A stretch of DNA of 64,000 nucleotides from Serendipita indica DSM 11827 (Eukaryota > Basidiomycota > Agaricomycetes > Sebacinales > Serendipitaceae), in assembly GCA_910890315.1 (NCBI GenBank), contig CAJVGD010000014.1, positions 62,001-126,000 on the forward strand. Reading direction: 5' to 3'. Made by a program: the position numbers and the translations under genes. This document shows positions 1-64,000 of the stretch, one piece after another (position 1 is the stretch's first letter; each line of letters opens with the position of its first letter). The notes below the pieces were generated by a model, which did no database searches, was not told where the DNA came from, and saw only the letters and a program-made list of their open reading frames with translations.

Positions 1-1264
1 CTATATGATGTTCGTCGTCAACTCTGTATTGCTTGAAAAAGAGCGACCGGTAAGCCTCGATGAGCAGACCGCTCCTCAGCCATACACCCGCCAATCGACT
101 CTGCGCAAACTGCGTATTGAGACCAGTCGGGGTATGGCCGACAAGGCGGATTGTCGAAACTTTGGGATAACGAGTGATGGCTCGTTCGACAAAGGTCCAG
201 AAATTGGTGTGGTTCTGTAAAATTCGCGACCAGCCTAGGGTTTTCAGGCCGGGAGCTTCAATAACGTCTGTCCATATAGCAGCACTGGCTTTGGGGTCGT
301 CTCTGGTTGAGAGTCCCATAAAGAGCGAGGTCAAGTGTGGCAATTTGATAGGGGTGGGCCGTTCGTGGGGTTTAAAGGGTATTATGAGCTCCACGACCTG
401 TAATGTATCCTTGGATTCTTCTAGTATTCGTGTCCACTGCAGAGGCGACGAACCGGTTATGGACAACACACGCAGCACCCGCATTTTCCATGTACTGGTG
501 ATGTGCTTGATCAGGAGGTCCTCGTAGACCTCATGTATCCTCAAATACTCTAGTCGCGGGAAAGGGGTGTCTGCTGAGGTTGGTATGTAAATCTCCTTTG
601 AGGGAGAGTCTTTCATGTCTAAAGACAGGACCCTAAGATTAGAAGATAGAGAATATATGCCATTTAGGTCAATATTCAGCCTGAGCGTGCCTTGAGTGAG
701 CGTGAGGGTGTCTAGCACGCAACCGCTCACAGTGGCTGAGGTGATATACGTACGTGGACATACCAAGGTGCGCATATTCGGCATTAGCTTCATTATTCGC
801 GCCATACGCACTAGAATCTGGTCCACCGCCGCGCCCATTGAGGCCTGGAAGAGGAGTTGGACCGTCAAGTGTGTCACTTCCGTAGCTAGGTCGACCCGAT
901 TTTGAAGGGTTGCAATGAGATTATCGAGGAACTTCAGTATATTGGTGACTTGGGCCCCAAACGTCTTCGCATCGACCTTGCGTGGCTCGCGGACCGCAGC
1001 GATGCGAACGTGGCTCCAAAGAATAGGATTACAAACAAAGTAGAAATCCTTGCAGACTCTGGTTAGACATGCAAGTTGCTTTATGGAAATTGTTTGTTCC
1101 AGGTTTTCCCCAGCAAGTGTGCCAAAGCTTGGTTTTTCGCAGTGTATGATATCATGGGGGTATCGTGCGCATTCCAAGTAGCTCCATCGAGAAATAGAGT
1201 CTATTATCATCTCCCATAGTTCTCTCGGAAGTTTTAGAACAGACGATATCGCTGCTTGGTTCAT
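1..1264 (-). CDS. F-box-like protein, 3' end cut by window edge
   Basis: The reverse strand is open from an ATG at 1264 (a stop lies three codons upstream) to base 1, about 421 codons without a stop. The N-terminus (KLPRELWEMIIDSIS, then LTRVCKDFYFVCNPILWSHV) has the shape of a fungal F-box, the Skp1-binding helix bundle of SCF ubiquitin ligases; the rest is leucine-rich, LRR-like and would be the substrate side. It aligns along its whole length with the next gene (1337-2599), including the C-terminal LRSGLLIEAYRSL block, so only about ten residues are missing beyond the edge. The two are tandem duplicates with clearly more than half of residues shared. No intron is needed. The substrate is unknown. 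The F-box is degenerate, so SCF membership is inferred. Confidence 0.75.
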   Translation of the reverse strand, partial: MNQAAISSVLKLPRELWEMIIDSISRWSYLECARYPHDIIHCEKPSFGTLAGENLEQTISIKQLACLTRVCKDFYFVCNPILWSHVRIAAVREPRKVDAKTFGAQVTNILKFLDNLIATLQNRVDLATEVTHLTVQLLFQASMGAAVDQILVRMARIMKLMPNMRTLVCPRTYITSATVSGCVLDTLTLTQGTLRLNIDLNGIYSLSSNLRVLSLDMKDSPSKEIYIPTSADTPFPRLEYLRIHEVYEDLLIKHITSTWKMRVLRVLSITGSSPLQWTRILEESKDTLQVVELIIPFKPHERPTPIKLPHLTSLFMGLSTRDDPKASAAIWTDVIEAPGLKTLGWSRILQNHTNFWTFVERAITRYPKVSTIRLVGHTPTGLNTQFAQSRLAGVWLRSGLLIEAYRSLFFKQYRVDDEHHI

Positions 1265-1336
1265 GGCGCCTAGGTGGCGGTTGAGTCCAAACTCTCAAAA
1301 TGCTCATGGAGACATAGATTCAGTAATTCCAAAAGG

Positions 1337-2599
1337 CTAATCATTCTCTACTACTCCTTTTTTGCCATGGACTTTGTATTGCTTGAAATAGAGGGATCGG
1401 TAAGCCTCAATAAGCAGACCGCTCCTCAGCCGGACCCCTGTCGATCTACTTTGCACAAGCTGCCCTTCGAGATCTGCGGGGGAGGTACAGACGAGGCGGA
1501 CTGTTGAAACGGTTGGATAACAATCGATGGCTTGCTCGACGATGCTCCAAAAATTGGCGTGAGTCCATGAAACACTTGACCAACCTATGCATGCTAACCG
1601 AGGTGCTTGTATACACTTCGTCCATTGAATAAGGTTGGTTTTGGCCTCTTCGGGAAAGCCCATGAACAGGGACTTTAATTGGGGCATCCTGATAGGTATC
1701 GGTCGGTCCCCAGTTGTAAAGTGGACCGTAAGCTCCAAAACTTGTAATGTATCCCTGGAATCCTCCAGTATTCGTGCCCACGATAGAGGAGATGCGCTGG
1801 TTATGGACAAAACCCGCAGTACTTTCATCTTCCATGTGCGAGTAATATACTCGATGAGGCTATCACTATATACCTCATTTAATCTCAAGTACTCCATTCG
1901 AGGAAAGGATATAGTCGTCGTGGCCGGTATGGGAATATAATAAGATCTGCCCGGAGCCGATTTGTCAGACAGGTCGAGAGATAGGATTCGAAGGTTTGAT
2001 GATATTGATTGTATGGACGCAATTTCAATATCCGTCCAGCGTGGGATCGGAGTCAGCGTCAGTGTGTCCAGCATACAATCGCGGGTGGTCACTGTCGCAG
2101 TTGTAACGTACCCACGAGGACACGTCAATGTGCGCAAATTGGGTAGTTTCTGTATTATCTGCGTCAGGCGTACTCTAATATGGGCCGCATCGACTTCAAT
2201 GGGGTGTTGGATTGTGAAATGTCTGACTTCGCCAGCTAGGTCAGTCCGCTTGTGAAGAATCGTAATGAGATCGTCCAAAAACTTGAGGTTATCGGCGACT
2301 TGGCTTGATGACACCACGTTGAATGGGACTTTGAGAAAATGGATACGGACATGCGTCCAAAGGATCGGGTTACAGACGATATAAAGGTCCTTACAGACCT
2401 GAACTAGACACGCGAACTGCTTTATGACCGTCTTCCATTCCAGATCTGCCACAGTATCGATGCTTGGCTTCTCGCAGTGAACGATATCTTGTGGATGTCG
2501 TGCGCATTCTACGTACTCCCAGCGTGACATGGAATCGACGATGATTCTCCATAGCTCGCTTGGAACTTTTAAAACAGGAGGTATAGCGGTTGGATTCAT
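1337..2599 (-). CDS. F-box-like/LRR-like protein, tandem paralogue
   Basis: Single-exon gene of 420 residues. The ATG at 2599 is preferred because it aligns with the start of the neighbour ending at 1264; the frame is open a little further up but without an ATG. F-box-like region at residues 10-95 (KVPSELWRIIVDSM ... QVCKDLYIVCNPILWTHV), then an LRR-like body with repeated L-x-x-L patterns and no catalytic motif. Expected role: substrate adaptor in an SCF ubiquitin ligase (inference from fold type). The next F-box gene (2972) is divergently oriented. Confidence 0.8.
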   Translation of the reverse strand: MNPTAIPPVLKVPSELWRIIVDSMSRWEYVECARHPQDIVHCEKPSIDTVADLEWKTVIKQFACLVQVCKDLYIVCNPILWTHVRIHFLKVPFNVVSSSQVADNLKFLDDLITILHKRTDLAGEVRHFTIQHPIEVDAAHIRVRLTQIIQKLPNLRTLTCPRGYVTTATVTTRDCMLDTLTLTPIPRWTDIEIASIQSISSNLRILSLDLSDKSAPGRSYYIPIPATTTISFPRMEYLRLNEVYSDSLIEYITRTWKMKVLRVLSITSASPLSWARILEDSRDTLQVLELTVHFTTGDRPIPIRMPQLKSLFMGFPEEAKTNLIQWTKCIQAPRLACIGWSSVSWTHANFWSIVEQAIDCYPTVSTVRLVCTSPADLEGQLVQSRSTGVRLRSGLLIEAYRSLYFKQYKVHGKKGVVEND

Positions 2600-2971
2600 C
2601 GCGTATGGCTCGGATCCCCGTGATTGGTGAGGGTTGAGTCCAAGCGACAGGCCAAACAATACCTAACTAGAATCTGGAAGTACACCTACAAAAATTAGAT
2701 TTATGGTTCATATTAGCCCTTATTGCCTTGGGATGCTGCGAAAGGGCCCCACCGTGGCACCGACTCCGTTTGAAACCGTTTAAAGCCCATGTAAGCGCAA
2801 GATAACTCTACCTAGCGCATGATGAATGACAAGAGAAAACAGATCGTCTCGGCACTTGTAACTGCCATGTCAAGCGCTAATCTGAAATGGTGGTTACTTC
2901 TACCTAAACCGAGACAACTCTGAAGGTGGGCGTCTCCGCCTCCTGTTTAAGTCAGCTCACGAATTGGGCAG
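2600..2971. promoter_or_regulatory. Divergent intergenic region between two F-box genes
   Basis: 372 nt separate the start codons of the minus-strand F-box gene (2599) and the plus-strand one (2972), so both promoters must lie here. I see no obvious TATA box or repeat. Confidence 0.4.
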
Positions 2972-4597
2972 ATGGACTCGCGAGTACCTGCATCATCAAG
3001 GGTCCCTGTCGAGCTTTGGCAAATTATTTTTACACTCGCAACGACAATGTCAGCGAGAGACGAGTTCAATACTCAGCCGAGTCACCATCTGTCACGGGAT
3101 GACGAGGACTCTGCATTTTCTGTCGCACCTAAATATTCTGAACTCCGAACCACGATCGAATCGCGCAAGGCCGTTGTCGGCGTCTGTAGGATGTGGTATG
3201 CGCTCGGCATCCAGCGCCTCTGGTCACACGTAGTGATCTATCTTTCCAATCCTCACATCGTGGTCGACAGTATTGTCAAAGCCCTCCGCTCCAACCCACC
3301 TCTCGCGAGCCACGTCCGCAGACTGACCATATCCTCGTCACCGTACCAGGGCGGCGTAACCTTTACACAGAATGAAAATCACGAACTACGCTCAGACCTA
3401 CTGCTCATTATCTCAAAGTTCACCAACCTTGAGATAATTTACTCCCCATCCGACTTGATCGACTCTTCCGTGAATACGCATCTTCCTTCCCTCTCTATTC
3501 TTCTCCTCCAACGGGCATGGTCGAACTTTTTATCTACTTCACCTAATCTAACACTTCCTTGGCTCACGATCCGAGCCCTAGTTCTCAATTTGGGTGGAGC
3601 ATTGCCCGGGACGTCTTCAGGAGAGAGTGTTTGCTTTCCAAATCTCACGCATCTGGAAATTCGGGCATCTCAATACGGTGTCATACGTTATGTCGGAGAG
3701 CTCTGGGAATCGCCTCGACTAGAAGAACTGATCCTCAAGTCGTGCTTCTACGACGAGTGGCGGAAGTTTATTGATAGGAACAGAGATCGCCTCGAGACTT
3801 TATCGCTTTTCCACATATATGCGGGGCAAACACCGCCTTGGCATGGTACTATGCTACTACCCCGTCTCTATAGATTATCTACCAGCGACCCTACGATGAT
3901 CATGGATCATTTGACTGCGCCAAAGCTCACAGAACTCTATATTCCCATGGCCAGTGCCACCGTCCGCCTACCTCAGGCATTTCGAAGCATGCTCGTTAGC
4001 ACGGTCGACGCCCTTATCCAACAATTCCCCGTAGTCAAGACGATCGGAGTATCAGGGAAAAATGGGAAACCACTACAACCTCAATCATCAGCCGACGCAA
4101 TTCACCATGAAGACATGGAAAAATGGCTGAAGCAAGGCGTCATCGTAAATGTCCGCCAGATCATCCATCCACCTCCCGTATCACCTCTTGTTCCGGCATC
4201 TACACCTGCAGCGTCCAAGGAGTCGCGACTACGCGCAATGTGGGAAAGTTACACATCACCCAACATTCCTTATGAGGAAGGTCGCCCTACTGCCGATTTT
4301 ATCAGGTTAGTACGAGAGTTTATGTCAAAGCCTCTCGTACACGAATATGCCAAGTATGAGTGCCATGCTCTGCATGAGCCTCTACAGGGCATGTTGTTAT
4401 GGCAAGGCTGCTGGGCATTGCGAACTGGTCCAGGTTCCCTTGTACTCATACATGGTGACTCTGCGTCAACGGTGAAGCGTGCAAAGGACTCGGCATCCGC
4501 GAGAGCCATCGTCTACACCCTGCACAAGTTGAGTGGTGATGAAGAGAGGCTTGATGGTCATCCGTGGTTAGTGAGACGTACAACAGATATTTGGTAA
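2972..4597 (+). CDS. F-box protein with C-terminal dsRBD-like domain
   Basis: Intronless, 541 residues, ATG at 2972. F-box-like start (RVPVELWQIIFTLA), then a second helix block ending in VCRMWYALGIQRLWSHV, followed by an LRR-like body to about residue 360 and a Pro-rich linker. Residues about 443-525 look like a divergent double-stranded-RNA-binding fold: an N-terminal helix, strands with a W-x-x-x-C core, and a last helix of the type SASTVKRAKDSASARAIVYTL, matching the Ser-basic-Ala-Ala pattern of dsRBD helix 2. The same tail occurs in the F-box genes at 45187 and 50112 and as free proteins at 18792 and 20328. RNA binding is not shown. The domain may be a protein-protein version. Confidence 0.72.
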   Translation: MDSRVPASSRVPVELWQIIFTLATTMSARDEFNTQPSHHLSRDDEDSAFSVAPKYSELRTTIESRKAVVGVCRMWYALGIQRLWSHVVIYLSNPHIVVDSIVKALRSNPPLASHVRRLTISSSPYQGGVTFTQNENHELRSDLLLIISKFTNLEIIYSPSDLIDSSVNTHLPSLSILLLQRAWSNFLSTSPNLTLPWLTIRALVLNLGGALPGTSSGESVCFPNLTHLEIRASQYGVIRYVGELWESPRLEELILKSCFYDEWRKFIDRNRDRLETLSLFHIYAGQTPPWHGTMLLPRLYRLSTSDPTMIMDHLTAPKLTELYIPMASATVRLPQAFRSMLVSTVDALIQQFPVVKTIGVSGKNGKPLQPQSSADAIHHEDMEKWLKQGVIVNVRQIIHPPPVSPLVPASTPAASKESRLRAMWESYTSPNIPYEEGRPTADFIRLVREFMSKPLVHEYAKYECHALHEPLQGMLLWQGCWALRTGPGSLVLIHGDSASTVKRAKDSASARAIVYTLHKLSGDEERLDGHPWLVRRTTDIW

Positions 4598-4697
4598 TCA
4601 AATATGTCATTATAAATGAATCTGATATCGGCTCACTCCGACCTGAGACTCGCCAAAGTCAGTGGTTGAACCAAATCCATGTTCAGTAAAGTGCGTG

Positions 4698-5867
4698 ATG
4701 TCCGACGCCGGCCCCAAAAATTTATTCTCGAAGCTCCCGAGAGAGCTTTTTTACGATATTGTTACGTTAGCAACGAGTCCTATCGGCAAGTACGAGTTGG
4801 AACTCGATCCAGATCTTCATGTCCGCGCCGACGGTGGAAAAATGTCGTTGTCCAAGGCATTTCTTGCCGGATCAGATCAATCAATAATTATATCGACTCG
4901 GCTGGCTATTCTTTTAACGTGCAAAGAATGGTATGCGGCCTCCCTCCACATCTTATGGTCCCATCTCTTGTTCGCGTCATCAGCAAAGAAAGACACGGTA
5001 ATTGCCGTGTATAATGCTGTTAGAAGCAAAGCTTTGGTCGCTTCTTCTGTCCGGCGGTTGACGGTCCTGGCGACCACGGCAAAGGACTATGAAGCTAATG
5101 AGAGTCTGTGGAAGGAGTATGCCGACGTTATTCGCCTTCTTCCAAACATGGAGATACTCGTATGTCCCCATCGGTTGACCATTAATCTCACTATCCCGAG
5201 CAAGCGGCTCCAAGTTGTTCACCTCCTCGGTTCCTTGACGTTGGGCATGGCGTACACGACTGACCTTTTCGAGGACGGATGGAATAATGTACGTGTGCTG
5301 ACCCTTTGCGCAAATAGGGTGATAGCGGGACGAGGGCCAGAGGAGATGATCGAGTTTCCCAATCTTACACATCTAAGACTCGATATATCAACAATTCAAA
5401 ACATTTTACATACTTCTACGAGGTGGGAGATTCCAAACATTCAGGTCCTCGCCCTCAAAAGTTCGAACTTTGAAGACTGGTTGCCATTCATGCGGCGGCA
5501 CGGGTCAAAGTTGCGTCGCATGGAGATATGCAACCCAAACCACGTTGACATACCGCACGTGGCACGTTGGGGTACCGTGCAGTTCACGAGGCTTGTCTCG
5601 CTCTTTACAACGCCCGGTACTGTAGCACTGGACGACCTTGATGCGCCCAATTTAAGCTCTTTTGGTATATTCTATATACCTGGCGCTAGGAGTGATGGTC
5701 TGGAATCTTGTGTGGGACACGTCGACGATGCTCTCGAACGATACCCAAAGTTGAGGGCCGTTCATCTTTTGGGAAAGGACTCGGAGCCATTGATTGGGGG
5801 GACGGAGCTGGCTTTGAACCAGCATGTGCGCAGGTGGATGAACCGTGGTGTTATGCTAGAAGAATGA
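4698..5867 (+). CDS. F-box-like/LRR-like protein
   Basis: Intronless, 389 residues from the first ATG (4698); the upstream open stretch from 4662 begins with GTG and is not needed. F-box-like segment: SKLPRELFYDIVTLAT, then ILLTCKEWYAASLHILWSHL, the same two blocks as in its neighbours. The body is LRR-like. Unlike the gene at 2972 it ends right after the LRR part with no dsRBD-like tail. It follows the previous F-box gene by 100 nt on the same strand, which suggests local duplication and divergence. Confidence 0.75.
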   Translation: MSDAGPKNLFSKLPRELFYDIVTLATSPIGKYELELDPDLHVRADGGKMSLSKAFLAGSDQSIIISTRLAILLTCKEWYAASLHILWSHLLFASSAKKDTVIAVYNAVRSKALVASSVRRLTVLATTAKDYEANESLWKEYADVIRLLPNMEILVCPHRLTINLTIPSKRLQVVHLLGSLTLGMAYTTDLFEDGWNNVRVLTLCANRVIAGRGPEEMIEFPNLTHLRLDISTIQNILHTSTRWEIPNIQVLALKSSNFEDWLPFMRRHGSKLRRMEICNPNHVDIPHVARWGTVQFTRLVSLFTTPGTVALDDLDAPNLSSFGIFYIPGARSDGLESCVGHVDDALERYPKLRAVHLLGKDSEPLIGGTELALNQHVRRWMNRGVMLEE

Positions 5868-6298
5868 GGGACTGGTGTACTGACGCTATAGCGCCCTCGT
5901 CAACCTTATGCATGCAGAGGCTTCTAGATATCAAATCCTCCGCCCTCTAGAAAACAGGTCCCATATTTCCGATATTAATCTGTACCGTTGGAACAAAGGA
6001 ATTCATATTTTAATCAAATCACATTTCTTAAGCGCAATGCCTACAATTCCATCCACCGCGGGAGACGACAATACACTGGTCACCCAATCTACCAAGAGGT
6101 CCCAAGGAGGACATGACCGATGAGAGGGTAACGAGAGAAAAAGGACAGAGGATACAGATCACGGATAAGGATAGGGGGATGGAAAGTAGACTCAGATATC
6201 TATAAAGAACGAGGGTGGGAGGTGGGTATAGCACGTAGTAAATGAACCCTCAAACGACTGAGGAGAGAGCAAGAGCAAGGAAAAGCGGTAGAGTAGGA
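5868..6298. other. Convergent intergenic region
   Basis: 431 nt between the 3' ends of the F-box gene (plus) and the coiled-coil gene (minus). AT-rich, with short purine runs near 6120-6290. I see no gene or structured element beyond presumed 3' UTRs and terminators. Confidence 0.4.
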
Positions 6299-8559
6299 TC
6301 AAACGTCAGCCGCCTGTTCAGCCTTTGCAGCCGACGCCTCTTCAATCGTCATCATGGCATTACTCGCCGCGCGTGAACGCGCACGCTTCCTTCCCTCGGC
6401 AGGAGACCCCACGCCGAGCGACTTCATCTTTGGAGACGAGGCAGGGGATGAAGATGCGCTAGAACGACTGACAAAGGGGTTTGCTGGAACAGGAGGGATT
6501 GGTACTGGTGGAATATCCTGTCCTTTGGTAGTCACGCTCGATGAGCGGGAGCGGCTGCCTGCACCCGGCGATGGGCGACGAGGAACAGGTGTGCGGGGGG
6601 TAGCGACTTCGACAGACACCTGAACTTCACTTTTTGCGTCCACTAGGTTGAGCGACGGTGGTCGCCTCCCAGTCAATAGTCTCCCTTGAATGGGGCTCTG
6701 AGTGCTCTCAGGACTATCGGGTTCACTGGCGCTTCCGGTGCCGCTGGCAGTCGTGATAGTTTCCACATCAGTCAGTGAAGGTGTCGATATTGAGCTGGCG
6801 TCCCCCAACAAGATTTCTTGTGGCGAAAAGGTCATTTCTACTGGCGAGGTTTGGATTTCGCCAATCGCATCCAGAGGAATAGTCGAAAGCATCGAGTCTT
6901 GTGTATTATCGTACGAGAATAGCGTCTCTTTGCGAACCGAGTCGCGGTCCGACATCTCGCTCTTGGTCGAGGTCGTCATGACACTATATGCCGAAGGGCG
7001 ACGCTTGAGGTTTCCGGGTTTGGGAGCTGGAGTATAACTGTCGTTCTCAGCAGAAGCGTTGGGCGAGGTAGACGAAGATGAAGATGACGCCTGACTCCAC
7101 CTAAAGGCGGACGCGATGGATGTCGAGACGGCAGGAGTGACGGGCGCAGGCGGGGAAGTGGTCGAGTCTGTACGCTTCCATCTAGATACGAAGCTGCTGA
7201 ATGCACCAGCGGATTGGGCGGGAGGGGGAGGGGGAGGTGATTTAGTGCAAGTAGCTTGCGACTGGGAGGATGGACTAACAACAGGAGTGCCCGAGCTCGC
7301 GCTTGACACAACAGGGGGAGCAGGTTCCGATGACAGCGCTGCTGGGGTGGGCGCACTTGACCAAAACCCAAGGCCCCATCCTTTGCGACTGGACACAGAA
7401 GCAGAATGCGCATGAGTGGCCACTGGTGTCTCCATGCCTTCTTCGTCGTCGATGCGATCCGTTGGGAGGGGTGGAAGAGAAAGGCCGCGAAGAGAAGTGG
7501 CCTCTCCAGTCGCATCCGCTTTGGCAGCCCCGTCGCCAATGCTATTCTCTGCAATAACTGTACGATATTCATTATTCCATTCCAAATGGCATGAGAGTGG
7601 GTCTACTCACACTCTTTCAGCGCCTTTAAACAAACGTCGCTCGCTTCCTTTGCCTCGCTGGCTTCCCACGCTTCTTGCTTAGCTTCGATGAGCTCCATTC
7701 GAACGCTAATCAGTTCCTGGCGTAGTGACTCCATTTCCGCTGCATACGGATTCAACAGCGACTCTGTGGGACGGGTATGGGCGGCGGTCGACTGTCGACG
7801 AGAAGGTGGGCGCGGAGGACTCGCGCCGTGCTCTTGCGCAGAAGACTCGGTCGACTCCGACTCACCAGAGGTCACAGAGGACGTGATATCCGTCAACGAC
7901 CTCTCTCGTCGATGACCGCGCCTAGGGTTGGGCGATGGAGTCGCACCGGGCGCTGCGGGCTGCAAGCTCATTCGTTTCTGGAACGGCGAACGAAGGGTAT
8001 TCCCATCGCTTCCGGCCGACACGGTTCCAAACGTCTGAGCGAGTGGACTAGCGTGGGGGCTGGCACTCGTCAACTGGGAAAGCCGTCGACTCTGCGTCTG
8101 CAGCGTCATAACCGCTCTGCGACTCTCCTCGACTTTTCCTCGCAACATGGCTACTTGCTCCTCTGCATCCTCTGCCCGTTTACGCCAGCTCGCCATTTCG
8201 TTGAGGAGCTGTACTTCTCGTTCCTGAGAGCCCTCGAGATCCTGCAGACGCGTCTGGGTGATGACGAGATCTCGAATGAGCTCGTCGCGCTCCCCACGGA
8301 GCAAATCTCGCTCCCTCGTCGCCGACGAGAGATTTGTGCGTAATTGGATGATCAACGAGGCGAGCACCTCTGGATCGAGCATGACGATGCTCGCAAAGTC
8401 ATCCATTTGGGTTTCTTTGCCCGACAAATGGTCGTGTGCGTCGGATTCGAGTGCACCGGAGAGTTCGAGCGAAAAATCTGTGCCAAACGGCGTCTCGACG
8501 GATGGACCAAGTGAACGTGCAGGGATTGTAATCTCCTGAGAGTGATTTGGCCACGCCAT
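6299..8559 (-). CDS. Coiled-coil, Ser/Pro-rich protein of unknown function
   Basis: Two exons (8559-7611 and 7557-6299) joined by a 53-nt intron (GTGAGT...ACAG); predicted 735 residues. The ATG at 8559 is the first in frame. About residues 60-170 form a strong heptad coiled coil beginning LDPEVLASLIIQLRTNL and ending MTLQTQSRRLSQ, with a second shorter coil near 270-315 (ESLRQELISVRMELIEAKQE). The C-terminal 400 residues are disordered and Ser/Thr/Pro-rich with many S-P sites. No enzyme motif. It looks like a scaffold or a vesicle/cytoskeleton tether, but I do not recognise a named family. Same strand and downstream of the Far1-like gene. Confidence 0.72.
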
Positions 8560-8946
8560 GATTGTCTGATTATCGCGCAAAGGCGTCTGGAAAGGTTGGC
8601 GAGCGTGTGATTTGCCGCGCTGGCAACGTAGAGCTTGTGGGGAATATCGAGATAAATCTGTGAGGAATTTAGAATCGAAAAAACGAAAGAGGACTGGTCA
8701 AGGACAGCAGTCGTGGTTGGGGTCAAGAAGCAAAGCTCAGCAGCAGGGCCGTAAGCGGCCATTAGTCCGGTCGCAATGGCCACCGGCCAAATCCTCCCGC
8801 GACGCTCCCGACGCCCCTTGACAAACTCAAAAGTGTCGTGTAACAGAATTATACGTACAACGAACAAACCAACAGTCAAAGGCCACAACAAGAGGAGAGG
8901 AAAGAAAAACCCACAGACCGTTCAGCTTTGAGGGTATCATCAAGTC
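8560..8946. promoter_or_regulatory. Promoter region of the coiled-coil gene
   Basis: 387 nt between the stop of the Far1-like gene (8947) and the start of the coiled-coil gene (8559), both on the minus strand. It must hold the 3' UTR of one and the promoter of the other. No clear motif seen. Confidence 0.35.
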
Positions 8947-11900
8947 CTAGTCCCGACCAACCCAATCCACGCTCCGTCCAACGAGCTCAATGCTGTTATC
9001 CACCGTCCAGAACAGCCGCTCAACCGCACTCCGCTTGCTCCAACTCTTTTGGTCCCGGAGAATCATCGCCTGTTGCGCACCAAAGTTGCGTTGGTCGTGC
9101 GCAAACATGTCCACATTCTCGTCCAATGCATCAATCAGTGCCTGCAAATCTTGCAGCATGGCCTGGAGCGCACGCACGGCCGAAAACGTCAACATTTCTT
9201 TGCGATTCCGCGCCTGCGGTACACCACCAGCCGTCGGAGGTGGGAGCTGCTGCGAGACGCTTTGGAGGAGGGTATGCAAAATCCGTCTCGTCTCCGCCAA
9301 AAGCCTCTGTGCTTGAGGATAATTCTTGCGCGAGACGAGCACGAGCGCACGCGTGACCATGTCGCTCGTCAACAACTCCATTCGTCGACGGACAATGAGC
9401 GCGTCCGAAACGGGCTGCTGCGAGGGCGACTGTGACGGTCGTTGCTGTACCGGCATCAATGTGACGGTGAGGAGAACAGGGTGTGCGAGGCGGGTGACCT
9501 GCTTCGCCGCCACGGGATCGAAGAAGGATCCGTCGACTTCGAACACGGGTACCTCGTCGATCATTCGGTCCATCATACCGTCCATCAGATTAGGGCTATC
9601 GCCAGAAATATCCAGGCCCATCCGCGCGACAAACGCGTCCGTCGCGTTCATCATCCCTCCATTCCTGCTCTGCAACGGCTCATTGTTCGACGGTATTCCT
9701 CCAGATCCCGCACCCGCCATGAGAGCATTCATCCGCATAATATCCATATTGTTGTCGAGTTCCAGCTCGACAAGCATCTCCTTGCGCTCTCCGTATCGCA
9801 GCTCGCCCACTTCAATGTGTACGTCTTTACCATCCTGGGCCACAATCGCATTAGGTCCTCCAGAGACTTTGCGAATACGGAAGCGATTGGCGTCTACAAT
9901 CTTCATATGCAGTTTCATGCTCAGAAGTGCAATGGACATCATCCCTCCGAGACATCCAGCGAGACAGTCTCGAAGATCATACCTAGACGAGATTAGTATG
10001 TGATGAAACCATTCGGGTGCCGGCTCACCAGTCCCGCACAAACGTGTATGTGCCGCTCGTATGATTGGAAATGAGCCATAGCGAAGCCGGATCGTGCGAA
10101 CGACCGTATCCAAACGAATGGATTGGAACACTATCATGTATTAGCTCGAGAGTCTAGACTTAACAGGATACTCACTTTGCCGCTTCTGCTCTCGCGAGGA
10201 CGAGATCCATCTGGGCCCGCCGAGTCGAATCCGCCGCGTCGGAGACAAGCACCATCCCACTGACACTATTCTTCCCCTTGCGCTGCAACACAACGTCCAA
10301 GCCATGGTTGACAGCCGTTACGACATCCGTCTTTTCTTCATTCGCATGCCGCACCAGAAACTCGTCATCATAGTCGTGTCCCCGGGGCGGATCCTCGGGC
10401 CCCACAATCCCGTCAATGAACCGCTGCAACCGTTTTTTACTCCCGAGCTTGCCAGGGCACAAGAAGGGCGACTTGCGCACCCGACCACCAGTGCCGACTT
10501 CAAAGGTGACCAGCGAGAGGCGATCTCGCTGCCCGAGCTGCGCGAGTACAAAATCGAGCGTGTTTTTGATCACCCGGACCTTGAGTTGGGCCGTGGCGGG
10601 TGAAAGGTGTGTTGAATAGGCTTGGGCAGAGGAAGAGGATGGCGGGACGGAGATGACGAGGATGAGATCAAGAGGTGGGTGAGGAAGAGGTTGGAGCGAG
10701 TTGGACGCCGAAGCAGCGACGTGTGGTGTAATCGTCCGCGACTCCATACCCATCGCAGCCGGCGAACCAGGGTAACCAAGATGTTCTTCGCTCGGAATCT
10801 TGGACAAGTTCGATCCGAATCCATACCCACCGACGCCACTCGTATTCGAACTGGCGACACTCCTGCCGTTCATGCCGAGCGAATCCGGCTGACTAGAGTC
10901 GGAACCAGTGGTGCTCCCACTGAGCATACGCGCAGCCTTGGCAGAAACGCCCTTGGGGAGGGCACCTGGCCCATTATTGAGCGCGAGCGGTGCTGTCCCC
11001 CCAAACTCGTCCAGCTCGTGCCCCGACCGACTCCCACCAGACGGTCCCACCGTGCTTCCATTCGATGACATATTTTCACCCGTCCCTCTTCCACTCGATG
11101 CGGTGCTCCCACCTGCACTACCTCCACCTTGCTGAAAGGTAGCAACCAGGTTGCTAATGTTGGAGCGCCAACTCTCGAGCGTCGCTCGGTCGCGGAAGAT
11201 GAGAATAAAACTCTCCAATCGTTCGTCCTCCATATCAATGGTGAGGCTGAGCTCGCCAGCAGACGAAGTGTCGTGCACTTGCTTGATGTGACGGATGTAA
11301 ATTCGGCCCTTTAGCCTAAGCACACCCTTGTTCCCGGAGAACGTAGAGCTATTGATCGAGTTGCTTTCGCTTCCAACGGGCGACAATAGCCGACCGAGCG
11401 ACTTTTTCTTCTCCTCGAGCACGCAAATGATGGCCTCTTTGAAAAGATAGACGTAAAACTCGCGAACGAGCACGTCTCGACGAACGGATAGGATATCAAA
11501 CATTTGAAGCGGGCCGAGACCAGACATGGGATGACCTTTCCAGTCTGCAACTCGCTGCCTGAGGTCTTCGGTGATGCTGTGAAAGGGCGAGTCGGCTCCG
11601 CTGGAAGAACTACCGGAATTGTATGAGGCAGTGTTATTGGTCGAATACGAGTTTGTGTTTGCGTTGCTCGAGGATTGTGGATATCCACCATAGCCACCCT
11701 CCTGACTCGAGGTCGCACCATCTCTGCGAACGGTATTATCGCTATCGCGATCCCGGTAGCTAGCATACGTGCCAGATTCGACAGAGGGTTTTCGACTGAT
11801 GTGGGAAGGCTGATAGCCCTAGAACCAAGCGAGCGTCGGTGAGCTTAAAATTCAATCTCTGGGCAAGGGGCCCTTTGTCAACGCACCTGATGATATCCTC

Positions 11901-13115
11901 CGTAAACGCCTTCGTCGGGATTCATCCCTGCACTAGGGGGCACAATACTTCTAAATGTATCCGCCTGATCGATTGGAGCCCCCGCGGCACGTTTGGACGG
12001 CAATTCGACGACGACGATGCATGTGAGCGGCTGGACGGGCTGGTTGCTCCTATTGATGGTCGCAAATTCGGAACGAACGGTGATGCTCGGAGCGACGACT
12101 TGAACATGACCGGCGGCTTGGTGGTGGTGATGATGGTCCTTCTCCACAGGGTCGTCCTCGGTCGGGTCAAACACAGCCGAGGGCGTATCTCGACCTCGCT
12201 GAGAGGGGTGTGAACTTGCTTGGGAGCGCATTGTGCCAGGCTGAGCACCACGGGCAAAAGATGGAGGAGCGGCTTGGTCGCCGATGCCGGTAAGTGCAGC
12301 GAGTTCTGAAAAGTGTAGTATAAGCATATTAAACGACGATAGAAAGACTGGGAGGTCCAGCCAGGTAACTGTCCAGCGGCGGTCTCCCGTTTTGGGACAT
12401 ATTGATGCCCGTGAGTGTCCAAAAGTCGCCGTGAGCGGCGCACAGAGGACAGCAAAGGAGGTGAAATCGAGGTGTATACGCACTGTTTGACTTTCCAGTG
12501 TCTCCATCAGACACTTTCATCGGCCGTCTACAGACACCGCAGACACCCAAGCTGGACTTGCGCGGAAGGACACCGCCAGCAGGATTACGAGTTGGAAGAG
12601 GACCATAGACGGCTGAGAAACACGCCTAGAGATGATTTATTAAGCCATTGATCGTCAGCGTGTCGTGCGAGCGAGGCGGAGATGAGCCTACGAACCTCGT
12701 GAAGAGCGTGGCCGCATTCTGGGACGATGTGCGGCTTTTCTCCAGGTAATCTAAACGAAAAAGAAAGGGGCTCCAGACAGACGGGGCATTCGCCCTCGTC
12801 TCCATCAATGTCGTGCGAGTTCATGAGCGGCGATGGCGGGTGGTGAACGATGGACGCTGCTGAAGACGAGGAACTAGATGGATAAGCTGCAGTCGTAGAT
12901 GCGCTGTTGCCCGTGCGGAATGTCGCCTCGGATGCGTAGCTCGACGCGTAGCCGCTGGCAGCGCTGGGAGGTCGGTGAAATGGATTATCAGAGAGTTGGT
13001 GCTGTTTACTCGTCGAAATGTACTTGAGCGAACTTGCGGGCTTGGGTTTGTGGTGGAAAAGACGGGAAAACGGATTGCTGGACGACGACGAAGACGATGG
13101 AGGGTCGAAAGACAT
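8947..13115 (-). CDS. RING-PH-VWA scaffold protein, Far1/Ste5-like
   Basis: Six exons (13115-12696, 12625-12484, 12305-11887, 11818-10176, 10130-10029, 9982-8947) give a continuous 1,253-residue frame; the 178-nt second intron is the least certain. Residues 110-176 form a RING-H2 finger: CPVC, ECGHALHEAC, CGVCRRPM (Cys110/113/134, His136/139, Cys142/169/172). Residues about 425-560 form a PH domain (MFDILSVRRDVLVREFYVYL ... ATLESWRSNISNLV). Residues about 708-920 form a VWA domain with a degenerate metal site and the typical end VPIHSFGYGRSHDPASLW. RING-PH-VWA in this order is the architecture of the yeast pheromone-pathway scaffolds Far1/Ste5, so a role in mating or MAPK signalling is inferred. 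The helical C-terminus is unassigned. Its 5' end lies at the outer edge of the left NLR duplication arm. Confidence 0.8.
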
Positions 13116-16100
13116 CCACCACGCCCTAAATTAGAGCCCCGAAATGCCAGACAGCAAGCGGCCACACGCAGCGTCGAAAGACAAGATGGGGAGCAACACG
13201 CCGCCCATCAGATCTCACACAAATCAGCTTCTCTGTTTCACATCAACATCTAACCTCAAATCAGTCACTTCTAGACGTCCACTCTTCGCTTCCTCCGCCG
13301 GCCCTTTTTGACCAATATCAAGGCTAGAACAGGTGTCGGTTCGGGGAAAGTAGAGCATGTGAATACGGCCATTAGAATAGAATATAAACATAAACTAATT
13401 AGCATCTGTTCGAACATTTGTCCAAGAGGAACCACACTGGAACCGAGAGAAATCAAGTTTGGTTGCGCGGAGTGAACTCGACTTCGGCAGCGTCAGAAGA
13501 AGACGCGGATTTAGGAGACCATGCCGGTTGTCCGGTGGGGCCCAGAACAAAAGTTTACCCGCAGACCGCACCCAGCCATCCGGATAAAGTGAGCAATCGT
13601 CGAATCCTGGAATAATGACCGTATACCCTGGATCCTCTGTAACCTCTGGAACCTCCGTAACACCTGCAACTTCCATGATACCTGGATCTTCAGTAGAATC
13701 TGGATCTGAAGGCTCTCCTTCATATCGCACAAAGCGAGTCGCATCTGCATCTATTTGGCCATGGAACATGTCACTTTATACAATCAACAGCTAGTCAATG
13801 CCACACTCACCGATCTCCGCAGTCCATAGCTGAATTGTTCCCTCAAAGGAACAAACGATTCGTGATCCATCTGGCGAAAATGCGACAGGCACACCAAAAT
13901 ATCCGCCATGTTCAAGTACCACTCCCCGAGACTGCCCAGTGTGTACATTCCATAATCGAATCGTACTGTCATCCGAGCTGGAGACAATCTGTGAGCCGTC
14001 CGGCGAGAATGCGACAGCGTTGACCGAGGCTTCGTGGCCTCGAAGTGGCTCTCCCAACATTTGCCCTATGGCTGGATTCCAGAGTCGGATCGTTTTGTCT
14101 TGAGAGCCAGAGACAATTCTTGAGCTGTCGGGTGAGAATGCGACGGCCCAAACCGAGTCTTCGTGACCCCGAAGTGGCTCTCCCAATGGCTGCCTGGTTT
14201 CCGCATCCCACACTCGAATCGTATTGTCGCGCGAACCAGAGACAATCCACAAGCCGAGAGGCGAGCAGGCGACGGAATTGATCTCCTTTTCGTGGCCGCA
14301 TAGTGACTCTCCTAGCGACTCCCCGGACTCTACGTCCCATATACGAATTGTTTTGTCGTGAGAGCCAGAGATGATATATGAACCGTCGGATGAGAAAGCA
14401 ACAGAGCTAACTATATCTTTATGGCCTCGCAATGGTTCTCCCAACGCTTGTCCACATTCTACACTCCACAGTCGAATCGTCTTGTCTGACGATCCAGAGA
14501 CAATTTTTGAGCCATCCGGTGAGAACACGACGGAGTGAACCTGCCGTTCGTGACCTAAGAGTGGTCTCCCTGCGGCTGGCCAGTCTCTGCGTCCCACAGT
14601 CGTATCATTATTTCGTCTGAGGCAGAGACAATTTGCGAGCCATCTGGAGAGAATGCGATAGGGCCACTCAAGTATTCGTGACCTGAATCTCCTAACAGTC
14701 GGCCAGTCTCCGCATCCAAAACTCGAATCTCCGAGTCCCAGGAGCCATAAACAACTCGCGATCCACCTGGAGAGAACGCGACGGTACTGACTGGGGCTTC
14801 ATGTTCGTGGAACGGCTCTCCCAACTGCTGGCAAGCCTCTACATCCCACAGTCGAACGGTACAGTCATCAGAGCCAGAGGCAACTCGCGACCCCCCTGGA
14901 GAGAATGCGACAGCTTCCACGAAACCTTTATGACCTCGAAGTGGTTGTCCTAATGGCTGTCCGCTGTCTGCGTCCCACAATCGAATTGTGCGATCGTCCG
15001 AGCCAGAGATGATTTGTGAACCATCTGGCGAGAACGCAACAGATCTGACTATCATTTCATGACCACGAAGTGGTTCCCCCAATGGTTGGCCAGTTTCTAC
15101 GTCCCACATTCGAATATTCATGTCGTACGAACCAGACACAACTCGTGAGCCGTCTGGTGAGAATGCGACCGAGCTGACTCTATCTTCGTGACCACGAAAT
15201 GGCTCTCCTAGCGACTGCCCGGTCTCCGCATCCCACACTCGGATCGTTTTGTCGTACGAGCCAGACACAATTTGTGAGCCGTCGGGCGAGAATGCGACAG
15301 AGCTAACCCGGTCTTCGTGACCTCGAAGTGGCTCTCCTAGCGGTTGTCTAGAGCCCGTATCCCACAGTCGGATTGTCCAGTCTTCCGAGCCAGATACGAT
15401 TCTTGACCCCTCTGGCGAGAATGCAACAGCAACAACCGCATCTTCGTGCTCGCAGATTGGTTCCCCAAGTGGCTGCCCAGTGTCCGCATCCCATAGTTGA
15501 ATCGATTGGTCAGCTGAGCAGGACACAATCTGTGAACTGTCCGGAGAGAACACGGCAGCATGGACTGCTTCATCGTGACCACGAAGAGCCGCAGGGAACC
15601 CGGGATACATCGCTTCAAGCCCTTGATCCACCCTGAGGGTGTTCACATAGATGTCTAGGCCCTCACGAAATAGGACAGAATCGATAGGGGAGAATGGAAG
15701 CGCGGAAATATAGATGTGTGGAGCGCTGTCCCGGATTGGCACCAAAAATGCGATTATAAACCGTCGATCTCATCCATTCTTTCCCTGCTTAACATCTCGA
15801 GCTATTTTTGTGTCAAAGATCAACATGTTACATCTGGATAGTCACTTACGGCCGTGTGTCGCATGGCGGCTCGTAGGCCAGTAATCGCTCGTGGTACTTC
15901 TTCCGTAAGACTTAGGATTTCCATCCAGTAGAATACGTATGGAGCTTGAATGACATATCGAAGATCGTTTTTGAGCGTCCGTCGCCAGTTGTCATCCGTT
16001 CCTGCCATATGGAATAACCAATGGACGCTAGCATATTGAAGTCTTCTGGAAACGAACTTCGATATCCTGTCCTGAATATCAGGTATCTGCCAATTCGGGT

Positions 16101-18300
16101 CGAAAGATGACTCGATTCGACATATATTGAATTTGAGACCCTCAGTCCGCGATTTGAGATGCTTGAAACACCACGACGCAATTCTACCATGCGCACTCGC
16201 CATATCGAGATGGATTTTATTAGAATCGCCGATGGAGGGTGTGCAACAACGTTCGAGATACTCGACCAACGTATAATGGCGAAAGTTGATGGTATTTGTG
16301 GTTGGATCTCTAGTGAGCACGCTTCCTAGACCCTGTACCAAGGCCTTGGCGCTTCCGGGTACTTTGGCATGCTTCAAGAGGTCATCTAGATCGTCTACGG
16401 TAAATGGTTCGAAGGCTGCAAGCAGCAATGAAAGCATTTCACACATGACTCTGTAGTATGCGGGATCCGTGCGCTCGAAAATGAGATTATATATGTCGTC
16501 TATGACTCGATTTTCCCCCATGGAGGTCAGACGATTATATATATCTTCGGGCGCACTCAAGCTGGTTGGGCTAGTGAGCATTTGGCATGCGGTGCTCGCC
16601 CAAATGAATAGACCGTTTGCTTGTTCGACCAGTCGCTGTCTTTTGCTCTCTGACAGCACTCCATCCAGCGACCGGTTGATGTAAACCGCGATGTCATCGA
16701 AATTGTCCTCATGGTTGACATCGTGCAGGCGGTCTTCCAACTTGGATTTGATCGACAGTGGCTGCAGAACCGCTTCAATCACTGGGTCTGGTCGGCTCGT
16801 GATGAAAATCCTGAGGTTTGTGCTCTCCCGAGTAGCCGTGACAAGTGTCTCTAGAAGTTCTTTTCGCTTTGCTCCAGACTTGCACTCGTCGATGGCGTCG
16901 ATAACAAGGATGACCCGCTTTTGTCGATGGCGGAGTGGACCGGTGATGAGGGTACGGAACTGTTCGCCAAATGAGCTTCGCATGATGGCTGGGTTTTGGC
17001 TTATAGAGTGTGCGACGTGCCGCGCCAGTTCGGGCAGATGATGAGCAAGCTCCCTGGCCATGGTAGAGCAAAACTTCTCCGTTGTCGATGCTTCGCTATT
17101 GGAAATCGAGAAGAAGAATTGACCACCTAGCACTCCCTCTGTCTTCCACAACGCCGTTGCCGACATTGCGACAGTGGATTTTCCAGCACCCGCAATATCG
17201 CATAGCCAAAATATGGGTTTATCTGACATGTTATCCTGGGCCCAATTCGAAATTGCTTGAAGGACGGCTTGACGTGTCCCTTGCAAACAAGTAGTGTGAA
17301 CTGACGAGGCCACAACGGCAACTGTTGGCAGCTGGAGTATTGCAACTTGAAATGCTCAGCGATGTTTCTGTGCAGAATATTGAGCCTACCACTTCTTTCG
17401 ATTGCTTGCACTCGCGATGCGTTAAAGAGGCTCAGTGCGCCCTGCGTCTCGGTAAGGATGTAATTTGCATCAACAGTGTTCGTACCGTGAAGTGTCTATG
17501 CCGGTCCTCTATATCCCGGTGAAATTTTCGGAGAACTTCTGCGTCGAGTTTTACTTTACTGATCGCGGTGAACGCGCTAAGACCGCTGCTGCGTCGCTTA
17601 TGTGCATAGTTTATGATCGTCCCGTGAAACTCCTCGAGTGTCCTGTTTCAATCAGCAGCTGAGATGATATACGTGTTTTGACATACTCTACGTAACGAAT
17701 GAGTGGTCGTCGAAACGCCTCGTCGACGACTCTATCTTCTGGGGGATATTCCTCGAACGAGTCAATTTGATCCTCGATGGCCAACATGTACTCTTCCAAC
17801 CGCTGTGCAAGATCTGTAAATTCTCCTTTGTTATCGTCGACAGCCTGTCATCGTCAGACAGGGTACAGTTACGCCAGCCCAGTCTACCAACCTGCATGAC
17901 CTCTAGGATAGATTTGATTGCTCGACAGGCTGCTTTGAGAGGAGCGAGTATATCTGTAGCCTCTGATACATTCGCAATGATGTCAAGGCCGATAGTGGCC
18001 ATGTTGTGTGCTCGAGCCCTCTTGCGTGATGGTGCCTGCGTGGAAACCAATGATCCTTGGTGACCCATACTTCCATCTGCGGACTCAATCGCCCGTCGGG
18101 ATGACATTGTAGCCGTGAAATGCGTCCAAGTTGTGGCCAGCGTCTACTTGCCTTTACCACATTCTGCGCCATGATCACTAACATCGAGTTTATTCGACGA
18201 GTGTGTCCATCCCTTCTCTGATCTGACATAACGCGACTTTTAGACTCGCACTCGAGCCATTCCCCTTTCGACTCAAGGCTGCCGTGAATGTCTTTCAAGT
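13080..18300. repeat. Left arm of about 5.2-kb inverted duplication (NLR block)
   Basis: This block and 39500-44775 are inverted copies. Both hold an NLR gene with the same seven-exon plan, the same post-NLR intergenic stretch, and the first about 50 coding bases of the Far1-like gene. The similarity also runs about 200-300 nt upstream of the NLR start codons (shared CCACAACTTGGAC and CGTCGAATAAACTCG). The outer edge on this side lies inside the intact Far1-like gene, so the left arm is probably the original site. The arms enclose about 21 kb. Confidence 0.8.
13395..18107 (-). CDS. NACHT-WD40 NLR (STAND) protein, left copy, frame interrupted
   Basis: Inferred exons: 18107-17892, 17844-17687, 17642-17486, 17441-17390, 17345-15850, about 15768-13811, 13750-13395; about 1,464 residues if continuous. 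The N-terminal about 160 residues are a helical bundle (DIIANVSEATDILAPLKAAC) resembling the MLKL/HeLo-like death-inducing class (inference). Next comes a NACHT NTPase with Walker A GAGKST and Walker B VILVIDAIDEC, then 14 WD40 blades of the HET-E type (FSPDGS-IVSGS-D-TIRLWD), then a conserved tail (GWVRSAGKLLFWAPPDNR ... SRFQCGSSWTN). Family role: nonself recognition and regulated cell death. Compared with the right copy, the frame is off by one base just after the NACHT exon (about 15765) and again in blade 8 (about 14565), both at short C runs: either a pseudogene or assembly error. The last exon carries a V-T-E-type minisatellite (13620-13700) missing from the right copy. Confidence 0.72.
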
Positions 18301-18791
18301 AGGAAGCAAGCAATGCCAAAATTATTAAACAAAATTTGGATGGCATGATTAACCGCATTTAGATGAAAATGTTTATTTCGTCTCTAGGCCCCCAGATCCC
18401 TCCGTTGGATTGTACTCTCCCAAATGGTCTGACCTTCATTGCCACTTCGCGCGGCGATTACTGTGACATCGGGGATATAGGGGTTGCGTCGATAATACGG
18501 AGGCAGATTAGCGCGATTGGCCTGATGGTGGCTACATTATTCACGTCAAGGCACGAGAGTTATTCTCTAGACCGTCCATTACTCGAACAAGAGTACATAC
18601 AGGAGGCGAGAGTCGAGAAGGTAAAGAAGAAGAACTATTATAATGAGATAAGCATATAAAAAGAGGGGTCTCGGGATATGTCCCAAGTTGAATAAAGATG
18701 TATGGCTTCTGGAACCTGTCGGGTCGCTATAAGAAATCTGATTATTTAAGATGAAAGAGAAAAAAAGCTCACAATAAGGTTCATCCAACAA
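18108..18791. other. Intergenic region between NLR and dsRBD-like gene A
   Basis: 684 nt. The first about 200 nt belong to the NLR duplication and presumably hold its promoter. The rest holds the 3' flank of the small gene ending at 18792. No further gene supported; short ORFs here have no protein-like composition. Confidence 0.4.
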
Positions 18792-19070
18792 TTATGAACC
18801 AGAAGGCAGCTTGCTTATAACATCGAGCATGCGCTTAGCGGCGTCCTGGCGAGATTCCACCGTGTTTGGGAACCACACAGTACCGTAATCGGTGACGATG
18901 CCTTCGTCGTTGAACACGGTACCTCGTATAACTTTACACTTGCTCTTCCAGCGTTGAGCATTCTCAGGTTGGTTTGGTTTCTTTTCATCGTCATAGGTGA
19001 TTCTGAAGTTATTCGGTCCGTACCGGGTTTGACAGATAGAATTGAGTTGAGTTCTGTTGTCGGCGGCCAT
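18792..19070 (-). CDS. Small dsRBD-like protein A
   Basis: Single exon, 92 residues, ATG at 19070, TAA at 18792. The whole protein is one domain: helix 1 (RTQLNSICQTRYG), a strand (NFRITYDD), a W-K-S-K-C strand core (QRWKSKCKV), a longer loop, and a last helix (ESRQDAAKRMLDVISKL). This layout matches the alpha-beta-beta-beta-alpha double-stranded-RNA-binding fold, with the helix-2 Ala-Ala-Lys pattern partly kept. Gene B (20328-20573) is a paralogue, and related tails cap three F-box proteins in this window. A TATA-like box lies at the same distance upstream in both copies. No catalytic partner is attached. It could act as an RNA-silencing modulator or simply a small RNA- or protein-binding module. 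Confidence 0.7.
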   Translation of the reverse strand: MAADNRTQLNSICQTRYGPNNFRITYDDEKKPNQPENAQRWKSKCKVIRGTVFNDEGIVTDYGTVWFPNTVESRQDAAKRMLDVISKLPSGS

Positions 19071-19750
19071 GTGTGCTTAAAGACTGTGAAGTGAGTGCGG
19101 GGAATGATGGAGAAAGTAGGTGATGATGCTCTGATTTTATGTGTAGGCTATCAGAATTTGCTGTAATCCGCGCAGATAGAACGATCAACACGATCCGATG
19201 ATTGAGCCATGCCATGCCATGCCATGGGGAGCGAGTGGGCGGAGCGTGCTGGCGCACTCCATAACAGGGTTACCAGACGGACATTTGCACCAGAGGACTG
19301 CATTTAGCGCCTCTCAACATGCATCTGAGTCAGAACTCTGTCATATTACTGACGTCGGTAGAGGACGAGGTAAAATTGGGCGGGTTGCGGCGGAGGCGCC
19401 CGAAATGATAGTTGGATGCACAGCATAAGAGGTTGAGTTCCGAATAAGATGGCACTAGCGATCGTGCGAGCGCTCTCTTTCGCTCCTGCGTGTTCGCAAA
19501 GAGTGTTGTACCGGACGAACGCGTCGGGACTGAATTTCGAGTGACGTGAGAGAGTCGGTGAATGAATTCGAGAAGCCAGAGAATGAACTGGGGTGGCAGT
19601 TGACCCGCAAGGCTTGTTGACCTGGAACAAGCCAGAGCGTGGCAGACCTTTATGAAAACTGGGGTTCGTAGTACATTCCTAGTGTGGCTTATAAAAGGTG
19701 CCATGTCACTTCTGATAGTTGGAAAGTGACCTGAAGTACTTCAACAGCCT
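18792..19750. repeat. Tandem duplication unit A (dsRBD-like gene plus 5' region)
   Basis: Unit A (18792-about 19750) and unit B (20328-about 21200) share the gene and several upstream blocks in the same order: a TATA-like site, a GCAGATA-AACGA-CACGA block, a GTCATATTA block with GACAGAGGA/GGTAGAGGA, and a TTCG-TGC-GCGT block further up. Divergence between blocks suggests an old duplication with retained regulatory pieces. Confidence 0.6.
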
Positions 19751-20327
19751 CATTCACGTGACCGTCGCGTCCTCATATCCTTTTACTGTTATCACCGTGT
19801 TTTTCGCTCTTAGTATGAGTATAGCAGCGTGATTTTTCAGGGAAAAAGTAGCCAATGACACTCTGCTACTCGCGGTCGCTGAGTTGATGTTTCCCAGCGA
19901 CGTTGGGGTGGTGTCGCTCGCTCCTGTGGCACAATCTTTACAGCCACTTTTCAGAGCGGTCGTTCTGATTTATTTATGAAATACAGGGGTTCTATTGTGT
20001 CGATGACAAGAAGCGGAGGAGCGTGGCAAGGTGGCAGCAATGGAACAACAGGGGCTCTGAGGGGCATTGCGGCACTGGCTAGCTGTAAACTGTGCATTCG
20101 CTGGAAAGAATACATACAGGCACAAATAAGTCGAAAATTCGAGCAAGAAAGGAGTAGTACGAAGAATATTTAGAACAAGGAAAATAATTTATCTAATCAG
20201 CAAGCGTTGAAGAAGACTAGAGACGAAAATGGCTTAAAGATCCAACATGTCAGTTAATGAAAGGTAGAGTGTACGGTATAGGATAATACGCACAATGCAT
20301 CATATTTAATAGCAATCGACGGGAGGC
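19071..20327. promoter_or_regulatory. Upstream region of gene A
   Basis: 1,257 nt. It contains the duplicated 5' blocks of gene A, a CATGC tandem run at about 19205-19227 (CCATGCCATGCCATGCCATGG), and from about 19750 to 20327 sequence with no supported gene. Short ORFs such as 19976-20173 have no recognisable domain. Confidence 0.4.
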
Positions 20328-20573
20328 CTATGGTGAGTGAAGATAAAGCAACATGCGGTAGGCAGCATCCTCGTGAGCCTTATCCTTGCTACTGAATCCA
20401 TCTCCATACTCGACAATGTAATTGAAAGGCGTGATCCAGCACTTGCTACGCCAACGTTGCGCATTGTCGGGTTGATCCTTGACCTGCTGATCGGCATACT
20501 TGACCCTGAACTTGCCAGCTCCATAAGTCTTTTGGCAGTGAGCATTGAGTTGAGTTCTGTAGTCGGTGGTCAT
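20328..20573 (-). CDS. Small dsRBD-like protein B
   Basis: Single exon, 81 residues, ATG at 20573. Same fold plan as gene A: YRTQLNAHCQKTYG helix, KFRVKYAD strand, QRWRSKCWIT core, then SSKDKAHEDAAYRMLLYL as the last helix. It keeps the Ser-Ser-Lys-Lys-like start of dsRBD helix 2 better than A does, while the loop before it is shorter. A consensus TATAAAA lies about 60 nt upstream of the ATG, so the start is well supported. Roles as for gene A: RNA binding is inferred from fold only. Confidence 0.7.
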   Translation of the reverse strand: MTTDYRTQLNAHCQKTYGAGKFRVKYADQQVKDQPDNAQRWRSKCWITPFNYIVEYGDGFSSKDKAHEDAAYRMLLYLHSP

Positions 20574-21581
20574 GATGTTACGAAGTGAATGCTAGGGCTG
20601 ATAGTGCAAGCAGAGGTTCACCTTCTCGGTTTTATAAGTAGACCATCAGACTAAGCTGTGTTCTTTGCAGATATAACGAGCACGACGACTCGTCTACGGA
20701 GCCAAGGGGACGAGGGGAGAGAGCGCGGCTGGCGCTCTCCATGGCCAAATCTTAGACAGAAACCTGTGATAAAAGGGCTAGTGTGTAGCACCTCTTGGTC
20801 TCTTTTCCAATCCAGATCAGAAGTTTGTCATATTATCTGATGATAGTTGTCGACAGAGGACCAGGGCGACTTGGACGGTTTTCAGCGGAAAAGGCAGAAA
20901 AGCGGTTGCCTAGACGAGATACGAGGGTAAGTTACGAATCAGGCAGCGCCTTTTGACTACGGTTGGCATTCTCTTCGTTGCTGCGTCTTGGTGCAGAGCG
21001 TTGCGCTGGACTCGTGCGTCGGGCTGAATGTTGAATAATGTATGAGAGGCTGCGAAGAAGAAATTCGAATTGTGCCGATAAGTGAAGGTTGTTGCTACGA
21101 CATACTGGAGCAGGGCTGGCATTTGACAGCACTGGTATTATCTAATGCATACTGGTGAAGTCTTTCTGATAGCTGCTCGATACTGCATCCGTTTATTCGA
21201 GAATGGCATGGCAGCCGTCGGGTCAAAGGCAAGCGTGCCACTTGGATCCGAACTCGCTCAGACAATTTCTTGAAGGGACTCGACGACGGGCCATAATCAG
21301 ATAACAAATCATTGGATTATCTCGTCCAACTGAAACCGGGTCGCTCGGCGACTGTGCTCGTCTGGAATGACCAGCGTCCTCCACTCGGGCTCGCTGAGCT
21401 CGCTCGACGGTGGAATGGGAGACAATCTACTGCATGCATCGTCTATTTCCCTCGACAGCCAGTCCTCACTTGGTCCTAATGACGGTGTGTAATCTGCGCT
21501 TTCCGCGTTGGAACCACGCAGACAATCGACGCTGACGACATTGTTGTTGCTCAGAAGATGTAACACTCACTTTCAAGCAAA
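20574..21581. other. Intergenic region between gene B and the Kar9/GAS2 gene
   Basis: 1,008 nt. The first about 620 nt are unit B of the tandem duplication (promoter side of gene B). 21300-21581 leads into the plus-strand Kar9/GAS2 gene and probably contains its promoter. No gene supported. Confidence 0.4.
20631..20637 (-). promoter_or_regulatory. TATA box of dsRBD-like gene B
   Basis: TATAAAA on the minus strand, about 60 nt before the ATG at 20573. Gene A has CATAAAA at the equivalent position (about 19131-19140), which supports a shared core promoter. Confidence 0.5.
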
Positions 21582-24500
21582 ATGGCCCCTTTTCACCCAC
21601 CAAACCACTCGAGTGAGCCACTTGTTTCAACTTTGTATCCCCCCGCGGCGGCATTCTATCCGTCACACGCCCTCGTTGCTCTCCGTGGACAATTCCTCTG
21701 TTAATTGTGTTTTGCATTATCGACTAGGCGAGAGCCCATAGGGCCTGCCCCCAACGCTGAGAGTGTCCCCAGCCCTTGTCTCCAGTATTCCAGAACAAAC
21801 ACTAACCCCGTCTTCAGCGAACTCTCCTTTCTGGCAATCTCGGCTCAGATTACCGAAGTCACGTACAGCATTTCGGATGTCCAAACGCGGATATTCGGTG
21901 CGTCGTGTTATGGTGCCGGAATCGGTCGCTGATGAAATCATTTGTAGAAATACAGGAACTTCGTCACAAGTCAGAAGCAAACCAGTCATCCGGAAACGCT
22001 CCTTCTTCCGCCTCTTCGCAAGGACACGCCACTGACACCTCGACGACAAACATTGACCAGGCGCTCATCAACCTCGATGAGCGACTAGAGTCAATCTCCT
22101 CGTCGATAGAATCCATCAATTCTGTCATGGCGCCCCTCATTGCCTCTGCCAAAACTCCAACAACATCCAAGACGGTCACAGAAACAAACTATGCCGAAGA
22201 CGCTACAGGAACACTGCTTCGGAAACATGCCACTATGCTCCAGGACTGGGACACTGTCCAGGAAGACGCGGATACGCTCAAGGGGGAGCTTCGGGAGGAC
22301 AAGTGGCTCGCTGTATTCCGGACCGTGGGCGAGCAGGCAGAAGCCATGATGGTCTCCCTGGAAAAGGCTGTCACCCATTGTCAGGAATTCATCTGGCAGG
22401 TGCATCGGAATCGCAAAGCGCTCACCGACGATGGTCATTCTGGACTTTCGTCTGGTTCAATGTCGGGAGAAAAGCCAATCAACTATGAAATGTTCCAATC
22501 GCTCCAGTCGTCATACGAGGCGAAGAAGCGGTATGTCGACCACCTTTTCATTGTTCATGTTTGACCAGTCTCTAGATACTATATGCCGGCGACCACCAAA
22601 GTCCTGGCCATCCTCGACCGCTCCGTTCGTGATCGTGTGACGAAGAATGGGGAATGTCTACGCAGGCACGCGGAAGCTCGCGCCCGGTGGAAAAACCTGC
22701 GAGAGCGCATCAATAGAATCGACAACGAGATGGAAACTGTCCGTCTTTTTCTCGTCACCAAGGACAAGGAACAGGAACCAGAGCCATCCGAGGCGGGTTC
22801 TGCCCTCTCACGCCAGACGAGTCGCTCAAACTATACGAGCAAGTCAAACTATCTGTCCACGCCTTCGACCAAAGTCAGCAATCTGACGAATAGAAGTCGG
22901 ACAGGGAGTAGTTCTGCCGGGACTGCGAGTGCGTTTTCTCGGAGCATGTCCCCCCTAAAACGGTTCGCGTCCAAGGTCTCTGCGTCTGTTCGTTCTGGTG
23001 TTTCGACACCAGCGGTGGACGATAGTAGTCGCAATGCGTCGTCCATCTCTGTTCATTCATCCCAAGTTAGCCGTCCAGACTTTTCGCCATCTCTTTCTGG
23101 TGTCTCTGGGAATGAGAGTGGGCCGCCGAGGCCGCCCCCTCGTAGCCCATTCAGGCCACCGGGGAACAAGATTACGGCCATTTCGTCTGGTGGTGTCGAT
23201 GGCGCCGGTACGACCAAGGAGAAGAAGAAGCGAGACTCGTCCATCTTCCCGTTCCTCTCCAAGCCACCTCCGCCTTCGGCTCTTGGTCGAAGCACGAACC
23301 GCGCTCCATCGAGGGCAAGTTTATCTGGTGGAGATACCAGTGCGTCTAGTTCGAGCAAGCCACGATGGAATGCGAGTACCAAGGTGGACAACGATGCGCC
23401 GTTACCACCTCTTCCACCAAGCCAAAATGCCACTATACGAGCCACTCCGAGCCGTCCAAGTATCGTTAATCAGGTGTTTAGACCACTTTCTCCTGAAGGT
23501 AGACGGAGCTTGAGTCGCACAGAGAACCGACCGCCTACCAGTCAAGGGAAGTACACGCCGAGGAGCTCTGTCGATATTCACAGCCCGACGACACCATCTC
23601 GTCCAGGGTCTCGAGCGCAATCAAGAGCGGGTGCACGAACACCGAATGGTGGTGTCTACGGTACATCGCCGCGAACGAGGCCTGTGACTCCATCGCACAT
23701 CCCGGCGCCGGTGTCCTACTTTAACAAGCGATCGCCGAGTCGCGCTGGCTCTGAGAGCGATATGGATGACGAGGAGTTGCCGACTACGCTCATGCAGCGT
23801 GCATTTACGCCGTCTGCTACTCGAGATTTAAAGACTCCAGAGAACCCGCATCGAAGGCGACCTTCAAATTCGATGATCCCCGTTCCAAAGCTCAACGTGA
23901 CGAGCGGTTCACGTCCTGGAACGTCCATGTCGATGAACCGCTCTGGTTCACCAGCCAACTCGCATGAAGGTGGACGTATGAGTCCACGAGAGAGTCCGAG
24001 CGCATGGCGAAACTCGCCTGCTGTGCGGGACACGACTTCCACACCTTACAAAGAGTCACCACCTACACGCGCGGGAGCGCGTAGTCAGACGCCCGAGTCG
24101 ATGCTTCGCGCGCGCGCGATGCAGATGCCGGGCTACATCGAGAGTCCTAGTCCCAATTCTGGCCCATCGGGTGCGTCTGCGACGCCTGGAACAAAACCAC
24201 GTCCGAGTGCACCTTCGAGTTTCAAGGGCGAGGGACGGACGTTGGTGTTTGGGCCCGGGGAATGGGAATCCTTCCTCGGGGGCGAATGGGACGCCTGGAC
24301 GGCCGCAGTCGCGGAGTGCGTCGCGGTTGAATAGTTATGGGTTTGGGCGGATGACGCCTACGCTCGACGCGCCTGGGCAGGTGTATGTGCCTGTTCGGAC
24401 GGACGAGTTGGACGTCGAGGTGGCGAATGTGATCAATGGGATGGCCCATGGATTTACGTATGTTCTACTATGACGATATTGTGTGCATTGCTGACTATTC

Positions 24501-24778
24501 GGTGATAGATTTGAGCGGGTTGATCCGCCGCGCAAGACGCCTGCCAAGGCTGGTGAGGAGATCAAGGCCCAGTATGCTGTTTCGAATGCTCTGGGACGCA
24601 AGTTGATCACGTGTCGGCTTGTTACTGTGACGAGAGGAGGAGCGCAGAGCAAAAAGGTCATGTGTCGCGTTGGCGGCGGTATGTTCTCTCGCATCAGACC
24701 TCATATGTTACTCATGTCTTCCTAGGCTGGCTTGAACTGCAGATGTATATTCTTAACCGACAAGCGGGTCTCTCGTAG
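21582..24778 (+). CDS. Kar9-domain and GAS2-domain cortical microtubule protein
   Basis: Proposed exons: 21582-21699, 21742-21897, 21948-22530, 22576-24457, 24509-24678, 24726-24778; exon 1 is the least certain. Residues about 75-360 match the Kar9 family: EVTYSISDVQTRIFEIQELR, EDKWLAVFRTVGEQAEAMM, EAKKRYYMPATTKVLAILDR. A long Ser/Pro/Arg-rich disordered stretch follows and contains two SxIP motifs (SHIP near 23695, SMIP near 23870), the EB1/Bim1-binding signature. The C-terminus is a GAS2-related (GAR) domain: DELDVEVANVINGMAHGF ... KKVMCRVGGGWLELQMYIL. Expected role: plus-end tracking and cortical capture of microtubules for nuclear positioning. Near 24171-24245 the frame moves by one base: either a 49-nt intron (24171-24219, GTGCGT donor, weak acceptor) or an extra G in a GGGG run. 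Confidence 0.75.
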
Positions 24779-24959
24779 ATAGGAGGTTTCATTCAACTTA
24801 TGCCCTAACTTTGTTTTTCGCGATTCCGCGTCGTGCATGCTCTGTTTTTGCATCCATTTTGTATGCTACATGTTTGCCATTATACACTTTTCTTTCGTTT
24901 CCCGTATCAATTGTCCGAGTGCCTTACTCTGAGATTTTGGACCCGACTCGTGCCTGCAA

Positions 24960-27767
24960 ATGGCAGACGCGCACCCTCGGCGACATGAGAGACGCTCCCT
25001 GGGTTCAAAATCATCACCCAATGCGTTCGTAACCCATCCATTGTCTGTGTTTTGACGCCAACTCACGCCAGCGAAACTGTAGCGGTGGCACTATTCCTCC
25101 AGAACTGACGATTCACATCTTGACTGCCGACATTTTACTTGTATTGTCGATATGTTCTGCAAAGTATTGGCTTTTGGCTCGTGGAGTGGGCTCGTTGTGG
25201 CTCTCTATCAACGTCCTTGCTGGTGCCGGTTTGGGCGCTGTCGTTCTTCTTGCTTTGAGGGAACGAGTAGCGGTTAGAGGTCTATTTCCAGTGAGTGCAT
25301 TATACGTCATTGCGGATCGTCTCATTCTGTGTTTCTAGTGGAAGACGGTTGGCCTCGCTGGCGGTCTCGTGTTTATGCAGCAAATTGCGCTCTTTTATAG
25401 TCTAAAGAGACTCGAGGCTTCACGGTAGGTTCTATTATTGGCGCAGAATCCTATTTATACTGGTGATAGGGTCCTATTTGTTGCACCATTCATCTCGTCG
25501 GTCGTCCTTCAATTCACCAGAACTCACTCTGCGCGGATTCTTGTTCTAACCGCCATTTCCGTCATAATAGCGGCCACTATTGACGTTCTCACATCCGGAA
25601 ACGACACAGCGACCGACTTGAAAGCCTACCTCGGCCTTGCGGTTTATGGATCTCTCACTTCGATTTCGACATATATTGAAGGTCACCTTGCGCCTTCATT
25701 CGAATCTCCATCTGTTGGACGATTAATCGCCATTCTTTGCGCCGCAATCATGACCATCCCAATCCACCTGCTTGGCCGAACCATCGGGCTACTTCCGCCA
25801 TACCCATACGTTCCCTTGCTGGCACTCACTCCGCTTCCTCTTCTTGCCTTTGTGCTTCACTATTACCATCCACATATGATCTCCAAGGGCACCATTCACT
25901 CGCAACGCACCGTTTTCCAGTTGACGTATATCCCTACCGCTGCCATCACGTGCATCGTTACTCCTCTATTCTCGCGCACCCTCTCGGTCGCAGAAGTCCC
26001 GCTGGCACTTCTCTTCTACTACACCCAGCGGCCGCCTGCGCCTCGTGCGCCAGGTAGTGCTGGCATGGGCAAGTCTGCCAGCGAGCCCTTTTTCCGGCTC
26101 CTTCAGAGTTATCTCAACACTATATTATCCAATCAGGAGAGCAGAAAGATCTTCTACTTTCTCTTGGTCAACTTGGCGTACATGCTCGTCCAGATGCTGT
26201 ATGGAGTTTGGACGAACAGCTTGGGTCTTATCTCCGACGGTATGTCTCCTCCTCTCAATGATACGTTGAAGGCTGACCCATACGGGCTAGCTATCCATAT
26301 GGCGTTTGACTGCATGGCCATCGCGATGGGTCTCTTCGCTTCGGTAATGGCAACGTGGAAGCCAAATGAGCGATTTACGTATGGGTACTCTCGAATCGAG
26401 ACCCTCTCCGGTTTTGCAAACGGAATCTTTCTCATCCTCATCTCCTTGTTCATCATTGTCGAGGCAATTCAGCGATTGTGAGTCGGTATTAGAGGGCAAG
26501 AACTTTACTGATCCTACTCTCAGGCTTGACCCGCCACAAATGAACACGAGACAACTGTTGCTTGTGAGCACGGGTGGATTAGCGGTCAACCTCTTCGGCA
26601 TGTTTGCGATGGGAGGGCACCATCATCACGTTCGTGATTCGTCTGGCTCTTACTCGAGCCCGCTAACAAATTACAGGGACACTCACATTCGCATGGAGGA
26701 CACTCGCATGGTGGTTCGTCTGCAGCGCACGACAGTCATTCTCATGAGTCTCCACATGGCCACTCTCATGACTCTCCGCATGGCCACTCTCATGACTCGT
26801 CATCGCATGGTCACTCTCATGCAGAGGAACAATGCAGTGATAGCGAGCATCATCACTCTCATTCGCATGGCCATTCGCATGGCAGCCCGCAAGAAGTGAG
26901 CGTCCGGTCTGATTTTCCGCTCGATACTAACCTTGCTAGGAAACCTTTCAATTCCATACGCACGACCACGAAGAGTCGCATAGTCACTCTCATTCGCACT
27001 CTCACGAGGACCACGGCCATTCCCATCTACATTTCCGGCCCAACGCTCCTGGTTCGCACTCTGTGGATACACCGGATATCCGACTCGAGTCGCCCAAAGG
27101 CGGACAGTTTCGCGTGTTCGATTCGTCTGGTCCTAATTCATCGTTGCCCATCACGCCTATTACACCAGCCTCGCTGCCTTTCTCGCCGCTTACCCCCTCC
27201 TATTCGTTCACCCACGACCCACATCTTCAAGCCCATCACCCAGAGGCACACTCGCATGATCATTCACACTCGCACGAAGGCCATTCGCACAACATGCGCG
27301 GTGTGTTCCTCCACGTAATGGCCGATACATTGGGTTCGGTTGGTGTCATCATCTCGACTATCCTGATCAAAATTTATGGATGGACTGGGTTTGATCCCAT
27401 TGCGTCCATGTTCATCGCTATCCTCATCGCCGTCAGTGTTTTCCCCTTGGTGATGGACACAGGCAAGGTGCTTGCGCTCGACTTGGACGGAAAGGAGACG
27501 GATGTCGAGAGGGCTCTAAGAGAATTGTCTGGTATCCACGGCGTGCAAAGTTATACCCAAGCTCAATTCTGGCCTCTGGAACAAAGCAAGTTGGTCGGAT
27601 CGATTCATATACAGATCACACCCGGTCTCGTTGGTGGAACAATGCAAGGGAATGGAGAGCACTACCATGGGCTGTCCAAATTAGATAGAGTGCGAGAGGA
27701 AGTTGAGCACATTCTCAAATCGCGCATCAAGGGATTGGATGAGTTGGTTATCCAACTAGATGGATAA
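24960..27767 (+). CDS. MSC2: Msc2/ZnT5-type zinc transporter (CDF family)
   Basis: Eight exons (24960-25028, 25072-25290, 25339-25424, 25470-26239, 26291-26477, 26524-26629, 26677-26895, 26940-27767) give 827 residues in one frame. The N-terminal half is a string of hydrophobic helices as in Msc2/ZnT5/Cis4. The C-terminal half is a cation-diffusion-facilitator module with the two metal-site motifs DAIHMAFD (TM2) and HVMAD (TM5), separated by a very long His-rich loop (repeated HGHSHDS). A cytosolic CDF tail follows (ERALRELSGIHGVQSYTQAQFW). Family role: Zn2+/H+ exchange into the ER/early secretory pathway. It starts 181 nt after the Kar9/GAS2 stop on the same strand. Confidence 0.88.
26677..26890 (+). 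repeat. His-rich coding minisatellite in the zinc transporter
   Basis: Imperfect units of about 24 nt (CATGGCCACTCTCATGACTC-like) encode repeats of HGHSHDS in the cytosolic loop between TM4 and TM5. Slippage could alter loop length, and so zinc-binding capacity, between strains. Confidence 0.7.
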
Positions 27768-27865
27768 AGTCTCTCGTATATATTCTCCGTATTATTCTTG
27801 TGTATTCCCATCGATTTTGATTTCCAGTGGCCGTTATCCGGTGGAGTTGTGGCTTATACCCGTTC

Positions 27866-29639
27866 ATGATTCTTTCAGTCCTGGTGCTAGTCACCATAAT
27901 TTCTCAAGTATTCTCTTTTGTCATTTTACCATCCAAGGTACTCGTTTCGACGCGTTTGGATCCCGTCGTGCAACCAGGTGTCGCGTCCAGTCACCTCCAT
28001 AACGTTGTGGGTGGTAACAATTTCAATGCGACGTACGATCCCGACTTTCTACTTGCCTCGACATGTACTACATCACCTATAACGGCGGACAAGTCGAATT
28101 ATTGGGCGCCGGCGATTTATTTCATCAATCACTCCACGACGCCGGTAACATTTAGCAGGATACCTAGTTCGTTTAACATTTACTATCTCCCTCGTGGCAC
28201 GACGAACGAAAGTGGAAATGGTGTAGGAGACGTAAAGGCATTTCCGCCGGGATTCAAGATGGTTGCGGGCGACAATGGACGAAATACGTACAACGCTTCG
28301 TCTTTTGAGAACCAAGCTATCAGTTGGGTCTGCTTAGATTATAACAACCCCGCTGTAAACGGAAAGGAGACACCAGGTTTTCCGACCACGAGTTGTCCAG
28401 GTGCGGCCAAGGTTCAACAATTCCTATCTATATCTCACGAGCGATAGATGGCATTCGCGGCCAAATATTCTTTCCTTCGTGCTGGGATGGCGTCAATTTG
28501 GATTCGCCAAATCACAAGGACCATGTCTCGTACCCTGTGCAGAACTATAACAGTGGCGATTGCCCTTCATCCCACCCAGTTAAACTCGTATCGCTCTTCT
28601 ACGAGCAAATATTCAGTACTGGAGGAGTACCGTTGAATAGCGACGGACTGACATGGGTAGGTACAATCCATCTCTAAATCGCCTTGGTTATTCATGCCTG
28701 TGCTTAGATACTCGCCAATGGAGATACGACCGGCTATTCCATGCACGCCGACTTTCAAAATGGGTGGTCGTCCTCTGTCCTCCAGTCCGTCATAGACGAA
28801 TGCCACGCTGAGAACAGCGGAAATGGTAATATGCGTGATTGTCGACCACTAAAGCCTTATATTGATGAAGAAGCACGCGAAGCATGTCAGCTCAATGCAT
28901 CCATCCCAATTCCAGACGAGGATGTTGGGCTCTTTGCTAATCTTCCTCGACTCCTGGGCAATAACCCCGTGTGGGTGGCAGGCCAGACAAAGCCACTCAA
29001 TAACTCCTATGTAGATACTACTGGGTGGGGACGCGTCGGGAGCTTGAGCGAAGGTGTAGGAAGCCGGGGCACACAGCCTGTCAACATTAGCAGTATTTCA
29101 GGTGTTCAGCTGCATGACGACGACACGAATGCCAGTGGTTGGGAAGTTCGAGGATGTATTCAGGAAAGTAAACATGGCCGTGCACTGCTCGGTGCCGCTA
29201 TGACGGAAGAGTCACAGATGAACCTGCGCAAATGTGCGGTTCTATGTGCAAACCGCGGTTACTCCATTGCTGGCGTAGAGTTTGGTGAGTGGCCTCCTCT
29301 AGAAGATCCTTTTCGGTGCTGATAGTGTGCCCGGATAGGTCACGAATGCTATTGCGACGATGCATTGCGCAATGGCGTCCGTATGGAACTCATCAATAAC
29401 GTTACATGTGGAATTCCTTGTCCTGGCAATCGTAAGTCCTCGCTGGCGCGCCATATAAATCATCTAGTAACAATTTATCAGCTTACGAGAATTGCGGCGG
29501 AAGGCAGGCCCTTACAATTCTTGCGAAAGAGGGCGTCACCATCCGTACTACGGGGGAAGTGAGCGGCGCGCTGGTGGCATCGGCCTCTCATATACTACTT
29601 TTCTGGCTAGCCTTAACGACCTTATATGTCCTTGGATGA
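27866..29639 (+). CDS. Secreted/GPI-anchored DUF1996-WSC protein
   Basis: Five exons (27866-28400, 28448-28656, 28708-29284, 29339-29431, 29482-29639), 523 residues. The ATG at 27866 starts a hydrophobic signal sequence (MILSVLVLVTIISQVFSF). Residues about 25-260 are a DUF1996 domain (HLHNVVGGNNFNATYD, STCTTSPITADKSNYWAP, FPSCWDGVNLDSPNHKDHVSY). Residues about 390-485 form a Cys-rich WSC domain (GCIQESKHGRALLG ... CAVLCANRGYSIAGVEFGHE, CYCDDAL, CGIPCPGN, ENCGGRQAL). The C-terminus ends in a hydrophobic segment preceded by small residues, which looks like a GPI-attachment signal. WSC domains bind carbohydrate and DUF1996 proteins are common in fungal secretomes, so a cell-wall role is likely. 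All cysteines of the WSC core appear present. Confidence 0.85.
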
Positions 29640-30084
29640 CCATCTTTAGATATCTTTACCAAATATACCCTTACCCCCGTTTCTCTCACTTTTCGACTGA
29701 TCAGGTTCGAAGTGATAGATATCTGTGAATAGATTTGTGCATTTAATAGACTATTATACTACCTAGGTGTGTCAATAGAGGCATCTCTACATTGCCGGAT
29801 CGAGGTTCCAGGCACTGAACATATCAATATGGCTTGCGAGTATTCTCAGTGACATATGTCAGCTTCCTGAAGAGGTTGATAGAAGAGAGAGTGGCATTGT
29901 AATGATATCGGAATCCTTGCGCAACTTATGCTCAAGCGCCGTCGCTGTGCCTGCGGGTCAGGACGGAACTTGACCCCAACCAGCTTGGAACAGCACCTGG
30001 CTCCGGTCTACGTTGTTAGACCCGAGCGTGCTCTAAATTCGCCTTTCCCACTTACTGTACGAGCATCAAGTCGGTACGGTGTCA
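29640..30084. other. Intergenic region
   Basis: 445 nt between the DUF1996-WSC stop and the next plus-strand gene. AT-rich first half. I see no gene, repeat or RNA structure I can support. Confidence 0.35.
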
Positions 30085-31304
30085 ATGGAGAGAAACACGT
30101 CCAACTTGAATGAGCTCTTGATTCGAGTCAGAGAGTTCTTAGATACCTCACCAGGTACACCCAATTCGGATCGATTAATTACCATTAATGCTAAAACTAC
30201 TCTCGTTTTGCAGTGGCGGCGCGCCCTCAATGTGAGGGAGACATGCAGAAGAGAGAAACGGAAGAGACGTATGATAACGAGGAATATTCACCGCCATCTT
30301 CCATCAGCTCGAGTCCATGGGCTTCTCCGCGCCAAAACCTTCTCGAGCTGCCAGGTGACCTACAGGCTATTTGTCCTCCTTTACCCTCGGCCTCGCCTAT
30401 AACAGTTCAGAATTCTTTCAAGGATAGTGGTCATGAATTAGCAACGCATAAAGGTACACAATTTCCTCGGTGCTATTTCTTTCCCTCTAATGCCTCTTTA
30501 CAGATGAACACAGGTCTACGTCACGGCCATTACAGGACGCTCTCCTTCTTGGGGTTTCTGTGCTGTATGGAATGGAGGATCCTGGATGCGCCGACGACGC
30601 CGATGAGACAGAGGACGAGGACGAGGATGAAGATGGTGCCTATGGAGATGCAGAAGATTCGCCTACTTCGTCCGACTCATCGAGCCCATCTACGTCACCA
30701 GTTAAGCCCAGATTCGCATTTCCTTTCCACGAGTATGTGGAAATGAAAGGAGCAGCCTCGCACCAGACACGCCGCACGCTAGATGACGTCGAATTGGAAA
30801 CAAAAGCTGGGGTGTTTAGACATCCATTCGTCACACGAGCCATCCTTGGGACGGGTTTCAACCAGCCGCGACTTAATCCTAGATATCGCAAAGGGAGAGA
30901 TAGGGGTACATCAACGTCTGCCATGAGCGCCCCACCACAGACCATGCAAGAGAAACAACCGCGCAAATGGAACAGTGCGCCGAATTTAAAACCTGGAGTT
31001 TTGCGGGTTTCGACAAGGAGCGCGAAAATTCTATCCCAAATTGTCGCACTTGAGGAGAAAGCAAAGTCAAAAGAGGATGGACCTACCACAGCGACACACT
31101 GTCAAGGATCCTCGACGAGCAATAAAGGCGCATCAGAAGATTCGGATCCGAGTTCATCCTCTTCAGAAGTGAGTGGCTCGACCACGGCAGGGGGGGACCC
31201 TCTCGACCGTGTCGACGTCCTCTGGAATTAAAGTGGTGTATAAATTGCGGAATAATACAGCCAGTGGAAGATGTCAAGTCGTCGATGAGATGCCAATACT
31301 ATAA
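30085..31304 (+). CDS. Motif-family protein (EEYSPPSS type), copy 1
   Basis: Exons 30085-30154, 30214-30453, 30504-31304. It starts with a short helix (MERNTSNLNELLIRVREFLD), then a phase-1 intron, then the acidic linker and NEEYSPPSSISSSPWASPRQ motif shared by five loci here. The middle is disordered with an acidic block (DETEDEDEDEDG) and SPSTSP. The family's C-terminal box (GIKVVYKLR) is present but lies one frame over, after a run of seven G at about 31187-31193. Read as written, the frame stops at 31231 (345 residues). With one fewer G it runs to 31304. No kinase or PB1 domain. Function unknown. Confidence 0.6.
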
Positions 31305-32039
31305 AAAAGATACCCAGGTCGGCATGTATCTCCTGTAGTTCCAATTAGATCCTAGTTCTTCACCGTATCTTTAGTTGACTCCACTATAAAATCACAGAGA
31401 GTCGACGGGATATTCCAGTCGTAAATTTCAGGTATGAGTGTGATGCGCAGATCGCCACGCAAGTGAGAGTGGCGGGTCCTGGCGGAGTTGTGGCGGATCC
31501 TATTCACATTTACCTCATTCAGTTGCTTTAAACCTCGTCTGAGCGTTTGCTCATCGTCTAGGTCGCTACTAGGAGGGAGTGTCAACGATTCGGCCACTAC
31601 ACTTCGCTAAGCCTCGTCGGCTGCTGCGAAAGAAATGGCGCTGAGCAAATAATAGGAGCTTTAATTGAGTTTGTAGAGGTTCCATCCTCGAAAACCTAGC
31701 TCGATAGCGTGGTGATACAATTGTATACGCTGAGGCGCTTAAGCCTGCCCAAAAAGCATAGGCACAAATTGAGGGGCCAAAGAAGATATATTTAGCACCG
31801 AGCGAAGTAGTTGCTCCTCGTGTGACCGCTTGTCCAGTGCTCGCGCATGTGGCTCTCTGTTTGTCGGGCCTTTTAATTGATAGGAAGGATCCGAATTTGT
31901 AGAAAACTCCGCTTGGGGTCGGTGGTTGACCTATCCGCTCGAGCACTCGACGCTTAGTATCATTTGGAGATGACAAGGCAGCTATATCGCATAAATCGAT
32001 ATATATATATATTGGAGAGCAGTAACGTACATTTCATAC
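31305..32039. other. Intergenic region with an unresolved minus-strand ORF
   Basis: 735 nt. A perfect donor (GTAAGT) overlaps the stop codon of the PB1 gene at 32040, and minus-strand frames run on through 31976-31569 and 31597-31352, so extra 3' exons of that gene are possible. The 31597-31352 frame (PPSSDLDDEQTLRRGLKQL) looks protein-like, but I could not join it cleanly. An (AT)n run lies at about 32001-32015. Confidence 0.35.
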
Positions 32040-33098
32040 TTACGCAACTAGCGTGATCCTAGTAATGTCACTGGTCTGCCTTGCTGCAATATCGAACGCC
32101 AACCAGAGATCCTCATCTGTTAAGATTGAAATTTGGTCACCCTCATCATCAAGATATCGTAGCTTGATCTGTTGGTCAACATCCTTGTAACCACACATTC
32201 GTATTTTTTTCCGAACACGCTGAAGGAGCCGCTCTAGGTTGATGCTAGCTGGAACCGCAATCACGAAGCGATCCTCCAGCCAGCAAATTTTGACCATGAC
32301 GATGCGATCATGTTTCAAAGATCGCGGTCGAGCCTTGTAAACTTCCTTTGAGCCGCTAGCTGTCGTAATAATGGACGCAGTTGCCTTGATAGTACTAGCA
32401 CTCGAGCGAGTGAGGATTGAAAATGCGTCGCTGGCTCTTCTTGGATCAGGAATCCGGAGATCCCCTGGGTGTAGGTCTTCGAATGTAGTTGTGGGGGAGG
32501 GGTGAGAGGCTGCAGTACGATCTACGCATCATTCTGGAGATTAGATTCCTACCATGATCCTGGATATGAGTGCTAGTGCGTACCTTCCCATGGCGCGAGG
32601 TCTGGCAGCAAACTTTCCGCGGAAGAGCGTTCTCTCGAGTCATCAACCGGCTTGGAGGTGCCGAATGCCCTCTCACTTCTGCCAGATGAGCTCTGGGGTG
32701 GATGAGAACCAGTCGCGAGCTCGGAGTTGAAAGGAAAAGATCGCGAGCCATCGACCTCCGGATCAATTGATTCGTCGTGTATGTCATCCGGAAGTTCTTC
32801 TTTGACCTGTCTCGGCGAGGAGCAGGGGCTGGATGCGATGGACGATGGAGGCGAGTATTCCTCATCGTCCTCTTCTTCTTCTTCCTGCCCTTCTCGCAGA
32901 GTTCCGAGGGTATGCCAATCTTCGCGCTCTGAAGACGCAAGATGGCGAGAAACTCCTACAGATGGCGCTACCGAAGATTTCAGAGTCAAACCACAGTAAA
33001 AGGTGTTTGAACTAGCCTTCCAGCCCCTTTATAATGGACTCGACGCGATCTAATAGCGCCTGTGGTATTCTTTCATCTGCTGTCGTTGCCGTTGACAT
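32040..33098 (-). CDS. Motif-family protein (EEYSPPSS type) with C-terminal PB1 domain, copy 2
   Basis: Exons 33098-33017, 32967-32584, 32521-32040 give 315 residues. The head helix (LLDRVESIIKGLE) precedes a phase-1 intron with a GC donor (AAG|GCTAGT). The second exon has the acidic linker and EEYSPPSSIASSPCSSPRQ. The C-terminal part carries the family box (ASGSKEVYKARP) and then a PB1 domain: KICWLEDRFVIAVP, basic helix RLLQRVRKKIRMCG, and the acidic OPCA motif YLDDEGDQISILTDEDLW. Having both a basic and an acidic face, it could form PB1 chains or dimers (known PB1 behaviour), as in Bem1/Cdc24-type polarity proteins. The partner is unknown. Minus strand, downstream of the two kinase-like paralogues. 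Confidence 0.7.
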
Positions 33099-33429
33099 TG
33101 CATGCCGATGAGGGGCTTAATTGATACAATGAAGGGTCCCTTGATATTGAAACAATGGAATCCCTTGAATAATACGAAGATTCCACGACTGTGCCTCGTC
33201 CACGAAGGTACCTCGAACGATGGAAGGGTTCAAATTCCGCGACCAGAGACCTGAGGCCTCATATCTACTATTGGATGTAACTATCTGTAATTTACATATC
33301 CCATACAAGTAAATGAAACAAGATCTGTACAATTATTGCGTCCAATTCTCGTCGCTTACGCGACTTCACTAAGTTTCATGTGGTATCTGCTTTGAGGCTC
33401 GAGCGGGGGATGAGCCTTGTTCCCTGGAA
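33099..33429. other. Intergenic region
   Basis: 331 nt between the start of the PB1 gene and the 3' end of the first kinase-like gene, both minus strand. Presumed promoter and 3' UTR. Nothing else seen. Confidence 0.35.
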
Positions 33430-36116
33430 TCATTCCGATGCTCGCAATTTGTAGACGTCCCGTGGGCCAGTCGGAGTGGTAACGGTAACGGACACGCCTT
33501 TAGCCGTACTGGAAGTCGAGGTGGTTTGTAATGAAATCACCGAGATATCATCCCTCTCACGAATCTTGTGCCGAATTATCTTTCTTGCTGTCCTAGGAGC
33601 CGTCCATGGCCTTGAGTCTACGGAAGGCCGAATCGTAGGTTGCCCTTCGTCGGCCTCCACAGTCGGTGTCACTAATTTCCGCCTTTCTTTTGGTCGTGGT
33701 ATGGTCAGATGTTTATGTGATGCGTCGATATCGAGAGAGAGGGCATGCAATGGACGCATGCGTATATTTCCTGGAACTGCATCTTCTGCAGCCAACACGG
33801 ATGATTCCGGGGAAGTAGCAGAGATGGCGTGCATACTTCCTTCAGTAGAACATTCTAGGCTTGTCATGCCTGATAATTCCGATCGAGTCTCATCTCCCGG
33901 TAAAAACGATTCGTGCATCAAGAATTCTGCAAAGCCGACCTGATCGGCCATTATAGGGTCTGTAGAGTTATATGGAGCCGATTCTTCGGGTAGTGGTGCA
34001 GGTAAGTTGCCAGGCGATGAACAAGGGCTTGAGGCGATGGAAGAAGGGGGAGAATATTCTTCGTTTCCGTTGGCTTCTAGATCTTCCTTTTCTTCGTCTG
34101 GAGACTCCAAATATGACGAGATTGCTTGTACTCCCCTCAGATGAGTCTCGCTGCGTTCTGTGCCTAGGACTATAGGCGCATCTGTCGAATATTGTCGGCT
34201 ATTGGGGAAAAAACAGCATAATTACTCACCCTCCACTTCCTTGATGATGGCTTGGAGTCGTTCGAGCTGTCCCTTGGTCAATTGTTGGGCAGACGAAGGC
34301 TTCGTAATGGATGGGACCATCAATACCGAGCTAGATCGACGCCCGAGGTGACTCCTGCGGAGGGCAGTGTCCCTAATCGGTTGCTTCAGCATGAACGAAG
34401 AAGTCAGATCCACAAAATCGGGTTCCTCTCCCAGCGGAGGCGAAGCGAGGCTCGATACAGATGAGGTATCAGCACCTGCTCGTATACCAGCAGCATACTC
34501 GGCAGCAGAAGAAAGTCTATCCGTCGGCTGGGATGTCCGCGACGTCCTGCGTGGGGTCGGTTCCTTCCGCTTTCTAGACTCTGCTCGTGGACGCTGCTGA
34601 TCTGAGTTGTCATTATCGAAGTCTGTGGCAACGTTATTTAATCGAGTTTTCGCCACTAAAGAGGTGTATGTATGAACAGAAGGACGGGTATGGGGCAGAA
34701 TAACGCTGTGGGTGGCCGGTTGCGAGACCGAGGGTATAAATCGGTTCACTTCTGGGGAAGACCGAGTGAGAGCTGTGTATACGATGGAATGAAGGCCATT
34801 CTCTGGATCCGACCTCCGTTGAAAAGCGGATGCGGCGGTGCGCCTCGCTGACGGTCCGAGGTGAAGTACCAGGTCACGGGCCCAGATGGTAAACTGTTCT
34901 ATGGTGATCCGACGTCCAATATTACCTGAGTATACCGCAGGATTCGAAGCATCGTCCTCTACATCGAGAGGCATAGGCGGCTTCAAGAGGCAGAAGACAT
35001 TACGCGCGAGGAACCCTGCCACAGGACGAGTGAGCCCATCAAACTGACCCATGAAGAAATTGATCGGTTCGCGCAGGAAGTATTCGAAAGAAGGACATTG
35101 TCCAATAGCTGTCGTTGTCCAGGGATTACTGTGGTAGAGTAGGTTGATGAGAACAACGCCTAGAGACCATACGTCTGCTGGACCAGTCGCATATGTCGAT
35201 GTGAGACTATTCTTACATTCTATCGGAAGTTTCAGCATTACCATTTGGCTGTTACGCAGATGCAGCACTTGCCGAAGCTCATGTACGGCGCGCTGCCACA
35301 GTCCCTATCACCCGAGTAAACATCTCGGGTAGCGAGACCGAATTCGATAAGTTTAACGGCAAATTTTCGCTCGTATTGACCACTGGATGTGCTGTAGACC
35401 CGCTCCTCTGTAATCATAAAGCTTTCTGGCTTGATGTCGCGATGAGAGACCTGATTTCGATGGCAATGAGCGACTGCGTCGCACATTTGGGTGAAAATCG
35501 ACGCGACAAGACGCAGTCGATCATAGGAGAGTGGCTGGAGGATGCCACCCATGCTGGACGTTGTGGTCTCATAACCCCGCTGCTGTTCGAGAAAGTGGAA
35601 AAGGGTTTCACCATGTACATAATCGAGGACAAGGAGGAGATGGGAGGAAATCTCGAACGTCGTCCACAGAGTAACCACGTTTGCATGGATTGGCAGCGAG
35701 TGAAGGATGGTGGATTCTTGATATTGAACCTCTTGGTCCTTTTCATCCTTGAGGAGACATTTGAGCGCAAAAAAGCGACCAAATGTAGCCGGAGAGAACG
35801 TGGGAGAGTCTTCAATCTCAAGAAAGTTGGACGAATAGGCAATAATCTCCTGAACGAGGTAGAAAACGGCGCAGGGACCCGTTTTGAGCTTTCTGAGTAC
35901 ACGAAGCGGACTCACATTGGCCACACGGGAATGAACGATGGCAATCGGTTGGCCGAGAATGGAGAGGCCAGGACCAATCACGTCACCGTCGCAGAGGATA
36001 TCTCCACCGAATCTTGAACCGACTAGCGGATGCGCCTGGTGAGACGCGGTGAGATGAGGCGAAGTCGAGGTGGCGAATGCATGGGCGAAACACCTGCAAG
36101 GGTCGTTTGAGCCCAT
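33430..36116 (-). CDS. Kinase-like protein fused to the EEYSPPSS tail, copy 3
   Basis: Exons 36116-35273, 35219-34230, 34181-33430; 861 residues. Residues about 40-370 are a protein-kinase fold of the fungal Ran1/Ksp1/Sks1 kind (PADVWSLGVVLINLLYHSNPW). The catalytic signature is partly eroded: the glycine loop reads KTGPCAVFY, the VAIK lysine is kept (FFALKCL, Lys119), HRD is kept (HRDIKPES) but the following Asn is Ser, and DFG is EFG (Glu258). The second half is disordered and ends with the family head helix (LERLQAIIKEVEG), a phase-1 intron, EEYSPPSSIASSPCSSPGN, then TSTSSTAKGVSVTVTTPTGP and DVYKLR. The first intron is GC-AG (GCAAGT) where the paralogue at 36536 has GT-AG. Probably a scaffold or weak kinase. 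Substrate unknown. Confidence 0.75.
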
Positions 36117-36535
36117 CAGAGATGTAGACGCTTTGGAAAAGGTCCTCAAATTTACGTAGCCATTAAGAACTTATAAAGAGACGGCGAACGGCCGACTGAG
36201 GGTACAAAAGCAAGGCAGAGCGAGTACGGTGAGCATGTACAGCGCTACGGCGCAGAAGGCCAGCATGAGTGGACACCTTAAATGGGTTCAAGCACGTGTA
36301 GACACATTTTGTTACGGGAGGCCGGGTGCAAGTATAAATGGGGATGCTTTCCCATCCCAAACTAGACAGGCATTGTTACCTCGGACACGTATGGGTTCAA
36401 ACTTTGCCAATTTTTACAGTTTATGTGATTATTGGATGTGGATGATGTAAACATCATTAGATGGAAACAATGTATACTTGTTATTAAACCATCCATGAAT
36501 AATTTACGCTCGCATTGTACAAAGATCCGAGCCAA
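36117..36535. other. Intergenic region
   Basis: 419 nt between two same-strand kinase-like paralogues: promoter of the one starting at 36116 and 3' flank of the one ending at 36536. No further feature seen. Confidence 0.35.
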
Positions 36536-39097
36536 TTACAGGATACCCGCCTTGGTCAAAGAAGAAGCCAAATCTTCTTTTCCTCTAGGCATTTTCGACG
36601 GTCTTAATTTATAAACCTGCTGCGGGCCAAGGGGAGTGACAATGGCAACAGCTACCCCTTTGGCCGTGCTCGATGTCGAAGTTGTTCGAAAGGAAACTAG
36701 CGAACAGTCGTCTCCACCACGTATCTTGGAAGAGACAGCTTCTTCTGGGATTTCGAGAAGCGCCTGTGATCCCGATTGCGTAGAATCAAGTCGCTTCACG
36801 CGACTGGCCAGATCAGATGCATTTGGGTTCCTCACTGCTCCTCCTCTCGGTGCTTGCGGTCTTGAATGCATGAGACCTTGAATCATCTGTGGCTCCTCGT
36901 GACTGGCTGGAGTAGATGCAGTTGGCTTCCTCGCTACTGCTACTCTCGGCTTATATGCTGGCTCCTGACGGTTAGAGAAGCCGAGAAACCGTGTATCTCC
37001 GTCTCTCAGCAGCTTGAAAGATAGCCATTTGGTTCGCGCCCGAGACTTGGTCGCTTGAGGTACACTTTCCGGCACAGGAGGTGATGCTTCAGGGTCTGTG
37101 ATAGAGTTAGGTTTCTAAATACCCGCGGTCAATGACCCTGACATACTAGGGCCGGCCAATGGTTGGGTCCTTGCATCTCGTGGCGGGATTTGTTTTTCGG
37201 TGGTGAGTCCGGTGAGTGTAGAGTAGTACCAAGCCATCTCTTCCGGCAACGGTATGGGCAAGTTCCTAGGAGATGAACACGGGCTCGAAGCGATGGAAGA
37301 AGGTGGCGAGTATTCCTCGCCACTGACATCTACGTCTTCGTTTCCTTCTTCCAGGGGCTCTAAACGCGATGAGGATACTTCTACTCGGGGGCGTATCTCC
37401 GTTTCTGTACGCAGGACAATAGGTGCATCTGTCGGCCATTATCAGATATCGGATGAATGCCAGGGAGAAATGCTTACTCTCTACTTCGTTGATGAAAACA
37501 GAAACCCGATTTAACAGGTCGGACAATTGGCGAGTAGAAAAAGGGCTCGTCGTGGATGGAGGGTCCGATGGTTGAAATGGCCGTGGCTTTCGTGCGCCAC
37601 GTTTCCCTCTGCGTCTAGGTTTTACTATTCTTAAGTCATCATATTCCTGACTCTCATCGTCTAGGATCACTCCAGCATCATTGACTTGATGTGCTGAAGC
37701 GAGAATGGAGGCGGGGGTATCGACGGGTGGTTGTGAGAGGGTGGGCATGGGCTGGTTCACCTCTGGAGGTGTATGAGAATGCCTCATGTGTGAGATGGAG
37801 TGAGAAATATCATCAGACTCCGAACTCGCTGCGGGTCCGAGGTGAAGCACGAGGTCGCGGGCCCAGACGCCAAACTCCTTTGCAGTGACCCGACGGCCAA
37901 TATTATTCGAGTATATCGCAGGATCAACGATTCCATTATCTGTGCTGGGAGGCATGGGCGACTCTAAAGGGCAGAAGACACGAGTAGCAAAGAATTCTGC
38001 CACGGCAGGAGTGAGGCCATTGAACTGGTCCACGAAAAAAGCGATTGGTTCGCGGAGGAACTCATCGAAAGCAGAGCATTTTCCAATAGCCGTCGTCCTC
38101 CAGGGATTGCCGTGGTAAAGCATATTGATGAGAACGATGCCCAGAGACCATACGTCGGCTGGGCCAGTGGCATAGGTTGGCGTAAGATTGTTACCGCATT
38201 CTGGGTGGGTAAAAGTGTCAAACGATGGTCATTAAGACGAGGGCGCGCGAAAACGGAGCACCTACCGAAGCTTATGTATGGCGGGCTGCCAATGTCCATT
38301 TCACCCGATTCAACGTCTCGCGTCGCACTACCAAAGTAACTGAGTTTGATAGTGACTCTGCGTTCGTCTTGGTGGGTGATCCAGTCATAGACTCGTTCGT
38401 CTGTGACCCTAAAGTTTTCGGGCCTGATGTCGCGATGGAAGACACCATTGTGATGACAATGTGCGACAGCGCGACACATTTGGGTGAACACGGACGCGAC
38501 AAGTCGCAGTCGATCATAGGAGAATGGTTGGAGGACGCCATCGACGCTGAGCGACGTCTCCTCGTAATCCCGCTGCTGCTCGAGGAAACAGAAAAAATCT
38601 TCACCAGGTACATAATCGAGGACAAGTAAGAGGTATGAAGGAGTCTCGAATGTTGTCCACAGGGTGACCACATTTTCATGAATTGGAAGGGAATGATGGA
38701 TGTTGGCTTCCTGGAGCTGCGCCGTTTGGTATTGAGCATGTCTTTTGATACACCGTAGGGCAAACAAACCGCCAATTGAGGCGGGTGAGGGTGTGACGGG
38801 GTTGTCAATGCCTAGAACGTCGGACGAGTGGGAGGAAATCTCCTGAACGAGGTATGTTACAGTGCAAGATCCTCTTCCAAGCTCCCTGAGAACACGAAGC
38901 GGCCTCACATGAACCGTGCGGGAGTGAACGATAGAAATTGGTTGGCCTAGAATAGAAAGGCCAGGTCCAATCTCGTCACCATCCCGAAGGAGGTCCCCCA
39001 CAGAACTTGGTTCTTCCAATGAGTTCGGCGGAGGAGATGGAGTGGGACGACTCGTGATTGTAGCCGCAGGTAGGGTGTTGTTGGTAGTGATTTGCAT
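36536..39097 (-). CDS. Pseudokinase fused to the EEYSPPSS tail, copy 4
   Basis: Exons 39097-38266, 38200-37478, 37428-37147, 37095-36536; 798 residues. Closely related to the neighbour at 33430: DGDEIGPGLSILGQPISIVHSR, LVQEIS, VVTLWTTFE, DVWSLGIVLINMLYHGNPW. More catalytic residues are lost here: the glycine loop is good (GRGSCTV) but the VAIK lysine is Arg (LFALRCI, Arg115), HRDxK is HRDIR, and DFG is YFG (Tyr254). That predicts a catalytically dead, possibly nucleotide-binding pseudokinase. The tail repeats the family pattern: head helix LLNRVSVFINEVE, phase-1 intron, GEEYSPPSSIASSPCSSPRN, TSTSSTAKGVAVAIVTP, QVYKLRP. It carries one extra intron in the tail compared with its sister. Confidence 0.75.
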
Positions 39098-39788
39098 TGG
39101 TGGAATGAAATATAAGACTGTGCTTAATTATCTATCGATAGAAAAGGGCGAAAATATGATGAATCAGAGGATCCAGAGGGAAGCGCCGAGTTATTATGGG
39201 CCGAGTGTGAGGTGCCAGCAGAGTTTAGAGCACTGAGACTGTTAAGAATTCTGGTCCAGCCGTTGCGGATCTATTTGATATTAGACTCTGAGAAACGGCG
39301 GACGGGGTTGGGAGCCAACTTTGCTTATTTCATCCCAACTTTTGATTCATTTCATTGATTCAAGCTTCCTAATTTATGAGTTATCGCTTGTTGAAGAACA
39401 TGGTATACCGAATATCCAAAATGTTACAGTAGATTACTATCCTGAGACAAACCATCACAGACGGATGTCTTCACTCCAGATCCCATTGGGCGGTCAGAGA
39501 TGAGCATTGCCAGCGACATGCCATGGTCCTCGCTATCCAACGGCGGTCGACTAGTTGCAATAGACGTTCTGGATCTTGAGTGGAATTGCGTCGAGGTGGG
39601 TGGCCCGACGGGTGCGAGTGTACAGGGACATTACATAACCCATATCAGAGAAGCAATTGACGCGCTCGTCGAATAAACTCGGTCTTGGCATCGTGGCCCA
39701 GAGTGTGGCACAAAGATAGGCAGGCGCCGACCACAACTTGGACCCATCCACTGCTGTAGTAAAGCCAAATTCATCCACAAATACAAGT
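39098..39788. promoter_or_regulatory. Divergent region between pseudokinase and right NLR
   Basis: 691 nt between start codons of the minus-strand pseudokinase (39097) and the plus-strand NLR (39789). From about 39500 onward it matches the upstream flank of the left NLR in inverted orientation, marking the inner edge of the duplication. No other gene supported. Confidence 0.5.
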
Positions 39789-42700
39789 ATGAATCATCAG
39801 GATGCATCACAGTCTGCCGGAACATCATCGCGCAAGAGAGCCCGACTGCATTATACAGCTGCTACCAGTCTCGATGTAATTGCGAATATAGCAGACGCAA
39901 CAGACATACTCTCTCCTCTCAAAGCAGCCTGTAGAACTACCAGATCCATCCTCGAAGTCATCCAGGTTCGTAGGCGAGACGCACTAAACTTGTCCTAACT
40001 GTCATAATAGGCCGATGATGATAACAAAGAGGAATACATCGGCCTCATAGAACGTCTGGAAGGGTACATGTCGGCCGTCGAGGACCAAATTGACTTGTTC
40101 GAACAATACCCGCCAGAGGATAGGGCCGTGGACGAAGCATTTAGTCGGCCACTCATTCGTTATGTAAGGTACGTCGAAACTTTGAGCTTGTCTCTCAAGT
40201 GCTAAATAATTCAGGGCCCTCGAGGAATTTCAAAATACTATCGAAAAATGCAAACGACGTGGTAATAGGCTCGGCGCGTTGACTGCGATAAAACTTGACG
40301 CAGAAGTCATCCGTAAATTTCATCGGGATATTGAGGACAAGCATAGGCAGTTTATGGTGCGAATTTCATCGGCCATGACCAAATTCAGTCTGATTACAGT
40401 CTCAGGGGCAAATAACCTCTTTTACCGCATTCCGCGTTCAAGCAATCGAGCGGAATATAACGGCTACCAGAGAAGAGGTACAGACCATCGAACAAAATGG
40501 TAAGCTGAAACTGTGTTCTGTACTATCGCTTAACATGTCAAGCTGCCATACTCCAGCTGCCAATGGTAGCGTTCGTCGCGTCCTCAGTTCACAACACCTG
40601 TTTGCAAGGAACGCGTCAAGCCGTCCTTCAAACAATTGCCGACTGGGCCGAGGATGGTATGTCAGGTAAACCAATATTCTGGCTATGCGACATAGCGGGC
40701 GCTGGAAAGTCCACGGTCGCAATGTCGGCAACGGCGTCCTGGAAAACCGAAGGAGTACTGGGCGGACAATTCTTCTTCTCAATGTCGAACACTGATGCGT
40801 CCACTACGGAGAAGTTTTGCTCGACCATGGCGAGGGAACTCGCTCATCATATTCCCGAGCTGGCTCGACATGTCGCACAAGCCATGAGTCAAAGTCCGGC
40901 TATCATGCGAAGTCCGTTTGGCGAACAGTTCCGCACACTCATCACAGAACCTCTCCAACATCGGCAAAGGCGTGTCATTTTGGTCATCGACGCCGTTGAC
41001 GAGTGCAAGTCTGGAGCACAGCGAAAGGAACTTCTGGAGACGCTCGCCACGGCCACTCGAGAGTGCTCCAACCTCAAGATATTTATCACCAGTCGACCAG
41101 ACCCGGTCATTGGTGCGGTTTTGCAGCCACTATCAATCAAGGCAAAGTTGGAGGACCGTTTGCACGACGCCAACCGATTGGATAATATCAACGACATCGC
41201 GATTTACGTACACCAGGCTCTGGATGGAGTTCTGACGATGGGAAAGAGGCAACGAATAATCGAAAAGGCGAACGGGTTGTTCATCTGGGCGAGCACCGCA
41301 TGCCGAATGCTCACCAGTGAAACTAACTTGAGTTCCCCCGAAGATATATACGATCGCTTGATCTCCATGGACGAGACCGGAGTGATAGACGATGTATACA
41401 ATCTCGTTTTCGAGCGCGTGGACCGTGCTTCCTACGGAGTCATGTGTGAAATGCTCGCATTGTTGCTAACAGCCTTCGAGCCACTCACTGTCGATGACCT
41501 CGATAATCTCCTAAAGCACGTCAACGTACCTGGGAATGCCAAAGCATTGGTGCAACGCCTAGGAAGTGTACTCACTAGAGACGCGACTACAAATCTGATC
41601 CAATTTCGTCATCCTACGGTCGTCGAGTACCTTCAACGCTGTTCCGTCGCACCCGAGATCGACAACTCTAAGCGAGTCCATCTCAATCTCGCGAATTCCC
41701 ATGGTCAATTGGCATCGTGGTGTTTCAAGCAATTCAAATCGCCGACGGAAGGTCTCAAATTTAACATATGTCAAATCGAGTCGTCGTTCTATCTCAATCG
41801 GCAGATACCGGATATACACGAAAGAATATCAAATCTCATTCCATGGAGACTACAGTATGCTAGCTCCCATTGGTTGTTCCATGTGGCAGGGACGAGCGAC
41901 GACTGGCGAGGTAGGCTCAAGAATGAACTCCAACACATCATTCAAGTTCCACACGTACTACACTGGATGGAGATATTGAGTCTTATTGAAGGAGTGCCAC
42001 GAGCGATTGCCGGCCTTCGAGCTGTGATGCGCCATACAGGAGTGAGTGCCTATCTCGATGGGCGGTGGATTCTGACAAAATGGACAGTTTGAAGAGGGGA
42101 CTAGAAGAATAATGGACGAGATACGGCGGTTTATAATGGCATTTTCTGTCCCGATCCAGGACAGTGCTCCACACATCTACATTTCCGCGCTCCCGTTCAC
42201 CCCTATCATAACGATGCTGCATCTTGAGGGGCTAGAGAAGTATGCGAATGCCTTGACGGTAATTCAGGGACTTGAAACTATGTATCCCGGTCTACCCAAA
42301 ACTCTTCGCGGCCCCACCGGAGGAGTCGACGCCGTCACCTTCTCCCACGATGGCTCCCGAATTGCCCCGGGTTCGTTTGACGGGACCGTTAGACTGTGGG
42401 ATGCAGATACTGGTCAACCGTTGGGAGAGCCAATATTCAGTGGAGAGGGTCTGATCTATGCCGTTGCGTTCTCGCCAGACGACTCACAAATCGCCTTGGG
42501 GGGGTCTGAGGCGGAGATTCAATTGTGGGATGCGGAGACCTTACAACAGCTGGGAGAGCCGTTCATCGGTCACGAAAAAGACGTTACTTGTGTCGCATTC
42601 TCCCCAGATGGTTCACGAATGGTCTCTGGTTCGTACGACATGACAATTCGACTGTGGGATGTAGAGACTGGCCTGCCGTCGGGTGAACCACTTTGGGGTC

Positions 42701-44443
42701 ACGAAGACTGTGTCAAGGCCGTCGTTTTCTCGCCAGATGGCTCACGAATCATCTCAGGCTCATCTGATAAGACGATCCGACTATGGGACGCAGAGAGTAG
42801 GCAGCCGTTTGGGGAGCCTCTCCGTGGTCACGAAAAAGGAGTTAACTCTGTGGCATTCTCACCAGATGGCTCACGGATTATTTCAGGCTCGGATGACGCC
42901 ACGATTAGACTGTGGGATGGAGACACTGGACAGCCGTTAGGAACGCCGCTCTGCGGTCACAAAGAATCTGTTTATTGCGTTTCATTTTCTCCAGACGGCT
43001 CACGAATCGCCTCGGGCTCGGCGGACAGGACGATTCGATTGTGGGATGTGGACAGGGGCAGCCCTTAGGAGAGTCGCTCCACAGTGGCAAATCCGCAGTT
43101 ATTGCCATTGTGTTCTCCCCAGACGGTTCAAAAATAGCCTCTGGCTCGGGAGAGGGAGTTCAACTGTGGGATGCGCGGACTGGCCAACCTTTAGGAGAAT
43201 CGCAGGGTCATACGAGTGGGATCGACTCTCTTGCGCTCTCTATAGATGGATCGCGCATCGTCTCTGGCTCGATGGATGGCACAATTGTCCTCTGGGATGT
43301 GACTACTGGGCAGTCGTTGGGAGAGCCCCTCCAAGGTCATGATGATTGGGTCGACTCCGTCGCGTTCTCGCGGGACGGCTCACGAATCGCCTCTGGCTCG
43401 TGGGATGCCACAGTTCGACTCTGGGACGTAGCTACTGGGCAGCCTTTAGGGGAGGCCCTCCGAGGTCATGATGGTTGGGTCAACTCCGTCGCGTTCTCAC
43501 CGGACGGCTCACGAGTCGTCTCTGGCTCGAATGATACCACAGTTCGACTCTGGGATGTAGCTACTGGGCAGCCTTTAGGAGAGCCCCTCCGAGGTCATAA
43601 TGAAGCGGTCAACTGCGTCGCGTTCTCACCGGACGGCTCACGAATCGCCTCTGGATCCTCCGATGAGACAATTCTACTGTGGGATGCGGAAACTAGGCAG
43701 CAACTGGGAGCGCCACTGCGTGGTCACACAGGTCCTATCTTTTCTCTCGCCTTCTCGGTAGATGGCTCACGAATCGTCTCTGGACATCGCGCTATGGACG
43801 GCACAATTCGACTCTGGGATGTAGGTACTGGGCAGATGTTGGGAGCGCCACTCCGAGGTCACAAAACTACGGTCGTCTCTGCCGCATTCTCACCAGACGG
43901 CTCACTTATTGTGTCAAGCTCGTCGGACCAATCAATTCGGCTATGGGATGCAGATTCTGGACAATCGCTAGGTGTGGTACTCCGAGATGATTATTACGGG
44001 GGTGGGCCTGTTGCATTTTCGCCAGACGGTTCATACATCGTCTGTTGCATTGATGACACGGTTCAAATATTGGCTGTAAGGGTCGGTAAGTGTAGCCTTG
44101 GCTTGCTGTTAATATGACGTGACCTAAAAAAACGTCTGCAGATGCTGGTCCAAGTGATTCCAGCTGCTATGATCGGGAGTCCACAAATTCTGATTCCGTA
44201 AGAGATTCAGAGGATACAATCCTTGTCCCAGGATTTGAACACTGTTCACTTTCATGGGATGGGTGGGTTCATTCTTCTGGTAGACGTCTCTTCTGGGTCC
44301 CACCGGATAACCGATATGGTCTCCTAAATCCGCGTCTTGTTCGGAGTATGCCGACATCAAGTCGATTCCGCGCAACCAAACTTGATTTCTCTCGTTTCCA
44401 GTGTGGCTCGTCTTGGACGAATGTTCGAACAGATGGCAACTAG
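39789..44443 (+). CDS. NACHT-WD40 NLR (STAND) protein, right copy
   Basis: Exons 39789-39965, 40011-40168, 40215-40356, 40400-40499, 40543-42041, 42121-44085, 44142-44443; about 1,447 residues if read through. Helical N-terminal domain (residues about 20-190; LDVIANIADATDILSPLKAA) of the MLKL/HeLo-like kind by appearance; NACHT with Walker A GAGKST at about 245-250 and Walker B VILVIDAVDEC near 340; 14 WD40 blades; then the tail GWVHSSGRRLFWVPPDNR ... FSRFQCGSSWTNVRTDGN. Blades 8-11 are nearly identical at the DNA level except at surface positions, as in HET-E-type recognition repeats. Inferred job: ligand-triggered oligomerisation and cell death or incompatibility. The frame is off by one base in blade 6 (about 43050) at a GGGG run. 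Adding the base makes all phases consistent, so I favour an assembly error. Confidence 0.75.
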
Positions 44444-45186
44444 TGTATTCTTATATTCTATTCGAATGGGCATATCCACATGCTCTCTTTCCCCGAACCG
44501 ACACCTGTTCTAGCCTTGATATTGGTCAAAAAGGGCCGGCGGAGGAAGCGAAGAGTGGACGTCTAGAAGTGATTGATGTAAGATTAGATGCTGATGTGAA
44601 ACAGAGAAGCTGATTTGTGTGAGATCTGATGGGCGGCGTGTTGCTCCCCATCTTGTCTTTCGACGCTGCGTGTGTCCGCTTGCTGTCTGGCATTTCGGGG
44701 CTCTAATTTAGGGCGTGGTGGATATCTTCCAGCCCTCCATCGTTGCCGTCGTCGTCCAGGAATCCGTTTTTTATCACGGGAATAATTACTGGACGAGGTG
44801 GCGATGAAGAACCGTCGGAGTTGTAAAGCTGGGAGAGTGTAGGCCAATGGAGGAATGGATCCTGGACCGATAGTCAAAGTGCCTGGTTATTTTATTACGT
44901 CATTTGCCCCTAGTCACCCGAATCCATGCGATTTCGAACTGCATCATTGCCTTTGCTGGCCTGAGCAAGGCACCTGAGCCGGGTTTATTATTCAGGCGTC
45001 TTCTATGCATGAGATCATAAAACTTTCCAGGATAGCCATTCCGTACAGCCGAGCAGCTCTAGTGTATCAACGGCGGAACCCAAGCGCTGACCAAGTAATC
45101 GGCGGCTCTGGGACTAGTATTTGTCGAAACCGACATTCTTTGCACAGCTACGCCCTGGATCCAGTCGGCGCTCCTTGACCCCGACC
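44444..45186. other. Intergenic region containing the duplication edge
   Basis: 743 nt. The first about 330 nt are duplicated sequence shared with 13080-13400. The remainder (44776-45186) is unique and leads into the F-box gene at 45187. Confidence 0.5.
44722..44771 (+). pseudogene. 5' stub of the Far1-like gene
   Basis: About 50 nt match the first codons of the Far1-like gene (13115 downward), including the CCCTCCATCG and GTCGTCGTCCAG stretches, together with about 280 nt of its upstream sequence. The start ATG reads ATA here and similarity ends after the tenth to twentieth codon, so it cannot encode the protein. It is a by-product of the NLR duplication. Confidence 0.75.
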
Positions 45187-46692
45187 ATGCCCGCTCGTTC
45201 CTCCGCCTCGCGCCCAAGTGTCGCAGCTAAAATTCCAAGCGAGGTTTGGACAGAGATATTCAGGGAGGCGACGAGATACAATGGGATTGATGAGCTAGAA
45301 CTCGACCCAGGGGAAATTCCCTTCGATGGACAATTACGGCCTCCTTTGCCTGATCCCGTGCTACAGCAAACGATACTCTCTACTCGTAGAAGCATCATTA
45401 GCGTCTGTAGAAGATGGTACGACGTTGGAATTCGCCATCTTTGGTCACATCTGGTGATTTGGCGCACGGCTTCCTTCGTCGACTCGCCGCTGGTCCCTAG
45501 TTCGATGATAGAGTCGTGCAAGCGAAAACCTAACCTTGCAAAGCACGTGAAGAAACTCAGCATTATGTACACCGAGGGATGGAGACCCCCGGCTGCTGTG
45601 GATATCGGTGCGAGCGAGGAACAGGGGATGGAATTTATCGCAACTCTACCGAATCTTGTATCTCTACGAGTCGATCAAAGGCTTCTATCCCGTATCAGCG
45701 ATCTCCAATCCCCTCCTAAACTCCGAAACACTTACTTTTATTCAAAGGAGAGCCCTCGTAATGAGGCTATTGTACTCAAAAGTCTCTCGCAATGGAGGCA
45801 AATTCATTCTCTCGACATCCAATGTCGTGATTCTCCGTTGGTAGTCGAGGAGGAGCAGAAACTTCCAAAGCTCCGAACGCTCCGCGTCCAAACTCTCAAC
45901 ACGTTTTCCGTCAGTCACATCGCTCTTGGTATGGAGTTGCCGGCACTACAGAACTTATCCATCCGGGGATGGTCCCGCGTCGTCCTCGGCGTACGGAAGC
46001 TTCCAAATTCCGCCTGCCAAACGCTGGAGTCACTGGAGCTCATCGATTCGTTTGAGGATAGATACTCAACTCGCTATTGGAGACCAAGGGACGTCACCGA
46101 ACTCTCTCGGCTTCATACTCTACAAGTCAGCTTACCCGCCCCTATTCCATTCTCGAGTCTCAAATGCCCTAATCTTCGCACTCTTGGTATTCACCAACCA
46201 GTACCACGAGTTCCTGATACGGTCAGCATGCAGCTTACAAAGGAGATCAACGCTGCCTTGGAGCACTTTCCCAAGTTGTGCGATATCCAGATCCACCACA
46301 ACCAGCTCAACGGAGAAGTGAATGTCTGGAACCTTTTATCTAGCAAAAATATTGATGAACGATACCTTGAAGGCTGGAAGGAGCGAGGCGCTTCTGTCAC
46401 CTTTATACCCCCTCTCCTCCCTGCCGGACATCCTCATGACAGGCTTATTCTCAATCTACAAAGCAAAGAAGAGTATCACGACGCGCATATCGTGTACGAG
46501 TTCACGGCAGACGCCTTCTCCTTCAGCCCGGACAACTGCTTTGCACGGTGTAAGGTCAACGATAGATCAAGCAAGTGGACGGAGAGCGTCAGGAATCGGG
46601 AAGAGGGTCTAAAGAAGGCTGCTCTAGCGATGATCGCTCTGCTCGAAACCGACGCGAAAACGCCTCCGCGACTCGAATCCTCAGCAGATTAG
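45187..46692 (+). CDS. F-box protein with C-terminal dsRBD-like domain
   Basis: Intronless, 501 residues, first ATG at 45187. F-box-like block AAKIPSEVWTEIFREAT, then SVCRRWYDVGIRHLWSHLVIW; LRR-like middle. The last about 90 residues mirror the small dsRBD-like proteins: an N-terminal helix (DRLILNLQSKEEY), strand HIVYEFTAD, the F-x-x-x-C core (NCFARCKV), and helix REEGLKKAALAMIALLE. Closely related in layout to the minus-strand gene at 50112 (shared HLWSHLVIW, PLLPxxHxxDRLI). Role inferred: SCF substrate adaptor. The tail could recruit RNA or protein. Confidence 0.75.
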   Translation: MPARSSASRPSVAAKIPSEVWTEIFREATRYNGIDELELDPGEIPFDGQLRPPLPDPVLQQTILSTRRSIISVCRRWYDVGIRHLWSHLVIWRTASFVDSPLVPSSMIESCKRKPNLAKHVKKLSIMYTEGWRPPAAVDIGASEEQGMEFIATLPNLVSLRVDQRLLSRISDLQSPPKLRNTYFYSKESPRNEAIVLKSLSQWRQIHSLDIQCRDSPLVVEEEQKLPKLRTLRVQTLNTFSVSHIALGMELPALQNLSIRGWSRVVLGVRKLPNSACQTLESLELIDSFEDRYSTRYWRPRDVTELSRLHTLQVSLPAPIPFSSLKCPNLRTLGIHQPVPRVPDTVSMQLTKEINAALEHFPKLCDIQIHHNQLNGEVNVWNLLSSKNIDERYLEGWKERGASVTFIPPLLPAGHPHDRLILNLQSKEEYHDAHIVYEFTADAFSFSPDNCFARCKVNDRSSKWTESVRNREEGLKKAALAMIALLETDAKTPPRLESSAD

Positions 46693-46838
46693 TTTATATG
46701 ATCGAATCTATATATAGGAGCACCTTGCCCTTATGAATACAGATATAGCCATATAGGCGCTTTAGATAGGCGCTGCGGCTACCTTAAACACCACCTCTGC
46801 CTTGGGCCTGAGTTCTCACGTTGGCAGATAACGTGCAA

Positions 46839-48731
46839 ATGAACCTGAATTTGCTTCCTGAAGCACTTGTCTTCGAAATCTGCAATTACCTGGACATTTT
46901 CACTCTTGTCGCCTTCTCTGATGTGAGTTTTCGTTTCACCTCGGCAGCTTATGGTGCCAGTGTTCTAACCCAAGTCTAAAACTTATCAAACCCGGGCTTT
47001 TACCGATCACACGACCCATCATTCAGGTTGACACATCACTAAGAAGTCTGGCGACAACGCGATCGTCCTTCTGGATATACACACTTAGTCATTGCAATCT
47101 GGTTCTACCTTGTATCGGTGACAAGCGACTTCATGAACACGATGCACGCGAACTTCATCTCGCAGCCCACCGAGCCGTGTTCATCGAGCGCAATCTTACC
47201 TCGGACAGCCCAGCGTTGCGCTCGTGGTCCAGAATCGAGTGGCCTTATCCTCTCGCCGACGGTGTGCATGAGACAGAGTACAGTAGTGAAGAAACCTGCA
47301 GCGAGGTGACGACGACATACCTCGTGGACGATATGGCGGATTGGATGATCTTTGTCTCGTCGAATAATATCCTCCGTATCGTCTTTGTGCGTACAGGCAG
47401 AGTGGGATTGATCTGGGATGGTGCGAGGTTCACCCCAGAGTACCGCGAACGTTACGACGTCGTGATCAAATGGGCCATACGTTATGCTTATATGGATAAC
47501 GTGAAGATTGTCGCGTCAATGGTTATGAACTGCTGTCTCGAGACCGAAAATGGGTGAGTCCTCTTCGATTAGCTGTGAGGGACATGCTTCTCATTATGTG
47601 ACAGTATCCGGGCGGGCATCCGCCGTATAGAGCTTGTAATGAACCTCCAAGATGGAACGGCATCCGTTGAAGTTCTTGGGGACTATGAAACCCCGACTAT
47701 ATCTTCATATCTCAATCTGATTGGAGACCTTGTCGTGATGGTCATCCCACGCTCAAGCTCCCTTACCGACAGGTTTGGAGATGTTTATATGCTGAAATGG
47801 TCGACTAGAACGCTCGTCACACTCCCACACGTACGTCTTCACCTTATAGTTTGCGATTGGATGCTGATTCATGTTTACTGTAGATGTATCCTTCTTTGCG
47901 AATCGGACTGTACAAAGAATATTTCATTAACGTTGGGTTGACTCCCACAAGGCAAATAGTGGCTCAAGTTGTGCCATTCTCGACGGATGATCTATCGCTG
48001 GCTGAGGCCAGCAATGCCACAATGCCATTCCCTGACTCCCCCCTACCAGTTTTAACTATCCTATTCCATACAACGGTCCAACCAAGTTCTCAACAAGCCG
48101 CTCCTGTCGCATTGGGCACATGTATACTGGTAGACAGATTGGAAGTGTGAGGCTCGGCATTCGCCCAAGCAGGAGGGGTAACTATAGCATTTTCGACTTT
48201 ACATTCGACTTTTACGGTCTACGCATGGCACTACAGAAGATGCGTCTGTACGGCACAGCAGTCAAGCAGGAGTTCGAAGGCGAGCCCGAGCTTTTTCGAA
48301 CTCTTGAAGAGTCGAATCTCCGTCACCGTCCCGTGCCCACATCGTCTGTACGGCGCTTAGTGTGGTGTAGACAGACGGCACCAGAGACCAATGCGTCTAC
48401 CGACACTTCGCCCATTCCCTCCAGCCCAGATCACAAGGGGAGACAAAGGTTCCGATTGTTGACCCTTCGGATTGACGACCTGGCGTCGGCGTCGCGGATT
48501 TTTCCAGAAGTCGGGACTTCTTTCAGAGCCCACCTCGATATCGAGGAAGAGCACCCCCCAGAGTCGGCCTGTGCTGTACAGATCAAGGCTTCAAAAGAGC
48601 TCCAGCTTCCCACAGAGTTGGCTGAGAGTACCACCGACGTATACGTCTTCCTTCTACTAGAAAGCTCTGGGACAGCGGTGGTCCAACTACGATCGGGAGA
48701 ATTGTGGGTACTACGGTATGGAAAGGCGTAG
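46839..48731 (+). CDS. F-box protein
   Basis: Exons 46839-46922, 47027-47553, 47605-47830, 47884-48731. The N-terminus is a canonical short F-box (LLPEALVFEICNYLDIFTLVAFSD, continuing DTSLRSLATTRSSFWIYTL). The rest is beta-rich with no repeats I can name, in the style of F-box proteins with an irregular propeller (inference). The frame changes once in the last exon, between about 48037 and 48120. A CCCCCC run at 48038-48043 is the simplest cause, though an unannotated 62-nt intron ending at TAGACAG (about 48135) is possible. It differs in family from the F-box-dsRBD genes on either side. Confidence 0.62.
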
Positions 48732-48936
48732 GTTCTTAGTCTACGTTGTGATCTGTCCACGAGCCCACCATCCGAGCAGCACGTGTATGCAGCGCTTGAC
48801 CTTGTCCACAACCTAGGACTTTTTGAGAGTGTTGCAAACCTGTGACATTTCAATAAATAAAGGTTCAGTGTGTCCCGTATAACTCCGGGAGAGGCTCCGC
48901 TGCGGATACCCGAGATTCCAGCTAAAAGGTCTCAAA

Positions 48937-50013
48937 ATGTCGAGCATAGTAGCACGTTCCGAAGACAAGACGCTGTCTCCGAGCCTAGAATCTCGAATAA
49001 ATGCCATTATCGATGCCTTGGATGGTAACCTGTACCTAATCTGTCCAGCGCGTACCTGACAGTCTCCAGACATGATCCTTCTGGCCGACCCAGCGCCATG
49101 CTCGCCTTTGCAAGAATCAACAAAGAACCTAGTTAAGCAGCCTTTGGCTGGAGTTGCAGTTGTTGAAAACTGTCCCAACGAGGAGTACTCCCCTCCGTCC
49201 TCGATAGCTTCGAGCCCATGCAACTCACCCGGTAACGTCGCTGCACCTTTACCAGAGGATGACGTATTAGTTAATGTACCTGGAAAACTTCCAAGCGTGG
49301 GAACCACAGAGATGCCAATCTCAGCAACTACGGAAGAGGAATACATACTGCTTCAGAGGGTCGACCTATCCCGTGAGAAGCACGTTGCTCCTATCCCAGC
49401 AAACCCTTATTCTGAACTGGACCGTACATTTCCTCGACAGCGTCAACATAATAATGGTCCGACGAGAAGCAACTCTCCCAACGGAATCATGAGGGCGGCT
49501 TTAGAGAGGTCAACATTTGCTCCCAAACGTCTACTATCTCCTCTCTCCAGAACGGTCGTGCTACCGTTGACTCAACCGCTCGTCGACGTTCCGAGCGAGC
49601 CACTTACGAAACACCCCAAAGTCAGTGATACCTCCTCGATACCTTCAAAACCTGCTTCCGAAGTATCAATAGGCTCTCATTCCAAAGAGAGTCAAGATGG
49701 TCGGTCGGGTATCAGCGACCCAAGTACCGTCAAAGGGGATATCGCTATCGTAGTCACTCCTTCCGGCATCCAACAGGTCTATAAAGAACGACCCAAAACC
49801 CCTCTCCCAATCAAACGACCGCTTCCTCCAACACCACTCGACTTGGCGGCCATCCGGGCAATCAAAACCTCTCATGGTGACGAACTACATCGACTATCCC
49901 CTTCTCCGGCTCGAATGCGCAAAAGAAGAATACTACCGCTGAGGAGGGGAGAGGATGGATACGAGACAGCCGACGAGTTCTGGAAACGGCGCTCTCGTAC
50001 AGCGCAGATTTAG
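48937..50013 (+). CDS. Motif-family protein (EEYSPPSS type), copy 5
   Basis: Exons 48937-49024 and 49070-50013; 343 residues. Head helix (LESRINAIIDALD), phase-1 intron at the same point as in the other four members, then NEEYSPPSSIASSPCNSPGN, a long disordered Ser/Pro stretch, STVKGDIAIVVTPSG, and QQVYKERP. Unlike the others it continues with a basic Pro-rich tail (PIKRPLPPTPL ... RKRRILPLRRG), which contains a possible SH3-type ligand (RPLPPTP) and a nuclear-localisation-like cluster. No kinase or PB1. It lies about 10 kb from the other four, between F-box genes. Function unknown. Confidence 0.72.
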
Positions 50014-50111
50014 GATATATTTTTCTCACGCTACTTGGTGTATGAGGTAACAAGATTCATTTGGTAGTATCAACCACGCAAACAAGCTTATATATCTACC
50101 CGTAACTCCAA

Positions 50112-51589
50112 TCATATCTTTGCTTGTATGGTAGCAATGAGGTTCTCCACGGCAATATTCCGAGCCACCGCTCTAGATGAATGGCATCCTATCCCGACCA
50201 ATTCACTGTTCTTCAGCTCACACTGTACGCGCCATTGCGGCGCATCCAGTGAGTTTTCCACTGACTCCTCCCCGAACATGATTATTTCCCACCGCCCGTC
50301 GTCTACCAATTCTTGGGCTGCCCGAATGAGCCTATTATCCAGATGCTCGGGTGGGAGTAGGGGTGGGTCGAATAGCACAGACACGCCCTTTGAGGCCCAC
50401 AGCTCGAGTTCGCGTTCGTTTGGCGCCGAATTATCGGATAAAAGCTTTCCTAGAACAGAGCAATCAGAGAGCTGTTCATAGTAAACTGTAATAACGGAGA
50501 TGGAAGGGAAAGAGTCGATGGCGCCGTTGATTGCTTCATACAAGATATTCCTAGATTGTGACATATTGAAACCTGATGGAGGAATGAAACCAATGTGCTG
50601 AAGGTTGGGACATCGAAAGCTGGCGAAGGCAGTTGCCGTCGGAATGCTCAGCCGCAACGTGTGAAGGAGTGGAAGATTCATGACTCCTTCAAGCGGTATT
50701 GGTATGACATGCTCCGGCAGTACTGAGACCTGGATGATCTCTAGTATGCGTAGTGCGTCGCAACGAGGGAGATCGACACCCCACGACTGAGGGAATCCTG
50801 GATAGGTACTATTCATCTGGATTGAGAGGTGTTGTAATCTCGGGAATATACAGTGACCAATCGATCGTAGTGCTTTCACCAGATAATCACAGTGAATCCG
50901 GAGACTGAGAAGCGAAGACAGGTCGACCCCGGCGAAGTGTTCAAGAAGGCTTCCACTGCAGCGCCGAATCTCTAAGTAAGTAACTCTTTGCCAGATCGAA
51001 ACGGGGAACACGGAATCGCTGAAAGACTCAAGGGAGGACAGATAGATGTGTTGAACAGTGGTGCTGGGACTTGCTTTGTCCAACCGGTTCAGTAACGAGA
51101 TATCGCAATGTATAGAACGAAGGTTCTCGAGTCGATGCAGAAACTCGAAGCTGTGGTCATCTCCTGACTGCGCAATGTCGCTGTCTCTGGGACTTCGTCG
51201 TCGTTCTGGATAGTTAAGGACGTGATGAAGGGTAGTAGTGATCTATTCCGTTGGCAGCTGTCGATTACCTTTGTAGGGATCAAGGGCTGTGAGTCGACGA
51301 CGTATCTTTTGCGCCAGATGACTAGGTGGGACCACAAAGCGCGAATTCCAATGCGGTACCATCTTTTGCAGACAAGGACGGTGCATTTGCGTGTATTGAT
51401 TACTTCTCGCAGGCAGAGCGTGTTCCATGGACCCGGACGTCTTGGTCCAGGAATCTGAGCGAGAGCCTCTGGGTTGATATCCATCTCGTGAAACCTCGGG
51501 TATGCTGTCGATAGTTTGAAAATTTCCAGCCATATCTCGTCTGGGAGAATGTCGACTTGACTTTGGTTTGCATTTGATATGCTTGACAT
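50112..51589 (-). CDS. F-box protein with C-terminal dsRBD-like domain, frame interrupted
   Basis: ATG at 51589. Frame 1 covers the F-box (DILPDEIWLEIFKLST, TVLVCKRWYRIGIRALWSHLVIWRK). After about 51185 the homologous protein continues in another frame (HSFEFLHRLENLRSIHCDIS) to the stop at 50112. The switch sits at a CCC run; one more C would join the frames into about 492 residues, so this is either a young pseudogene or an assembly error. The C-terminus is dsRBD-like: DNRLIRAAQELVDDG, a W-R-V-Q-C-E-L core, and SSRAVARNIAVENLIATIQ, the clearest Ser-Ser-Arg-x-Ala-x-x-Ala helix of the set. Sister of the gene at 45187. Confidence 0.68.
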
Positions 51590-51686
51590 GGTTTGGGTTC
51601 AATTTGTCGGGTATATTAATGGCGGCAAGTGTCTATGAAGGAAATAGATTGATTATATTTTATAATTTGCTACGTTGATATCACCT

Positions 51687-51768
51687 GGGGATTTGGCTCA
51701 GCGGTAGAGCGCTCCCTTAGCATTCCAATGCTTGGGAGAGGCGGCGTGTTCGACTCATGCAATCTCCA
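51687..51768 (+). tRNA. tRNA-Ala (AGC) with 10-nt intron
   Basis: Acceptor stem GGGGATT/AATCTCC (one G-T pair) plus discriminator A; D stem GCTC/GAGC; anticodon stem CTCCC/GGGAG; T stem GCGTG/CATGC with loop TTCGACT. Anticodon AGC is at 51719-51721. Between base 37 (A51722) and the last loop base there are 10 extra bases (51723-51732, TTCCAATGCT), in the canonical position for a tRNA intron. A-box-like TGGCTCAGCGG is present; the B box (GTGTTCGACTC) departs from consensus. CCA is not encoded, as expected in a nucleus. Confidence 0.88.
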
Positions 51769-51773
51769 CTTCC

Positions 51774-51785
51774 TTTTTGCTTTTT
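51774..51785 (+). terminator. Pol III terminator T-runs
   Basis: Two T5 runs (51774-51778 and 51781-51785) directly after the tRNA, as expected for RNA polymerase III termination. Confidence 0.7.
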
Positions 51786-52607
51786 GACAACTGGCCATTA
51801 ATAGCCTCTTTTCGCCTCTGTACTATGATATTGATTGCTTATCAAGAGTACTGATTTCTTATCAAGAGTGACACCGCTGGCCCTTCTACCTTGACTCTGG
51901 CCACTGACGTCTATTTACCGTTTGCGCGTATTTGCTTTATTTTTTTTCTTACAGGCATCTAGTCGAGTCCAATTTTGACACGCAATCTCCCGATGTTGGC
52001 TTCTACTCACGCGTTCTCATGTACAGACCACGGCAGTCGCACGAACGGTAGCATATGGTCACTGTTCCTGTAATACAAAAACGACCGTCTGGGATTGGAC
52101 TCGTCGTGAACACCGCATCCCAGCGTTCTCGCCGGCTTGCCTACCCGAAACGAACTCTGCGCTCTGGTCGGCTGTTGACCTCGTGCTGCTCATCGCTATA
52201 TTGCGGTATACTCTAGTCAGCGATGGAGCATTGTCGCCTAATGCTCTTCCATCAAACCCCGTTCAACCGGTCACGCAGGAGGGGTGGTGCGAAAAGGAGA
52301 GCGGCGACAGGGGAGCAAGGACCATATGGCCACGTCGTCCGCTTTTTCGGTGTCATTGAATCACCGTCCCGCGGAATGAAGCAGGCGCAGATCCTTTGGA
52401 GAGACGACGAGCAAAAGGACGCGAGAAACTCGCAGTTGTGCATCCACTCTTCCGGGTACAGAGTGTACCTGACGAGACGAGAATAAACACAGTGCTTCTT
52501 CAGCCGCCACTCCCCACACTGCCTTGCATCCCATCGGATCCTTTATTAACCCAGGCCTGAAGACGACTTGGATTCGAAACTCTCCTTTCTTACTCTCTTT
52601 CTTCTGG
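51786..52607. other. Intergenic region
   Basis: About 820 nt between the tRNA and the next CDS. It contains a T-rich patch near 51945-51955 and a direct TTATCAAGAGT repeat near 51838-51868. The frame at 52223-52486 lacks protein-like features. The stretch from about 52490 is probably the promoter and 5' UTR of the gene at 52608. Confidence 0.35.
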
Positions 52608-53861
52608 ATGTCCGACCTCCTTGCTCTCATCCGGGGAGATGATCCAGCTCCTTCAAACTATGTCCACCGACGCTCCAGCAAGCTCCCTAGGCCTCCCAGG
52701 ATGCCGGCTCAAGAGGTAACCGGTCCGCCGTTGACACTGGTAATATGCTCAACGATCTTCAGTCACTTGTCGAAGAACCAAGGAAAAGGGGATTCTTTAG
52801 ATCAATAACTTCCAAAGCCTCTAGCAAGACACCCGCGCAACCGCAAGTACTTTTGCCCACTCCTCCTCCAAACTCTCCATGGAGAATCCCACCTTATGCG
52901 AGTTCAAACGCGTCTGTGACGTCACTTCCGAGTACCAGATATACCGATAGTTCGTCGATGAGATATGGGGATGGTCTACAAATGGAGAGACGAGGGTCAA
53001 TGCAGCTACCTAGACAAGCTAGTGCTGAGCCGATGTCAGATGGGAGCTACTCCTCGTCAGCACCTCAGCTCTCACGGCTACCGAATGCTCATATCGACAG
53101 AAGCGTCGAGGGACTTCGCGTACCACCATCAGTACCAGCATCAAATGAGCATTCTCGACGATACCCGATACTTCCTGATAACGGTCGACGCCCTAGTATC
53201 TCCTCGACCAACTCACAAACAACTGGTACCCATGTCGCGCGTCAAGAGGCCGCGCCATTCTCTAATCTCTCTCGTACGTGCCTGCGCCTCTTATCACATG
53301 TAATCAAATTTTTCTAACACGTATTTCTGCCACGCTTTGCAGAGCCGCACTCGTGGGACAGTGGCATTCTCACCATCCCGGTACCAGCAGTCACAATGCC
53401 GTCTGCGTCCTCCTCTATCGGCGGCCATGCAGACGATCCATTTCACCGAGACGATTCGCCACCGCCTGCGTACAGCCAGCGCTCGAGCCTCACCGTTGGC
53501 ATCAAAGCCGCCCTATCCAAACCCAAGCAACCAATCTTACGGTCCAGTTCGCCCTTGCATAATACACTTGTGGCCGAGCCCAAGTCGAGTGAAGACTCAC
53601 GGAGGGCAGACGTTGATTCAAAGAGCTCCAAGTCAAACGTGTGCGTATCCGTGTCTCTTGGCCCCTGCATCTTTGCTTACCGGGTTTGACAGAACAAACG
53701 AAACTCCTACGCCTGTGCAAATTGCATCACGTTCACCGTATCCCACAGCAGAGCAAAAGGCCGCCGCCATCGCTGCGGTCCAATCACGCCGAAAGACGCA
53801 CGCAGGTTCGCTCCAGCCGCCAATAGCCCTCAGACCGTTAAGCTCGTTCCTAGAACTATAA
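52608..53861 (+). CDS. Disordered Ser/Pro-rich protein with PPxY motif
   Basis: Exon 1 is 52608-52715 and exon 2 starts at 52763. A third exon begins near 53343 (boundary uncertain: strong donor GTACGT gives the wrong phase, a nearby GTGCCT the right one), and the last runs from about 53692 to 53861. About 370 residues, nearly all low-complexity Ser/Pro/Arg. The visible signals are SPPPAYSQ (a PPxY ligand for WW domains such as those of Rsp5/Nedd4 ubiquitin ligases), several R-x-x-S sites, and a conserved-looking end (PYPTAEQKAAAIAAVQSRRK). A PPxY adaptor for Rsp5 is a reasonable but unproven guess. Confidence 0.55.
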
Positions 53862-53930
53862 GTATGTTATATCCTATGTATATCGTGTACCGCTACAATC
53901 CAAGTCGCTTGAACACATTCTAAATCTAGC

Positions 53931-56900
53931 CTAAGAGGCCTTCGACGCGAGTAGAACCATTTCCCGTAAGGGAATCGCTCGACTCTCGCCATCTTCTTTC
54001 CCACCTTCAACCAGCCACACCGCATCGTCCAGGATGTACACAATAATCCCGCCCTTTCCGTCTCCACGTCCAGTGACGCGATACATTGGAAGACGGACTT
54101 TGACATGCACACGACCAGTTGGCATGAATAGCAAGTCATGAGCCTGTGCATGTTCTTCCGCGATACTCTTGAAATCTGTCGCTGCTGTGCGCTTCGGTAC
54201 CGCAACGGGTTTGTTGGCTTGTTGAGTTGGTGTGGGAGTAGACATGTACGAGGACGGTTTGGGCAGTTTGGAAATGTTGGCCTCGCCGAGCTTCATGGCG
54301 TCTTCCATCATTTGCAGTCCACGATGGAACCCTTGCTGTGTCGCGTCAAGGGCCAATACATTTTCCGGGAGAATAAGTGTCCGCCACCGATCATACCTAG
54401 AGCATAAAAATGATGAGAATGATGTATTCAGTGAGAAAAAATTGAGGTACATACCACTCCGCGATCTCGCCATAGCTTGCCTGCGGGTGCGAAAGCCAGA
54501 TGTGGAGTGCCTCGAGCCACTTGGGGAACACTTCCTTTTCCACGAGTTGATTCATGATCGAGTTTCCGATCACGCCTTTGTCGAACCACGCAATCACTAC
54601 CTCCAACGGTTTGAGATCCTGTTTGCGGGGGTTGACACGGAAGTCGTCGCGTAAGAGTTCGCCCAATCGCGGAACAATGTACTTGAGAATAGAGTCTTGC
54701 CATGCAGAAGGTTCCATCATCTAAACATCAACAGTCAGATCAGAACTCCCCAATGATAAACATCAACGCACCGGTTTCCAGACGAGCAACTCTTGGGGTG
54801 GACCAGCGAGTATGTCGACAGATCGGAATACCCTGCGAACGTTTCTCCTCGCGTGGCCAAGGTATTCCTCCATTCGTAACCCCACATGCGGCAACCATGG
54901 GAACACAAGATCGTGTAGCGATGCGCCTCCAGGGACTGGCTTCCAATCTGCCATTGCTCGTTCAACTTTTGGAAGCACGAGTTGATCGAGAAAGTTGTCT
55001 TGCATAAACGGTGGGATCAAGTCGTACCATGCTTCGTATAATGCGATCACGGGAGCAGCGTCGGATGCGTCCCATTCGTTGCTGGAAAAATCAATTAGAT
55101 AAGCCCTTGAATAGAAAGGAAAGGGGTTACGTACTTGATGGCACTGCGAACCTTCGGAAGCCATGAATGCCACAACAAGGCCTCCCAGGGAGTCATAGCC
55201 GTCGCAATCTCTATCGGAGCTGGACGCGCAGTGGGAACGATCTCATCATAGATAGAAACCAACGCAGAGCTCCCGTCATCTTGCGGCCGTGAGCTCATCT
55301 TGAGCGCTGCTCTCCATTTTGTAAAGATTGCCGTCCATCTTACGGGCTGTTCTAGCGGTCGCCAGTCGGCTAGCTCCAAACGAAGCAAAGGTGCGATAGA
55401 AGCGACAACTACTTCGTCGAGGCGGTACTTTTCGTACTCGGGTGAAAACTCGCCGAGGAAGCGTTCGACAAACGGGGACAGAGTCTCCAATGAAGACGGT
55501 CGATCGACCGTACTACTCTCGTAATCCGACGATAGGGCCACTCTCGAGGACTTTTGGGTCTCCTTGGAGACAGAGGCGATCTCTTCAACAACAATATTGA
55601 CTTCTCCGAGCCGTCGAATGAGCTCGGCCTCTTCTTGGATCTTTTTGCTGAGCCGAGCTTCTTCCAGTAGACCTTTACGCTTCTTCTCCTCTAGGAGCTT
55701 GCCCTCTCTTGCCAGCGCGTTCAAGTCATGGTTTGTCATGTCTACCATGAGTCGCAGATTGTGGCGCAGTTCGGGTAACCGCATCGTCTCCGTGGATGGT
55801 GTCCATGACGAGAGTGCTGCTATAGAAGAGACCTCGCGTGGAGTCGCACCAGTGGCATCGATTATAGGGCCCACACCGGCTTGGTGTGCAGTGACAGCCT
55901 CGACACCCGCTTCACGCAGAATCTCCTCGTACGTCCGGTGCTCGACGACAGTCTTCTTTGGCTTGCTCTTCTTTTTCCATGCTTCAGACCGCTCTGCCTT
56001 TTCTTCATCATGGTGACGGTGACCTTTGCGCTTCGACTTTGGCTTTTCATCTTCGTCGTCGCTGACTTTGATTCCTTTACGACGGTCTTCTGCAACGGCT
56101 TGTTTTGTTCGCTCCTTGAAGCCACCGTATGCAATACCGACGTTGCCTTTTGGACGGAGCTTGCTCTCGACGGGTGTGACGATACCTTGACCTTGAGCAC
56201 CCAGACCCGTTCCCTTGAAAAAAGCATCAGATATTGCTGTCAAAGGTAGTAGAAACGTACCGCTTGCCAGCCCATCTTGGCCATCAGTCTCGCTCCAAAG
56301 CTTCCGGAAATGCGGTCAAAGTGTGCGCGTTCTTCTGCAGAAATGTTGGGTTTGGTAGGTGGTGGAGTCGACGTGTCCGTGTTACGAACAAAGGCACGCT
56401 GAGCTCTGGCAGCAAAGGAGGTCGGGAGTTCATTTGTTGTAGCTTGCTGAACCGCTGGGGCCGACTGAGTGCTTGTGATGGTCGGTCGTGCACCAATCCC
56501 AGTATGGGGGATTGGCGAAGGTGATTTTTCCTTTTCTGGTGGATTCGCTGCTTGACTAGCGGCAGCAAAAGAAGGCATTCCACGGCGAGGTGCGCTCGAC
56601 GCTCCAATGCCCCGCCGCGCACCTATACCCCCACGGGGCTGCGGTGCCGCTTCTTCTCCATGCGACTCGTCAGGGGTATCAGGAGGTCCATTACTGGTTG
56701 GTGCAAATGACATGCCCAGTCCAGAACGAGACCCAATTCCGCGCCTGTTCCCCAAGCCGCCTCTAGGCACATCTTCCTCCTCCTCATCTTGAATCATCGC
56801 ATCTTCGTCCACATCTTTTGCCTTTTTAGGGTCGATGTCGTCGCTGGCGTCGCTGTCCGAGCCAGATTCTGCCGAGGAGGATTCCTCGCTCATAGAGGCG

Positions 56901-57253
56901 TCCTCAGGCTCTTTTGCAGCAGATTTTTTGAACACGGGAGTCCTAGCAAGCTGGTATTAGAATCTATTCGACCCTTTAGAATGATGCAATAAAGAGCTGT
57001 TCGGGACTTACTTTGCTTTGCGCTTTGGAGCATATCTTTGTGGTTCGTCATCGTCTTCTCCAAAGATTCCATACGTTGCATCGTCTTTTCCCCTGTTATT
57101 GAGGCGTCTACGCTTGCGCTGCTGGTATGGATCGTCGAAGAGGGCGCGTTCTGCCTGCTCGTCGCCGTTTAATTCCTGCTCTTCATAGTCTTCTTCTGCT
57201 GAATTGTCAGACGAATCGTCGTCTGAGATAAACTCGCGCTTTCTCCTGCCCAT
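53931..57253 (-). CDS. TFIP11: TFIP11/Ntr1 spliceosome-disassembly factor
   Basis: Six exons (57253-57012, 56942-56261, 56213-55135, 55081-54772, 54720-54455, 54396-53931) give 1,014 residues in one frame. The N-terminus is the acidic TIP_N region (REFISDDDSSDNSAEEDYEE ... YAPKRKAK). A long Gly/Arg-rich insertion (RGGIGARRGIGA repeats) follows. The G-patch spans an intron: FGARLMAKMGWQAGTGLG, then GIVTPVESKLRPKGNVG. The C-terminal half is the GCFC domain (VVIAWFDKGVIGNSIMNQLV, FPKWLEALHIWLSHP, YDRWRTLILPENVL) characteristic of TFIP11. Known role: activates DEAH helicase Prp43 to release the intron lariat from spent spliceosomes. It is longer than the human protein (about 840 residues), mostly through the RGG-like part. 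Divergent from the nucleoporin gene. Confidence 0.92.
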
Positions 57254-57485
57254 CGTCGTGGTCGGCTCCAAGGACGGCTATGACTGGCCGTGGCTGGCCG
57301 TCATGAATCCAGTCATGGCCGTGTGAATCCGAAATAATCCTGATAAATGCCGTCTGGCGCAGAGACGAGTCAGAGTGCGAGGCTGGGCCATGAGCGTCTA
57401 TTGCACGTCGCCCACAAAACGGGACAAACAAATTCTGACCCTCTGGCTTCAACTCCTCCGACTGGATTCTGCGAGCAGTCTCAAA
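57254..57485. promoter_or_regulatory. Bidirectional promoter, TFIP11 / Nup98-Nup96
   Basis: Only 232 nt separate the two start codons, so the two housekeeping genes must share regulatory sequence. An imperfect direct repeat ATGACTGGCCGTGGCTGGCCGTCATGA lies around 57279-57305 (two TGGCCGT units). No TATA box seen. Confidence 0.5.
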
Positions 57486-60400
57486 ATGTTCGGAGGATGG
57501 GGATCTAATACTGCTAATAACACAACAAACACCACACAGCCCGCTGCTGGCTTTGGAACGACAAACGCATTTGGTCAACCCGCTCAAAATACTGGTGAGC
57601 ACTCTTTGGCGTTGAAATCACGCGTCTTTCGTGCTTATACATCTACTAATCTCAATATTATTCATCACCAGGCGGCTTTGGAGCGTTTGGGCAGCCTCAA
57701 CAGAATACACAACCATCAACTGGCTTTGGCGCTCCTGCCGCTCCAACAACCGGTTTTGGCGGTGAGTCTACTCGTTAAATTCCTTTTGTAATACAACTAG
57801 TTGCTTACATTTCCGTTCGCGACTGCCCTCCGTGTTATACAGCGTTTGGAGGCGGCACAACAAATGCATTTGGAGCCAAGCCGGCCAATGCCTTTGGAAC
57901 AGGCGGTGGATTTGGCACAACACAACCTGCGACAGGAACTGGCTTTGGTACAGGCGCATTTGGCGCGTCATCGACGCCAACAACGACAGGCTTTGGTGCT
58001 ACTGCAGGCACGGGTACAGGCGCGTTTGGATCTGGATTTGGCTCTACGACAGCAAATGCAGGCTCTGCGTGGGGAAAACCTGCTACAGGCGCATTCGGAC
58101 AAGCGGGTATGTTACATTCACACTTTTATACCATCACGCATTTGTTTACAATCTATCATAGCTGCACCCGCTGCAGGAAATGGAACCGCAAATCCTCCAT
58201 TCTCTGAAGTCACCGAGCGAGACTCTGGTGCGACCAACGTCACCCTTCACTATCACTCCATCTCGTGCATGCCCGCCTATATCAACTGGTCACCAGAAGA
58301 ACTAAGGGTACAAGATTATGCCGTCGGTAGAAAGACTGCAAACTCCGCTGTTCCCGGTGCAACTGGATTTGGGGCTGCCGCGACCACTGGTTTTGGCGCT
58401 GGAGGAACCACAGGAGGCTTTGGACAACCAGCCGCGCCCACGACTGGATTCGGATTCGGTACTACCACAAACACGAGCACTGGTGGCGGTCTGTTCGGAG
58501 GGGGTACCACCACCACGGGCGGTTTTGGCCAACCGTCCACAACAAATGCCTTTGGACAACCAGCTGCCAGTGCCGCGCCGGCTAATCCTTTCGGAGCTCC
58601 CGCTGCTGGAACGAGCACTGGATTTGGTACATTTGGTTCTACTAGCACGCCCACCAATGCCTTTGGAGCCACCACTAATGCACCCAAGCCTTTTGGAGGA
58701 TTCGGTATGATCTCACCGACGCCAACTTCAAATACTAATACCGCATAGGCTCTACCCCGACGGCGACTACCGGAACTGGCTTTGGCACGTTCGGTCAAAC
58801 GAACACCCAAGCGGCGACGAGCACTCAAAACGCCTTTGGACAACAACAACCTGCAAGTACAGGATTTGGTTTTGGTAAGTCGACTCCCCCTGAAATGATT
58901 GACATACTCATTTTGATGCAGGTAGCAACGCGAACAAACCAGGCGGCTTTGGTGCTACCACTAATCCGTTCGGAGGCCAAACTACCACTGGTGGTTTTGG
59001 AACAAACACGACGACTAATGCCTTTGGTCAGCCTGCGCAACAGGCTGCTGGCGGCTTTGGTGCTCCTGCTCCTGCAGCCGGTACTGGCACGACCGGTTTC
59101 GGATTTGGGGCGACCAATCAGACTCAACCCGCCGCGAATCGTGCGTTTCTCTTGATCTCTTTTCTGATTTGCTTACAGGCTTGATAGCTTTCGGACAAGC
59201 GGCGCAACCCGCGGCACCTGCGAACCCCTTCGGCGCGTTTGGCCAACAAACTAGTCAAACTGCAGCACCCACTACCAATGCATTTGGAAACCTCTTTGGT
59301 ACAAAGCCAGCGACACCCACGACGGCGCCCAATGCCAATCCGTTTGGCGGCTTTGGTCAAACGACTACGAGCACAGCTACTAACCCGCTGGGAGGTGGAC
59401 TCGGTGGCTTTGGTGCGACGACGACGAACACGGGGGGCCTCTTTGGCCAAAACACCAGCAATGCGGGCAATATCTTTGGCGCAAAGCCAACTCAGCCCGC
59501 TCCCAATACATTTGGCGGGTTTGGCGGCTCCACACTCGGAGGATTTGGCGCAGCGCAAGCAGCTCCAGCCCCAACTACAAACGCTAACCCATTCGGCGCT
59601 TTCGCGGGCTTTGGTCAGTCCACAGCTCCCGCCCCCACTGGGACGACGACGGGTCTCTTCGGGACATCGACGGCTCAGCCTCAACCACAGCAAGCGCTCA
59701 CTGCCTCGGTCGATCAACCCTTCAGCTCTGGCATCCCCGTCTTCGAGTTGTTGCCAGGCGCCGCCGCTGCAGCAGGTACGCTCGCTGCGAGTGCCTTTGC
59801 TACCAAGAAGCAACCCAACTTTTTCATGAAACGCAAGCCTCTCCCATCTGCAAAGGCCGTGGCGTCTCTCAACTCTTCCACTGCCGTTAATCCTCTGCGC
59901 GGCTTTGCGGGTAGTGTCACTGCTACCAAGCCTGGTCAATCTGGACTCAATATGATGCTCCGTGGTGGCACGATGCCGAGCACCACGGGCACGTTGAGCA
60001 CAATGGGGAGCAGTTTCATGGGCGGTACGCTCAGTGAAAAGAAGGCCGGACTCAGTTCAGATGTCTTTGTCTCCAACGTCAAAAAGCTGCAAATCAACAA
60101 GGATGTTTCGAAAGATCAGCTCACCTCTTCACTGGCTCAGGTCGCTGCGCGCAAAGGACACAATGGTACGCTTGGACTCCTTGGTAGCTCTCCATCACCA
60201 GCACCTGGATCCACATCCCGCCCTGCAATCGCCGCAAAGCCATCTGAGCCATCTCGGGATCAAACACAATCGGACAAGCTAGAAAAGGGAGAGTACTGGA
60301 TCTCCCCCGAAGAGTCCAAGCTCAAATCTCTTCCATTCAAGGATCTCGAGGCCTTTGAGCATTTCAAATGCGGCCGCGTTGGATATGGTCAGGTCGAGTT

Positions 60401-63400
60401 CCTTGAGCCCGTCAATCTTACGACCATTGGCGCTGTAAAGGACATTCCCAACAAGTATATCATCTTCGACGAGCGGGAATGTACTGTCTATCCGGACGAA
60501 CATGACAAACCACCCGTCGGTCAAGGCCTCAACGTACGCGCAAGAATCACCCTCGAAAACTGTTGGGCCGTCGACAGAGCGACACGAGAGCCGATCAAAG
60601 ACGAGAATCATCCCAAGGCGGCTCATCATCTCAAGAAGCTCCAGAGCATGCCCGAGACAACGTTTGAAAGCTTTGACATCCAAACTGGCGAATGGACCTT
60701 TATCGTCGAGCACTTTAGTCGATACGGCCTTGATGAGGGTGACGATGAAGAGGAAGAGGAGATGCTCAGGGCGCAAAACGCCACTGCCGCTGCAGCAGCT
60801 CCTGTTCCAGAGGACCAGCCTATGGAAAAACCGTCTAGCGAAGATGATCCTATGGAAGATCCCATCCCACGCCGGGCATCTGTCCGCCCTCGCGATGTGT
60901 CGATGCGTCCTCGGGATCAGACACCTGCACACCGTCGCCGTGGCTCAACCGCTCGTCCAGCTCCTGGAGAAGAAAACGATGCTGACAATGACGAGGACGA
61001 CATGGCTATGGATGACGAGGAGCCGGAGCGTCCTCATCCAAGCTGGCCAGCTCAGATTGGCCTCGACCCTCAGCGGTTGGGACAGATGCAATCAAGCCTA
61101 TTCGCTGCCCAGAACAACGCTGCATCCAAAGCGGCCCGAGGAGGCGCAAAAGGGTTCATCAAGCCACCTCGTGCGGGGACGCCCAGTGCACTCGGAAAGC
61201 ATCCGCGTGAAATGTCAATCATGGAAGAGGATGGAGTCCATGGAGGCGCGTTGCAGCGGCGTCAAGCGTCTGTAGAGGTGAATACCGATATTTATTCTTG
61301 ACCTTCCATCATTCTCCATTCCCTTTTCCTGGCCGAGCCACAATAAAAAAACAAAAACAAGTTTCCGGGAACCGCAGACGACCACAATATTACGGCTCTC
61401 CCCATCATGTCCCATTCCTAGTATCGCTTTTGTTGAATGAACACTTTTACTCATCCATTTTGGCAGAGACCGTCGTTCGCTGTCGCGCGACCAGTAGTCG
61501 GGTCGCAAGATCAGCAAATGGCGCTCGAACCACCTGCGCGCAAGTTTGTAAAGATTGCAAAAGAGTCTCTGGTCGAGGGCAAGGAAAGTTTGTATCGCGA
61601 TGCGGGTCTTGCTTTTGGGAGGTCGTTTCGTGTCGGATGGGGTCCTGGTGGGATGCTTGTGCATTTGGGCGAGCTCTGTGCGCCCTATGATGAGACGTGA
61701 GGTGATTTGTGTGATATGAGCCACACTAACTCCCGTGAAGGACACCCCCAGAATCGTTCTCGGTGCTCAACATGACATATATCTCGCATACGTCCATGGA
61801 TGAGGTATGCGCAACCATTTCAATGCTCTCATACTAACAATGAACAGGAGAAAGAGAAGAAGCGGGCCAACGATGAGCTCAAGCTGTATCGAGAACATAC
61901 ACAAGTGGTCGAGGAGAACGGGATCCCGATGATCGTTCCACTACCGACACTCAACTTTCAACCCTTTGCGACCCATTTCCATCCAGATGACACGTCGTAC
62001 GAGGCGTCACTCTGGCGACTTGGTGCAGCATTATTCGACACGATCCCGCTCGATGTACCTGGCGAGCTTGAGCCGACCAAAAAGCAATGGATTGCGGACC
62101 TACGGAGAAAGATGAAGATTAGCGACTGGCTACAGGCTGCAGTCTCACCTGCCGTTGAACAAGTCATGCTCAATGGTTCCTCTTCGTCCATTACACGGGT
62201 ATTTGCGCTCTTGACGGGCAATGATGTCGAACGTGCATGTCAAGTCGCCATGGACGCTGGCGATTTCCACCTCGCGACTCTTCTTTCGCAAGCGGGTGGT
62301 GATCGCGCGTTTAGAGAGTCGATGGGCGCGCAATGGGATACGTGGGTGAAAGAGCAAACGGACGCGTTTATTGACGATGACTATCGAAAAGTATACGCCG
62401 TCCTTTGTGGAATCGTGACGATCGGTCGGGCGTCCAAGAACCGGAATGACCCATTCGTGCGAGCGCAAGACATTGACATTGCCGAGGGGTTGGATTGGAA
62501 ACAAGCTTTTGGACTCCATTTGTGGTATGGGATTGACCTGGCGGACCCACCTACGGCAGCGATTACCGAGTATGACCTCGCGCAATCGTCGAGCGATGTA
62601 GCGGCGATGCGTGGAGAAATACCCGAGCTTGATACAGCCAAAGTTCAGGATCGAGAAGGCGGAGAGCTCGTTAACCCGCCTCCATGGTACCTCGTGAGCA
62701 AGGCGGGCGAACGGTCCAAAATCGGACGCGAGGGCGACACGCTCCTGCATATGCTACGGCTGTTCGAAAATCCAGAGTATCCACTTTCGGTACTCCTCAA
62801 TCCAAAATGCATTTCTCCACATGCGCTCGACTATCGATTGCCGTGGCAGCTGTTTGCTGTGCTGAGCGGAATGGTCGCTGGATGTCTCGGACCGGCGATC
62901 CAGGAGGAGATTGTGCGGTTGAATGATTTGTTGTGTGTGGCGTATGCGATGCAGCTCGAGGACGACACGATGGTGGACCAAGCGATTTTCGTTGCGTTGC
63001 ACCTGAGTGATCCACAGAGGTATGGCTTTGTTTCTTGAATACAACTGCGTGGCTAATGTTGCTCCTAGTCGTGCAAGTGCGATTCGTGATCTCCTGATGC
63101 GCAACCCCGAATTTTTCGACGAAGAGGTTGTGCAGTCGTACGGTATCCCGGGAGAGTGGATCGCAGCTGCCAAGGTTGGTTCTATTTCCGGAGTTTCCAC
63201 ATGTTTCTCATATTATTTAGGGGGCGTACGAACGATACAAGGGCAACGCAGGTGCGGCGTGTACGTTCTATGTGCATGCTGGCGAGCAAAAGTTTGCATG
63301 CGACATTGTGATCTCGGACCTGGCTCCGGATTTGATCATTCGCGAAGAGTTTGTCGTGCTCAAACGGCTATTCGAGGTGTTTACACCAGAGCGTATCGAT

Positions 63401-63861
63401 GATTGGGCTGTACGAGGAAAGGTGAGTATCGAAAAATGGTCATGGAATTTCGCTAATCAATATGATAGTTGTTCCTGGATTACATCGACATGAAGCATTC
63501 AATTCCGACATTGGTGACAGCAATTGCAAGCCAGCCGCACGCGACCCCTACACCCGAGCAGCTCGTCAAGGCCGACCGAATCTTTGCGGCTGTCCCCAAC
63601 TTGTTACGGCTCTTACCGTCTGTACTCGGAGTTGTCTCTTCCTCGGGGTCGTCGGGACAGTCTGGACACAGCAAACGGCAACGGGCGGCATTGGATGAGA
63701 TGCAATCTGGGCTCGTGACGCTGGTGATGGGACTACAAAATGTGCTAGTGGGTCGTGCGCGCGTCAAGCTGGACCTGCGAGGGGTCGAGGCAGGCGCGCG
63801 GCTCAAGGCGGTGCAATCTGCTGCGTATGAGCGGTTTTGCCAGAGTGTGGATGTATTGTAG
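57486..63861 (+). CDS. NUP98: Nup98-Nup96 (NUP145-type) nucleoporin precursor
   Basis: ATG at 57486, at least ten exons, roughly 1,900 residues. FG/GLFG repeats dominate the first about 850 residues. A GLEBS element, the Rae1/Gle2-binding site, sits inside them (SEVTERDSGATNVTLHYHSI ... PEELRVQDYAVGRK, 58200-58335). Then comes the autoproteolytic domain (GEYWISPEESKLKSLPFKDL to EHFSRYGLDE, 60288-60735) with the cleavage motif HFS. After an acidic linker, a 189-nt intron (61278-61466; GTGAAT donor, GGCAG acceptor, in phase) leads to the Nup96/Nup145C alpha-solenoid (RVFALLTGNDVERACQVAMD, IDIAEGLDWKQAFGLHLWYG), a Y-complex subunit. Self-cleavage would release both halves. If that long intron is not spliced, Nup98 would end at 61301, so alternative products are possible. 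Confidence 0.9.
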
Positions 63862-64000
63862 AATAATTAATAGACTGAGTTGCTGCGGAGACCGGTATTC
63901 CGAGATTCGGAGATGGCGTCGGGGGATTTGTCAGGCAGAGAGCTTGCGTCAGTCTGCCGGCATCGACGATGCGGTCGTTGCCGATCAGCACCCTGGCCAG
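63862..64000. other. 3' flank of Nup98-Nup96
   Basis: 139 nt to the window edge. No feature seen beyond the presumed 3' UTR. Confidence 0.3.

Follow-up and report, generated by a model that had tools for sequence, protein, structure and literature searches.

In the papers cited here, the consensus of GSK3 is given as SX3or4S(P) (PMC5954166), and the simple FBXW7 motif as [TS]PPx[TS]P. The optimum of human Fbw7 is stated to be [^R][PLIVMFY][PLIVM]TPP[^RG][ST], multiple relaxations of which are mostly deleterious (PMC8955265). A PB1 domain is described there by a beta-1 Lys and/or an acidic D-x-D/E-x-D/E core (PMC7051960). A literature search on fungal GSK3/Cdc4 degrons found nothing relevant, and one on Agaricomycete pseudokinases listed a single Aspergillus paper. 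Here I analyzed a window of 64,000 nucleotides of Serendipita indica DNA carrying genes A to E, all five inside 20 kb. The best explanation is that they belong to a small family whose members join a short, probably disordered module (helix, intron, phospho-motif, and terminal box) to different signalling domains.

The gene set and its shared module

The gene models were built by hand, with splice sites predicted from the DNA letters. Gene A (36536..39097, minus strand) encodes a predicted pseudokinase followed by the helix, the motif, and the VYK-R box, and its three predicted introns (38265-38201, 37477-37429, and 37146-37096, minus strand) are all in phase 1. Gene B (33430..36116, minus strand) has the same architecture, with predicted phase-1 introns at 35272-35220 (GC-AG) and 34229-34182 on that strand. 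Gene C (32040..33098, minus strand) has the helix, an acidic linker, the motif, the box, and a C-terminal PB1 domain; its predicted phase-1 introns are at 33016-32968 (GC-AG) and 32583-32522, also on the minus strand. Gene D (30085..31231, plus strand; predicted introns 30155-30213 and 30454-30503, plus strand) has the helix, the motif, and an acidic middle, with the box out of frame. Gene E (48937..50013, plus strand; predicted phase-1 intron 49025-49069, plus strand) has the helix, the motif, the box, and a basic Pro-rich tail.

The 17-residue motif that the earlier note assigned to all five loci was found in each of them. It is exactly EEYSPPSSIASSPCSSP in A (37268..37318), B (34012..34062), and C (32813..32863), all on the minus strand, while E (49180..49230, plus strand) has one change and D (30279..30329, plus strand) has three. 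By the Nei-Gojobori method, the ten pairs give pS 0.85, pN 0.083, and pN/pS 0.10, in agreement with the strong constraint claimed before. Since the synonymous sites of the motif are near saturation and the protein is almost fixed, selection rather than gene conversion maintains its protein sequence.

All motif searches were confined to this one fungal genome, Serendipita indica. In its 24.7 Mb, the protein core EYSPPSSI was found in the five window genes only. The codon pattern of this core with at most one mismatch was found at nine places, five of which are genes A to E. A place on contig C20 without mismatch reads EYSPPSCI and meets a stop eleven codons later; the three places with one mismatch carry EYSSPSSI, EY-stop-PPSRI, and EYRPPSTL. 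When the codon pattern was reversed as a control, nothing in the 24.7 Mb matched. A doubled-motif query of the genome matched one place, gene C; thus, short queries miss members. In the open-access full-text library searched, none of three literal motif strings occurred.

The rest of the module is less uniform. A predicted phase-1 intron at or just after the short helix is present in 5/5 models, as had been proposed; that of D lies about four residues farther past the helix, and that of C depends on GC-AG splice sites. An acidic linker had also been ascribed to all five genes, but the linker of E is not clearly acidic. The terminal box is in frame in A (36602..36670), B (33442..33510), and C (32328..32396) on the minus strand and in E (49723..49791) on the plus strand, but not in D, where VYKLR (31236..31250, plus strand) lies in another frame beyond the ORF stop at 31231. 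A G7 run is located at 31190-31196 in D; either this run shifts the frame or an intron went unrecognised. The box is less conserved than the motif (pN/pS 0.46 over six pairs), and the box of A as a genome query found four places at E<=10, every one within the window. The common ancestry of the five modules was upheld. When the last exon of C was modelled by itself, the structure prediction had a mean pLDDT of 38.5.

Diverged relatives on contig C13

Contig C13 has three genes in tandem that carry a diverged form of the motif. Thus, the family comprises at least eight genes: the five members reported earlier belong together, but five is not the limit. The C13 gene at 387979 combines the diverged motif with a Zn2Cys6 domain (PF00172, E 2e-9) across a predicted intron. 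With a profile of the C13 motifs, the five window genes ranked at the top of 1898 window ORFs (genome-scaled E 0.0009-0.33, next 340). Conversely, when 2960 ORFs in 99 kb of additional DNA were scored with the window profile, the three C13 genes came first (E 0.06-1.7, next 33). In both directions, none of 100 column-shuffled profiles attained the best real score, though the scores of the weaker members (16.0-16.5 and 13.9-14.6 bits) are within the range of the top shuffled profiles (20.0 and 13.7 bits). Pairwise, the link between the window and C13 motifs is weak (E 0.55 and 0.02). The third C13 gene as a query found no window gene at E<=10, and genes E and C as whole-protein queries found no C13 gene at E<=1.

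The kinase-like and PB1 carriers

Pfam found the kinase fold in two copies and the PB1 domain in one, just as the earlier note had it from the letters. The protein kinase domain (PF00069) was matched in A (E 3e-28) and B (E 5e-32). In gene E there was only a match to DUF2457 below its cut-off (E 0.0097), and in gene D no domain at E<=0.1. The suggested pseudokinase status of A and B agrees with the loss of catalytic motifs from both PF00069 matches. In A, the VAIK Lys and the catalytic-loop Lys are both replaced by Arg, and the DFG Asp by Tyr; in B, the first Gly of the loop is replaced by Lys, the catalytic-loop Asn by Ser, and the DFG Asp by Glu. The HRD Asp is retained in both. Neither A nor B has the full set of an active Ser/Thr protein kinase (VAIK Lys, HRD Asp, loop Asn, and DFG Asp), all of which are present in an intact paralogue on contig C40. 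A and B, both related to the C40 kinase, have each lost different catalytic residues.

By protein identity, A and the C40 paralogue are the closest pair (A-C40 71%, B-C40 68%, A-B 61%). This kinship was set aside because dS is smallest for A and B (A-B 0.94, A-C40 1.51, B-C40 1.34), in a comparison that is unrooted and whose dS values are high; of six outgroup loci, two read in the wrong frame or strand. The dN/dS ratios are about 0.28 for A-B, 0.13 for A-C40, and 0.15 for B-C40.

No motif was found in the C40 paralogue. Was the module derived from the tail of this kinase? In the first 478 tail residues, the motif was unsupported (1048 of 2000 shuffles as good) and this origin was rejected; for the full box, 1524 of 2000 shuffles were as good. 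The helix was equalled in 163 of 2000 shuffles (62 of 2000 with one row corrected), and a Ser/Thr-rich stretch of 16 residues within the box in 12 of 2000. The helix and partial-box scores are treated as post hoc and compositional. In the remainder of the tail, short patterns and inspection by eye turned up nothing. A distant kinship of the C40 tail with the module is possible.

The PB1 domain of gene C (32049..32300, minus strand) scored 42.8 bits against a cut-off of 23.6 (PF00564, E 5e-11), which bears out a PB1 adaptor among the partners. Its closest relative in the genome is a CDC24-like gene on contig C44 (39% identity over 88 residues, E 6e-18). The beta-1 Lys and an acidic D-x-E-x-D core are retained, and both faces are present. 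PB1 was the sole Pfam domain in the 315-residue model. The PB1 query also matched a PB1-like stretch at C40:1874026 (E 0.0036), and this 3.4 kb locus has neither SPPx[ST] nor VYK-R.

A and a NACHT-WD40 gene are arranged head to head, and so are the C40 kinase gene and another gene of this kind. A segmental duplication of the kinase and NACHT-WD40 pair was considered and rejected. The pairing may be a coincidence, since the genome has at least 93 scored copies of this receptor family, of 316 candidates, and the listed 93 do not include the receptor adjoining the C40 kinase.

Readings of the motif and comparison with known systems

In all eight motifs (five in the window and three on C13), Ser/Thr occupies positions 0, 4, 7, 8, and 12 and Pro occupies positions 1, 2, and 13, while positions 3, 5, 6, 9, 10, and 11 vary. 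The core SPPx[ST] and the S/T-x3-S/T pattern of GSK3-primed substrates are present in 8/8 as sequence patterns, and 5/8 do not keep the alternative register 3/7/11. Shuffling the 17 letters produced [ST]P..[ST]...[ST]...[ST]P in 89 of 20000 cases, or a four-rung ladder ending in Pro in 358 of 20000 when the first Ser-Pro was not required. The ladder was recognised post hoc, and position 7 is also invariant; by counting, all four ladder positions fall within five kept of seven Ser-type positions about 1 time in 7, which is not rare.

I propose that a proline-directed kinase (MAPK or CDK) would prime Ser/Thr12-Pro, and that GSK3 would next phosphorylate Ser8, Ser/Thr4, and Ser0, in that order. 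A phospho-reader shared by all carriers, most likely a Cdc4/Fbw7-type SCF ligase, would recognise the completed Ser0-Pro-Pro-x-Ser/Thr4, and the carriers would thereby be switched or destroyed jointly. A and B, kin of the intact C40 kinase, would act as scaffolds without catalytic activity, and gene C as an adaptor presenting its CDC24-type PB1 domain to NoxR, Bem1, or similar partners. I put the probability of the whole, a portable module on different signalling domains with a GSK3 phospho-ladder and a common reader, at roughly 0.45. It counts against this proposal that it names a partner for the motif and leaves the helix and the box without one.

The earlier note had concluded that the motif binds one common partner. 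Docking to a single folded protein without any need for phosphorylation, with the Ser-Pro pattern incidental, would fit a 17-mer that is near-invariant on several architectures and under strong purifying selection. Tyr/Phe at position -1 and an aliphatic residue at position 5 are retained in 8/8, and Leu-Pro follows as the seventh and eighth residues past the motif in 5/5 window genes. However, variation at positions 3, 6, 9, 10, and 11 leaves intact both the Ser/Thr at every fourth residue and the Pro residues at 1, 2, and 13. A single common partner is possible, but the kept and free positions fit every-fourth-residue phosphorylation better, and I regard pure docking as unlikely.

Somewhat less probable still is that MAPK or CDK phosphorylates several sites of the motif as a switch, with neither GSK3 nor degradation involved, and that the reader is a WW/Pin1-type isomerase, a 14-3-3 protein, or a Cks protein. 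Every window motif has three Ser-Pro sites (5/5), and Ser/Thr-Pro is found at 0 and 12 in 8/8. Against this, the middle Ser-Pro is Ser-Gln in 3/8, whereas the Ser/Thr at position 4, which no Pro follows, is retained in 8/8, a pattern that proline-directed phosphorylation alone leaves unexplained.

It may also be speculated, as a long shot, that the genes form a decoy kit. Copied parts of the core signalling machinery (a kinase domain, the CDC24 PB1, and possibly a transcription factor), with the kinases disabled, would each be fused to a shared phospho-controlled tag and, as a set, would either rival the genuine components or report on them; the neighboring NACHT-WD40 receptor gene would be the guard and the F-box-like genes nearby the ligase. 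Finally, that these are ordinary recent tandem duplicates, alike in the motif only through gene conversion or youth, is very improbable: their clustering and the A-B pair, closest by dS, would suit it, but the motif is nearly saturated at synonymous sites with the protein hardly altered, and the flanks have diverged.

If the phospho-ladder proposal is true, a single genome reuses one phospho-motif as a portable tag, carried by pseudokinases, by a PB1 adaptor, and by a transcription-factor-like gene, and a single input could jointly control the levels or assembly of the carriers. The motif would then offer a peptide whose sequence is defined and whose phosphorylation sites are predicted, open to experimental test, and the related pseudokinase pair can be compared with an intact paralogue.

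Like GSK3-primed ladders and Cdc4/Fbw7 SCF phosphodegrons, as far as the cited sources describe them, the motif has Ser/Thr at each fourth residue, ends in Ser/Thr-Pro, and has SPPx[ST] in front. Its flanks fit the human Fbw7 optimum given there poorly, with three relaxations: P-2 is acidic (Glu/Asp), P-1 is Tyr/Phe, and P0 is Ser. This counts against the proposed reader, which, like the kinases, is putative. The C13 gene at 387979 resembles fungal Zn2Cys6 transcription factors in its PF00172 domain, to which the diverged motif is added; the window genes differ, as Pfam found no DNA-binding domain in them. Gene C shares with CDC24 a PB1 domain with the Lys and the acidic core, but CDC24 has the RhoGEF DH and PH domains, which Pfam did not find in gene C; it would be an adaptor rather than a CDC24. 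Compared with pseudokinase scaffolds as a class, A and B likewise match PF00069, are under purifying selection, and have lost catalytic residues; unlike them, A and B bear a C-terminal module common to non-kinase genes.

Members of the motif family

The earlier note had claimed a 17-residue motif (core EYSPPSSI) in five genes, designated here A (36536-39097, minus strand), B (33430-36116, minus), C (32040-33098, minus), D (30085-31231, plus), and E (48937-50013, plus). In six-frame scans, the motif was found at all five loci: it is exact in A, B, and C, and has one change in E and three in D. The phase-1 intron claimed to lie immediately 3′ of a short helix was recovered in the hand-built models of A, B, C, and E, while the predicted phase-1 intron of D lies about four residues further past the helix. 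The models of gene C and of one intron of gene B require GC-AG sites (predicted introns 33016-32968 and 35272-35220, respectively, both on the minus strand), and the third predicted intron of gene A is 51 bases long with a GTATGT donor.

A, B, C, and E each have the terminal VYK-R box in frame. In contrast, the box of gene D lies past the stop codon in another frame, directly after a G7 run. Thus, there are four complete members and not five. This run lies in 31190-31250, just 5′ of the point where the box goes out of frame; the break may be a sequencing error, a real frameshift, or an unrecognised intron. As had been proposed, Pfam (E≤0.1) detects a protein kinase domain in A and B and a PB1 domain in C. 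Gene E has one sub-threshold match only, and D has no Pfam domain at this cut-off.

Distribution of the motif in the genome

The genome searched comprises 24.7 Mb on 55 contigs; the window covers positions 62001-126000 of contig C14, which is 947 kb long. Its short introns, a Zn2Cys6 domain, and NACHT-WD40 and NoxR-like genes are in keeping with a fungal genome. The module of gene A, used as a protein query, returned the five window genes and two further places, on contigs C2 and C13, both above E 0.2; no motif is present in the frame read at the C2 place. With the box of A as the query, four places were found, every one inside the window. The EYSPPSSI codon pattern with one mismatch allowed occurs at nine places genome-wide, five of which are the window genes. 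A sixth zero-mismatch place, on contig C20, reads EYSPPSCI and soon runs into a stop, and the three one-mismatch places read EYSSPSSI, EY-stop-PPSRI, and EYRPPSTL. A reversed control pattern occurs nowhere in the genome. Since these searches score the best candidates only, and a doubled-motif query gave just one place, absence of the motif elsewhere is not proven.

Three tandem genes on C13 (locus L067) have diverged motifs: DEYSPPDSLSSSQCSSP (C13:383757), NEYSPPNTVGSSQCSSP (C13:385672), and DDFSPPNSVGSSQHSTP (C13:387979). In reciprocal profile searches, with E-values scaled to the whole-genome ORF count, the C13 profile ranked the five window genes top among 1898 window ORFs (E 0.0009 to 0.33; next 340), and the window profile ranked the three C13 genes top among 2960 ORFs from 99 kb of other DNA (E 0.06-1.7; next 33). 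With the C13 profile, the best real score is 24.2 bits, and all 100 column-shuffled versions stay below it (highest 20.0); with the window profile it is 18.6 bits, again above all 100 shuffled versions (highest 13.7). The scores of the weaker real members are within or barely above the upper end of the shuffled range. The C13:383757 query returned the other two C13 genes and, as its sole additional match at E≤10, window gene C (E 0.02). The C13:387979 query returned the other two and one weak place on contig C22 (E 0.82), with no window gene. No C13 gene was returned at E≤1 when the whole proteins of E and C were the queries. The C13 match holds up. The C13 genes also have a helix-like stretch (e.g. 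PLSDRHRAILNSF), which lies 3′ of the motif and not 5′ as in the window genes and which I regard as weak evidence. Joined across a predicted intron, C13:387979 encodes a Zn2Cys6 domain (PF00172, E 2e-9), and at E≤0.05 Pfam finds nothing in the other two C13 genes.

Kinases, PB1 domain, and neighbouring genes

Within the genome, the nearest kinase is a paralogue on contig C40, which is 70% and 80% identical to A, by exon, and shares the first phase-1 intron. It retains the VAIK Lys, HRD Asp, catalytic-loop Asn, and DFG Asp. Gene A has lost the VAIK Lys, catalytic-loop Lys, and DFG Asp, and gene B the first loop Gly, catalytic-loop Asn, and DFG Asp. A and B are the closest pair (dS 0.94, against 1.51 for A-C40 and 1.34 for B-C40). 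Their dN/dS of about 0.28 is above those of A-C40 (about 0.13) and B-C40 (about 0.15) and well below 1: both domains are constrained, but probably not as a catalyst. The PDB sequences that the C40 kinase domain matches are those of kinases, MARK3 included (best E 7.5e-15); the domain may resemble Ran1/Pat1-type fungal kinases. Its tail has neither motif nor box in the 478 residues scanned, and a pattern search of the rest found none.

A NACHT-WD40 receptor gene (40509-44117) lies head to head with gene A, its first stretch about 0.7 kb from the start of A; another of this family lies at 13398-18143. The C40 kinase has a similar head-to-head neighbour at a similar distance. Because at least 93 copies of the receptor family were scored in the genome, this pairing is weak evidence. 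Gene E is flanked by two genes on opposite strands (45118-46692 and 50112-51598) that are F-box-like, below the Pfam F-box-like cut-off, with leucine-rich-repeat-like parts. Rfam places a tRNA at 51687-51768 (48.8 bits), which ARAGORN missed, perhaps due to an intron. A gene with FG repeats (57801-61301) presumably resembles a NUP98/NUP145-type nucleoporin.

The Pfam PB1 model matched seven places in the genome, five over the cut-off, including gene C. A protein query with the gene C PB1 added one place, C40:1874026 (locus L066), a diverged PB1-like stretch in an open frame of 638 residues outside the Pfam matches. The intact kinase paralogue (C40:1832284) and a PB1 gene (C40:1851561) are about 19 kb apart; I presume the latter to be NoxR-like, with a TPR-like start and a PB1 end. 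The gene C PB1 is nearest to that of a C44 gene (39%, E 6e-18), which looks CDC24-like from a RhoGEF-like sequence seen by eye 5′ of its Pfam PB1. Gene C keeps both the beta-1 Lys and the acidic D-x-E-x-D core, the two faces that define type-1/2 PB1 domains (PMC7051960). Since pairing of fungal CDC24 PB1 with Bem1 and NoxR is reported or proposed in PMC7051960 and PMC2121648, the same putative partners would be expected for gene C; PMC2121648 also describes a Coprinopsis Cdc24 without PB1.

Constraint and the ladder pattern

The motif is the most constrained of the three stretches compared: pS 0.85 and pN 0.083 (ten pairs, five window genes), against 0.73 and 0.335 for the box (six pairs) and 0.56 and 0.14 for a 45-codon kinase block of A versus B. 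Gene conversion could make the motifs alike, but the synonymous differences (pS 0.85, ten pairs) argue against it. Three motif strings do not occur in 5.39 million open-access full texts, which says little on protein databases.

Counted from the Ser of SPP as position 0, all eight motifs (five window, three C13) have Ser/Thr at positions 0, 4, 8, and 12, Pro at 1, 2, and 13, and Ser at 7; positions 3, 5, 6, 9, 10, and 11 vary. A second ladder-like pattern, SPTSSDSSSPSTSP, occurs at residues 156-169 of gene D, and none in 889 residues of the C40 kinase. The eight motifs have the same layout as a GSK3 ladder with proline-directed priming. Their front agrees with the simple form of the Fbw7 motif, [TS]PPx[TS]P, except for the last Pro, but the stricter Fbw7 optimum does not fit N-terminal to position 0. 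Given this layout, a priming kinase and GSK3 are likely to phosphorylate the motif, and Cdc4/Fbw7 is a possible reader. The putative priming kinase would phosphorylate the proline-directed Ser/Thr12, and GSK3 would then extend up the ladder. Taken singly, the components all belong to known kinds; as far as tested, what is new is one tag common to several architectures.
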